This document shows positions 1 through 45,711 of a stretch of DNA of 45,711 bases, one piece after another. This stretch comes from Empedobacter falsenii (GTDB taxonomy: Bacteria; Bacteroidota; Bacteroidia; Flavobacteriales; Weeksellaceae): assembly GCF_019308355.1 (NCBI RefSeq), contig NZ_JAAGKM010000022.1, positions 1-45,711 of the forward strand. The letters are read 5' to 3'. The position numbers and the translations under genes are program-made. The notes under the pieces are model-generated. The model ran no database searches, had not been told where the DNA came from, and saw only the letters and a list, made by a program, of their open reading frames with translations. The first letter of the stretch is position 1; every line of letters starts with the position of its first letter.

Positions 1-71
1 AAAGAGTTGAGTCTTAATCAGAATATGAGATTATATAGCTCTGAACTCGTTATAGTGTACTCAAACTCTTT
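1..71 (+). other. Imperfect hairpin followed by a T-rich run at the window edge
   Basis: Bases 1-12 (AAAGAGTTGAGT) pair with 59-71 (ACTCAAACTCTTT) with one bulged base. Inside, TCAGA and TCTGA form a second short stem. A T-rich stretch (72-87) follows, so this could be the end of a structured transcript or a terminator of a gene to the left. It starts exactly at the window edge, so its true extent is unknown. Confidence 0.3.
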
Positions 72-112
72 TCTCTTCTTTTTATACTACAATTTAAGAT
101 TTTCAAATCTAA

Positions 113-166
113 AGGAACTCGTTTCAGTATCTCATAATAAAGATTCTTCGACAGGCTCAGAATGAC
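113..166. repeat. Degenerate dispersed intergenic repeat
   Basis: The stretch contains a worn form of GAACTtGTTTCAG followed by GATTCTTCGACAGGCTCAG and AATGACA. The same vocabulary (GAACTTGTTTCAGGA, TCAGAATGACA) appears in the elements near 40.3-40.4 kb. Such GTCATyCTGAA-type palindromes are common between genes in Flavobacteriia. Family assignment is from memory of that pattern. Confidence 0.5.
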
Positions 167-201
167 AAAAAAAATAGTAAAAACCTATAAAAAATAATAA
201 A

Positions 202-1293
202 ATGAAAAAATTAGCAATTAACAACCAAGAAATTGGAATCTATATCAAAAATAACGAAGTAGATAAAATTTACTCAAAAGGAAATTATTGGATTTTCTTT
301 AATAAAAACATCGAAAAATTAAACATCAACGAAATAATTGATGAAAAATTCCACGCAATGATTTTGGAAAATGAAACATTAAAAAATATGGTAGATTTTA
401 TCGAAGTATTACATAACGAAGTGTTGATTATTTACAAAAACAATCAAATCTATGATTCTTTTTACAATAAAAACGTGATGATTTGGAAAAATTCGACTCA
501 ATTAAAAGCTATAAAATTTGACTTGAATTCTACTGACGAAATTAAGAATTTAACAAAAAGAGAAATTGATATTTTGAGAAAAGCTGGTGCAATTCGTATC
601 ATTTCTGTTGCGCCATATTTCGAAGGAATTTTATTTAAAGACAATGAATTTGATTCGGTTTTAAAAGCTGGTGAATACCTATTTTACAACAACGAAGTTA
701 AAATCTCGATGGTATCTTTTGATATGCGTCCGCAAACAATTGAAATTTCGGGACAAGAAATTTTGACGAAAGATAAAGCGCAATTACGAATCAATTTTAT
801 GGTAAATTATCAAATTACTGATTTGTTAAACGCTTATCAATCGAACAAAGATTTCGAAAAAATGATTTATCAAGCGATTCAATTAGGTTTGAGAGAATTT
901 ATTGGAAACATGAATTTTGATGATTTGATGTCAGATAAAAATTCGGTAACGAATTATATCATTCAAAAATATCAAGCTGAATTCCAAGAAATTGGTCTAA
1001 AATTGATTGACGCAGGTATGAAAGACATTATTCTTCCTGGAGAAATAAGAGAAATTATGAACCGTGTTTTGATTGCCGAAAAAACGGCTCAAGCTAATTC
1101 GATTACGCGTCGTGAGGAAACTGCTTCAACAAGAAGCTTGTTGAATACAGCAAAATTAATGGAAGAAAACGAAACATTATGGAAATTGAAAGAGATGGAA
1201 TACATCGAAAAAATTGCTGATAAAGTAGGAGAAATCTCAATTTCTGGTGGGTCGAATGTATTAAATGAACTAAAAACAATGTTTACAAAATAA
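202..1293 (+). CDS. Slipin-family (SPFH/band 7) protein
   Basis: A 363-residue protein with an SPFH/band 7 core at about residues 120-290 (GAIRIISVAPYFEG, then SGQEILTKDKAQLRINF) and a more helical C-terminus (about 290-345) rich in E, K and A. An unrelated-looking N-terminal region (1-115) precedes the core. No membrane anchor is obvious, unlike stomatins with an N-terminal hydrophobic hairpin. SPFH proteins form oligomers at membranes; the specific role of this branch is not established. It lies 17 nt upstream of rtcB, so the two are probably cotranscribed, which links it to RNA repair by context. The start is an ATG; no clear promoter is visible in the A-rich leader. Confidence 0.85.
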   Translation: MKKLAINNQEIGIYIKNNEVDKIYSKGNYWIFFNKNIEKLNINEIIDEKFHAMILENETLKNMVDFIEVLHNEVLIIYKNNQIYDSFYNKNVMIWKNSTQLKAIKFDLNSTDEIKNLTKREIDILRKAGAIRIISVAPYFEGILFKDNEFDSVLKAGEYLFYNNEVKISMVSFDMRPQTIEISGQEILTKDKAQLRINFMVNYQITDLLNAYQSNKDFEKMIYQAIQLGLREFIGNMNFDDLMSDKNSVTNYIIQKYQAEFQEIGLKLIDAGMKDIILPGEIREIMNRVLIAEKTAQANSITRREETASTRSLLNTAKLMEENETLWKLKEMEYIEKIADKVGEISISGGSNVLNELKTMFTK

Positions 1294-1310
1294 TATTCTA
1301 ACCAAATTAT

Positions 1311-2756
1311 ATGAAAACAACTGAACAACAAAATAAACCAATTAATGGAAATGATTTGATTGCCTTGGGTTATCCTGAGAATGAAATTTTAGGAATTGCC
1401 TTAAAAATTAACCGAAAAAGAAATGGTTATACAAAAGCTGAAATGCTTGATAAATATGCGCAAGTTTTTTCTTCGCCACAAGATTTTTTAGAAGATAAAA
1501 TTTTCAAAACACTTGCAAAAGGTTTTATCGATGGAATTCATTTACCTCAACAAGATGAAAACTTGATTGAATTGAATGAAAATCCAACCGATTTCAAAAT
1601 TTATGGTGCGGAAAAAATTGAGGACGGCGCTTTAGAACAAATGAAAATCGCAATGAAACTTCCTGTTACCGTTGCTGGCGCGATTATGCCAGATGCACAT
1701 CAAGGTTATGGTTTACCAATTGGCGGAGTTTTAGCGACAAAAAATGCGATTATTCCTTATGGCGTCGGCGTTGATATTGGATGTAGAATGGCTTTATCGA
1801 TTTATGATTTACCTGCTTCTCATTATTTTGAACATCACGATTCGTTAAAAGAAACTTTGATAAAAAATACAAAGTTTGGTGCAGGACATGGTTTTCATGG
1901 TCAATACAAAGCTGAACATCAGATTTTGGATGATGCAAAATTTGAGACAAATTCATTTATTCAGAATTTAAAAGATAAAGCATGGTCGCAATTAGGTTCT
2001 TCTGGTGGCGGAAATCATTTTGTAGAATTTGGTTTGATTGATTTCAAAGAAGATGATGAAAAACTGAACATCAAAAAAGGTTCATATTTGGCTTTATTAA
2101 CGCATTCTGGATCGAGAGGTTTCGGTGCTACAATCGCTGGACATTATACAAAAATTGCAAAAGAAATTTGTAAACTTCCGTACAAAGCGCAGAATTTGGC
2201 TTACTTGGATTTAGATTCAGCCGAAGGTCAAGAATATTGGATTGCAATGAATTTGGCTGGTGAATACGCTTCAGCTTGCCACGAAATTATTCATCAAAAA
2301 ATTGCAAAATCTATCGGTGCTGAAGTTTTAGCGAAAGTAGAAAATCATCATAATTTTGCTTGGAAAGAAATTTACAATGGCGAAGAAGTAATTGTCCATC
2401 GAAAAGGTGCAACGCCAGCTTCTAAAGATATAATGGGAATTATTCCAGGTTCTATGACTGCGCCAGGATTTTTGGTTCGAGGAAAAGGTGAAGAAAATTC
2501 GATTAATTCTGCTTCTCATGGTGCTGGTCGTCAAATGAGCCGAACACAAGCGATTAAATCATTATCTCAAAATAAGATAAACGATTATTTGAATGATTTT
2601 GGAATTACACTAATTGGAGGCGGAAAAGATGAAGCGCCGATGGCGTATAAAGATATTCACGAAGTAATGGCTGCACAACAAGATCTGGTTGATGTTGTGG
2701 CTACTTTTACACCTAAAATGGTCAGAATGGCAGATGACGGATCGAGAGAAGATTAA
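1311..2756 (+). CDS. rtcB: RtcB-family RNA ligase
   Basis: 481 residues. RtcB joins RNA 2',3'-cyclic phosphate or 3'-phosphate ends to 5'-OH ends using GTP and Mn2+, in tRNA splicing or RNA repair. The metal and catalytic residues are visible: DAH (128-130), Cys158 in GVGVDIGCRM, His236 in GGGNHFVEFG, His265 in LTHSGSRG, His346/347 in ENHHNFAW, and the guanylylated His403 in SASHGAGR. An approximately 80-residue N-terminal extension precedes the core. It is the second gene of a pair with the slipin gene. Neither RtcA nor an archease is adjacent. It ends at a strong bidirectional terminator shared with hemF. Confidence 0.95.
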   Translation: MKTTEQQNKPINGNDLIALGYPENEILGIALKINRKRNGYTKAEMLDKYAQVFSSPQDFLEDKIFKTLAKGFIDGIHLPQQDENLIELNENPTDFKIYGAEKIEDGALEQMKIAMKLPVTVAGAIMPDAHQGYGLPIGGVLATKNAIIPYGVGVDIGCRMALSIYDLPASHYFEHHDSLKETLIKNTKFGAGHGFHGQYKAEHQILDDAKFETNSFIQNLKDKAWSQLGSSGGGNHFVEFGLIDFKEDDEKLNIKKGSYLALLTHSGSRGFGATIAGHYTKIAKEICKLPYKAQNLAYLDLDSAEGQEYWIAMNLAGEYASACHEIIHQKIAKSIGAEVLAKVENHHNFAWKEIYNGEEVIVHRKGATPASKDIMGIIPGSMTAPGFLVRGKGEENSINSASHGAGRQMSRTQAIKSLSQNKINDYLNDFGITLIGGGKDEAPMAYKDIHEVMAAQQDLVDVVATFTPKMVRMADDGSRED

Positions 2757-2788
2757 AAAAATGCCTGAACAAATGTTCAGGCATTTTA
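2757..2788. terminator. Bidirectional terminator between rtcB and hemF
   Basis: An 11-bp perfect stem, AATGCCTGAAC (2760-2770) with GTTCAGGCATT (2775-2785), loop AAAT, flanked by A-run and T-run. It can end both convergent transcripts. Confidence 0.9.
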
Positions 2789-2799
2789 TATTTTATTGA

Positions 2800-3705
2800 T
2801 TAAATCCAATCTTTTGGATGTTTCAAAACATCGACTAATTTATATTCTTCCGAACCTTCTTCTGGTTGGTGATTATAGTGCCATTGTACATGTTTTGGCA
2901 AACTCATCAAAATAGATTCTATTCGTCCATTTGTTTTCAAACCAAATAAAGTTCCTCTATCATGAATTAGATTAAATTCCACATAACGACCTCTTCTAAT
3001 TTCTTGCCATTCCTTTTGTTCATCAGAAAATTCATCATTTTTGTGCTTTTCAACAATCGGAATATACGCTTCTAAAAATGAGTTTCCTACTTCCGTTACA
3101 AAATCATACCATTGTTCAACTGTTTTTTCTGAAGTTGGTTTCAAGTAATCAAAAAACAAACCTCCTATTCCACGGGCTTCTTCACGATGAGTATTCCAAA
3201 AATATTTATCACATTCCTCTTTATACTTCGGATAAAAAGCCACATCATGCGCATCACAACTTTTTTTACAGATTGTATGCCAATGCATCACATCTTCTTC
3301 ATCCAAATAATACGGTGTTAAATCTTGACCTCCTCCAAACCATTGATCGACAATATTTCCATCTTTATCATACATTTCGAAATATCTCCAATTTGCATGA
3401 GTCGTCGGAATATGTGGACTTGTTGGATGAATAACCAAACTCAATCCACAAGCAAAAAATTTACCTGACGAAACATTTAACGCTTTTTGCATTGTTTCTG
3501 GTAATTCTCCATAAACTTTTGAAATATTAACGCCAGCTTTCTCAAAAACAGCTCCGTCAGTTAAAACACATGAAAGACCTCCGCCGCCTTCTTCGCGTTC
3601 CCAACTATCTCTTAAAAATTTAGCTTTACCATCAACTTGTTCAAGTTTAGTAATAATTTTATTTTGTAAGTCTTGTATATATTGAAAAAATTGATCTTTC
3701 ATCAT
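2800..3705 (-). CDS. hemF: Oxygen-dependent coproporphyrinogen III oxidase
   Basis: 301 residues, the normal size for the family. HemF oxidatively decarboxylates coproporphyrinogen III to protoporphyrinogen IX in cytoplasmic heme synthesis. Family signatures are intact: GGGLSCVLTDGAVFEKAGVN near residue 40, HPTSPHIPTTHANWRYFEM, WFGGGQDLTPYY, RGRYVEFNLIHDRGT and GRIESILMSLP. The reading frame begins with two ATGs (3705 and 3702). A promoter ends 12 nt upstream of the first, giving a leader of only about 6 nt. It is a single-gene unit, with the convergent rtcB downstream. Confidence 0.96.
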   Translation of the reverse strand: MMKDQFFQYIQDLQNKIITKLEQVDGKAKFLRDSWEREEGGGGLSCVLTDGAVFEKAGVNISKVYGELPETMQKALNVSSGKFFACGLSLVIHPTSPHIPTTHANWRYFEMYDKDGNIVDQWFGGGQDLTPYYLDEEDVMHWHTICKKSCDAHDVAFYPKYKEECDKYFWNTHREEARGIGGLFFDYLKPTSEKTVEQWYDFVTEVGNSFLEAYIPIVEKHKNDEFSDEQKEWQEIRRGRYVEFNLIHDRGTLFGLKTNGRIESILMSLPKHVQWHYNHQPEEGSEEYKLVDVLKHPKDWI

Positions 3706-3716
3706 AAATATTTTTG

Positions 3717-3747
3717 CAAATATAGAATGATTGATAACGATTAGAAA
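3717..3747 (-). promoter_or_regulatory. Promoter of hemF
   Basis: On the minus strand: TTTC (3744-3747), 19-nt spacer, TATATTTG (3717-3724). The -7 box is a perfect Bacteroidota TAnnTTTG and the -33 box has one mismatch from TTTG. Confidence 0.75.
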
Positions 3748-3759
3748 GAAGATTAATAA

Positions 3760-4200
3760 TTAACTTCTCACAAATGCATATTGAAATGGAACTTTTATAG
3801 TGGTTTTTATAAATTTCCCTTCATTATTCTTTGCTGGAATAATTTTATATTTACCTCCTTTAATTCTCTCATTTAATCTAAATAAAGACTTTTCTAAGAT
3901 ATCTTTCGTATCCTCACTTCCTTCAAAATCAGAAATAGAAATTACACCATTTTCATCAAAAGTAAAATTGAATTCAGCTTTAAGAAGATAATTTGTAATT
4001 AAGTTTCTCGACCTTAATTCCGTACTTACCATTTTATAAAAATCTTTTCTAAAATTTTGTTTAAAACATTTATTCAACTCCTCATTTCCCTTCTGTTCAA
4101 CTTTTTTACAACTTAGATATATCAAAGGAGTTTTTATAGACTCTTGTGAAAACAACATTATGCTAATACAAACAAAAAATACAAATAAATATTTCTTCAT
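3760..4200 (-). CDS. Secreted hypothetical protein with a TonB-C-like end
   Basis: 146 residues. Residues 1-19 form a signal peptide (MKKYLFVFFVCISIMLFSQ) with probable cleavage near SQ/E. The C-terminal half (about 70-140) has the pattern seen in TonB C-terminal domains: FNFTFDENGVIS, a run of helical residues, then a K-rich stretch and VPFQYAF. That resemblance is by eye only. Two cysteines in the N-terminal half may form a disulfide. Probably periplasmic. It is downstream of nothing obvious and stands alone on the minus strand between hemF and the oxygenase gene. Confidence 0.65.
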   Translation of the reverse strand: MKKYLFVFFVCISIMLFSQESIKTPLIYLSCKKVEQKGNEELNKCFKQNFRKDFYKMVSTELRSRNLITNYLLKAEFNFTFDENGVISISDFEGSEDTKDILEKSLFRLNERIKGGKYKIIPAKNNEGKFIKTTIKVPFQYAFVRS

Positions 4201-4438
4201 ATTCTTAAAATTAATTCATATTATTTAAAACAACTATTATTAATAACTATTTATAATGTAATTTTAATAAATTATATTTATCAAGATAGAAATTATCAAA
4301 ACCTATGTTTAAAATCATATTTTACTTATAATTAATATTTTAAACAATTAGAACCATTTAAACGACTTAGTTTTGCATCAAACCAACAGTTGATTAAAAA
4401 AGTTATTAACAATATTATTCACAAAAGAAATCTTTCTA

Positions 4439-4446
4439 TACCTTTG
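4439..4446 (+). promoter_or_regulatory. Probable -7 box of the oxygenase gene
   Basis: TACCTTTG fits TAnnTTTG; the ATG is 30 nt downstream. No good -33 TTTG is seen at 19-21 nt upstream, so support is partial. Confidence 0.45.
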
Positions 4447-4475
4447 CTGAAGAAATTTTATAAAACAAAATATAA

Positions 4476-5429
4476 ATGTCACAAAACGGAATTCCATCGG
4501 TTAATTTAGCAGACTTTTTATCTGATGATCCTGCAAGAAAACAAAAATTTGTCAACGAAATTGGTAAAGCATACGAAGAAATAGGATTCGTTGCTTTGAA
4601 AGGACATTTTTTATCTGACGAATTAGTTGAAAATTTATATAAAAGCGTTCGCGAATTTTACGCTTTACCTACAGAAACAAAACAAAGTTATGTAGTTGAA
4701 GGAATTGGTGGTCAACGCGGTTATACAGCTTTCGGTAACGAACATGCAAAAGGTAGAACTGTTGGTGACTTGAAAGAATTTTGGCATTTTGGACAGTATT
4801 TATCTGAAGAAGATAAAGCGAAATACAACTATCCAGAAAATGTTGATGTAAATGAAGTTCCAGGTTTTAACACTTATGGTGAAGAAACATACAAACAATT
4901 AGAAAAAACAGGAGTTTACGTTTTACGTGCTTTGGCTTTATTCTTAGGTTTAGACGAGTTTTACTTTGATGATAAAGTAAAAAACGGAAACTCTATTTTG
5001 AGAGCAATTCACTATCCTCCTATCACAGAAGAGCCTAAAGATGCAGTTCGTGCTGGTGCCCACGGTGATATTAACCTGATTACATTGTTAATGGGAGCGC
5101 AAGGTCGTGGATTACAAGTGCAACGTCACGATGGAACTTGGGTTGATGCTATTGCTGCTGACGACGAATTGGTGATTAATGTTGGTGATATGTTATCTCG
5201 TCACACAAACAACAGATTAAAATCAACAATTCACCAAGTGGTTAATCCAGAGAAAGAATTATGGGGAACATCTCGTTTTTCTATTCCATTCTTTATGCAT
5301 CCAGTTTCTGAAATGGACTTATCTGTTTTAGAAGATTGTGTAACAGAAGAAAATCCAAAACAATTTGAAGATATTACAGCTGGGGATTTCTTAACTCAGC
5401 GTTTAAGAGAAATTGGTTTAATTAAATAA
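4476..5429 (+). CDS. Isopenicillin N synthase-like Fe(II)/2-oxoglutarate oxygenase
   Basis: 317 residues. It has the N-terminal DIOX_N region (about 7-115, with GFVALKGHFL) and the C-terminal double-stranded beta-helix. The iron ligands are His196 and Asp198 (AGAHGDINLITLL) and His253 (STIHQVVNP). Arg267 and Ser269 (RFSIPFF) are the usual 2-oxoglutarate contacts. Substrate cannot be told from sequence. In Bacteroidota such proteins are commonly labelled isopenicillin N synthase family, without any sign of beta-lactam genes nearby, and none are seen here. Single-gene unit ending in a strong terminator. Confidence 0.9.
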   Translation: MSQNGIPSVNLADFLSDDPARKQKFVNEIGKAYEEIGFVALKGHFLSDELVENLYKSVREFYALPTETKQSYVVEGIGGQRGYTAFGNEHAKGRTVGDLKEFWHFGQYLSEEDKAKYNYPENVDVNEVPGFNTYGEETYKQLEKTGVYVLRALALFLGLDEFYFDDKVKNGNSILRAIHYPPITEEPKDAVRAGAHGDINLITLLMGAQGRGLQVQRHDGTWVDAIAADDELVINVGDMLSRHTNNRLKSTIHQVVNPEKELWGTSRFSIPFFMHPVSEMDLSVLEDCVTEENPKQFEDITAGDFLTQRLREIGLIK

Positions 5430-5453
5430 GCCATATTTAATCTATTATTTCAT

Positions 5454-5486
5454 AAAAAAGAGAGTTGATTTTGTCAACTCTCTTTT
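5454..5486. terminator. Bidirectional terminator
   Basis: Stem GAGAGTTGA (5460-5468) with TCAACTCTC (5474-5482), flanked by AAAAAA and TTTT. It lies between the convergent oxygenase gene and the 171-residue hypothetical gene. Confidence 0.85.
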
Positions 5487-5489
5487 CAT

Positions 5490-6005
5490 TTACATGCCTC
5501 TTACATACATGTTGTAGTTAAAAATATCCAAACACAACAAAGTGTATTTATAATCATTTTTATTGATATTCACTTCCAAAACTGGATCCGAATTATAAAA
5601 TCTAATTTTTAGATTATCATTCTTATCCAATAATAAATAAATGGATGAAATCGTTGGTCGAATATCATTCATCCAATTCCTCAAAGATTCTTTTGAATCT
5701 TTAATCAACTCAAATTTTTGAAAATATTCTTGAAAAAAATTCTCTAAACGTTGCACTTGTGTCAAACGATCCAATTCGCGATATAAATCAATAAAAACGC
5801 ATAATTTTTCGCGCTTTGGACAAACACACGGATACGGATGTTCGCCATTATAAAGCCATCTTTGCCACTTTTTACAAGACGTTTGTTCTATTGCTTTCTC
5901 AAATTCATCTTCGTATTTTAAAAGCCACCAATTCATACGGCAAATCCGTAAATTACCTTTTGATAACTGCAAAAGCTCGTCTATATAAGCGCTAACGTTT
6001 AACAT
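5490..6005 (-). CDS. Hypothetical protein, 171 residues
   Basis: I do not recognise this protein. It has no signal peptide or membrane segment. Early in the protein there is a cluster rich in Trp and Cys (CRMNWWLLKYEDEF, SCKKWQRWLYNGEHPYPCVC), with cysteines at CxC spacing that could bind metal. The C-terminal half is ordinary alpha/beta. The reading frame can open at a TTG (6008), but the ATG one codon later (6005) is the likelier start. It lies 48 nt downstream of another minus-strand gene and could be in its transcript. Confidence 0.65.
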   Translation of the reverse strand: MLNVSAYIDELLQLSKGNLRICRMNWWLLKYEDEFEKAIEQTSCKKWQRWLYNGEHPYPCVCPKREKLCVFIDLYRELDRLTQVQRLENFFQEYFQKFELIKDSKESLRNWMNDIRPTISSIYLLLDKNDNLKIRFYNSDPVLEVNINKNDYKYTLLCLDIFNYNMYVRGM

Positions 6006-6053
6006 CAATTAAAAATTTGAGTCTTGCTAATTTACAATTTTTCTGATTGAATT

Positions 6054-6626
6054 TTAATGTTTTAAGAATAATTTTTCAAATTTTAGAATCTTAAATTGCT
6101 CATCAAATAAAACGTTATAAAAGAACATTTTTTCCTTCATCGTTTTATTTTTCATTTGCACATTTCGAACTGGAATTAAGACATTAAATTGAAATTTTCT
6201 ATCTTTTTCGAAGTGATTAACAGCCGCATAATAAATCAAATTGTACCACGAATCAATTGGTGCATAAATCCCATAAAAGTCTGGGTATAGCGCATCTGAT
6301 TCATCTTTGTAAACATTGGAAATCGAATAATTATCAATCTCAAATTTCGAAACACATTTGTAGGTTGTTAACTTAGAACAAATTGAAGTGTCTTGTACAT
6401 ATTTTACCGAATCCAATTTCAGTCCAAATTCGTCCATTTTATAATCTTCAAACTTATTAATTGTAGGATCTACCACAATTTTTTTGTTCGGAAATTCTAA
6501 ACTTTGTTTTTGGATATCTTGTAAAATAGTATCGTATATTTTAGTTCGAATTTGATTTGGGTTAACATTTTGCGCATCAACAAATAACACAATATGTAAG
6601 GAAAAAACCAATAAAAAAAGTCTCAT
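6054..6626 (-). CDS. Secreted hypothetical protein, 190 residues
   Basis: Residues 1-18 form a signal peptide (MRLFLLVFSLHIVLFVDA, cleavage before QN), so the protein is probably periplasmic or exported. The rest has no motif I recognise. It is rich in aromatic and charged residues and has two cysteines that could form a disulfide (around TSICSKLTTYKCVSK). It is followed by the 171-residue gene on the same strand with a 48-nt gap. A short AT-rich region with no clear promoter lies upstream. Confidence 0.6.
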   Translation of the reverse strand: MRLFLLVFSLHIVLFVDAQNVNPNQIRTKIYDTILQDIQKQSLEFPNKKIVVDPTINKFEDYKMDEFGLKLDSVKYVQDTSICSKLTTYKCVSKFEIDNYSISNVYKDESDALYPDFYGIYAPIDSWYNLIYYAAVNHFEKDRKFQFNVLIPVRNVQMKNKTMKEKMFFYNVLFDEQFKILKFEKLFLKH

Positions 6627-6924
6627 TTTGGCGTTTTTGGTTTAAAATTTGTTTAAATTTATGAAGTCTTTACGATTCAAAATCAAATTTAGTTGAAAAG
6701 ATTGCAAATCTTATCATTTCATCATATTTTCGTAAACAAATAGTTAAAAAGGTGTTAAAGTACGTTTTCACGTAATTACATATTAACTATTATTGTTTAT
6801 TTTTAATGAGTTAATATAAAGATCAATATCCGACAACAAAAATTTGTTATAAATATTTTCTATAACTATTATAAATAAAATCTTTTACAATTTCTCCAAA
6901 TAAGACATAAAAGTTAGACATTTG

Positions 6925-7091
6925 CAGTGTCAAATAATTTATTCATAGATAGTAAGACAAAGAGTAACAACGAGTATAACGAAATTGATTTATGAAGTTT
7001 GGAATTACTCGCACTCTTTTTACTTTTTAGAGTTTTTTATAGTAGTTTAGGTTGGTTAGTAATCCGTTCACTTTGAACGGATTATTTTTTT
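6925..7091 (+). ncRNA. Candidate structured small RNA
   Basis: The 463-bp gap between the two minus-strand genes (6627-7089) has no convincing ORF. On the plus strand, a weak -7 box GACATTTG (6917-6924) is followed by a long interrupted hairpin: AAAGAGT (6959-6965) with ACTCTTT (7013-7019), and CGAGTA (6971-6976) with TACTCG (7006-7011). An intrinsic terminator closes it (7060-7091). The T-run exists only on the plus strand, where no gene ends, which implies a plus-strand transcript. I cannot assign it to a known RNA family. The stretch 6627-6910 shows nothing else. Confidence 0.4.
7060..7091 (+). terminator. Intrinsic terminator on the plus strand
   Basis: An 11-bp perfect stem TAATCCGTTCA (7060-7070) and TGAACGGATTA (7074-7084), loop CTT, then seven T. 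On the minus strand, the direction of the adjacent peptidase gene, no T-run follows the stem. Confidence 0.85.
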
Positions 7092-8403
7092 ATAGCTTAT
7101 CAATAAAAGCTTTCAACAAATTATATACTTTTTCAGAGGAACTCAAATCCAAACTTTCAGCTGTATCATTGGGATCATGATAAAAACCTTTTCCTCCTAA
7201 TGTGTAAATAAAAAACGACGGAACACCTTTCAAATAAAACGGACAATGATCGGAATTACACGATTCTCCTCGAATTTTAACTTCTTTTAGATAATTATTT
7301 GTTTGATTTAATTCAACTAATTTTTCAAATTGATTTTTAAAAACTTTACCATTCACAACTTGAATCCCTTGATCGCCTGCTCCCATAATATCTAAATTTA
7401 CCAGAAATTTGATTTGATTCAATGGAAAAAGTGGATGATTGACATAATAATCTGCACCTAAAATTCCCGCTTCTTCACCAGCAAAAGTCATAAAAACCGT
7501 TCTGTAATTAGGTTGATGTTTCGAATAATGCTTCATCAGTGTCATCATCATCGCTGTTCCGCTCGCATTATCACTCGCTCCAGGAAAAATAGTTTGTCCA
7601 ACTTTACCTAAATGATCATAATGAGCCGAAATCACGACAACACTATCATTGTTCTTTCCGTCAATGTAACCAATTATATTATTTGCTTTGAATGAATTAT
7701 TTAATTCTGAATCAATAAAATAATCGTTTATTTTTAAATTTTTAGAATAAAATTTATCCGAAATAATAAATTCTGAAATAGAAGATTGTCGTTGACTAAG
7801 ACTTGAAGTCAATTTATCTGATGTAAATCTAAAAATCGCTCGATTTTTATTTTCATTTTTCTCATAAATATTCGCCCATTGTTTGTAATATTTCTGAATA
7901 GAATCTACAGAAGTCACTAAAGGCGGCAAAATAATATGTTTTCCTTTTTGCGATTCATCATCTTTCACAATAAAATCCCTCGTTTTATCTTTCGACTGAA
8001 AAGATTCCACATAGGCTTTTGTGTCAAAAATATAAAAAGGTGAATTGGTTTTCGAAATTGATTTAGAACTTGGCTTTACAATAAAATCAATTCCATATTT
8101 TAATTCTTTTCCATTAATTTTCAGTTTTGCATCTTTGATAATATTAATCGGAAAAGTAAATGTTTGATTATAACGATTAGAAAAAGACTTCAATCCATTT
8201 TTTTGAAATTCGTTTTGTAAATAAATTCCAGCATTTGTCATTCCATTTTCTACATAACCTCTACCAGCAAACGAATTTGACGTAAGCGAATCTAAAATTG
8301 ATTTAAAATATTTTTGATCAAAGGTTTGCGCATTTCCGATTGTAATTGCAAAACACGAAATCAAACCAAATAATATCATTTTTATCTTCAGCATTTTAAT
8401 CAT
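7090..8403 (-). CDS. Secreted M28-family zinc aminopeptidase
   Basis: 437 residues with a signal peptide (MIKMLKIKMILFGLISCF to GNAQ, cleavage near residue 26). The M28 zinc ligands are all visible, numbering from this start: His261 (SAHYDHLG), bridging Asp278 (GASDNASG), catalytic and metal Glu310/311 (FAGEEAGILG), Asp338 (NLDIMG) and His409 (GFYHDPND). The last is preceded by CNSDHCPFYLKGVPS, typical of the family. Expected to release N-terminal amino acids outside the cytoplasm; substrate unknown. The frame opens at a TTG (8415), but the ATG at 8403 gives a normal signal peptide. It diverges from the thiolase gene. Confidence 0.9.
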   Translation of the reverse strand: MIKMLKIKMILFGLISCFAITIGNAQTFDQKYFKSILDSLTSNSFAGRGYVENGMTNAGIYLQNEFQKNGLKSFSNRYNQTFTFPINIIKDAKLKINGKELKYGIDFIVKPSSKSISKTNSPFYIFDTKAYVESFQSKDKTRDFIVKDDESQKGKHIILPPLVTSVDSIQKYYKQWANIYEKNENKNRAIFRFTSDKLTSSLSQRQSSISEFIISDKFYSKNLKINDYFIDSELNNSFKANNIIGYIDGKNNDSVVVISAHYDHLGKVGQTIFPGASDNASGTAMMMTLMKHYSKHQPNYRTVFMTFAGEEAGILGADYYVNHPLFPLNQIKFLVNLDIMGAGDQGIQVVNGKVFKNQFEKLVELNQTNNYLKEVKIRGESCNSDHCPFYLKGVPSFFIYTLGGKGFYHDPNDTAESLDLSSSEKVYNLLKAFIDKL

Positions 8404-8483
8404 TTTATTCTTCAAAAAATATTCTATTCTAAGATAATTATCATTTTAACAAAAAAAATCAATTATCTGTATTAAGTCAATAA

Positions 8484-8516
8484 CAAATTTAAAAAATCTT
8501 TAAAAAGTAAATCAAA
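8484..8516 (-). promoter_or_regulatory. Promoter of the M28 peptidase gene
   Basis: On the minus strand: TTTG (8513-8516), 21-nt spacer, TAAATTTG (8484-8491). Leader of about 75 nt to the ATG. Confidence 0.55.
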
Positions 8517-8587
8517 TTAATACTACTATAAATTTTATATCTTGCATTATTAAGTTATCATAATAAAAACAACAAATCACAAATTAA

Positions 8588-9766
8588 ATGAAAGAAGTCG
8601 TAATAGTTTCAGCTGTTCGTACAGCAATGGGATCTTTTTTGGGAAGTTTATCTAACGTTCCAGCTACAGATTTAGGCGCAACAGCTATTAAAGGAGCTTT
8701 AGATAAAATCAACTTAGATGGATCTTTGGTTGATGAAGTATATATGGGAAATGTATTGCAAGCTGGTGAAGGACAAGCACCTGCTAAGCAAGCAATGATA
8801 AAAGCAGGTTTACCAAATACAATTCCTGCAACAACGGTAAACAAAGTTTGTGCTTCTGGTATGAAAGCTGTAATGTTTGCTACACAAGCGATTCGTTTAG
8901 GTGACGCAGATGTTGTAGTTGCTGGAGGAATGGAAAACATGTCGATGGTTCCTTTTTATTCGCCAAATGCAAGAACTGGAAATAAATACGGAAATACTGT
9001 TTTGTTAGATGGAATTGTGAACGATGGTTTACAAGATTACTACAGCAAAGAAATGATGGGACTTTTCGGAGATACTTGTGCAACTGAGTTCAATATTTCT
9101 CGTGAAGAGCAAGATGAGTTTGCGATTAATTCTTACAAAAAATCTGCTGCTGCTTGGGCTGCTGGAAAATTTGACAACGAAGTTGTTCCTGTAGAAATTC
9201 CTCAACGCAAAGGAGAACCAGTTATTTTTAAAGAAGACGAAGAATATAAAAATGTAAACTTTGATAAAGTTCCAGGTTTGCGCGCTGTTTTCTCTAAAGA
9301 CGGAACTGTAACTGCTGCAAATGCTTCTACAATTAATGATGGAGCTTCTGCTTTAGTATTAATGTCTTTAGATAAAGCAAACGAATTAGGATTAAAACCT
9401 CTTGCAAAAGTTATTGCTTATGCTGATGCTTCTCAAGAACCTTCAAAATTTACAACTGCACCAGCTAAAGCGGTTGAAAAATTATTGAAAAAAGCAAATA
9501 TGACAGCTGCTGATGTTGATTTCTGGGAATTTAACGAAGCGTTTTCAGTTGTTGGAATTGCAAATACTAAATTATTAAACCTTGATGCTTCTAAAGTCAA
9601 TGTAAATGGTGGTGCGGTTTCTATTGGTCATCCACTTGGAAATTCTGGATCAAGAATTTTGGTTACATTATTAAATGTTTTAGAGCAAAACGGAGGAAAA
9701 ATTGGTGGTGCAGCTATCTGTAATGGTGGCGGTGGAGCATCTGCAATGATTATCGAAAAAATCTAA
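8588..9766 (+). CDS. Acetyl-CoA C-acetyltransferase (thiolase)
   Basis: 392 residues, the standard length for a type II thiolase. It condenses two acetyl-CoA, or cleaves 3-ketoacyl-CoA, in the cytoplasm. The catalytic Cys88 is in NKVCASGMKAV, with His348 in GGAVSIGHPLGNSGSR and Cys378 in AAICNGGGGASAM. NEAFSVV also matches the family. It stands alone between a divergent peptidase gene and accA, with its own terminator, so no pathway neighbour tells whether it acts in biosynthesis or degradation. Candidate -7 sequence TATCTTG at about 8538, not convincing. Confidence 0.93.
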   Translation: MKEVVIVSAVRTAMGSFLGSLSNVPATDLGATAIKGALDKINLDGSLVDEVYMGNVLQAGEGQAPAKQAMIKAGLPNTIPATTVNKVCASGMKAVMFATQAIRLGDADVVVAGGMENMSMVPFYSPNARTGNKYGNTVLLDGIVNDGLQDYYSKEMMGLFGDTCATEFNISREEQDEFAINSYKKSAAAWAAGKFDNEVVPVEIPQRKGEPVIFKEDEEYKNVNFDKVPGLRAVFSKDGTVTAANASTINDGASALVLMSLDKANELGLKPLAKVIAYADASQEPSKFTTAPAKAVEKLLKKANMTAADVDFWEFNEAFSVVGIANTKLLNLDASKVNVNGGAVSIGHPLGNSGSRILVTLLNVLEQNGGKIGGAAICNGGGGASAMIIEKI

Positions 9767-9787
9767 TTTTAGATCAAATACACGATG

Positions 9788-9815
9788 AAAGCGTCTAATC
9801 TGTAGACGCTTTTTT
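9788..9815 (+). terminator. Terminator of the thiolase gene
   Basis: Stem AAAGCGTCTA (9788-9797) with TAGACGCTTT (9803-9812) followed by more T. Confidence 0.85.
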
Positions 9816-9892
9816 ATCTTTTGAAATTAAAATACTTGTAAAAAATCTGAAAAACATTCGACATTTATTATAATTGGCTTAAAAACCTTTTC

Positions 9893-9900
9893 TATATTTG
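9893..9900 (+). promoter_or_regulatory. -7 box of accA
   Basis: TATATTTG is a perfect TAnnTTTG. Transcription would begin near 9906, so the in-frame TTG at 9906 cannot be a useful start and the ATG at 9924 is favoured. The -33 box is weak. Confidence 0.55.
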
Positions 9901-9923
9901 TTGGATTGAACAAACACTTTTGT

Positions 9924-10877
9924 ATGGAATATTTAGAATTTGAACAACCTATCAAAGATTTAGAAGAACAGTTACAAAGCTGTCAAATCGTCGGCGAAGG
10001 AAGCGGTGTTAACATCAAACAGGCTTGCGTTGAAATTGAAATTGCAATTGAAAATAAAAAGAAGGAAATCTATGGTAATTTAACGCCATGGCAACGTGTA
10101 CAATTGTCTCGTCATCCTTCTCGCCCTTATACTTTAGACTACGCTTACGCGATCACAGATAACACGTTTATCGAAATTCACGGAGATAGAACTTTTGCTG
10201 ATGATAAAGCAATGGTTGGTGGTATGGGAAAAATCAATGGTCAAACTTTTATGATTATTGGTCAACAAAAAGGGAAAAATACCAAAGAAAGACAATATCG
10301 TCGTTTCGGAATGTCTAATCCAGATGGTTACCGCAAAGCTTTACGATTGATGAAGTTAGCAGAAAAGTTTAATATTCCTGTCTTGACTTTAGTCGACACT
10401 CCTGGTGCATATCCTGGTTTAGAAGCTGAAGAAAGAGGTCAAGGAGAAGCTATTGCTAAAAACATCTACGAAATGTTGAAACTTACAGTTCCTATCATTA
10501 CAATTGTAATTGGTGAAGGAGCTTCAGGTGGAGCATTAGGAATTGGAGTTGGAAACAAAGTTTTCATGTTAGAAAACACTTGGTATTCTGTAATTTCACC
10601 AGAAAACTGTTCTACAATTTTATGGAGAAGTTGGGATTACAAAGAGCAAGCTGCTTCGCAAATGAAATTAACTGGTCCTGATATGTTAGAATTAGGATTA
10701 ATTGAAGATATCATTCAAGAACCACTTGGTGGAGCACACTACAAACCAGAAGTTGCATACACAAACTTGAAAAATAAAGTTTTAGATACTTACAACGAAT
10801 TGAAAAAACTTTCTCCAAAAGAATTACAACAACAACGTCAAGAACGCTACATTAAATTCGGAGAATTTTCAGGATAA
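9924..10877 (+). CDS. accA: Acetyl-CoA carboxylase carboxyltransferase subunit alpha
   Basis: 317 residues from the ATG at 9924 ([17 protein letters not shown]), the usual length. AccA with AccD transfers the carboxyl group from biotin to acetyl-CoA, making malonyl-CoA for fatty acid synthesis. Signatures seen: [60 protein letters not shown] and [14 protein letters not shown], which form the crotonase-fold acyl-CoA site. accB, accC and accD are not nearby. The 3' end has a strong terminator, and the dnaB promoter abuts it. Confidence 0.95.
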
Positions 10878-10920
10878 AATATTGTTTTACAATAATACTT
10901 ATTGTAGAATATACGATTTT

Positions 10921-10957
10921 AAAACGAGATATAAAATTAGTTATATCTCGTTTTTTT
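10921..10957 (+). terminator. Terminator of accA
   Basis: A 14-bp perfect stem, AAAACGAGATATAA (10921-10934) with TTATATCTCGTTTT (10941-10954), loop AATTAG, then T-run. Confidence 0.9.
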
Positions 10958-10960
10958 ATT

Positions 10961-10968
10961 TAATTTTG
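10961..10968 (+). promoter_or_regulatory. -7 box of dnaB, packed against the accA terminator
   Basis: TAATTTTG fits TAnnTTTG. The dnaB ATG begins 9 nt after it, so the transcript would have almost no leader. TTAG 20 nt upstream is a poor -33 box. Confidence 0.5.
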
Positions 10969-10976
10969 GAACTCTT

Positions 10977-12536
10977 ATGGAACAAGCAAATTATAATCCC
11001 GAAATACCAGCTAACAAGCACAATGTCATTGGTTTAGAGAAAGGTAAACTTCCTCCTCAAGCTGTTGATTTAGAGCAAGCTGTACTTGGCGCGATGATGA
11101 TTGATAAAAAAGGGTTGGATGAAGTCATAGACATTCTTACGCCGCAAGTTTTTTATCGTCCAGAGCATCAGGCGATTTATGCTGTCATTCAAAAATTATT
11201 TAACGATTCAGAACCAATTGATTTATTAACGGTTTCGAATGAGTTGAAAAGTGAAGGCAAATTAGATCGTGTTGGCGGTGATTATTATTTGATTCAATTA
11301 ACGCAAAAAGTTTCTTCTTCTGCACACGTGGAGTATTATGCTCGTGTCATTCAAGAAAAATATATTCTTCGTCGTTTAATTGAAATTTCGAATCAAGTCA
11401 TTGAAAAATCATACGATGATACTGCCGATGTATTTGATTTACTGGATTATTCTGAATCGAAATTATTCGAAATTACAGAAGGTGGAATCAAGCGTAGTTA
11501 TTCGGAAGCAAGAGATTTAGTTACAGAAGCGATTGACAAAATTAAAGCCCAATCTACCAAAGAAGGAATGTCTGGTTTATCTTCTGGATTTACAGAAATT
11601 GATAAAATTACTTCGGGTTGGCAAGAATCGGATTTGATTATCTTAGCCGCTCGTCCTGGTATGGGGAAAACCGCTTTTATCCTTTCGATGGCGAAAAATA
11701 TGACGGTGGACAAAAATATTCCAGTTGCTGTTTTTTCATTAGAGATGTCTTCTGTTCAGTTGATTACGCGTATGATTTCGGGTGAAACTGGAATTTCGGG
11801 TGAAAAATTGCGTAAAGCAAAATTAGCCGATCACGAATGGAAACAATTATATACAAAAGTAAAAGGTCTTGAAAATGCACCGCTTTACATTGACGATACG
11901 CCTGCCCTTTCTATCTTCGATTTAAGAGCAAAAGCGCGTCGTTTGGTTTCTCAACATGGTGTAAAAATGATTTTGATTGACTACTTACAGTTAATGACTG
12001 CTGGTGGAAAAGCAAATGGAAACCGTGAGCAAGAAATTTCGATGATTTCGCGCTCCTTAAAAGCAATCGCAAAAGAGTTAAGTATTCCTGTTATTGCACT
12101 TTCGCAGTTATCTCGTTCGGTAGAAACTCGTGGAGGAAGCAAGCGTCCATTATTATCGGATTTACGTGAATCTGGAGCGATTGAGCAAGATGCCGATATC
12201 GTTTCGTTTATTTATCGTCCCGAATATTATAAGTTAGAATATTGGGATGATGAAAGTGAACCTTGCGCTGGTCAAGCCGAATTTATCATTGCTAAACACC
12301 GTAATGGTGCGTTAGAAAATGTGCGTCTACGATTCATTAATGAGCAAGCTAAATTTACCGATTTAGAAACTTCATTTGGTGGAGATTTCGAAATTCAAAG
12401 CTCGATGAATGATGGTTCTCAAGAAATGGGAAGTACCATGAATTTATCTGCTATCGATCCTTCTGATGCTTTTGGAGATTTCGGCGGAGAATTCACAAGT
12501 TCGATGAACAACGACGACGATAATTTACCGTTTTAA
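10977..12536 (+). CDS. dnaB: Replicative DNA helicase DnaB
   Basis: 519 residues. Hexameric helicase that unwinds DNA at the replication fork. The N-terminal domain begins at LPPQAVDLEQAVLGAMM (25-41). The RecA-like C-terminal domain has Walker A ARPGMGKT (225-232), Walker B-like MILIDYLQLM, and the RSLKAIAKEL, LSQLSR and LRESGAIEQDAD motifs. No intein is present. The acidic tail ending in NDDDNLPF is typical of Bacteroidota DnaB. No other replication gene is adjacent. Confidence 0.97.
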   Translation: MEQANYNPEIPANKHNVIGLEKGKLPPQAVDLEQAVLGAMMIDKKGLDEVIDILTPQVFYRPEHQAIYAVIQKLFNDSEPIDLLTVSNELKSEGKLDRVGGDYYLIQLTQKVSSSAHVEYYARVIQEKYILRRLIEISNQVIEKSYDDTADVFDLLDYSESKLFEITEGGIKRSYSEARDLVTEAIDKIKAQSTKEGMSGLSSGFTEIDKITSGWQESDLIILAARPGMGKTAFILSMAKNMTVDKNIPVAVFSLEMSSVQLITRMISGETGISGEKLRKAKLADHEWKQLYTKVKGLENAPLYIDDTPALSIFDLRAKARRLVSQHGVKMILIDYLQLMTAGGKANGNREQEISMISRSLKAIAKELSIPVIALSQLSRSVETRGGSKRPLLSDLRESGAIEQDADIVSFIYRPEYYKLEYWDDESEPCAGQAEFIIAKHRNGALENVRLRFINEQAKFTDLETSFGGDFEIQSSMNDGSQEMGSTMNLSAIDPSDAFGDFGGEFTSSMNNDDDNLPF

Positions 12537-12609
12537 AAGAATGATTTTATTTTGAACGAATTGTTCTATTAAGATTTGATAATTTTAATCAATCATAAAT
12601 ATTTACTTT

Positions 12610-12867
12610 ATGAAAAAGAATCTAGAATTTATTGCAGAACTTTATGGTTGGATTCAAATCTTTATATCACCCTTTATTATTGGCTTCATAATTGGATTGT
12701 TGATTTATTTTCAAAATAAATCAATTTCTAATTTAATTATTGGTTCTATCTTCATTCTAACAGGATTAATATTAGGAATTATTTTAGCAAATAAAAAAAT
12801 GAAAAGTAAAAACGGAACAATTTGGTTTTTATCACGAACAAATTCAGCAACTGATTTAGATAAATAA
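12610..12867 (+). CDS. Small membrane protein, 85 residues
   Basis: Two predicted transmembrane helices at about residues 12-33 (GWIQIFISPFIIGFIIGLL) and 42-62 (LIIGSIFILTGLILGIILA), then a basic KKMKSKNG segment and a short polar tail. The family is not recognised. It follows dnaB by 73 nt with no terminator seen between them. ATG start; clean ORF, but short, so moderate confidence. Confidence 0.55.
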   Translation: MKKNLEFIAELYGWIQIFISPFIIGFIIGLLIYFQNKSISNLIIGSIFILTGLILGIILANKKMKSKNGTIWFLSRTNSATDLDK

Positions 12868-12961
12868 TCATTCTTCTAATTTCTATTGTTCATTTATACT
12901 TACTTTATTGTTCAAACCTTCTAAAATCTCATCAACTATCAGTTTTATTTATCCTAAAAGT

Positions 12962-12992
12962 TTTGTTAGGAACGAGAATTGCTACAACTTTG
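12962..12992 (+). promoter_or_regulatory. Promoter of the aldehyde dehydrogenase gene
   Basis: TTTG (12962-12965), 19-nt spacer, CAACTTTG (12985-12992), one mismatch in the -7 box. The start codon lies 22 nt downstream. Confidence 0.6.
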
Positions 12993-13014
12993 TATACATT
13001 AAATAAAGAGTGAA

Positions 13015-14388
13015 ATGGCAAGTTCAATCAGAACATTAAATCCTGCTACAGGTAAAATCGAAAAAGAATTTCAAGCCTACACAAGCGAAGAAATCAATCA
13101 ATATATAGACGACGCAAACGAATTATATCAAACATGGCGATTCGAATCTTTCGAAGAAAGAAAAGCTGTAATGAAACGTGTCGCAAACGAAATGCGTAAG
13201 CAAAAAGCTCGATTAGCTGCTTTGATTACAACAGAAATGGGAAAACCATTGTATGAGAGCGAAATCGAAATTGATTATAGTGCAAATATCATCGAATATT
13301 ATGCTGATAATGCAGAAGAATTCTTGGCAAATGTTCCTATACAAACAGAAAAAGGTGACGCTTATGTGGTTTCAGAACCTATTGGTGTGTTGTTAGGTGT
13401 TATGCCTTGGAATTTCCCTTTTTCTCAAATTGCACGTTTTGCTGGGCCTCACATTATGGCTGGTAACACAGTTGTTTTGAAAACGGCTTCTAATATTCCG
13501 CAATGTGGAATCGCTTTCGAAGAAATGTTTACTGCTGCTGGCGCTCCAAAAGGTTTGTACAAAAACTTATTGATGTCAGGAAAAGACACAGATTCGATTA
13601 TTAATAATCCAAAAATTGTTGGTGTATCTTTAACTGGTTCAGAAGCTGCTGGTGCAGAGGTTGCAAGTATCGCTGGTAAAAATGTAAAACCTTCGGTTTT
13701 AGAACTTGGTGGTTCTGATCCAATGATCGTTTTGAATGATGCGGATATCGAAAAAGTGATGAACGGAACCATTAACGGTCGTTTACGTAATGCTGGACAA
13801 GCTTGTACTTCTTCGAAACGTATTATAGTACAAGAAGGTATTTACGATGAATATTTGAAAAAAATTACGGACTATATAAACGGAATGAAAGTTGGCGACC
13901 CTACACATGCTGACACCAATATGGGACCTGTAAGTTCGGAAAGTGCATTAGAAAAATTATTGGATCAAATTAATGATTCAGCGAATAAAGGAGCAACAAT
14001 TGTTTCGGGAGGAAAACGTATTGATCGTGATGGGTTCTTTTTACAACCAACAATTTTAACAGATTTAAAACCTGGAATGAAGGCCTATGACGAAGAAGTT
14101 TTTGGACCTGTAGTTTGTATTTGGAAAGTGAAGGATGTAGAAGAAGCAATCAAAATTGCGAATGATACGCCTTACGGATTAGGTGCTTCTATTTATACAG
14201 AAGATGTTCCGAATGCGGAGAAAATCGCTCGTAGAATAGATTCGGGAATGGTTTACGTAAACAAACAAGTTTCTTCAAGCCCAGATTTACCTTTCGGTGG
14301 TGTGAAACATTCGGGTTACGGACGCGAACTTTCTAAAGCTGGAATTATGGAGTTTATCAATAAAAAATTAATCATGATTGCGAAATAA
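13015..14388 (+). CDS. NAD(P)-dependent succinate-semialdehyde-type dehydrogenase
   Basis: 457 residues. Aldehyde dehydrogenase fold with GVMPWNFPFSQ (128-138), cofactor loop SLTGSEAAGAEVAS, general base Glu230 in LELGGSDPM and nucleophile Cys264 in NAGQACTSSKR, then EEVFGPVVCIWKV and LPFGGVKHSGYGRE. Overall it is closest by eye to the Sad/YneI branch (LELGGSDPxIVLNDAD is shared with E. coli Sad), which oxidises succinic semialdehyde to succinate. The exact substrate is inferred. Single-gene unit. Confidence 0.9.
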   Translation: MASSIRTLNPATGKIEKEFQAYTSEEINQYIDDANELYQTWRFESFEERKAVMKRVANEMRKQKARLAALITTEMGKPLYESEIEIDYSANIIEYYADNAEEFLANVPIQTEKGDAYVVSEPIGVLLGVMPWNFPFSQIARFAGPHIMAGNTVVLKTASNIPQCGIAFEEMFTAAGAPKGLYKNLLMSGKDTDSIINNPKIVGVSLTGSEAAGAEVASIAGKNVKPSVLELGGSDPMIVLNDADIEKVMNGTINGRLRNAGQACTSSKRIIVQEGIYDEYLKKITDYINGMKVGDPTHADTNMGPVSSESALEKLLDQINDSANKGATIVSGGKRIDRDGFFLQPTILTDLKPGMKAYDEEVFGPVVCIWKVKDVEEAIKIANDTPYGLGASIYTEDVPNAEKIARRIDSGMVYVNKQVSSSPDLPFGGVKHSGYGRELSKAGIMEFINKKLIMIAK

Positions 14389-14414
14389 TTTTTCAATCAT
14401 TAATCAAATTATAC

Positions 14415-14449
14415 AAAAAAAATGCAACTTTTATGAAGCTGCATTTTTT
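14415..14449. terminator. Bidirectional terminator
   Basis: Stem AATGCAACTT (14421-14430) with AAGCTGCATT (14436-14445), one mismatch, flanked by A-run and T-run. It separates the convergent dehydrogenase and globin genes. Confidence 0.8.
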
Positions 14450-14848
14450 TTATTGAATAAACCCTTGTTTTTGTTCCATTTGGTCAATTTTGAAAAGAAT
14501 TAAATCACGCATAATTTTTGCTCTATTTTTTGCTTCATTTGCTATTTCTCCTTCAAATTTTTCGTCAATTATTCCGTACCACAATTCAATCCAACGCTCG
14601 AAATGATGCGGTTTTAATTTCTCTTTCTGACTCAAAACCAAATGTGTTCGCATTGGCCAACCTTCAAAAGTTGCTTTTCCTAATAAAACAGTTTCCCAAA
14701 ACTGAATCATATGCGGCAAATGTTCGTCCCAATTTACCTTTGCAACTTCCGAAAAAAAGTAACCAATGACATCATCTTTTTGCACTTTATCGTAAAACGT
14801 ATTTACCAATAAAGCAACATCTTCTGAAGTTTCGATATCTTTTTTCAT
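14450..14848 (-). CDS. Group III truncated hemoglobin
   Basis: 132 residues, the right size for a truncated (2-on-2) globin. The proximal heme ligand is His82 in LKPHHFERWIELW, and the HLPHMIQFWET segment (43-52) matches the E-helix region of group III members. Members bind O2 or NO; a physiological role is not defined by the sequence. The -7 box lies directly upstream of the ATG. Confidence 0.88.
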   Translation of the reverse strand: MKKDIETSEDVALLVNTFYDKVQKDDVIGYFFSEVAKVNWDEHLPHMIQFWETVLLGKATFEGWPMRTHLVLSQKEKLKPHHFERWIELWYGIIDEKFEGEIANEAKNRAKIMRDLILFKIDQMEQKQGFIQ

Positions 14849-14853
14849 TAAAA

Positions 14854-14861
14854 CAAATTTA
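14854..14861 (-). promoter_or_regulatory. -7 box of the globin gene, directly before the ATG
   Basis: On the minus strand, TAAATTTG followed by TTTTA and then ATG. Transcription would start at or next to the start codon. No good -33 box. Confidence 0.45.
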
Positions 14862-14942
14862 CAAAGAACTTAATTCAATTCATCAATGTTTTTAATCACG
14901 AAAAAATGCAGTAATTTTACAGTCTCATAAAAATGAATAAAA

Positions 14943-15302
14943 TTGGATAGCAATAGACAACAAAAAGTAAGTAAATTATTTCAAGAAGAATTAGCAGAAG
15001 CTTTTAGAAAATGGGCTGTAAAGGAATTCCCTGGAAATTTGATTAGTGTTACAGAAGTAAAAGTAACACCAGATTTAAGCGTTTCTAAAATCTATGTAAG
15101 TATTTTTCCAAGTACTCAAAAAGACGAAATTTTTAAAGAAATTAGAGTTAATACACCATTATTTAGAGGAATTTTATCAAAAAGTGCTTCTAAACAAATG
15201 CGTATTACACCAGAATTAATTTTCATTTTAGATAATTCGTTAGACGAAATGGATAAAATCGACAAAGCGCTAAGAGGAGAAGGAAATAATCCAATCTTAT
15301 AA
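14943..15302 (+). CDS. rbfA: Ribosome-binding factor A
   Basis: 119 residues. RbfA is a KH-type protein that matures the 5' end region of 16S rRNA in the 30S subunit. The start (MDSNRQQKVSKLFQEELA) matches family starts, but the codon is TTG: the only nearby ATG (14934) is in another frame and soon meets a stop, and no ATG follows in frame until late. TPDLSVSKIYVSIFPS and KQMRITPELIFILD are family motifs. Its stop overlaps the next start by one base (TAATG), so it is cotranscribed with the permease gene. A weak -7 box TAATTTTA sits at 14912. Confidence 0.9.
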   Translation: MDSNRQQKVSKLFQEELAEAFRKWAVKEFPGNLISVTEVKVTPDLSVSKIYVSIFPSTQKDEIFKEIRVNTPLFRGILSKSASKQMRITPELIFILDNSLDEMDKIDKALRGEGNNPIL

Positions 15303-16486
15303 TGAGAAACATTTCACTTTACATTGCGAAACGCTACATTTTTTCGAAAACGAATACAAACGCCGTAAACATTATTACATCGATTGCTGTTGGTGCTATT
15401 CTGGTTGCTACAGCGGCTTTATTTATTATTTTATCCGTTTTTTCGGGATTAGAAAAAATGAATTTAAAGTATTATAGCAATGTAAATCCTGAAATTAAAA
15501 TATCACCTTCGAAAGGAAAAGTATTGGACAGTTTAACTTTTGTTGTGGATCAATTAAAGCAACAAAAAGATGTCAAAGCTTTTTCTAAAATCATCGAAGA
15601 AAAAGTCTACATCGATTACAAAGGAAAGCAAGATATTGCCTATTTGAAAGGTGTTGACGAAAATTTCACCAAAATTACACGTTTAGATACGGTAATTTAT
15701 GGTGGACAATATTTAGACTTTAATCGCGATGATAATTTTATTGTTTCGAATGGAATTGCAGAGCGTTTGCAACTTTATATCGATCCGATAACGCCAGCAG
15801 ATTTGATGATGCCAAAAGCTGGAACAGGTCTAATAAAACAAGAAAGCGATGCTTTTACACGCAAAGATGCGTACAGTGTTGGCGTGTTTATTTTGAACGA
15901 ACAATACGACAAACACATATTTACAACTTTAGGTTTGGCGCAAGAATTATTGTTGTTAAACGAAAATCAATGTTATTCGATTGAGGTAAAAACGACTGGA
16001 AAAAAATCGTTTAACGAAGTAAAAATTCAACTTCAAAAAATATTAGGTTCTCATTATAAAATCGAAACCAGACAAGATTTAGATTCAGCTTTCTTAAAAG
16101 TAATGAATATGGAAAACTTAATCAGTTACTTGATTTTTACGTTAGTCATTATCATTGCATGTTTCAATTTGGCAGGAACAATTATTATCTTGATTTTGGA
16201 TAAAAAGAAAGAAATTCAGACGATGTATAGTTTTGGATTATCACGAAAAAATATTCGTAATATTTTCTTCCAAACTGGTTTTATTATCACCTTTATTGCG
16301 ATGACAACAGGTTTATTAATCGCCTCTGTTATTGGATTATTACAAATAGATTTTGGTTTGGTTATGGCTTCGCCAACTGTTCCGTTTCCATTTATCTTTT
16401 CTGTCGAAAACTTTGTTGCAGTTATTGTAACTGTTTTAGGTTTGGGAAGCTTGGTTTCGTGGATCGTTTCCAGACAAGTGAAATAA
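15302..16486 (+). CDS. LolC/LolE-like ABC transporter permease (FtsX superfamily)
   Basis: 394 residues with four transmembrane segments: one near 20-45 (NIITSIAVGAILVATAALF), then a large periplasmic domain, then three in the last 130 residues (SYLIFTLVIIIACFNLAG onward). The C-terminal block, with a KKKEIQTMYSFGLSRKNI loop, is the FtsX domain. Homologs move lipoproteins from the inner membrane or act as related permeases, with an ATPase encoded elsewhere. It overlaps rbfA by one base. Confidence 0.88.
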   Translation: MRNISLYIAKRYIFSKTNTNAVNIITSIAVGAILVATAALFIILSVFSGLEKMNLKYYSNVNPEIKISPSKGKVLDSLTFVVDQLKQQKDVKAFSKIIEEKVYIDYKGKQDIAYLKGVDENFTKITRLDTVIYGGQYLDFNRDDNFIVSNGIAERLQLYIDPITPADLMMPKAGTGLIKQESDAFTRKDAYSVGVFILNEQYDKHIFTTLGLAQELLLLNENQCYSIEVKTTGKKSFNEVKIQLQKILGSHYKIETRQDLDSAFLKVMNMENLISYLIFTLVIIIACFNLAGTIIILILDKKKEIQTMYSFGLSRKNIRNIFFQTGFIITFIAMTTGLLIASVIGLLQIDFGLVMASPTVPFPFIFSVENFVAVIVTVLGLGSLVSWIVSRQVK

Positions 16487-16501
16487 AAAATATTAAGACA
16501 T

Positions 16502-16535
16502 AAAAAAAGCTTGAAGAAATCTTCAAGCTTTTTTT
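16502..16535. terminator. Bidirectional terminator
   Basis: Stem GCTTGAAG (16509-16516) with CTTCAAGC (16521-16528) extended by A/T pairs, between the convergent permease and Omp85-like genes. Confidence 0.9.
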
Positions 16536-16540
16536 ATACT

Positions 16541-18367
16541 TTAATCCCACCTATTCCAACGAATATAATTTGGTTTTGAGAAGTCGAAATCCATAATTTG
16601 GAAATCTCTATTATCTAATAAATTTGTCTTGATTAGATTATCACCTTGTCCAGGAATTGAAGGATAATACGACAATGAAAAACGAATATTATTAAACACA
16701 AAATAATCATTTGTCAACATCACACCCAAACTAAAACGCGAATAAATTGGGTTATTATTCAGTATAAATTTTTTGTTATCTCCAATTGCCGCAACCATCG
16801 CATTGAAAAATGGCGAAATACGAAATCCTAAAAACTCGTAAGGCGTATAAGATTGCAATTGATACTCGAACATTAATTTCTGTTGACCTGTTAATCCTCT
16901 ATCCGATTTGAAACCTGCCATTCCCAAATAATCATGTTCATGAAGCGAAAGTTGATCCGCAGGAGAATCTAAAAGATCATGTCCCAAAAGATAATTAGTT
17001 TTCATGAAGTTTCTGAACTTCCATTTTCCCCAATTTATCAACTTTGCCATATATTGTAATTCTACAGACAGCGTTTTTTGTTCAAATTTTCCTTTATTAA
17101 AAAATCCTCCAAACTCAACTCCAAATCCCCAAAAACCGGTATTTAAAAAACCTCCAGCAGAAGCTTTTCCGCCAAGATAATAACGATCAGTTTGACGAAT
17201 ATTTTGAATTCCTCCTATAATGCCCAATGATTTCCCTATCGCAATATCTTCTTCAATATCATAATTGAAAATATATTTTGTTTTGATATATCGTTTTGAA
17301 GAAATTCCTATCCCTACTAAATAATTCGTTTGGTCAGAAAAAAAGTTCACAGGATCGTTTTCTGGAGTTGGTGTTTCGGTATAAGATCGATCATAAAATC
17401 GCCCTGAAACAATAAAATTGGTAATATTTTCTGAATGACCATCATCAATTCTAAACGCTCTTGCCAACCAATAATCTTGGTAATTATATTTGAAATGGTT
17501 ATCAACCAAAATAGGTTTTTCGAAATCTAATGAATCTTTAAAATACACTTGTCCAACCGAAACTCCACCTGCATAATGTGCTAATGGCGAATAAAAAGGT
17601 CGTACAAAACTGATTGATTTTGTATAATGATTATCTTCATTTTTGAAATAACGTACATTCCCAATAATTCGAGTTTGGGCAATATTTGGAACCGTATAAT
17701 TAAATTGATATAAGGAATTTTCTGTTTTGTAATTGTGACGATAACGATTATCAAACACATGTCCTAAACCTAAAAAATTTCGCTCTCTAACTAGAATCCC
17801 AGCTTTCGAACTCGAAACCGAACCTGTAATAAACATACTCCAAGAGTCAATTGAATTGACATATAAATCAACCGAATCATTCCCGACAGCTTCTTCCTTA
17901 ATCTCTACTCGACGAATAGAACGATTGGTACGTATTAAACGCTCAGATTCAGCTGCTTTTACAGAATCATATTTATCTCCTAGTTTCAGCAACATATTTT
18001 GACGCAACACAAATTGCTTAGATTTCCCATGTAGTGTATTTCCAGTTCTTTCAATCCATTTTGTCGGTTTTCTTGTCGTGTCCTGCAAAGAATATCCGAA
18101 AGGGTCTTGTGTTTTGTAGTAAATATTTCGAATAATTTTTCCTTGATATTTTCCATCACCTACATTATTATTGGGCTGAATAGGAAAACTCGTTGGTTTT
18201 TTCTTGAATAATAATTTTTGGTAAAACTTTCTAAACTTAGAATGATTTTTATTCTCAATTCTAACTGTATCAATTTTGACACTATCTTCTTGAGCATTAA
18301 CAACTATGGATAAACTAAAAAATAGTAATCCAAAAAAAGTTAATAATATAGTTCTTTTTTTAAGCAC
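16541..18367 (-). CDS. Outer-membrane beta-barrel protein, Omp85-like
   Basis: 608 residues with a signal peptide (MLKKRTILLTFFGLLFFSL to NAQ, about 26 residues). A POTRA-like part (about 70-165: GKIIRNIYYKTQDPFG, then LLKLGDKYDSVKAAESERLIR) precedes a long alternating barrel region with many aromatic strands, ending in FSKPNYIRWNRWD. It differs from BamA in lacking multiple POTRA repeats. The start codon is GTG, because a TGA in frame lies two codons upstream and no ATG follows nearby. It is the last gene of an operon, 8 nt after the NlpC/P60 gene. Confidence 0.75.
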   Translation of the reverse strand: MLKKRTILLTFFGLLFFSLSIVVNAQEDSVKIDTVRIENKNHSKFRKFYQKLLFKKKPTSFPIQPNNNVGDGKYQGKIIRNIYYKTQDPFGYSLQDTTRKPTKWIERTGNTLHGKSKQFVLRQNMLLKLGDKYDSVKAAESERLIRTNRSIRRVEIKEEAVGNDSVDLYVNSIDSWSMFITGSVSSSKAGILVRERNFLGLGHVFDNRYRHNYKTENSLYQFNYTVPNIAQTRIIGNVRYFKNEDNHYTKSISFVRPFYSPLAHYAGGVSVGQVYFKDSLDFEKPILVDNHFKYNYQDYWLARAFRIDDGHSENITNFIVSGRFYDRSYTETPTPENDPVNFFSDQTNYLVGIGISSKRYIKTKYIFNYDIEEDIAIGKSLGIIGGIQNIRQTDRYYLGGKASAGGFLNTGFWGFGVEFGGFFNKGKFEQKTLSVELQYMAKLINWGKWKFRNFMKTNYLLGHDLLDSPADQLSLHEHDYLGMAGFKSDRGLTGQQKLMFEYQLQSYTPYEFLGFRISPFFNAMVAAIGDNKKFILNNNPIYSRFSLGVMLTNDYFVFNNIRFSLSYYPSIPGQGDNLIKTNLLDNRDFQIMDFDFSKPNYIRWNRWD

Positions 18368-18375
18368 ACGTCAAG

Positions 18376-18933
18376 TTATAAAAGTCTAACCGCTTTTACA
18401 AATCTAGTTTTCCAATAATTTTCATCAAGGGAAGAAATGATGACACCTTTCGAAGTTGAAGAATGTACAAAACTGATTGATCCGTCATGATTAATACTTT
18501 CTACAATACCTACATGAGAGATTGAATTTCCTGAAGTATTAAAAAATATTAAATCACCTATTTTAACATTTTCGATTGTAATTTCTTTTCCATATTCAGC
18601 TTGATCACTCGAACGACGAGGCAATTCTAAATTCATTTCCTTGAAACTTACATAAACCAGTCCCGAACAATCTAAACCTGTTTTCGTAACTCCACCATAT
18701 TTGTAAGGTGTTCCTAAGTAAGATTTTGCCGTTTTTAGAATTTTATTTATATCACGAGGCGCACTATCATCAGCATTTTTAGAACGAAAAACCTCTGTAG
18801 ATTCGTTTTTTTTGGAAGAAGTATAAACTTTTTTAGAACCAGTTTTCTTATACGAAGTTACTTTACTACTTCCACAAGACGTCAAGAATAAACTTGCGAT
18901 AATAATTGTTGTAAGGTATATGTGCTTCTTCAT
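18376..18933 (-). CDS. NlpC/P60 (C40) lipoprotein endopeptidase
   Basis: 185 residues from the ATG at 18933; an upstream in-frame TTG (18957) is less likely. Residues 1-20 are a lipoprotein signal (MKKHIYLTTIIIASLFLTSC) with lipobox LTSC. The catalytic triad of the NlpC/P60 domain is visible: Cys in GLDCSGLVYVSF, His in SHVGIVE, and His in SFVHSST. Such enzymes cut peptidoglycan stem peptides in the periplasm. It lies 44 nt after the ECF sigma gene and 8 nt before the outer-membrane gene, consistent with an envelope operon. Confidence 0.92.
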   Translation of the reverse strand: MKKHIYLTTIIIASLFLTSCGSSKVTSYKKTGSKKVYTSSKKNESTEVFRSKNADDSAPRDINKILKTAKSYLGTPYKYGGVTKTGLDCSGLVYVSFKEMNLELPRRSSDQAEYGKEITIENVKIGDLIFFNTSGNSISHVGIVESINHDGSISFVHSSTSKGVIISSLDENYWKTRFVKAVRLL

Positions 18934-18977
18934 TTTCGATCCAGTTTTCTTCAACAAATTTTCAACGAATAAATTTA

Positions 18978-19520
18978 CTAAATATTATCTTGCATCACCT
19001 CTGTTAACAATTGTTTGGCTCTTAAAAGACGAACTTTAACATTTGGTAAGGTCAAATTGAGTTCTTCAGCAATCTCTTTGTATGTTTTATCTTCGATATA
19101 ACGCAATTCTATAATTTTTTGATAAGGTTCTCTCAATTTTGCAATAGCTTTTATCAGCGTGTCATTATCTTGTTTTAAAATCAAATGTTCTTCTGGCGAA
19201 GGATGATCTTCTAAAATTTCTAAAAAATTGGTTTCATCATCAAGAGAAATATTCAGTTTTGGAGATCTTCTGATATGATCAATCATCGTATTATGTGCGA
19301 TAGAAATTACCCAAGTCGTAAAGTCAAAATCTTCGTTATATAATTTCAATTTTGTAAAAACCTTCGTAAACGTTTCTATAGCGATATCTTCGGCTTCTTC
19401 TTCGTTTCTAATCTTAGAAAATACATAATGATAAACTTTGTTCCACAAAACCTCTATCACTGCGTTCTGAGCATTTCGTTTCCCTTTTTTAGCTTCTAAA
19501 ATTATGTCCTCTAATGTCAT
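18978..19520 (-). CDS. ECF-type RNA polymerase sigma factor
   Basis: 180 residues: sigma2 at about 10-80 (EEEAEDIAIETFTKVF, FTTWVISIAHNTMIDHIRR) and sigma4 at about 120-175 (LREPYQKIIELRYIEDKTYKEIAEEL then VKVRLLRAKQLL). No anti-sigma gene is adjacent, so control may be at expression or by an unlinked factor. First gene of a probable three-gene envelope operon with NlpC/P60 and the Omp85-like protein. A TATATTTA box with TTTT 19 nt upstream lies just before the gene, next to the tRNA terminator. Confidence 0.93.
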   Translation of the reverse strand: MTLEDIILEAKKGKRNAQNAVIEVLWNKVYHYVFSKIRNEEEAEDIAIETFTKVFTKLKLYNEDFDFTTWVISIAHNTMIDHIRRSPKLNISLDDETNFLEILEDHPSPEEHLILKQDNDTLIKAIAKLREPYQKIIELRYIEDKTYKEIAEELNLTLPNVKVRLLRAKQLLTEVMQDNI

Positions 19521-19562
19521 TTACTAAATCAATTATGATAAATATAACAAAATATATAGTAT

Positions 19563-19593
19563 AAAAAAAGCTTCAATAAAAATATTGAAGCTT
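19563..19593 (-). terminator. Terminator of the tRNA-Gln operon
   Basis: Stem AAGCTTCAAT (19568-19577) with ATTGAAGCTT (19584-19593), followed on the minus strand by a T-run. Confidence 0.85.
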
Positions 19594-19601
19594 AAAATCT
19601 G

Positions 19602-19672
19602 TAGACCCACAGGGATTCGAACCCCAACTAGCGGCACCAAAAACCGATGTGCTACCGTTACACCATGGGTCT
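19602..19672 (-). tRNA. tRNA-Gln (UUG), third in transcription order
   Basis: 71 nt, cloverleaf with acceptor AGACCCA/TGGGTCT, TTCGAAT T-loop and anticodon loop TTTTGGT (anticodon TTG). The CCA tail is not encoded (discriminator A then CA). Sequence identical to the other two copies. Confidence 0.95.
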
Positions 19673-19711
19673 GTCCATGATTATTATGTTAAAATTGAAA
19701 AGAAAAAATTG

Positions 19712-19782
19712 TAGACCCACAGGGATTCGAACCCCAACTAGCGGCACCAAAAACCGATGTGCTACCGTTACACCATGGGTCT
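19712..19782 (-). tRNA. tRNA-Gln (UUG), second in transcription order
   Basis: 71 nt identical copy. It follows an internal hairpin with a T-run (19832-19864), so it may depend on readthrough or on its own promoter. Confidence 0.95.
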
Positions 19783-19831
19783 GACTAAATTTTATTTCAA
19801 TTTTTGCAACTTTTCTCTTAACTAGGTTAGA

Positions 19832-19864
19832 TAAAAATGCCTCAACAATTGCTTATCGAGGCAT
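19832..19864 (-). terminator. Intrinsic terminator-like hairpin inside the tRNA-Gln cluster
   Basis: On the minus strand ATGCCTC (19858-19864) pairs with GAGGCAT (19837-19843), followed by TTTTT. It lies between the first and second tRNA copies. Confidence 0.7.
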
Positions 19865-19874
19865 AAGACTTTTG

Positions 19875-19945
19875 TAGACCCACAGGGATTCGAACCCCAA
19901 CTAGCGGCACCAAAAACCGATGTGCTACCGTTACACCATGGGTCT
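19875..19945 (-). tRNA. tRNA-Gln (UUG), first in transcription order
   Basis: 71 nt identical copy, nearest to the promoter; transcription would begin about 10 nt before its 5' end. Confidence 0.95.
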
Positions 19946-19962
19946 ATGTCTTAATTGCTGTG

Positions 19963-19993
19963 CAAATATAGAAAGGTTTTTTAATTCACCAAA
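19963..19993 (-). promoter_or_regulatory. Promoter of the tRNA-Gln cluster
   Basis: TTTG (19990-19993), 19-nt spacer, TATATTTG (19963-19970) on the minus strand, a perfect match to the Bacteroidota consensus at both boxes. Confidence 0.92.
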
Positions 19994-20090
19994 ACTAATT
20001 TTACAAGTTTTTAGCTAAAACAGACGTTTTATGTGATAAGCTATTGAAAATGAATTTTAAAAAATGATTAAATTTTTTACATTTTTTTTA

Positions 20091-21263
20091 TCAAAGCTTC
20101 ATACGGATGATTTCGTTCTTGAATTTACGTTTCAAATCTTGCCCACAATCAAAAATCATTTGCTCATTTGATGGAAATGGAGCTGGTCTTCTACCAATCA
20201 TATTTATATAATCTCGATCCAAAGAACGTCGATCACCTTTGTAAGTTCCGTAAGAATCTCTAAAAATAAACTGACTTGCTAAATTTTTAGAATCGATGGC
20301 TTGCTCTTTTTGATTATCGATCAAATAATATTTTGCCGTAATTGCAGCTTCCTTGATGCGTTGTACTTCTTCAAAACGACTTTTTACTGTAATATAACGA
20401 TCTACCATCACGGGTTTTCCGTCTTTATCTTTTACCACTACTCCATTTTGCACCAATTCTTCTTTACCATCAACAATTTTTTTCTCAAAATTATGCACCT
20501 CAATTTTTTCTCGTTCAGGTGAAACATTTATCGTCTCAAAACTTAATTGAATTACATAATCATAAGAACTATTTAATTTTCCCGTGTAAAATTCAGTCCA
20601 ATTAGAATCCAATCCATACGAATTAAAATCTAACAAATCTTTCTCTAATAGTTTAGGAATAACAACTTCTGTGTTGTTCACCAATTGCACCAAAACTTTA
20701 TACATTCCGTTTGTACGAGCCGTATTCATCAAACTACGAGTATCTTTATAATTTGAATAAACACTTTCTAAAACTTGAAACTTTTGATAAGCCGTTTGTG
20801 CATTCAGTTTTCCTCCTTGATTTAGAAAAGATTTTCCTTCATCGTACAAAAATTGCGCATACTTTTCTTGAATCGTTTTATAAGCTACTGAATAATCTTT
20901 TGTTTTGAAATTATACGTTTTCCCGCTAATCGATCTTCCATCAATTCCAGCAATCGTTTTTTGTCTTTCTTGCAAACGATTAATAATTTGATACGCTTCC
21001 TGATATTTAGAAGGATTAGTCAACGTTTCGATTTGTTTCAATCTATTTTAATCTTCTTGCTGTCCTTTGTTATAAGCTTCAAAAATTAATGGAACATATT
21101 TGATTCCATTTTTCTCCGATGGATTTTTGAAATAAGCTTGCGTAGATTGTTCAAAAGCTTGCTGAAAATTACCAGAAACCAATGCTGAATTCGCCGATTT
21201 GTACGAATTACAATTTGTAAAGAATAGTAAAGAGAGCGTTAAGGCAAGTAATTTTATTTTCAT
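20091..21263 (-). pseudogene. Lipoprotein gene interrupted by an in-frame TAA
   Basis: The 5' part (21263-21048) encodes 71 residues with a lipoprotein signal ending in FFTNC. It stops at TAA (21050-21048) after GQQED. The same frame continues at once (NRLKQIETLTNPSKYQEAY) and stays open for 316 more codons from an internal TTG at 21041. Both parts together would be about 390 residues of tetratricopeptide-like helical protein, first half, and a beta-rich second half. Homologs of this general kind in Flavobacteriia are single lipoproteins, from memory. The second part has no signal peptide of its own. So this is probably one gene with a nonsense mutation, though a sequencing error or reinitiation is possible. 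Confidence 0.7.
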
Positions 21264-21296
21264 ATTATCAAGGTAAGTTTTTTGTTTTTTAAAAGT

Positions 21297-21324
21297 AAAA
21301 AGAAAGCCAATATAAATTGGCTTT
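21297..21324 (-). terminator. Terminator of xpt
   Basis: Stem AAAGCCAAT (21303-21311) with ATTGGCTTT (21316-21324), then a T-rich run on the minus strand. Confidence 0.8.
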
Positions 21325-21337
21325 TGGTTGATATTTT

Positions 21338-21907
21338 TTATTCTTCAAAAATAATTGAGTTGTCTCCCAAAGATTTTAATCTTACTAAAGATTCAACTCT
21401 GATATTTTCATTCAATAAGCGATCGCGTCCTTCTTGAAATGATTTCTCAATTATAAAGCCCATTCCCAAAAGGTTTGCGCCAGATTGTTTAATCAAATTT
21501 TCAACACCCAACGCTGCATTTCCATTCGCTAAAAAATCATCAATAAAAATAACATGATCATTTTCATTCAAAAATTGACTACTTACGCAAACATCGTACG
21601 TTCGGTCTTTCGTGAATGAATACACTTGCGACGCATAAAAATCTGTCATTGTTTTAGGCTTTGCTTTCTTCACAAAAACAACAGGCAAATTCAATTCTAA
21701 TCCAACCATAATCGCTGGAGCAATGCCGCTTGCTTCGATTGTAATGATTTTATTAATGTTTAAATCCGAAAATCGCTGGACAAATTCCGACGCAATTGCT
21801 TTCATCAGAACAGGATCCATTTGGTGGTTGATAAAACTATCAACTTTTAGAATTCCACCATCGAAACTTTTTCCATCCTTCAGAATTCTTTCTTTTAAAA
21901 GTTCCAT
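21338..21907 (-). CDS. xpt: Xanthine phosphoribosyltransferase
   Basis: 189 residues, the size of Bacillus-type Xpt. It converts xanthine and PRPP to XMP in purine salvage. The PRPP-binding motif is [15 protein letters not shown] (around 118-132); [26 protein letters not shown] and [12 protein letters not shown] also match Xpt. It sits 74 nt downstream of guaA, which would turn its XMP product into GMP, but a terminator lies between the two. An AT-rich motif shared with the purH start region lies just before its ATG. Confidence 0.93.
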
Positions 21908-21937
21908 TTAATATTTAGTTTTTTAAAGTTTACATAG

Positions 21938-21965
21938 AAAAAAAGCCAGCACATTGGCTGGCTTT
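21938..21965 (-). terminator. Terminator of guaA
   Basis: Stem AAAGCCAGC (21942-21950) with GCTGGCTTT (21957-21965), then T7 on the minus strand. Confidence 0.88.
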
Positions 21966-21980
21966 GATATATTTTTCAGC

Positions 21981-23513
21981 TTATTCCCACTCGATAGTTG
22001 CTGGTGGTTTTGAGCTGATATCGTAAGCTACACGGTTAATTCCTTTTACCTCATTGATAATTCTATTCGAAACTAATTCTAAGAATTCGTAAGGTAATTT
22101 TGACCACGTTGCTGTCATAAAATCGATCGTATTTGCAGAACGAACAACCGCCGTATATTCGTACGTACGCTCGTCTCCCATTACTCCAACAGATTTTACA
22201 GGTAATAAAACCACGAAAGCTTGAGAAACTTCGTCGTATAAATTATGTGCATAAAGCTCGTCAATAAAAATTTGATCTGCTTCTTGTAAAATACGTACTT
22301 TTTCTTCGTCTACTTCACCTAAAACACGGATTCCTAAACCTGGTCCTGGGAAAGGATGGCGGTAAACTAATTCACGAGGAATACCTAATTCTACTCCAAC
22401 TTTACGTACTTCATCTTTGAATAATTCGCGTAATGGTTCTAATAATTGAAGTTTCATATCTTCTGGTAATCCACCAACATTGTGGTGAGATTTAATAGTT
22501 GCAGAAGGTCCTTTTACCGATTGCGATTCGATTACATCAGGATAAATAGTTCCTTGTGCTAAGAATGCTGCATCTTCAAATTTATTTGATTCTTCATCAA
22601 AAACAGCCACGAAATCTTTACCAATTGATTTACGTTTTGCTTCTGGTTCATCGATACCTTTCAAGTTTGTTAAGAAACGTTCTGAAGCATCTACCATTTT
22701 AATGTTCATGTTGAAGTGTTTTCCGTAATTTTCCATTACTTTTTTTCCTTCATCTTTTCTCAATAAACCAGTATCAACAAAAATACACGTTAATTGATCG
22801 CCAATTGCACGATGAATTAAAACCGCTGCAACAGAAGAATCAACACCTCCTGAAAGTCCTAAAATCACTTTTTTATCACCAACTACTTCTTTTATACGAG
22901 CAATTTCTGTTTCGATAAAATCTTTTAAAACCCAATTCTTTTCAGCCTGACAAATATTGAAAACAAAGTTTTCTAACATTGTTGAACCATATTCTGAATG
23001 TGTAACTTCTGGGTGAAATTGTACCGCAAAAATCTTTTTATCTTCGTTTGCGATTGCCGCAATATCTATATTTGATTTTCCTGAAATTGTAAATCCTATT
23101 GGCGCTGTCATCACTTCATCGAAGTGACTCATCCAAACTGTAGATTGTTCTGGAACTCCTGCGAATAAACTGTTTTGAGCTAAAACTGTTAATTCAGATT
23201 TTCCATATTCTCCTTTTTCTCCTTTCTTAACTTCTCCACCTAATAAATGCGAAATCAATTGCATTCCGTAGCAAATTCCTAAAACAGGAACGCCCATTTC
23301 GAATAATTCTTTTTCTACCAAAGCGGCTTCATCTCCAAAAACTGAAGAAGGTCCTCCTGATAAAATAATTCCTTTTGGATTGTGTTTTTTGATTTCTTCG
23401 ATCGAAGTGTTGTAGGGAATAATTTCTGTATAAACTCCAAATTCTCGAATTCGGCGCGCGATTAATTGATTGTATTGCGAGCCAAAATCTAAAATAATAA
23501 TTCCTTGCGTCAT
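21981..23513 (-). CDS. guaA: GMP synthase (glutamine-hydrolysing)
   Basis: 510 residues. Converts XMP to GMP using glutamine and ATP. The class I amidotransferase domain has Cys81 (LGICYGMQ), His167 and Glu169 (VQFHPEVTHS). The synthetase part has the PP-loop SGGVDSS (221-227). The C-terminal dimerisation domain begins with FPGPGLGIRVLGE and ends SKPPATIEWE. It diverges from the glycerophosphodiesterase gene and has its own promoter and terminator. Confidence 0.97.
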   Translation of the reverse strand: MTQGIIILDFGSQYNQLIARRIREFGVYTEIIPYNTSIEEIKKHNPKGIILSGGPSSVFGDEAALVEKELFEMGVPVLGICYGMQLISHLLGGEVKKGEKGEYGKSELTVLAQNSLFAGVPEQSTVWMSHFDEVMTAPIGFTISGKSNIDIAAIANEDKKIFAVQFHPEVTHSEYGSTMLENFVFNICQAEKNWVLKDFIETEIARIKEVVGDKKVILGLSGGVDSSVAAVLIHRAIGDQLTCIFVDTGLLRKDEGKKVMENYGKHFNMNIKMVDASERFLTNLKGIDEPEAKRKSIGKDFVAVFDEESNKFEDAAFLAQGTIYPDVIESQSVKGPSATIKSHHNVGGLPEDMKLQLLEPLRELFKDEVRKVGVELGIPRELVYRHPFPGPGLGIRVLGEVDEEKVRILQEADQIFIDELYAHNLYDEVSQAFVVLLPVKSVGVMGDERTYEYTAVVRSANTIDFMTATWSKLPYEFLELVSNRIINEVKGINRVAYDISSKPPATIEWE

Positions 23514-23529
23514 TGTGTTTGTCTTTGTG

Positions 23530-23561
23530 CAAAATTAAGTGAAATTCGGCGCAATCACAAT
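23530..23561 (-). promoter_or_regulatory. Promoter of guaA
   Basis: ATTG (23558-23561), 20-nt spacer, TAATTTTG (23530-23537) on the minus strand. The -7 box is perfect; the same -7 sequence is used at purL. Confidence 0.6.
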
Positions 23562-23681
23562 TTTATTCACGTCATTTTTCATTCTTTTGGGCAGATTTTT
23601 ATAGTTTTCCAAGAACTTAATATTTTCATAACTTTAAAACCGATTAATCGAAATAATTTTACCTTGAAAAAACAATTCATC

Positions 23682-24437
23682 ATGAAAAAAATTATATTTA
23701 CTGCCTTAACAACCTTTATGCTTACAAACATGGCAAATGCTCAAAAAATTATTGCTCATCGTGGTTATTGGGACACCGAAAACAACGCAAAAAATTCGAT
23801 TAAATCATTAAAATCTGCACAAGAAATTGGTGCTTATGGTTCTGAATTTGATGTATTAATTAGTGCTGATGATGTTTTGATGGTGAATCATGATGATCAT
23901 TACCAAGGTCATACAATCGAAACTACAAATTCTTCTCTTTTAAAAACGTTGAAATTAGCTAACAACGAAAATATGCCAACTTTAGAAGAATATTTTGAAC
24001 AAGGAAAAAAGAATAAGAATGTCAAATTAATTTTCGAATTAAAACCTCACTCATCAAAAGAAAATGAAGATCGTGCAGTAAAAAAAGCGATTGAAATCAT
24101 CAAAAAACATAAAGTAGAAAAACAAGTTGAAATCATTTCATTTAGTAAAAATATTTGTGATGAATTTAAGAAATTAGCACCAAAATTTCACGTTTCTTAT
24201 TTAGCCGGAGATTTGTCTCCTCAAGAAGTAAAAGAGAGAAATTGGAATGGAATTGATTATCATTACAGCATTTTTCAGAAAAATCCTACTTGGGTGAAAG
24301 AAGCAAAAGATTTGGGCTTATTGGTTAATGTTTGGACAGTTAACGACCCAAAAGTGATGCAAGAAATGATTGATATGAAAGCTGATTATATTACAACTGA
24401 TAAACCTTTGATTTTAAAAGAAATTTTGACTAAATAA
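23682..24437 (+). CDS. Glycerophosphodiester phosphodiesterase (GDPD) family protein
   Basis: 251 residues from the ATG at 23682, giving a clean signal peptide (MKKIIFTALTTFMLTNMANA, cut before QK). The frame is open upstream to 23505, but that stretch has no signal and overlaps guaA. The GDPD motif is IIAHRGYWDTENN with E/D residues in GSEFDVLISAD and VNHDDHYQG. The last part (LLVNVWTVNDPKVMQEM, DYITTDKP) is typical. It cleaves glycerophosphodiesters to glycerol-3-phosphate and alcohol in the periplasm. Likely cotranscribed with the GNAT gene 33 nt downstream. Confidence 0.9.
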   Translation: MKKIIFTALTTFMLTNMANAQKIIAHRGYWDTENNAKNSIKSLKSAQEIGAYGSEFDVLISADDVLMVNHDDHYQGHTIETTNSSLLKTLKLANNENMPTLEEYFEQGKKNKNVKLIFELKPHSSKENEDRAVKKAIEIIKKHKVEKQVEIISFSKNICDEFKKLAPKFHVSYLAGDLSPQEVKERNWNGIDYHYSIFQKNPTWVKEAKDLGLLVNVWTVNDPKVMQEMIDMKADYITTDKPLILKEILTK

Positions 24438-24470
24438 ATTAGTATATTTAGCGGAATAAGAAATCATTTT

Positions 24471-24953
24471 ATGTCTCAACTTAACTCATTCGAAATCTAT
24501 TCATTTACAACATTAAACCAAATTCATAAAGACTATATTTTTAAAATTTGGAACAACGAATATCCTATTAATTTGGCTTTTGAGAGTTTACAGGACACCG
24601 AAAATTATTTGAATAGTTTGATTGAAGCGAAACATTTTTTTGCTGTAGATGAAAACAATCAAATGCGAGCTTGGGCGGTTATTTTTGAAAGAGATTATGA
24701 AAAATGGTTTGCAATAATTGTGGATAGCGAGTTGCATCAAATTGGTTTAGGACGTAAAATTCTTAATCGATTAAAAACATTTTCGACAGAACTAAATGGT
24801 TGGGTAATCGACCACGAAAAAGATACAAAAGCGAATGGAGAGCCTTATCGTTCTCCTTTGGCTTTTTACATAAAAAATGATTTCAAATTACTTCCTGAAA
24901 TCCGTTTGGAATTGGATAAAATTTCTGCGGTTAAAATTAATTGGAGAGAGTAA
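24471..24953 (+). CDS. GNAT-family N-acetyltransferase
   Basis: 160 residues with the GNAT acetyl-CoA loop HQIGLGRKILNRLK (around 88-101) and the preceding strand WFAIIVDSEL. The C-terminal part (YRSPLAFYIKNDFKL) matches the fold. The substrate cannot be told. It lies downstream of the GDPD gene on the same strand. A TATATTTA box (24443-24450) could also give it its own transcript. Confidence 0.8.
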   Translation: MSQLNSFEIYSFTTLNQIHKDYIFKIWNNEYPINLAFESLQDTENYLNSLIEAKHFFAVDENNQMRAWAVIFERDYEKWFAIIVDSELHQIGLGRKILNRLKTFSTELNGWVIDHEKDTKANGEPYRSPLAFYIKNDFKLLPEIRLELDKISAVKINWRE

Positions 24954-24960
24954 TAAAAAT

Positions 24961-24991
24961 AAAAAAAGAGAAGCTTATTAACTTCTCTTTT
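24961..24991. terminator. Bidirectional terminator
   Basis: Stem AAAGAGAAG (24965-24973) with CTTCTCTTT (24982-24990) between the convergent GNAT and mtgA genes. Confidence 0.85.
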
Positions 24992-24996
24992 CTATT

Positions 24997-25668
24997 TTAT
25001 TCTCCTAAAACCTTTTCCAAATCAGTGCTTCCTTGTATATTTCGCATTTGTCGCTCAATATGATTGGCGCGTCTACTGATAAAAGACGAAGGCGGATTCA
25101 CATTATATTTTCGTGGCAAAGGCAAAGCTGCTGCAATTCGAGCCGCTTCATTTTTAGTTAAATCTTTAGCTGGTTTATTAAAATAATATTCTGAAGCTGC
25201 TTCAACTCCAAAAACACCAATTCCCATTTCTGAAGTGTTCAAATACATTTCTAAAATACGTTGTTTGCCCCAAATTTTTTCGATCATAAACGTAAAATAA
25301 ACTTCCAATCCTTTTCTCAACCAAGAACGACCTTGCCACAAAAACACATTTTTCGCTACTTGTTGAGAAATCGTAGAACCTCCACGAAGTTTTTTACCTT
25401 CTTTATTTTTTTCGATCGCTTCCTGTATTCCATCCATATCAAATCCATTGTGTACAGGAAACTTTTGATCTTCGGAACCAATTACAGCCAATTTTATATT
25501 TCGTCCCATTTCGTCATAGGAAATATAATCGCGCTTAAATTTTCCTTGTTCAAAACCTTGCTGAACTTGCGTAATCGTGAACGGCGGATTAATCCACTTT
25601 AACACAACAATGTATACAAGATGAGCTACAAAAAGATAAAGTACAACCTTACGAATAAATTTAAACAT
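24997..25668 (-). CDS. mtgA: Monofunctional peptidoglycan glycosyltransferase
   Basis: 223 residues with one N-terminal transmembrane anchor (about 8-26). GT51 motifs are complete: catalytic Glu in IGSEDQKFPVHNGFD, RGGSTISQQVAKNVFLW, KGLEVYFTFMIE, and KQRILEMYLNTSEMG. It polymerises glycan strands from lipid II in the periplasm and has no transpeptidase domain. Single gene with its own promoter. Confidence 0.94.
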   Translation of the reverse strand: MFKFIRKVVLYLFVAHLVYIVVLKWINPPFTITQVQQGFEQGKFKRDYISYDEMGRNIKLAVIGSEDQKFPVHNGFDMDGIQEAIEKNKEGKKLRGGSTISQQVAKNVFLWQGRSWLRKGLEVYFTFMIEKIWGKQRILEMYLNTSEMGIGVFGVEAASEYYFNKPAKDLTKNEAARIAAALPLPRKYNVNPPSSFISRRANHIERQMRNIQGSTDLEKVLGE

Positions 25669-25691
25669 TTTATTTCTTTAAATTATGAAAG

Positions 25692-25721
25692 CAAAGTTAT
25701 ACGATTTATTGAATTTTGAAA
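25692..25721 (-). promoter_or_regulatory. Promoter of mtgA
   Basis: TTTC (25718-25721), 18-nt spacer, TAACTTTG (25692-25699) on the minus strand. It abuts the terminator of the cytochrome gene. Confidence 0.55.
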
Positions 25722-25722
25722 A

Positions 25723-25748
25723 TAAAAAAAGCTCCAAAAATGGAGCTT
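25723..25748 (-). terminator. Terminator of the cytochrome gene
   Basis: Stem AAGCTCCA (25729-25736) with TGGAGCTT (25741-25748), loop AAAA, then T7 on the minus strand. Confidence 0.88.
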
Positions 25749-25761
25749 ATATTTCTATTCT

Positions 25762-26277
25762 TTATTTTTTCTCAACTTTCGTTGAACCAGATGCCGGAGC
25801 TAATTTTTCTTTTGCAACATCTTTCACGTTTTTTAACTCAGCGTTTACAGGCTCAATCAATGATTTTGTAGGACTTTCATTTCCTCTGTGACACATTACA
25901 CATGTTACAACATTGATCATTTCAGGATTTTTTGCATTTTCCCAATTGAAATTTTTCGCGTTAATATCACGTGTCATTACAATCATATGACGTGCAAATT
26001 CCTTTTCTTTTTTTGCATCACTTGCAAAATCCATCTTTTTCGTATCTGGATTTTCGGCGTGGCAAAAATTACATTTCACTCCTAAAGCAGCGTTGTATCC
26101 GCGCATCAAACCTTTCAAACTATCTTCCGAAATGTTTTGTGGTAACACTTTTAGATTTTTCCATTCTGAACTTGAAATTGCTTTTCCTGTGTCAATTTGA
26201 CGAGAAGTCGTAAACGAAAAAATACTAAACATCAACGCTACAACTACCAAAGAAACCATTATTCTATTTGTTTTCAT
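25762..26277 (-). CDS. Secreted diheme c-type cytochrome
   Basis: 171 residues. Residues 1-23 or so form a signal peptide or anchor. Two heme-attachment motifs are present: CNFCH (69-73) and CVMCH (126-130), with Met98/Met101 in RHMIVMTRDIN as possible axial ligands. The layout (SEWKNLKVLPQNISEDSL, then GLMRGYNAALGVKC) resembles the photosynthetic-reaction-centre cytochrome family (CytoC_RC), which non-photosynthetic Bacteroidota also carry. The K/A/P-rich tail is low complexity. No partner oxidase or dehydrogenase is adjacent, so its electron path is unknown. Confidence 0.88.
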   Translation of the reverse strand: MKTNRIMVSLVVVALMFSIFSFTTSRQIDTGKAISSSEWKNLKVLPQNISEDSLKGLMRGYNAALGVKCNFCHAENPDTKKMDFASDAKKEKEFARHMIVMTRDINAKNFNWENAKNPEMINVVTCVMCHRGNESPTKSLIEPVNAELKNVKDVAKEKLAPASGSTKVEKK

Positions 26278-26388
26278 TTGTAATAATTTTGTTTATAAAA
26301 GGTAAAACAAATCTTAAACTGAATAAACCCTTCAGAAAAATTTGGAATAATTTTAAATAAAACCTTTAATGAATTAAAAATAAATCAA

Positions 26389-27303
26389 TTAAAATCTCCA
26401 AACTAGTAAACGCGAAATTTTATTCCCTTGTTGCATATTTACAATTCGGTAATCTCTTACTTTTTCACGTTTCAAAATACCTTCCAAAATTCGAACATTT
26501 TCTTTCTTAGAAACCAATGTTGTAAACCATTTTACTTGATGTTTATAATCCGCACTTTCTTTTATCATTTTCGTGATAAACAGACGCTCTCCTCCTCTAC
26601 ACCAAAGCTCAGAATTATTCCCACCAAAGTTTTGAATTGGTTTTTGATCAGATTTTTGACCTAAGTTTTTCAGTTTACGCATTGTTTGCTCCATCACTTC
26701 TTGATTCGATCTAAAAAATGGAGGATTACAAATTGTAATATCAAATTTTTCGCCTTGTTTGATGATTTTTTTGAAAATATTGTTTGGATTAAATTGCATT
26801 CTAATCTCAACTTTGTTACGTAATCGAGCATTTTTCTTGACAATTTCTTCCGCATTTTTGAAAGAAGCATAATCCAACTCTGCGCCAACAAAGTTCCAGT
26901 CGTATTCGTAATTTCCAATAATCGGATAAATACAATTCGCTCCAACACCAACATCCAAGACTTTTACATCTTTTCCACGCGGAATTACACCATCAAAACT
27001 TTCACCCAAAATATCGGCAACATAATGAATATAATCGGCGCGACCAGGAATTGGTGGACACAAATTATCTTTTGGCAATTCCCAATAATCAATATCATAA
27101 TATGTTTTCAACAACGCTTTATTCAACGCTTTTACAGCTTCTCTATCCGAGAAATTAATCGTTGGTTCGTTCTCTTTATTGGGTTTGATATATTTGGAAA
27201 GTGGGGAATAAATCGCACACAATTTTTCGAAATTATAAGGCGCTAAATGACGATTGCGCGAATGTAATTTTTTTAATTTACTCTTCTTTTCGGGAGTATT
27301 CAT
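26389..27303 (-). CDS. rlmF: 23S rRNA adenine-1618 N6-methyltransferase
   Basis: 304 residues from the ATG at 27303 (MNTPEKKSKLKKLHSRNRHL). The open frame extends 16 codons upstream to 27351, through a hairpin, which is unlikely. AdoMet-binding motif VLDVGVGANCIYP and catalytic NPPF motif in ITICNPPFFRSN are visible. LHSRNRHLAPYNFEKL near the start is characteristic of RlmF. It methylates A1618 of 23S rRNA, E. coli numbering. Confidence 0.93.
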   Translation of the reverse strand: MNTPEKKSKLKKLHSRNRHLAPYNFEKLCAIYSPLSKYIKPNKENEPTINFSDREAVKALNKALLKTYYDIDYWELPKDNLCPPIPGRADYIHYVADILGESFDGVIPRGKDVKVLDVGVGANCIYPIIGNYEYDWNFVGAELDYASFKNAEEIVKKNARLRNKVEIRMQFNPNNIFKKIIKQGEKFDITICNPPFFRSNQEVMEQTMRKLKNLGQKSDQKPIQNFGGNNSELWCRGGERLFITKMIKESADYKHQVKWFTTLVSKKENVRILEGILKREKVRDYRIVNMQQGNKISRLLVWRF

Positions 27304-27318
27304 ACAAAAATATTTATG

Positions 27319-27326
27319 CAAAAATA
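27319..27326 (-). promoter_or_regulatory. -7 box of rlmF
   Basis: TATTTTTG on the minus strand fits TAnnTTTG. A TTTG lies 22 nt upstream (27349-27352), inside the neighbouring terminator hairpin. Confidence 0.45.
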
Positions 27327-27328
27327 AG

Positions 27329-27358
27329 ACAACCTTTGCAGTTTTCTGCAAAGGTTGT
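27329..27358 (-). terminator. Terminator of the cbpA-cbpM operon
   Basis: A 13-bp perfect stem ACAACCTTTGCAG (27329-27341) and CTGCAAAGGTTGT (27346-27358), loop TTTT. T-rich sequence follows on both strands. Confidence 0.85.
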
Positions 27359-27370
27359 TTTTGAATTCGT

Positions 27371-27628
27371 TTATTTTAATTGTTTTTGTAGCGTTTCGAT
27401 TTGTTTCAAAAGATGATGAATCACTTCTAAACCTTCTATATTAACGCCCAAATTATAATGAAATTCAATAAATCGTTCGATTAATTTCAAATCATTTTCT
27501 TCGATAAAATATTCTTGGTTACGCTCGTGCAAAACAACCAAATCATTTTTGTACAAATCAATCACAAATTGAGGTTCAATCTGATGATATTTACTAAACT
27601 GAATAACAGATATCGTTATATTTTTCAT
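27371..27628 (-). CDS. CbpM-like chaperone modulator
   Basis: 85 residues, no membrane segment. It has a MerR-like N-terminal part (ISVIQFSKYHQIEPQFVIDL) and a helical C-terminus (GLEVIHHLLKQIETLQKQL). CbpM proteins bind the J-domain of CbpA and inhibit it. The placement 4 nt after the cbpA-like gene on the same strand supports that assignment, which otherwise rests on general resemblance. Confidence 0.8.
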   Translation of the reverse strand: MKNITISVIQFSKYHQIEPQFVIDLYKNDLVVLHERNQEYFIEENDLKLIERFIEFHYNLGVNIEGLEVIHHLLKQIETLQKQLK

Positions 27629-27632
27629 GGTT

Positions 27633-28532
27633 TTAAGCTTTTTTAAGTGAACGTAATTTCTCGAATAATTCTTTTTCTTCTGCTGATAAATTAGTTGGAG
27701 TTTTTACTGAAAATGTCACATACAAATCTCCAAATTGATCATCTTTCTTATAAATTGGTAAACCTTTTCCTTTCAATTTAACCTTTTTATTATTCTCTGT
27801 TCCTTCTTTTATTGGAACTTTCACTTTTCCAGAAAGTGTATCAATCATCGCTTCTCCACCCAAAATTGCATCGTATAAGTCGATTTCAACAATTGTAGAT
27901 AAATCTGCTCCATTAACTTCAAAAGACGTATTATTTTCGATATGAAACGTGATATACAAATCTCCATTTGGACCATTGTTATAACCTTTTCCACCGTGAC
28001 CTTTTATCTTAATCGTTTGCCCATCTTCTACTCCAGCTGGAATTGTAATTCGTATATTTTTACCATTCACAGCAAAAGTTTGTTTATGCGAAGTCAATGT
28101 ATCTGTCAAATTTAGTGTCAAACTGGCATTAACATCTTGCCCTTTATAACCTGTTGATCTACTCCTTCCTTCGCGTCCAAACATCGAACTGAAAAAATCT
28201 GAATAGCCATCAAAATCACCAAAACCTTCAGCTCCATCAAAATCGCTATTACTATATTGATATTGTTGCTGTTGTTGTTGCTGACGAGCTTTTTCATATT
28301 CTTCACCATGTTGCCAATTTTCTCCATATTTATCGTATTTTTTACGTTTTTCTGGATCGCTCAACACTTCGTTTGCTTCATTTAATTCTTTAAATTTCTG
28401 TGCAGCTTCATCGTTATTTGGATTAAGATCGGGATGATACTTACGTGCCAATTTCCGATAAGCTTTTTTTATCTCATCTTGTGATGCGGTCTTTTGCAGA
28501 CCTAATGTTGTATAATAATCTATAAAAGCCAT
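27633..28532 (-). CDS. cbpA: DnaJ-class co-chaperone (CbpA-like)
   Basis: 299 residues from the ATG at 28532 ([13 protein letters not shown]); the frame runs open 21 codons further up but that part has no J-domain homology. The J-domain is at about 4-68 with HPD in [14 protein letters not shown] Gln-rich linker (a run of seven Q) and Gly/Asp/Phe-rich region follow, then two C-terminal substrate-binding beta domains. The Zn-finger of DnaJ is absent, as in CbpA. It helps DnaK. Operon with cbpM. Confidence 0.92.
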
Positions 28533-28560
28533 AGTAATAATAAGTTTGTGTGGTAATTTA

Positions 28561-28577
28561 ATCAAAATCAGTTCCAA
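28561..28577 (-). promoter_or_regulatory. Possible sigma54-type promoter of cbpA
   Basis: On the minus strand TTGGAACTGATTTTGAT shows GG-N10-GA, close to the sigma54 TGGCAC-N5-TTGC pattern (GG-N10-GC), with the GA replacing GC. An inverted repeat TCAGTT/AACTGA overlaps. Whether this genome has rpoN is not known from the window. Confidence 0.35.
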
Positions 28578-28740
28578 TTTTTTCAAAACTGACAATACGA
28601 CTTATTCTTTTTTATCTATTTTAAACCTTTTAATATTTTATCCGAAAAAGATAAATTTATTATGATTAATTCATAAATTTTCAAAAATAATTTGGATATA
28701 TTCAAAAAAATCAATTATTTTTCATTTATAAAAGAAAGTT

Positions 28741-29685
28741 ATGAATAGAAAAAATTTTTCGAAAAATATATTAATTGGATCGGCGGTTGGTGACGCATTA
28801 GGAGTTCCAGTTGAGTTTAAAAGTAGGCAATATTTACAACAAAATCCTGTCACAGATATGATGGGTTATGGAACATACAATATGCCTCCTGGCACTTTTT
28901 CTGACGATAGTTCGATGATGTTTTGCTTGGCTGAATCGTTGTGTAATGGTTATAATGTGAATGATATTGCAGAAAAATTTCAGATGTGGATGCACGAAGG
29001 TTATTGGACGGCTGACGGAGAAGTCTTTGATGTTGGAATTTCTACACGAAAAGCAATAAATCGTTTACGAGTTGTAAAAAATCCAATTGAGGCTGGTTCT
29101 ACATCCGAATCTGATAATGGAAATGGATCGTTAATGCGTATTCTTCCTTTAGCAATTTTCACGAAAGAATTATCGATTGATGAACGCTGTGAAATCGTCA
29201 AAGAAGTTTCTTCTATCACGCATGCGCACAATCGTTCTGTTTTGGCGTGTATTTATTATATTGAATTTGCGTTGAACGTTTTAGATGCCGAAAATCTAGA
29301 AGAAGCTTATCTGAACACAAATTTTTGGTTAAAATTATTCTTAGAAGAAAATGAAATTTATAAAAATGAATTTACATATTTCGAACGAATTTTAAGTGGA
29401 AAACTAATTGATTTAAAAGAAGATGAAATTAAATCAACTGGTTATGTCATGGATAGTTTAGAAGCTTCTATTTGGTGTTTGCTACATACAAGTTCGTATA
29501 AAGATTGTGTTTTGAAAGCGGTGAATTTAGGACATGATACCGATACAATTGCTTGTATTGCTGGTGGAATTGCAGGGATTTATTATGATGCAGAAACAAT
29601 TCCGACCAATTGGATTGAGCAATTAGCGCGAGTGAATGATATTTTACATTTAGCAGAACAATTGGAAGAAAAATATGAATTTTAG
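28741..29685 (+). CDS. ADP-ribosylglycohydrolase family protein
   Basis: 314 residues of the DraG/ARH fold. Metal-site residues: Asp55/Asp56 in GTFSDDSSM, and Asp266 and Asp268 in LGHDTDTIACIAGG. GSAVGDALGVPVEF (13-26) and DNGNGSLMRILPLA are family motifs. It removes ADP-ribose from proteins or small molecules; the target is unknown. The next two genes on the same strand begin 51 nt downstream, where a separate -7 box is found. Confidence 0.9.
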   Translation: MNRKNFSKNILIGSAVGDALGVPVEFKSRQYLQQNPVTDMMGYGTYNMPPGTFSDDSSMMFCLAESLCNGYNVNDIAEKFQMWMHEGYWTADGEVFDVGISTRKAINRLRVVKNPIEAGSTSESDNGNGSLMRILPLAIFTKELSIDERCEIVKEVSSITHAHNRSVLACIYYIEFALNVLDAENLEEAYLNTNFWLKLFLEENEIYKNEFTYFERILSGKLIDLKEDEIKSTGYVMDSLEASIWCLLHTSSYKDCVLKAVNLGHDTDTIACIAGGIAGIYYDAETIPTNWIEQLARVNDILHLAEQLEEKYEF

Positions 29686-29724
29686 AAAGCTTGAACTATT
29701 CTAAATTCACCAAAAACATTTTCG

Positions 29725-29732
29725 TAAATTTG
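29725..29732 (+). promoter_or_regulatory. -7 box just before the VF530-like gene
   Basis: TAAATTTG ends 4 nt before the ATG at 29737, so transcription from it would start at about the start codon. No clear -33 box. Confidence 0.4.
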
Positions 29733-29736
29733 CAAA

Positions 29737-29958
29737 ATGGAAAGTCAAAAAAATAATCCATTACACGGAAAACGTTTAGACGATATTATCGAAGAATTAG
29801 TAATTTATTACGGCGGTTGGGAAGGCTTGGGAAATCAAATTAACATCAGATGTTTTAATGATAATCCAAGTTTGAAATCATCGTTGAAATTTCTTCGAAA
29901 AACAGATTGGGCACGTGCAAAAGTAGAAGAATTGTACATTAAGAAAATTGCAAAATAA
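29737..29958 (+). CDS. VF530-type DNA-binding protein (DUF2132)
   Basis: 73 residues, small and basic. [21 protein letters not shown] and the [13 protein letters not shown] end match the VF530/DUF2132 family, small proteins with a putative DNA-binding fold. Function is not known beyond that. Its stop overlaps the next start (TAATG), so the two are translated from one mRNA. Confidence 0.85.
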
Positions 29959-30344
29959 TGAGTGCAACTATTCTTGAAGAAAAGATTTTTATTGATTCTG
30001 AGCTCTTAACCAATATCGAAGAAGAAAGTCAGGTTATTATACATTGTTGTATGGCGGCAGATGAATATGCAAATGCTGCACGTATTTGGCCTTCTACTTT
30101 TATTATTGATAATCAATCAGGAAAACGTTGTCAATTGGTTTTTGCGGACGGAATTACAATGTATCCAAATTGGACGTATATCGAAGAAGGTTCGTCTCTT
30201 AATTTCACTTTAATTTTTAATGGTTTGCCAAAAAGTTGTCAATCATTTGATTTAGTCGAAATTATTCCACAAGCTGGAGGATTTGAATATCGAAAAATAA
30301 ATCGAAATAAAAGCGATGTTTATCACGTCGAATTTTCAGAATAA
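29958..30344 (+). CDS. Hypothetical protein, 128 residues
   Basis: I do not recognise this family. There is no signal peptide or membrane segment. It starts with an acidic stretch, contains a Cys-Cys (IHCCMAADEYANAARIWPS) and looks largely beta-structured thereafter (SGKRCQLVFADGITMYPNW), with a C-terminal VYHVEFSE. Translationally coupled to the VF530 gene by a one-base overlap and followed by a strong terminator, so it is a real gene of that small operon. Confidence 0.75.
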   Translation: MSATILEEKIFIDSELLTNIEEESQVIIHCCMAADEYANAARIWPSTFIIDNQSGKRCQLVFADGITMYPNWTYIEEGSSLNFTLIFNGLPKSCQSFDLVEIIPQAGGFEYRKINRNKSDVYHVEFSE

Positions 30345-30347
30345 ATT

Positions 30348-30380
30348 AAAAAATGCGTTTCAAATGAAACGCATTTTTTA
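30348..30380. terminator. Bidirectional terminator
   Basis: Stem AAATGCGTTTCA (30351-30362) with TGAAACGCATTT (30365-30376), loop AA, flanked by A-run and T-run, between the convergent hypothetical gene and purD. Confidence 0.9.
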
Positions 30381-30399
30381 ATAATATAAACTGTATTTT

Positions 30400-31653
30400 T
30401 TATTGAATTACTCCAATATCATTTCGATAATATTCGTAATCAAAATGTGCTTTTTTGATGTTTTCGTAGGCAGTTACACGTGCTTCTTCTAATGTATTTC
30501 CTAATCCAACTATGTTAATTACGCGTCCACCAGAAGTAACAATTTGTTCACCTGATAATTTTGCACCAGCAATAAAATTAGGACAAGTTATATTTTCTAA
30601 ACCACGAATCTCAAAACCTTTGTCGTAATTTCCTGGATATCCTCCCGAAACCATCACCACACAACACGCATGTTGATTTTTGAAAGTCAAGTCAAAATCT
30701 TCTCCTTTGATTGCTTTATTTACAACCTCAGCCAAATCATTTTCTAACAAAGGTAAAGTTGTTTGCGTTTCTGGATCGCCCATTCTTAGGTTATATTCCA
30801 ACAAATAAACACCTTTTGTTGTAATCATCAATCCAAAGAAAATAACACCAGCAAACTCTAATCTTTCCTTAATTAAACCACATTTTGTTGGCTCCATAAT
30901 TTCTTCTTCGAACATTTTGAAATGCTCGTCTGTAAACAATGGATTTGGAGCGATAACGCCCATTCCACCAGTATTCAAACCAGTTTCACCTTCACCAATC
31001 TTCTTGTGATCTTTTGCCGAAACAAATGGAACGATTTTTTTCCCGTTAAAGAAAGACAAAATAGAAGCTTCAAAACCTTCTAAATATTCTTCGATAACCA
31101 CTTCGTTTCCTGCATCACCAAAGGTTTTATCTTCCATAATTTCTAAAACAGCTTGTTTAGCTTCTTCAAAATCTTGGCAGATAATCACTCCTTTTCCAGC
31201 CGCTAAACCAGAGGCTTTCACTACAATTGGATACTCTTGTGTTTTCAAATAATCAATCGCCAACATTGGTCCTTGAAAATTCTTATATTTTGCTGTTTTC
31301 ACACCGTATTTATCCATAAAATCCTTCGCAAAAGCTTTAGAAGCTTCCAATTGCGCAGCAGCTTTATGAGGTCCGAAAACAATTAAATTCTCTTTTTGAA
31401 AAATATCCACAATACCTTCTGCTAATTCAGCTTCTGGTCCTACAAAAGTTAAATCGATTTGATTTTCTTTCGCGAAATTTTTCATTTCTTCAATCGAAGA
31501 AGCCGAAACATTTGTTCCGATTTGAGCTGTTCCTGCATTTCCTGGAATAAAGAATAATTCTACTTCTTGACCTTTTTGTTTGAAGTCTTCAGCAAATTTC
31601 CATCCGATTGCGTGTTCACGACCACCTGAACCGATTACTAATATTTTTGTCAT
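30400..31653 (-). CDS. purD: Phosphoribosylamine-glycine ligase (GARS)
   Basis: 417 residues from the ATG at 31653 (MTKILVIGSGGREHAIGW); the frame is open further up to 31749 with no homology. PurD makes GAR from phosphoribosylamine, glycine and ATP. ATP-grasp features are visible: VVKASGLAAGKGVII, EEYLEGFEASILSF, GMGVIAPNP and EYNLRMGDPETQ. It follows purH by 120 nt on the same strand and is the last gene before the terminator at 30.36 kb. Confidence 0.95.
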   Translation of the reverse strand: MTKILVIGSGGREHAIGWKFAEDFKQKGQEVELFFIPGNAGTAQIGTNVSASSIEEMKNFAKENQIDLTFVGPEAELAEGIVDIFQKENLIVFGPHKAAAQLEASKAFAKDFMDKYGVKTAKYKNFQGPMLAIDYLKTQEYPIVVKASGLAAGKGVIICQDFEEAKQAVLEIMEDKTFGDAGNEVVIEEYLEGFEASILSFFNGKKIVPFVSAKDHKKIGEGETGLNTGGMGVIAPNPLFTDEHFKMFEEEIMEPTKCGLIKERLEFAGVIFFGLMITTKGVYLLEYNLRMGDPETQTTLPLLENDLAEVVNKAIKGEDFDLTFKNQHACCVVMVSGGYPGNYDKGFEIRGLENITCPNFIAGAKLSGEQIVTSGGRVINIVGLGNTLEEARVTAYENIKKAHFDYEYYRNDIGVIQ

Positions 31654-31773
31654 TTGTTTTAATCTTTTAATAAAAAATGAATAATGATAAACGAAAATTC
31701 TATTCTCGATACATTTTCTACGAAAACACTCGAATTGACGAATTTTCAAACTAGCATATTAACTAATTATTTA

Positions 31774-33285
31774 TTAGTGCATAAAATGTCTCATTCCTGT
31801 GAAAACCATCGGAATTTCGCGTTCATTACAAGCATCGATAGATTCTTGATCTTTGATTGATCCTCCTGGTTGAATAATTGCTTTAATTCCATTTTCTGCT
31901 GCAAAATCAGCTACATCACGGAAAGGGAAAAATGCATCTGAAGCTAAAACTAAATCTTCTTCCACTTTTTCTTTTGCACGTGCAATCGCTTGTTGAGCTG
32001 CCCAAATGCGGTTTGTTTGACCACCTCCAATTCCGTAAGCTTGACCATTTGTCGCTACAACAATCGCGTTAGATTTTACCCATTTTACAATTTTTTGAGC
32101 AAAAACTAAATCCATCATTTGACGATCAGTCGGTTGAGCTTCTGTTACAACTTTAAAATCTGTTGAAAACTGATTATCTGTAGACTGAACAATTAATCCT
32201 CCATCAACTTTTACATAAGTTACTTTATCCGAAACAGGATTCTTCACTTTGATGATTCGTAAATTTTTCTTTTGTTTAAAAATTTCAAACGCTTCTTCTG
32301 TAAATGAAGGCGCAATCACAATTTCTAAGAAAATTTTATTTAATTCAACTGCAGTTTTTCCATCAACTTCTCTATTGAAAGCGATGATTCCACCGAAAAT
32401 TGACATTGGATCACATTCATACGCTTTTTCATAAGCTTCTAAAACATTATCTCCAATCGCCACTCCACAAGGTGTTGAATGTTTCACTGCACAACAAGTT
32501 GTTTCCTCAAATTCTGAAACCACTTTATAAGCCAAATCCATATCACGAATATTATTGAAAGAAAGTTCTTTTCCTTGTAAATATTCGAAATCTTTCATTG
32601 CACCATTTTTTGTTTTATCAACATAATAAGCCGCTTTTTGATGTGGATTTTCTCCGTAACGTAAATCCATCACTTTCTCGTAAGAAGACTCTAAAAATTG
32701 AGGGAAATCTTCACCTAAAATGTAAGTAGAAATCGCCGCATCGTAAGCAGAAGTTAAGTTGAACACTTTACCAGCACATAATTTACGCGTTTCGATAGAA
32801 GTTGAACCATTCTCACGAATTTCATTCATTACTACTTCATAATCATTCACATCTGTCACAACTGTTACATCATAAAAATTCTTTGCAGAAGAACGTAACA
32901 TTGATGGTCCACCGATGTCAATAAATTCAATCATTTCAGCTTCAGAAAGACCTGTGTTCATCTTTTCGAAGAATGGATAAAGATTTACAATAACAATATC
33001 GATTGGGTTAATTCCGTGTTCTGCAATTGTTGCCATATGGTTTTCGTCCGAACGACGCGCCATAATACCACCATGAATTGCAGGATGTAAAGATTTTACG
33101 CGACCATCCAAAATCTCAGGAAAACCAGTTACATCTTTTACTTCTGTAACTTCGATTCCGTTGTCTTGTAAATGTTTGAATGTTCCTCCAGTTGATAAGA
33201 TTTTGTAGTCTTGTTCAACCAAGAATTTTGCAAATTCTAACAAGTTCGACTTGTCCGAAACACTGATTAGCGCTTGTTTTTGCAT
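31774..33285 (-). CDS. purH: Bifunctional AICAR transformylase/IMP cyclohydrolase
   Basis: 503 residues. Last two steps to IMP. The N-terminal MGS-like IMP cyclohydrolase domain (1-130: [39 protein letters not shown]) precedes the AICAR transformylase domain with [28 protein letters not shown] and [12 protein letters not shown]. The C-terminus ends in [15 protein letters not shown] terminator upstream separates it from purN. The AT-rich motif TAAACTTTAAAAACTAAA lies just before the start. Confidence 0.96.
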
Positions 33286-33335
33286 TGTGTTTAGTTTTTA
33301 AAGTTTATTGTTTGTTTACTATTTTATTGGAAATG

Positions 33336-33363
33336 AAAAACCTCAATGTACAAGACATTGAGG
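33336..33363 (-). terminator. Terminator of purN
   Basis: On the minus strand CCTCAATGT (33363-33355) pairs with ACATTGAGG (33349-33341), then TTTTT. It lies between purN and purH, so purH and purD must have another promoter or depend on readthrough. Confidence 0.85.
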
Positions 33364-33374
33364 CATTCTATATT

Positions 33375-33935
33375 TTATGCTTCGCTGATTTGCTTGATTG
33401 CCTTGATGTAGATTTCACTTTCTACCTCAGCAACTTTACGCTGTAAATCTGCTACTTCATCACCTTCTTCGATCTCAAAAGTTCCTTGACAAATGATTTG
33501 CCCTTCATCTACACCAGCCGTCACAAAATGTACGGTTGCTCCTGATGTTTTTTCGCCAGCTTCTAAAACTGCTTTGTGAACTTTTGCGCCATACATTCCT
33601 TTTCCACCAAATTTTGGTAATAATGCAGGATGAATATTAATCATTTTCGAGCCCCATTTCGAGGTAAATTCTGGAGATAATATGGTTAAAAAACCTGCCA
33701 AAACAATTAAGTCGATTTCTTCTCCTTCTAAATTATGTTCAGCATCTTCCGAAAAAGTTTTTCGGTCTAAGACATACGTTCGGATATCTTTATCCAACGA
33801 TCGTTCTATTGCATAACAGTCTCGGTCTGCCATTACCATCGAAATCTCGACATTTGGTAACGTTCCGTCTTCAACTGCATCAATAATATTTTGAAGATTT
33901 GTTCCGCCACCGGAAACAAATACAGCTATTTTCAT
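33375..33935 (-). CDS. purN: Phosphoribosylglycinamide formyltransferase
   Basis: 186 residues. Transfers a formyl group from 10-formyl-THF to GAR. FVSGGGTNLQNIIDAV (7-22) binds the GAR phosphate. The catalytic Asn/His/Asp are in MINIHPALLP, SGATVHFV and VDEGQIIC. Expressed from its own -7 box and ended by a terminator before purH. Confidence 0.95.
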   Translation of the reverse strand: MKIAVFVSGGGTNLQNIIDAVEDGTLPNVEISMVMADRDCYAIERSLDKDIRTYVLDRKTFSEDAEHNLEGEEIDLIVLAGFLTILSPEFTSKWGSKMINIHPALLPKFGGKGMYGAKVHKAVLEAGEKTSGATVHFVTAGVDEGQIICQGTFEIEEGDEVADLQRKVAEVESEIYIKAIKQISEA

Positions 33936-33965
33936 GTTTGTTTGTAAGTAATCTTGTTTGTTTTA

Positions 33966-33973
33966 CAAAGATA
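33966..33973 (-). promoter_or_regulatory. -7 box of purN
   Basis: TATCTTTG on the minus strand fits TAnnTTTG; the ATG is about 30 nt downstream. -33 region weak. Confidence 0.4.
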
Positions 33974-34049
33974 AGATTTTAGTTGATGCAAGTCGAAAAA
34001 TATAACGTGGATTTAATCTATTTATTAATGATTTATTCACAATTAAAAA

Positions 34050-34083
34050 CAAGAAAGGCTATCTCAAATTGAAATAGCCTTTT
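34050..34083 (-). terminator. Terminator of the FKBP gene
   Basis: Stem around AAAGGCTAT (34054-34062) with ATAGCCTTT (34075-34083), extended by TCAA/TTGA, then a T-rich stretch on the minus strand. Confidence 0.75.
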
Positions 34084-34094
34084 GAAAATATTTT

Positions 34095-34595
34095 TTAGTG
34101 CCCTTGAGTTCCGTCAACTCCATGTGCGTGTCCGTGAGATAATTCTTCCTCAGTTGCTGGACGAACATTAAGAATTTCAACTTCAAATTCTAATGTTTTT
34201 CCTGCCATTGGAGGATTCAAATCTGCAATTACAGCCTCTTCTGTCACTTCTACAACTGAAGCACGGAATTGATTTCCTGCATCATCAGTCAAAGGTAAAA
34301 TTGCTCCAACTGGTGGCAATCCAGATTCTTTGAACATATCTAAAGGTAATTGAGCAACAGCTTCTTCTACTCTTTCACCGTATCCTTCTGCTGGAGTAAT
34401 TACGAATGATTTTTTATCACCAATTGTTAATTCTTTTAATTCTTCTTCAAATTTTGGAATCATCATTCCAGCTCCAAATAAAAAAGTTAATGGCTCTTCT
34501 GCATTTGATTGTTCTACAAATACTTTTTCACCATTCGCTTCGATGGTATGTAATGAGTAGTTTACTGAAACTACATTATTGTTTTCTATTGACAT
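34095..34595 (-). CDS. SlyD-type FKBP peptidyl-prolyl isomerase
   Basis: 166 residues. FKBP domain with GAGMMIPKFEEEL and the insert-in-flap (IF) segment PAEGYGERVEEAVAQLPLDMF, then VILNVR-like close of the core. The tail is His-rich (LSHGHAHGVDGTQGH), as in SlyD proteins that bind metal. It speeds proline isomerisation and acts as a chaperone; the metal role is inferred from the tail. It lies between the purine block parts and is not itself a purine gene. Confidence 0.9.
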   Translation of the reverse strand: MSIENNNVVSVNYSLHTIEANGEKVFVEQSNAEEPLTFLFGAGMMIPKFEEELKELTIGDKKSFVITPAEGYGERVEEAVAQLPLDMFKESGLPPVGAILPLTDDAGNQFRASVVEVTEEAVIADLNPPMAGKTLEFEVEILNVRPATEEELSHGHAHGVDGTQGH

Positions 34596-34724
34596 AAATT
34601 GTAAATTATGGATGCTTTTAAAAAGCGTTCATTTTTAATACTTATCTTTTAACAACAACTATTCCTTTCGAATAATTTGACCAATTTTGTCAGTTATTTA
34701 GATTTTTGAACTGACAATTTTTAT

Positions 34725-36404
34725 TTAATCTATAAAAAGTAATGCTTTTTTGATGTCTTCATAACCAATTTCACCATTGAAATAATCATAAATTGGTTTT
34801 AAAACTTTATTCTCTTCAAATTCGATTTCACTATACGCTAATCGAACTTTATCAATAATTTTATCAGAAGGTTTAAATTTTGAATAATCCAAATCAGGCT
34901 CACTTTCTTTGATTTTACCAATATGATCGACAATTGCTGAAGTAGTTAAACCTCTTTTCTCTGCGATTTGATCTAAAGACAAACCTTCTTTCACATATTC
35001 TAATGTAATTTCGTAAGTCGATTTCTTTTGTCCTTTTTCTTTGGTTTTATTCTTTTCGATATTTTTTGCAATTTGTTTTTTATCCAAAGTTCCACCAGAA
35101 TATCGGATAAAAGCAGCCCAAGAGTTTTGCAATTCTTTTTCATCTAGAAACTCATCCATTTCATTCGATAAAACCTGAAAACGTCTATCAGCCTTCATTG
35201 CAAGTGAATCAATTTCTAAAGCCGTTTGATTAAGACCATGTAACATCAACGAATTTAAATCTCGTAAACGTGAAAGTGCAACATACCCTTGTCCTTTTTC
35301 GAACGCTTTTGATAAATCAATAAACGCAGAATCTAACGTCATTCCTTGTGATTTATGAATCGTAATCGCCCAAGCCAAACGCAACGGAACTTGTGTAAAT
35401 GAAGCCAATGCTTTTCCGCTTTCGTCCTCTATTGCCCACGTTTCTGGTTTTGCAATGTAAAATTCTCCATCTAATGTTTTGATAATTGGCTCGTCTTTTT
35501 CAGTATACCCCGAAACATTTCCAAGCGTTCCGTTTACAAAACCAACTTCGAAATTGTTACGAACAAACATCACTTTCGCTCCTATCTTCAATTCTAAAAC
35601 TTCTTCTGCTAAAACAGATTTTTTAAGAACCTCAACCAAAGCTGGATTTCCCGCAACTTTTGCTTCAAATGTTTTGGAAGATGAATCAATATTAATCAAT
35701 TGACCTTTATTAATTCGGTCCACATCCATATTATGTGTATACAAACGAGTTTGTGAATCTATTTCATCTGGAAAATATTCGATTCGAGTTTCTAATAAAT
35801 CAACTGTTTTTTGCGAAATATTCCCCGAACGAATTTCATTCAAAATATCATTCAATGCATTATTTGTTTGACGATATTGCTCTGTCAAATAACAAATATG
35901 CACTTTTGCTTGAACCCAAGCATCGGACATAAAACAGAATTTATCTTTCGATTCTTCCCACTCTTCACCAATCGGCGGTAACTGGAAAAAATCACCCGAA
36001 AAAATTACTTGAACACCTCCAAAAGGTTCATCGTTTTGTTTGAAAAACTTCAAAACATAATCAACCGCATCCAACTGATTTCGGTGCAGCATCGAGATTT
36101 CATCAATAATTAAGACTTTTACTTTGTCCATTTTATCTCGGAAATATTTCTTGTCGCGAAGCGAAGCCAAATATCGATCAGAAACATAATCTTTTATTCC
36201 AATTCCAGCCCAAGAATGTATCGTTTGACCATTCATGTGCGTCGCAGCAATTCCCGTAGAAGCCGTTATAGCAACAGGAACGCCATGTTGTTTAAGATAT
36301 TGAATGTATTGATTTAACACATAAGTTTTTCCGGCACCCGCAGAACCTGTTAAAAATACATTTCGACCAGATTTTAGAATTGCCAAAGCCTTTGATTGTT
36401 GCAT
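34725..36404 (-). CDS. Pif1-like helicase with C-terminal HTH
   Basis: 559 residues. Walker A is GSAGAGKT (20-27), then TASTGIAATHMNGQTIHSW, Walker B IIDEISML and the FSGDFFQLPP motif typical of Pif1/RecD-like helicases; the late GYVALSRLRD is motif VI-like. The C-terminal region (about 460-500, TYEITLEYVKEGLSLDQIAEKRG) is a helix-turn-helix-like segment. Probably a 5'-3' DNA helicase; its specific job is unknown. It has its own -7 box upstream. Confidence 0.88.
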   Translation of the reverse strand: MQQSKALAILKSGRNVFLTGSAGAGKTYVLNQYIQYLKQHGVPVAITASTGIAATHMNGQTIHSWAGIGIKDYVSDRYLASLRDKKYFRDKMDKVKVLIIDEISMLHRNQLDAVDYVLKFFKQNDEPFGGVQVIFSGDFFQLPPIGEEWEESKDKFCFMSDAWVQAKVHICYLTEQYRQTNNALNDILNEIRSGNISQKTVDLLETRIEYFPDEIDSQTRLYTHNMDVDRINKGQLINIDSSSKTFEAKVAGNPALVEVLKKSVLAEEVLELKIGAKVMFVRNNFEVGFVNGTLGNVSGYTEKDEPIIKTLDGEFYIAKPETWAIEDESGKALASFTQVPLRLAWAITIHKSQGMTLDSAFIDLSKAFEKGQGYVALSRLRDLNSLMLHGLNQTALEIDSLAMKADRRFQVLSNEMDEFLDEKELQNSWAAFIRYSGGTLDKKQIAKNIEKNKTKEKGQKKSTYEITLEYVKEGLSLDQIAEKRGLTTSAIVDHIGKIKESEPDLDYSKFKPSDKIIDKVRLAYSEIEFEENKVLKPIYDYFNGEIGYEDIKKALLFID

Positions 36405-36441
36405 AACTTATGAGTGAATTTGGAGTTTTTTGAATGAAATG

Positions 36442-36449
36442 CAAAGATA
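36442..36449 (-). promoter_or_regulatory. -7 box of the Pif1-like gene
   Basis: TATCTTTG on the minus strand, ATG 38 nt downstream, weak -33 region. Confidence 0.4.
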
Positions 36450-36613
36450 CGAAGATTGAATGAGGTGAGGAAATGCTTAATAAATTAAAAAAAAGAAAAT
36501 GAATTAACTTTAAAAGCTATTGTATTTTAATTAAGCTTTTTTATTTAAGAAAAAAACTACAAAATTTTATAACAAGGATCAATCTTAATCAAAAACAAAT
36601 AATCCCAAAAAAT

Positions 36614-36650
36614 AAAAAAACCGGATAAGAAATCTTATCCGGCTTTTTTA
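36614..36650 (-). terminator. Terminator of purM
   Basis: Stem CCGGATAAG (36621-36629) with CTTATCCGG (36634-36642), followed on the minus strand by T7. The flanking 36450-36613 shows nothing else. Confidence 0.9.
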
Positions 36651-36664
36651 AACTATTTAATCTA

Positions 36665-37657
36665 CTATTTCAATATAATTTTGTCAGCACCTTCTTGAAT
36701 TTCTCCAATCAACGCACTTCCATCAATAATATTCAATACTTTTTCAGCATCAGTTTGGTCAACGATGACAACCATTCCAATACCCATATTAAATGTTCCA
36801 AACATTTCGTTTTCTGCAATTCCTCCGCGTTTAGCTAATTCTTGCATCACTGTTGGTACATTTATTTTTGCTTTTTCTATTACAGCAGTTAATCCGTCAT
36901 TTATAATACGAGGAACATTCTCGATTAATCCACCTCCTGTAATATGAGCAATTCCAGACATTTCGATTCCAGCATCTTTGATTTTGAAAATATCATTTTG
37001 ATATAATTTTGTTGGAACTAATAATGTTTCGAACAAAGGTTTACCTTCAAATTCTTCGTTAAAATCTGGGAAAACTTTACGAACCAAAGAGAATCCATTC
37101 GAATGGAAACCACTTGATGGTAACGCAATAATTACTTGTCCAGCTTTTATTTTAGAACCATCGATAATTTCATCTCGTTCTACTACTCCAACACAAAATC
37201 CAGCAACATCATAATCACCAACTTGGTACATTCCTGGCATTTCTGCTGTTTCTCCACCAATTAATGCTGTTCCAGTTTCTTTACACGCTTGTGCAATTCC
37301 ACCTACAATTTCTGCTGCGATATCAGAATCTAATTTTCCACAAGCTAAATAATCTAAGAAAAATAATGGTTTTGCTCCATGACACAAAATATCATTTGCA
37401 CACATCGCGAAACAATCAATCCCAACTGTATCGTAAACTTTAGAATCTAAAGCCACACGTAGTTTAGTTCCTACACCATCGGTTCCTGATACCAAAACAG
37501 GATTTTTGTAACCTCCTAATTGGTAAAATGCACCAAAACTTCCAATTCCATTCAACACGTTTGAATTGTGTGTTGCTGCAACTGCATCTTTAATTTTCGA
37601 TACCGTTTGATAACCTTCTTCCTTATCTACTCCGGCTTGTTTATATGTATTGCTCAT
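36665..37657 (-). CDS. purM: Phosphoribosylformylglycinamidine cyclo-ligase (AIR synthase)
   Basis: 330 residues. Makes AIR from FGAM and ATP. GVDKEEGYQTVSKIKDAV at the start, SGTDGVGTKLRVAL, DYLACGKLD, GGETAEMPGMY and HITGGGLIENVPRI are the expected PurM motifs. It follows purF by 53 nt on the same strand and is the last gene of the purC-purF-purM group before a terminator. Confidence 0.95.
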   Translation of the reverse strand: MSNTYKQAGVDKEEGYQTVSKIKDAVAATHNSNVLNGIGSFGAFYQLGGYKNPVLVSGTDGVGTKLRVALDSKVYDTVGIDCFAMCANDILCHGAKPLFFLDYLACGKLDSDIAAEIVGGIAQACKETGTALIGGETAEMPGMYQVGDYDVAGFCVGVVERDEIIDGSKIKAGQVIIALPSSGFHSNGFSLVRKVFPDFNEEFEGKPLFETLLVPTKLYQNDIFKIKDAGIEMSGIAHITGGGLIENVPRIINDGLTAVIEKAKINVPTVMQELAKRGGIAENEMFGTFNMGIGMVVIVDQTDAEKVLNIIDGSALIGEIQEGADKIILK

Positions 37658-37710
37658 TTTAATTATGATTTAGTTTTTCGAAATACGAGATTCGAAATTC
37701 GTATAACTTA

Positions 37711-39216
37711 TTAATCTATATGCAAAGGTTTCACCTCTTTACATTCTTCATTAGAATAATTTACGGGATATTTTTCTGTAAAACATCCAAAACAATGTTC
37801 TTTACTTCCTAATAAATCAATCAGATTATCAACTGTTAAGAAATCTAACGAATCGACATTCAAATAATCTTCAACCTCTTTAATTGATTTATTTCCTGAA
37901 ATTAAATCTGCTTTAGAAGGCATATCAATTCCTAAATAACAAGGCGCAATAATTGGAGGCGAAGCAGAACGGAAATGGATTTCTTTTGCTCCTGCTTCTT
38001 TTAAGATTTTGATTAAAAGTTTCGAAGTTGTTCCACGTACAATCGAATCATCTAAAACAACCAAACGTTTTCCTTTGATTTTATTTTTGATGGGATTCAA
38101 TTTTAAGTTGACCACACGTTCACGCATTTCTTGTGAAGGAACGATAAACGAACGCGACATATAACGATTCTTAATCAAAATTGGTTCGTAAGGAATACCC
38201 GAAGCTTCTGAATAACCAATTGCAGACGGGATCCCAGAATCTGGAACACCAATTACAATATCGGCAGCAACAGGAGATTGTTCGTATAATTTTCGACCAG
38301 ATTCTACACGTAAATCGTAGATTTCATTTCCTTCGATATTCGAGTCAGGACGTGCAAAATAAATGTACTCAAAAGCACAAATATTACGCTGCGTTGGTTG
38401 ATTTAATGAATAAGATTTCAAACCTTGTTCATTTACAACAATCAATTCACCTGGCTCTACATCACGGATAAATTCAGCTCCGACAGCGTCTAATGCACAT
38501 GTTTCTGAACAGAAAACATAGGCATCGTCCAATTTTCCTAAACATAAAGGACGAATACCATTTGGATCGCGAAAAGCTGCCATTTGATTATTCGCTAATA
38601 ACAAAACCGAATAAGCTCCTTTTACCTTTTCTGTACCTTTCTGTATAGCTTCTACAATATCTAAATGCGAATATTTTTGAATAGAACGTAATAAAACCTC
38701 CGTATCCGAAGTTGCTAAAAATGGTAAACCTTCTGCTTCTAATTCAGCTCTCAATGCTTCAACTTCAATTAAATTTCCGTTATGAGCAATAGAGAAATGA
38801 GGTTTTCCATAAATATTGTACGTGTAAAGTGGCTGAATGTTACGACGACTTCCACCTCCAGCAGTTGTGTAGCGTGTATGTCCAATCGCAGCATTTCCTT
38901 GGTATTCTTCAATCTCGGCTTCCATTGTTTTGAAAACGTCTAATACCAATCCTGTTTTTTTCACCGTTTTAATGTTTCCATCTTTCAAGAAAGAAACACC
39001 ACACGCTTCCTGTCCACGGTGTTGAAGCGCAAATAAACCAAACTGTGCAATAGAATATGTGTTGATATTATTTGGCGAATAAACCCCAAAAACACCACAT
39101 TCTTCGTTTACACTATCCACAGTATCGGCTGCATATTTTTTTAATAAATTTCTTTCGTAGAAATTCGTTAAATATTCAGCTTTTAATTGGCTTTTATGTA
39201 ATTTTTTATCAATCAT
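37711..39216 (-). CDS. purF: Amidophosphoribosyltransferase
   Basis: 501 residues. Makes phosphoribosylamine from PRPP and glutamine, the first step of the pathway. The nucleophile is Cys40 (NEECGVFG), so the encoded protein has a 39-residue N-terminal extension that must be removed to expose it; there is no later Met before Cys40. The PRTase domain has VVLDDSIVRGTT. Four cysteines for a [4Fe-4S] cluster of the Bacillus type are seen: in RNICAFEYIYFARP, APCYLGIDMPS and EHCFGCFTEKYP. It starts 19 nt after purC, so it is cotranscribed. Confidence 0.95.
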   Translation of the reverse strand: MIDKKLHKSQLKAEYLTNFYERNLLKKYAADTVDSVNEECGVFGVYSPNNINTYSIAQFGLFALQHRGQEACGVSFLKDGNIKTVKKTGLVLDVFKTMEAEIEEYQGNAAIGHTRYTTAGGGSRRNIQPLYTYNIYGKPHFSIAHNGNLIEVEALRAELEAEGLPFLATSDTEVLLRSIQKYSHLDIVEAIQKGTEKVKGAYSVLLLANNQMAAFRDPNGIRPLCLGKLDDAYVFCSETCALDAVGAEFIRDVEPGELIVVNEQGLKSYSLNQPTQRNICAFEYIYFARPDSNIEGNEIYDLRVESGRKLYEQSPVAADIVIGVPDSGIPSAIGYSEASGIPYEPILIKNRYMSRSFIVPSQEMRERVVNLKLNPIKNKIKGKRLVVLDDSIVRGTTSKLLIKILKEAGAKEIHFRSASPPIIAPCYLGIDMPSKADLISGNKSIKEVEDYLNVDSLDFLTVDNLIDLLGSKEHCFGCFTEKYPVNYSNEECKEVKPLHID

Positions 39217-39235
39217 TATAGAATGAAAAAAATGT

Positions 39236-39958
39236 TTATTTTAAAACTTCTGTCAAACGATTATATACTTCGTGATAAGCTTCTGAAACATCACCTAAAT
39301 CACGACGAAAACGGTCTTTATCTAATTTTTTTCCTGTTTCAACATCCCATAAACGACATGTATCTGGAGAAATTTCGTCAGCTAAAATGATATTACCATC
39401 AACATCTTTACCAAATTCAATTTTAAAATCAGCTAAAATTAATCCAGCTTTTAAGAACAATTCTTTCAACGCTTCGTTAATTACTTCTGTTTGTGTGTAC
39501 ATTTCATCTAACTCATCATATGTTGCAGCTCCTAATAAAACCGCATGATGATCGTTGATTAATGGATCTCCTAATTCATCTTTTTTATAACAGATATCAA
39601 AAATTGTAACTGGAGATTTCGCTCCTTCTTCTAATCCTAAACGTTGAGCCATAGACCCAGCTACATAGTTGCGCACAACCATTTCAATTGGAATAATTGA
39701 TACTTTTTTCACCAATTGCTCACGATCATTCAACTGCTCGATGAAATGAGTTTTAACTCCTTTTTCAATCAAATAGTTGAAAATTAAAGTCGAAATTTTG
39801 TTGTTCATTTCTCCTTTGTCCTCAACAGTTCCACGCTTTTGTGCATTAAATGCAGTCGCGTCATCTTTGTAATACACAATTACTTTGTCTGCCTCCTCTG
39901 TTGAGTAAACTTGTTTTGCTTTCCCTTCGTAAATGAAGTCTTTTTTTGTTAAGCTCAT
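39236..39958 (-). CDS. purC: SAICAR synthetase
   Basis: 240 residues from the ATG at 39958 ([18 protein letters not shown]), the Bacillus-type short form. The open frame extends to 40000 but adds nothing conserved. Joins CAIR and aspartate with [35 protein letters not shown] and [15 protein letters not shown] are conserved. First gene of the purC-purF-purM group; a 546-nt intergenic region separates it from purL upstream. Confidence 0.95.
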
Positions 39959-39997
39959 CGTTGTTGTTTGTTTTTTCGAAGCTCGATTTTCGAAATT

Positions 39998-40005
39998 CAA
40001 AGTTA
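39998..40005 (-). promoter_or_regulatory. Possible -7 box of purC
   Basis: TAACTTTG on the minus strand, 39 nt before the ATG. No clear -33 box, so purC-purF-purM may instead continue from purL, which has no visible terminator. Confidence 0.35.
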
Positions 40006-40282
40006 AAATTCATCTAACTTCTAGTTTCTTATTTCTAACTTCATTACATCGTTTTTTTGTTTTGTTTGAAATGAAAAAGTCCACTTCGTGTTTGTTGTTT
40101 GTTTTGAAAATTAACTTGTTCAAGGTTAACTTTCGAGATTAATTTCGATTGGTTCAGGATCGAAATTGGTATTAGTTTGTTGTTTGTTTCTTTTTTTAGT
40201 ATTTAGATGTTAGATATTTAATATTTAGATTTTTTTTCTTCTACCTTATTTCTAACTTCAAAATTCCTTATTTTATTTTCAA

Positions 40283-40351
40283 TGTCAAGCTGAATTCAGT
40301 TCAGCTTCTCACTTTTTTAAGATGAGTTCCTGAAACAAGTTCAGGATGACT
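40283..40351. repeat. Dispersed intergenic repeat, two hairpins
   Basis: The ends GTCAAGCTGAA and TTCAGGATGAC are near inverted copies. Inside are two hairpins: AGCTGAA/TTCAGCT and TCCTGAA/TTCAGGA. This fits the flavobacterial GTCATCCTGAA-type palindromic repeat. Confidence 0.7.
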
Positions 40352-40369
40352 CAAACTTTATTCTTCAAT

Positions 40370-40438
40370 TGTCATTCTGAATGAAGCCTTGGCGTAATGA
40401 AAAATCTTTTTAGATTCCTCAACAAACTCTAAATGACA
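40370..40438. repeat. Dispersed intergenic repeat with inverted ends
   Basis: TGTCATT (40370-40376) and AATGACA (40432-40438) are inverted ends around an AATC-rich core. The related pattern TTCTTCGACAGGCTCAGAATGACA is at 143-166. The rest of the 39959-40504 gap is AT-rich with short CTAACTTC and ATATCT repeats and no ORF. Confidence 0.65.
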
Positions 40439-40504
40439 TTTTTTATTTAATTTTTAGAAGTTAAATTTTCTCATATCTAACTTCTAATATCTCATATCTA
40501 TAAT

Positions 40505-43500
40505 CTACCCTCTAAAATACTCCACCGCATTTTTGAAGATATTCATATATCCATTTCCTGGAATGTTCTTGAATAATCCTTCTTCGTAACGCTCTGGATG
40601 TCCCATTCGCCCGTAAACTTTTCCACAAGGCGATACAATTCCTTCTACCGCAAACGTAGATCCATTTGGATTATAAGGCATTTTTCCAGCTAATTTTCCA
40701 TCCAAATCTACAAACTGAGTTGCGATTTGTCCTTTATCAATTAACTTTTCTAATTCAACCTCATTTGCTACGAAACGACCTTCTCCATGCGAAAATGGAA
40801 TCCAGAATTCTTGACCTTCCATTCCTTTTAACCAAGGTGAGTGCGATTTATTCACTCTCACTTTCGCTAATTGTGTAATGTGACGACCAATTTCATTGAA
40901 CGTTAATGTTGGTGTATCTTCTTCTAAATCTTGAATACGTCCATAAGGCAATAATCCTGATTTAATCAACGCTTGAAAACCATTACAGATTCCTAAAACC
41001 AAACCATCGCGCTCTAATAAATTGTGAATTGCATTTTTGATTTTCTCATTGCGTAAAACCGTTGCAATAAATTTACCTGATCCATCTGGCTCATCAGCAG
41101 CTGAAAAACCTCCTGGTACAAAGAAAATATTGGCTTGATTGATTTCATTTACAAAAGCATCAACTGATTCTTCAACATCTTGTTGTGTTAAATTACGGAA
41201 AGGCAAAGTCGAAACGATTGCTCCTTCTCTACGGAACGCTTTTGCTGAATCATATTCTGAATTTGTTCCTGGGAAAATTGGAATGAAAACTTTTGGGTTT
41301 TCTACTTTATGATCGGCGAAGGCAAAACAAATTTGTTCTGCTTTTAAATCTTTTTCCTCAACAACAGTTTCAGTAGTTGATTTATATGGAAACAATGAAT
41401 TGAATGTTTCTTTCCATTGTTGTTTTAATTCAATCAAATTAATTTCTTCTCCATTAAAGTTGAACGAAGTTGAATCATTTGTCTGACCTAAAACATGATA
41501 ATTTTGAGCGATTTCAGCAGGAATATTTAAATCATCTGAATGTTCAATTACAATCGAAGCTGGATAATATTTTGCTACATCTAAATCAGTTTTGATTTCA
41601 AATCCGATTTCATTACCAAAAGCCATATTCGCTACAGTTTCTGCAATTCCACCAAATTTAACCGTCATCATTGATTTTACATCAGCATTAATTGTTCCGA
41701 TAAAATCAAAAATAGCTTTTGTATTTGCTTCGTCGATTAAATAATCTTCTGTTAATGTTGGAATAAAAACTGAAAGTTTAGAATTCTTTTCAACTAAAGT
41801 TCCTTGTACAATTTTTTCAGCCAAAGAAGGCGCAACTGCAAAAGAAATCAACGTTGGCGGAACATCAATATCTTGGTAAGAACCAGACATCGAATCTTTA
41901 CCTCCAATTGCAGGAATTCCGAACTGTTTTTGTGCTTCAATCGTTCCTAATAAAGCCGCAAATGGTTTTCCCCAACGCGTAGCCTCATCACGTAATTTTT
42001 CAAAATATTCTTGAAAAGTTAAACGAATATCAGCATAATTTCCACCAGCAGCAACAATTTTTGTCATCGAATCAATTACCGCAAAATAAGCTCCGTGATA
42101 ATTTGACCAACGCGAAATTGTAGGATTGTAACCAAATGAAGCAATTGAAACCGCATTTGTAAATCCGTCAGCCGGGAATTTTTGTACCGAAATATCTTCT
42201 GGTGTATCCATTGTTTGTCCACCAAAAGCATTCAAAATAGTAGAACGTCCAACGTTATTGTCAAACATTTCTACCATACCTTTTTGCGACGCATGATTTA
42301 ACTCTTGCATCATTGCAATAAACGCTTCTTTATTGAAGGCTTTATTCTCAAAAGGATTTGTATATTCTTCGTCCGTAACTTCGATTTTAGCTTGTTTACG
42401 AACGCCATTTGTATCTAAAAATTTACGGTCTAATTCAACAATCTTTGTTCCTTTCCAAACCAAAGTCATTGTATCATCTCCCGTTACCTCTGCAACACAA
42501 GTCGCATCAAGATTTTCTTCTTTTGCTAATGAGATAAATGTTTCCACATCTTTAGCCTCAACCGCAACAGCCATACGTTCCTGAGATTCAGAAATCGCTA
42601 ATTCTGTTCCGTTTAATCCAGCATATTTCAATGGAACTAAATCTAAATTAACATTAATTCCGCGTGCAATTTCACCAATTGCAACAGAAACACCTCCTGC
42701 TCCAAAGTCATTACATTTTTTGATTAATGCTAAAACGTCTGGATTACGGAATAAACGTTGAATTTTACGTTCAACAATTGCATTTCCTTTTTGAACTTCT
42801 GCTGATAAATCGTCTAATTTAAGACCATCGTGTGTTTTAGATGAACCAGAAGCTCCTCCTACTCCATCACGACCTGTTGCTCCACCTAATAAAATAATTT
42901 GGTCACCTGCAACTGGTTCTTCACGGCGAACATATTCTTTTTTTACAGCTCCAGCCACAAAACCAACTTCCATGCGTTTTGCTTTGTACCCTTCGTCATA
43001 AATTTCTTTCACAAAAGTTGTCGCTAAACCAATTTGATTTCCGTACGAACTGTATCCATTTGCTGCTTCTTTCGAGATTTTACGTTGTGGTAATTTACCT
43101 GGTAACGTTTCTTCAATTTTCTCTAAAGGATTTGCAGCTCCTGTAATACGCATCGCTTGGAAAACATAAGAACGTCCACTCAAAGGGTCGCGAATTGCTC
43201 CACCAACACATGTCGAAGCTCCACCAAATGGTTCCACTTCTGTTGGGTGATTATGTGTTTCGTTTTTGAATTGTAATAACCATTCTTCTTCAACACCATC
43301 TACATCGATTGGAACGACAATAGAACATGCATTGATTTCTTCTGAAACATCAATATTTTTTACAACTCCTGTACGAGAAAGATATTTCCCCATCACAGTT
43401 GCTAAATCCATCAAACGAATTGGTTTTGTAGTTCCTAATTCTTGACGAACTTGTTGGTAATAATCGAATGTTTTTTGAAGTGTTTCGTTAAATTTAGAAT

Positions 43501-44212
43501 TAAATTGAACATCTGTAATCTCCGTCTCAAAAGTTGTATGACGACAGTGATCAGACCAATAAGTATCTAAAACTTTTAACTCAGTTTCGGTTGGATTACG
43601 ATTGATTGATTTGAAATAGTCTTGAATAAAAACTAAATCATCCATTTCTAACGATAATCCAAATTGGTTGTAAATGTCTTGTAGTTTATTTTCGTCAGCA
43701 GAAATAAAACCTTCAATAATTGGAACTTCAGTAGCTTCTGGATTTGCTGGAATTTCCATTTTCGAAAGATCTTTCTCGCGCGACTCAATTGGATTGATTA
43801 AGTAATCTTTTACTTTCTTTAAATCTTCCGCAGACAAATCATCATTGAAAACATATAATAAACCAGATTTTACGGTTACATTTTCAACATTCATCAACAC
43901 TAAACATTGTTCCGAAGAATCATCGCGTTGATTGTATTGACCAGGTAAAAATTCGGTTGCAAAATAGTTTTTCGTATAAGGAATGCTTTCGTTAACTGCG
44001 TCTTCTACGTATTTGAAAACAACGTCTGTCACAGGATCGACAAACACCTTATTTTGAACCTCTTGTAATTGGCTTTCTTCTATATTAAATAGATCATAAA
44101 TAACAAAAACCTTGCACACAATTGTAGGTACAAGGTTTTTGAGTTCTATTGTAGTCTTCTGACTGATAACGTCAAAATTCGATTTCTTCTGAATGAAAAG
44201 TCTTTGGTTCAT
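40505..44212 (-). CDS. purL: Phosphoribosylformylglycinamidine synthase (large single-chain form)
   Basis: 1235 residues, the large form that fuses synthetase and amidotransferase, so separate PurS and PurQ are not needed. It converts FGAR to FGAM with glutamine and ATP. YWSDHCRHTTFETEI, FKNETHNHPTEVEPFGGAST, IRDPLSGRSYVFQAMR and GGATGRDGVGGASGSS mark the synthetase part. The C-terminal amidotransferase has Cys1076 (LGICNGFQ), His1205 and Glu1207 (GRMGHPERY). Its ATG overlaps the TGA of an upstream 36-codon ORF, and a guanine riboswitch lies in the leader. Strong promoter at 44.45 kb. Confidence 0.97.
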   Translation of the reverse strand: MNQRLFIQKKSNFDVISQKTTIELKNLVPTIVCKVFVIYDLFNIEESQLQEVQNKVFVDPVTDVVFKYVEDAVNESIPYTKNYFATEFLPGQYNQRDDSSEQCLVLMNVENVTVKSGLLYVFNDDLSAEDLKKVKDYLINPIESREKDLSKMEIPANPEATEVPIIEGFISADENKLQDIYNQFGLSLEMDDLVFIQDYFKSINRNPTETELKVLDTYWSDHCRHTTFETEITDVQFNSKFNETLQKTFDYYQQVRQELGTTKPIRLMDLATVMGKYLSRTGVVKNIDVSEEINACSIVVPIDVDGVEEEWLLQFKNETHNHPTEVEPFGGASTCVGGAIRDPLSGRSYVFQAMRITGAANPLEKIEETLPGKLPQRKISKEAANGYSSYGNQIGLATTFVKEIYDEGYKAKRMEVGFVAGAVKKEYVRREEPVAGDQIILLGGATGRDGVGGASGSSKTHDGLKLDDLSAEVQKGNAIVERKIQRLFRNPDVLALIKKCNDFGAGGVSVAIGEIARGINVNLDLVPLKYAGLNGTELAISESQERMAVAVEAKDVETFISLAKEENLDATCVAEVTGDDTMTLVWKGTKIVELDRKFLDTNGVRKQAKIEVTDEEYTNPFENKAFNKEAFIAMMQELNHASQKGMVEMFDNNVGRSTILNAFGGQTMDTPEDISVQKFPADGFTNAVSIASFGYNPTISRWSNYHGAYFAVIDSMTKIVAAGGNYADIRLTFQEYFEKLRDEATRWGKPFAALLGTIEAQKQFGIPAIGGKDSMSGSYQDIDVPPTLISFAVAPSLAEKIVQGTLVEKNSKLSVFIPTLTEDYLIDEANTKAIFDFIGTINADVKSMMTVKFGGIAETVANMAFGNEIGFEIKTDLDVAKYYPASIVIEHSDDLNIPAEIAQNYHVLGQTNDSTSFNFNGEEINLIELKQQWKETFNSLFPYKSTTETVVEEKDLKAEQICFAFADHKVENPKVFIPIFPGTNSEYDSAKAFRREGAIVSTLPFRNLTQQDVEESVDAFVNEINQANIFFVPGGFSAADEPDGSGKFIATVLRNEKIKNAIHNLLERDGLVLGICNGFQALIKSGLLPYGRIQDLEEDTPTLTFNEIGRHITQLAKVRVNKSHSPWLKGMEGQEFWIPFSHGEGRFVANEVELEKLIDKGQIATQFVDLDGKLAGKMPYNPNGSTFAVEGIVSPCGKVYGRMGHPERYEEGLFKNIPGNGYMNIFKNAVEYFRG

Positions 44213-44319
44213 TGTATTGTTTGCTGTACTATTTGGTTTAATGTGTTTAAACCATTTGTATCATCTACATCTACATCAACAAACAAACTATTTTCTAACG
44301 AGAGTGGTTCAAGACTCAT
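44209..44319 (-). CDS. 36-codon upstream ORF coupled to purL
   Basis: ATG at 44319 to TGA at 44211-44209; the TGA shares bases with the purL ATG (ATGA). The peptide begins MSLEPLSLENSLF, contains VDVDVDD and ends QIVQQTIQ. It has no signal peptide. Codons are normal for this genome. It lies between the riboswitch and purL, so it may be a leader peptide that sets purL translation by coupling. It contains a hairpin TGGTTTAA/TTAAACCA (44234-44254). Whether it is translated cannot be seen from sequence. Confidence 0.55.
   Translation of the reverse strand: MSLEPLSLENSLFVDVDVDDTNGLNTLNQIVQQTIQ
44234..44254 (-). promoter_or_regulatory. Hairpin before the purL start
   Basis: An 8-bp perfect stem TGGTTTAA and TTAAACCA with loop ACACA, inside the uORF and 22 nt before purL. 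No T-run follows, so it is not a terminator by itself; it may fold in the alternative leader structure. Confidence 0.5.
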
Positions 44320-44336
44320 TTTGTAGAAAAAAAATT

Positions 44337-44404
44337 CATTTGTAGTGGCAATTTTTTATGGTCTGCCGTAGAGACGCTCAACCTTATTATGAGCTATACA
44401 AATG
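44337..44404 (-). promoter_or_regulatory. Guanine-class purine riboswitch aptamer in the purL leader
   Basis: Read on the minus strand from 44404. P1 is CATTTGTA with TACAAATG. P2 is GCTCA with TGAGC. L2 is AATAAGG and L3 has ACCATAAA, keeping the GG and CC that pair loop to loop. P3 is GGCAG with TTGCC. J2/3 is GTCTCTAC, near the consensus GUUUCUAC. J3/1 is ACTA with C at the position of xpt C74, which predicts guanine or hypoxanthine rather than adenine. J1/2 appears one base shorter than usual, and P2 and P3 are short. A run of eight T follows P1 by two bases. Confidence 0.88.
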
Positions 44405-44445
44405 TTGTAAACTTTAAAAACTAAATCACCTTTAAAAGTGAACTG

Positions 44446-44477
44446 CAAAATTAAACATTTTAATTAGTAAAATCAAA
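44446..44477 (-). promoter_or_regulatory. Promoter of the purL leader
   Basis: TTTG (44474-44477), 20-nt spacer, TAATTTTG (44446-44453) on the minus strand. Transcription would start near 44440, about 36 nt before the aptamer and about 228 nt before purL. Confidence 0.85.
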
Positions 44478-44570
44478 TCTAAATCAACAATATTTTATTT
44501 AATTTTTTGGTTAAATATTTTTCTTAAAATTTAAGCATGATTATCAATCAAATGTCCCATTTTACAACAA

Positions 44571-44604
44571 AAAAAATCCTTATCAAAATTGATAAGGATT
44601 TTTC
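44571..44604 (-). terminator. Terminator of the small hypothetical gene
   Basis: Stem AATCCTTATCA (44575-44585) with TGATAAGGATT (44590-44600), followed by a T-run on the minus strand. Confidence 0.85.
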
Positions 44605-44615
44605 GTTTTCCGTAA

Positions 44616-44861
44616 TTATCTTGTAATTGTCAAATCGTATTCGTTATCTGATTCATCATATTTATATGATAATTTCATATTAAAATCTTGCATAAACTTT
44701 TTACAAAATGTTTCTATATTTAATGAATCTGGAAAAGTAGCTTTGTTAACTGTCATAAACAAAGTTGTCCAAATTGTATTGTCTTTAAAAATTGTAGAGA
44801 ATCTTTTCTCCCAATATGTTAAAAACTTTTCTTCTTTTTCATTGATTAATATCTCTTCCAT
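44616..44861 (-). CDS. Hypothetical protein, 81 residues
   Basis: Start ATG at 44861 (MEEILINEKEEKFLTYW). The open frame extends to a TTG at 44888, but that lies inside the -7 box (44886-44893), so it cannot be transcribed as a start. No signal peptide, no known motif; it has a Trp/Phe-rich helical middle (WEKRFSTIFKDNTIWTTLFM) and an acidic C-terminal part (ESDNEYDLTITR). Own promoter and terminator, so a real single gene. Confidence 0.65.
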   Translation of the reverse strand: MEEILINEKEEKFLTYWEKRFSTIFKDNTIWTTLFMTVNKATFPDSLNIETFCKKFMQDFNMKLSYKYDESDNEYDLTITR

Positions 44862-44885
44862 TATACCTACTTTATAAACCAAATA

Positions 44886-44893
44886 CAAATTTA
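44886..44893 (-). promoter_or_regulatory. -7 box of the small hypothetical gene
   Basis: TAAATTTG on the minus strand, 25 nt before the ATG at 44861. It excludes the upstream TTG start. Confidence 0.45.
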
Positions 44894-44971
44894 CAACTAT
44901 TTCTAATCAAAACCATTTTTTCACGAATTATTAACGTTTTCAGCTTCTATCTTTCATTCAAGATTCTCAAA

Positions 44972-44992
44972 CTTAAGATTCGCTTAAGATTC
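44972..44992. repeat. Tandem CTTAAGATTC repeat
   Basis: CTTAAGATTC (44972-44981) recurs at 44983-44992 with an 11-bp period, and a third CAAGATTC lies at 44959. The period is about one helical turn, as for paired regulator sites. Confidence 0.4.
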
Positions 44993-45053
44993 ACTTTACC
45001 ACATCAACAGTTTACTAAATATCAAGACATTTGAACAATAATTTAAAAGCAAA

Positions 45054-45590
45054 ATGTTTACAAATAATTTAAAAGGACGTTACAGTATTTTACTATTTTT
45101 CAGTTCGTTATTTATTCTAATTTCATTTATTTTACGCCTAATTTTTGCGGTTTGGGTAAAAGGTGATTTCGATTGGAATATTGGCTCGTTATTGCACACT
45201 ATTTTTTATGGATTAGTGTACGATATTAGCGTTGTAAGCTGTTTCACGTTATTCTTGTCATTTTATTTTATGATTTTACCCAACAAATTCGTCAATTCAT
45301 TATTTGATCGAATTTTCGTGTATTTCGTTTATACATTGTATTTGGTAATCATTTATTTCACATTTTTTGCCGAAATTACATTTTGGGACGAATTCAAAAG
45401 TCGATTCAATTTTATTGCGGTCGATTATTTAATTTATACGTACGAAGTTGTTAAAAATATTCAAGAATCATATCCATTACCTGTTTTAATTAGCGGAATT
45501 GTTTTAATTACAGGCTTGACAATTTTCGCAACAAAAAAAGGTTACTTCTTTTACAACACATTCCATAACAAACCAAAAACAAGCTGGATA
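45054..45590 (+). pseudogene. 5' part of an LTA-synthase-like sulfatase gene, cut by an IS
   Basis: About 175 residues of membrane protein with five likely transmembrane segments. FWDEFKSRFNFIAVDYLIY and NIQESYPLP match the membrane half of Bacteroidota LTA-synthase-family (alkaline phosphatase superfamily) proteins, which normally exceed 600 residues. The catalytic extracellular part is missing. The frame runs into the IS end and stops at TAA 45594-45596. The gene is therefore disrupted unless the rest continues beyond the window. Its normal product would be an envelope phosphotransferase. Confidence 0.75.
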
Positions 45591-45711
45591 TCCTAACGAA
45601 AGTTCCAGAGTAAGAAAAGGTATATAATACTTATCTTACAATTATGAAAGGAATAAAAAATCATTACGATGCTTCATTTAAATTACGAGCGGTAGAATTG
45701 AGTTATGAAAG
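45585..45711 (+). mobile_element. Left end of an IS3-family insertion sequence (partial)
   Basis: From about 45585 (TGGATATCC) the membrane-protein frame ends and a transposase start appears 59 nt later. The exact boundary and inverted repeat cannot be fixed without the other end. The element continues past the window. Confidence 0.65.
45644..45711 (+). CDS. IS3-family transposase OrfA, N-terminal part
   Basis: 22 codons visible (MKGIKNHYDASFKLRAVEL...). NHYDASFKLRAVELSYE is typical of the helix-turn-helix start of IS3-type OrfA (InsE/transposase_8 family). Cut off by the window end. Confidence 0.75.
   Translation, partial: MKGIKNHYDASFKLRAVELSYE

Follow-up and report, generated by a model that had tools for sequence, protein, structure and literature searches.

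A guanine-type purine aptamer before purL in Empedobacter, with putative lineage-specific expression platforms in the Weeksellaceae

In Bacillus subtilis, guanine-I riboswitches precede, for example, xpt and the pur operon. The known purine riboswitch structure shows base 48 flipped out, and the 2′-dG-II riboswitches, which accompany DNA-related genes, have an altered J2/3 with C at position 51. In the parts of the texts available, U22, U51 and C74 are the guanine-contacting positions (PMC9295807), and purine riboswitches are assigned to Firmicutes and to one or two lineages of Proteobacteria (PMC3766115), found in only few groups (PMC2258182) and reported once from metagenomes, the gene being unknown (PMC2211319). 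For the Bacteroidota, the literature gives, in the text seen, only 2′-dG-II elements of this scaffold. Across the literature searched, mainly outside subscription papers and partly in excerpt, no description was found of a guanine-type purine riboswitch in this phylum or of a riboswitch in Empedobacter, and none of the matches listed joined a purine riboswitch with Flavobacteri-.

Here we describe an element in a 45,711-nucleotide stretch of Empedobacter falsenii DNA (hereafter the window), which the original prediction had read as a guanine-type purine riboswitch in a purL leader of the Bacteroidota. Our analysis supports that reading, and, as judged from sequence and covariation, we regard the element as a genuine guanine-type purine riboswitch. 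It would represent direct sensing of guanine by RNA in front of de novo purine synthesis genes of Bacteroidota.

The aptamer and its setting

On the minus strand, positions 44421-44323 match Rfam family RF00167 (Purine) in cmscan with 52.1 bits against a gathering threshold of 37 (E = 4.2e-6 for the entire window against 4227 families), a covariance score on which the original prediction had staked itself beforehand. Rescanning 401 bases around the element gave E = 3.7e-08 for RF00167, with none of the other 10 matches listed near its own cut-off, and the window's own genome holds a single copy. Rfam thus already recognises the element, and what is unusual is the host branch, the kind of aptamer being known; since the Rfam model itself finds it, genome annotations may already carry the riboswitch.

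The aptamer proper occupies 44337-44404 of the minus strand, a strand that had not been given before, and the RF00167 alignment together with pair counts places every part of the proposed purine plan there. P1 is formed by CAUUUGUA (44397-44404) and UACAAAUG (44337-44344). P2 joins GCUCAU (44389-44394) to UUGAGC (44376-44381), which read from the sequence as five pairs closed by a U-U opposition, GCUCA(U)/(U)UGAGC, around an L2 of AAUAAGG. P3 and L3 (44347-44367; GGCAG/UUGCC) are irregular, with the P3 strands at 44362-44367 and 44347-44351, and L3 supplies the CC (44360-44361) of the GG/CC loop pair with L2, so that the RF00167 pseudoknot is present. J2/3 (44368-44375) reads GUCUCUAC and shares seven of eight letters with the RF00167 core GUUUCUAC, the substitution being C48 at 44373; U51 lies at 44370, and C74, the expected partner base of the purine ligand, follows A73 at 44345 (positions numbered as in xpt). 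The departures from the usual form that had been named at the outset, namely C48, a J1/2 one base shorter, a short P2 and an irregular P3/L3, are likewise present as described.

Upstream, a pattern match on the minus strand gives a promoter-like TTTG-N20-TAATTTTG at 44446-44477, of the TTTG/TAnnTTTG type that we take to be the Bacteroidota promoter consensus. The two-part pattern occurs 10 times in the window against 5.3 expected, with as many in 5 of 100 shuffles. Of the 33 family aptamers, 32 have a TAnnTTTG box no more than 110 nt upstream of P1 (4.8 expected from shuffles), the sole exception being L013, and 14 have the full TTTG-N17-23-TAnnTTTG. A promoter had been placed about 36 nt before the aptamer; a promoter-like box is indeed there, at a distance to P1 of 41 nt. 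Between box and aptamer (44405-44442, minus strand) lie a short 5′ hairpin, UCAC...GUGA, and, directly before P1, a UUUACAA that can pair with the 5′ P1 strand, both kept in the genus Empedobacter.

Downstream, the minus strand carries purL (40505-44212), whose product scores 1671.6 bits with the FGAM synthase model TIGR01857 (cut-off 1057.05), followed by purC (39236-40000), purF (37711-39216) and purM (36665-37657). Two further genes at 34095-36404, for a RecD2-like helicase (below the NCBIfam cut-off) and an FKBP-like protein (label by eye), precede purN (33375-33935), purH (31774-33285) and purD (30400-31749), with which the same-strand run ends at 30400; the pur genes after purL were assigned by family search. 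From this gene order, the aptamer-headed run is a putative single transcript. Farther along the minus strand lie guaA (21981-23513) and xpt (21338-21907), which are not counted in the run because plus-strand genes intervene. A 36-codon frame in the window's leader that overlaps the purL start by ATGA was considered and rejected; by eye, it is broken in L009 and L013.

Elsewhere in the window, three tRNA-Gln(TTG) genes stand in a row on the minus strand (19601-19945), identical over 71 matched bases. On the plus strand, at 45054-45711, a frame that starts like a longer membrane protein of relatives stops after 180 codons; the related frame has 289 codons and is still open in L011, and is a 679-codon sulfatase in L147. 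After it, near the contig end, comes the apparent start of a transposase frame (22 codons, no family match), possibly of an insertion sequence.

Conservation of the fold and distribution of the element

Conserved pairing in related purL leaders was the other computable check on the original prediction. The pair test used 23 distinct aptamers of the 33 in the family (Weeksellaceae), ten near-copies having been dropped (7 Empedobacter, 2 Vaginella and 1 adenine-type). Pairing was kept in 91.3% of 506 pair cells, two-sided changes fell at 11 of 22 pairs (37 such cells) and the covariation score was 0.263; none of 500 shuffles reached any of these values, and slid-partner controls were paired in only 32-53%. 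A fifth measure, further pair types, did not rise above shuffles (376 of 500 as high). Two-sided changes affect all six pairs of P2, four of six in P3 and one pair of P1. Both loop-loop pairs are invariant in 23/23 aptamers and, since they never vary, are conserved yet carry no covariation evidence. The aptamer rows are akin, but the pair changes are spread across five genera, and RNAalifold recovers the same three stems from the aptamer alignment.

RF00167 matches above cut-off precede purL in 14 of 14 genomes of the window's genus, in which the closest named PurL relative is that of Empedobacter tilapiae (98%); as rows within one genus are kin, neither this 14 of 14 nor the 20 of 20 given below for a U-run counts as so many independent events. 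The element also precedes purL in three further Weeksellaceae genera. Over the family, RF00167 was found above cut-off in 30 of 320 genomes and 5 of 33 genera, which, with denominators taken from the rows listed, comprise g1 (Empedobacter, 14/14), g10 (5/5), g52 (Vaginella, 3/3), g17 (6/9) and g12 (2/3). Ten genomes with no RF00167 match held no clear remnant (four matches at E 3.3 to 8.8), and a plasmid search with the leader gave no match. Larger scans, run under stricter filters that lose weak matches and on overlapping samples, found RF00167 in 5 of 395 genomes of an even phylum sample (that of the window and four from family f38) and in 1 of 295 of a class sample (the window's own), and a model built from the family aptamers found 3 of 395 in an order sample (the window's own and two of g17).

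Each of the three Vaginella genomes carries two aptamer copies. In Vaginella massiliensis (L148), purine aptamers at 6487-6559 and 6704-6776 of the minus strand stand in tandem before purL, 217 nt apart, each with its own promoter-like box. The upstream copy in the other two (L146:3959-4033 and L147:3443-3517, plus strand) is an orphan with no same-strand gene of its own, parted from the purL-proximal aptamer by opposite-strand genes that include a histidine kinase and a sulfatase; these orphans keep their promoter-like boxes and a U-run.

PurL proteins of family genomes outside the genus are 47-70% identical to the window's. Among 23 genomes of the order outside the family, identity reaches 63% and 52% in two and stays at about 26-35% in the others, save one that gave no match. 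A PurL tree (quick method, midpoint root) was made from 67 of 110 extracted rows, leaving out 6 near-identical Empedobacter rows and 37 further loci, mostly Bacillota; it unites the family rows, the two order exceptions and one Bacteroidia MAG in a single group that stands beside Fusobacteria, Brachyspira and Clostridia. Mapped onto this tree, the riboswitch label (27 rows labelled) takes at least two changes, with gain and loss indistinguishable. Searched with the family model, 77 purL loci from outside the family yielded 11 aptamers in 9 loci. The best four of these (67-71 bits) come from Psychrilyobacter, a Fusobacteriaceae MAG, a Clostridium MAG and Fusobacterium, and their gaps to purL are about 110 nt, 2 kb, 100 nt and 560 nt, respectively. 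On this comparison, purL and riboswitch may have been transferred together.

Ligand class

U22, U51 and C74 are all kept in the window aptamer, as in the guanine-I class, and guanine or hypoxanthine is therefore the expected ligand; on these bases we infer one of the two as likeliest. Guanine feedback also fits the pur genes downstream. Position 74 is C in 31 of 33 family aptamers and U in the other two. C48 (that is, GUCUCUAC) is found in 14 of 14 genus aptamers and 0 of 19 others in the family, and GUCUCUAC recurs in the aptamers of Psychrilyobacter and Fusobacterium. A J1/2 one base shorter is shared by 13 of 14 genus aptamers (not L004) and the purL-proximal Vaginella aptamers of L146 and L147. 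U48C, like the short J1/2 and the irregular P3/L3, is a trait of the lineage; these traits are partly common to Fusobacteria and are not evidence of a new class. C74 at 44345 does not fit an adenine riboswitch, which would have U74, and the retained U51 and the purine-synthesis genes downstream do not fit 2′-dG-II.

Could U48C and the short J1/2 nonetheless signal another purine, such as 2′-deoxyguanosine, 8-oxoguanine or xanthine? Variant classes on the purine scaffold do exist, as the part of the source available describes (PMC9295807), and the J2/3 of the genus differs at one place. With U22, U51 and C74 all kept, U48C recurring in Psychrilyobacter and Fusobacterium aptamers some 110 nt and 560 nt ahead of purL, respectively, and genes for de novo purine synthesis, not purine oxidation or DNA breakdown, downstream, we consider this quite improbable. 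Small AU-rich models, the purine model included, are described in the excerpt seen as yielding spurious matches (PMC2258182), and 28 of 33 family genera have no RF00167 match, which speak for a chance match or a dead remnant; set against the position before purL throughout the genus, the covariation, the invariant core and the loop pair, that explanation deserves practically no credence, and guanine or hypoxanthine stands as the likeliest ligand.

The two U74 aptamers of the family are of adenine type and belong to two g12 genomes (L151:5393-5465, minus strand; L152:6090-6162, plus strand). L151 shows GAUUAU vs GACUAC in the region of position 74 and precedes an EamA-family transporter gene, making the g12 aptamer a possible adenine riboswitch in Bacteroidota.

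Proposed expression platforms and comparison with known systems

Our reading, which we hold to be likely, is that a guanine-I-like riboswitch heads the run purL-C-F-M-(two genes)-N-H-D and would lower its expression when guanine or hypoxanthine is plentiful; both the ligand and the OFF direction are read from the locus, the latter as probably turning purine synthesis down. The ligand would lock P1. Two nucleotides after P1, the window has a run of eight U (44327-44334, minus strand), brought out by family comparison and proposed as a terminator tail or pause site. All 20 aptamers of Empedobacter and Vaginella have a U-run of 6-9 whose start lies between -2 and +3 nt relative to the P1 end, as against 0 of 13 in other family genera. 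As the U-run follows P1 at once, a locked P1 in these two genera would serve as a terminator or pause, or contribute to one. When ligand is absent, P1 is predicted to be marginal: among ligand-free folds of 12 genus leaders, from promoter to U-run, it is in the best fold of eight, with an advantage of 0.1-4.2 kcal/mol over the best alternative that leaves the P1 3′ strand free, small margins of the kind a switch needs, and in L004, L012, L014 and L015 another fold beats it. The stem is AU-rich, with two G-C pairs, which is poor for an intrinsic terminator, and, as it is missing from the best ligand-free fold in 4 of 12 leaders, termination at P1 would hang wholly on ligand energy. A terminator scan of 44200-44620 gave no site between aptamer and purL, both of its sites lying at 44571-44604, upstream of the promoter, and no classical intrinsic terminator (G+C-rich hairpin with U-run) was found in the leader. 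Given this and the two G-C pairs, termination at P1 is put forward as a hypothesis; the folding evidence is mixed, and what we favour, as the position of the U-run suggests, is that ligand-locked P1 promotes termination or pausing there.

The leaders of g10 and g17 point to another arrangement. The phylum's mRNAs are described, in the parts of the sources seen, as having no Shine-Dalgarno sequences and as tuning initiation by mRNA structure (PMC6847099; PMC9976891). In these two genera, an anti-P1 strand lying up to about 50 nt downstream can pair with the P1 3′ strand. In 9 of 11 leaders, no more than 5 of 500 shuffles pair as well (L021, 23 of 500; L022, 79 of 500); anti-P1 follows the changes of P1 in L019, L021 and L026, and L018 retains the pairing with one mismatch and one G-U. 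Adjoining anti-P1, or inside it, is a strand complementary to the purL start. The masking pair in g10 is UUUCGUUUnCUUCAU against AUGAAUAAACGAA (L018 and L023, with close forms in L002 and L024 and a weaker one in L027), and in g17 CUUUUGU against ACAAAAG (L003, L019, L021 and L025, partly L026 and not L022); as these pairs differ by genus along with the purL codons, the strand follows the codons in most leaders. For the masking duplex, 2 of 5 g10 and 4 of 6 g17 leaders have at most 20 of 400 shuffles as stable. Locking the aptamer lowers the predicted accessibility of the start in 5 of 5 g10 leaders (mean -0.16; as low in 1-12 of 100 shuffles); of the six g17 leaders, it does so in L021 and L025 (0 of 100 shuffles), the other four being near zero. 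A freed P1 3′ strand would thus pair with anti-P1, part of which would otherwise mask the purL start codon, and the predicted folds suggest a translational OFF switch in g10 and g17.

Might the platform of Empedobacter be purely translational as well, the P1 3′ strand and a strand just before the purL start, CAGCAAACAA (44217-44226, minus strand), competing for GUUUGUUUGUUG (44277-44288, minus strand), with the U-run pausing or neutral? The strand exchange at the start codon in g10 and g17 speaks for it, as does a duplex search in which GUUUGUUUGUUG/CAGCAAACAA, as possible sequestering and sequestered strands, is the top-ranking duplex of 10 genus leaders out of 14, the remaining four (L005, L008, L012 and L014) having a GUUUGUU strand that pairs over the start codon region; L004 adds one compensatory change, read from the alignment. 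Measured against shuffles, this duplex is weak, reaching 20 of 400 or fewer in 5 of 14 genus leaders (window, 26 of 400), and an anti-P1 strand in Empedobacter does not exceed shuffles, 0 of 14 leaders falling at or below 5 of 500 (lowest L009 at 22 and L004 at 34; window, 146 of 500). P1 locking shifts predicted start accessibility by +0.01 in the window's leader and by -0.05 on average in the genus (4 of 14 below -0.05; L005 +0.11), the Vaginella mean being +0.06, and RNAalifold on 16 downstream leaders found no common structure. A purely translational platform also leaves the U-run in 20 of 20 unexplained, and we rate it as a serious contender that falls behind termination or pausing at the U-run; a weaker form of the start masking in g10 and g17 may act in Empedobacter as a back-up to the latter. 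A downstream copy of ATACAAATG that could pair with the 5′ P1 strand was rejected as a candidate, being present in the window and absent from L005, L008, L012 and L014. That guanine should instead turn the genes ON has a precedent in the guanine-II ON switches predicted in Paenibacillus, as the available part of the source has it (PMC9295807), but the genes here are biosynthetic and, in g10 and some of g17, predictions have the ligand-locked fold masking the start, which makes an ON switch very improbable.

One aptamer may serve in Empedobacter and Vaginella as its own terminator, guanine-locked P1 ending transcription at the U-run with no further platform, and in other genera of the family as a start-masking switch fitted to ribosomes that disregard Shine-Dalgarno sites, the platform having been swapped, perhaps after arrival with a purL of clostridial or fusobacterial type; we offer this history tentatively and think it somewhat doubtful. 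Lineage-specific expression platforms would be the unusual part of the find, and the related genera provide a natural comparison in which one aptamer is perhaps wired either to transcription or to Shine-Dalgarno-free translation.

Among known systems, the 2′-dG-II riboswitches of Bacteroidetes share scaffold and phylum with the window element, as far as the text available shows (PMC8872408). Five elements in four f38 genomes (L111-L115) are likely members of that class and differ from the window element in a J2/3 ending in CCACC; they precede genes read by eye as endonuclease I, and 2′-dG-II riboswitches with such features are described in Bacteroidetes in the part of that source seen (PMC8872408). 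The Psychrilyobacter locus (L036; aptamer 2721-2793, purL from 2903) resembles that of the window in its aptamer, U48C included, and in a PurL of 51-52% identity, and, unlike it, has before purL, as read by eye, a separate hairpin that is G+C-rich and carries a U-run, together with a GGAGGAG site. Compared with RF00167 guanine-I riboswitches, the window element is distinguished by U48C, a J1/2 one base shorter, a short P2, an irregular P3/L3, a Bacteroidota host and promoter type, and a U-run directly after P1, with no separate terminator hairpin found in its leader; it shares with them the three-stem junction, the GG/CC L2-L3 pairs, the J2/3 core, C74 and the association with de novo purine genes.
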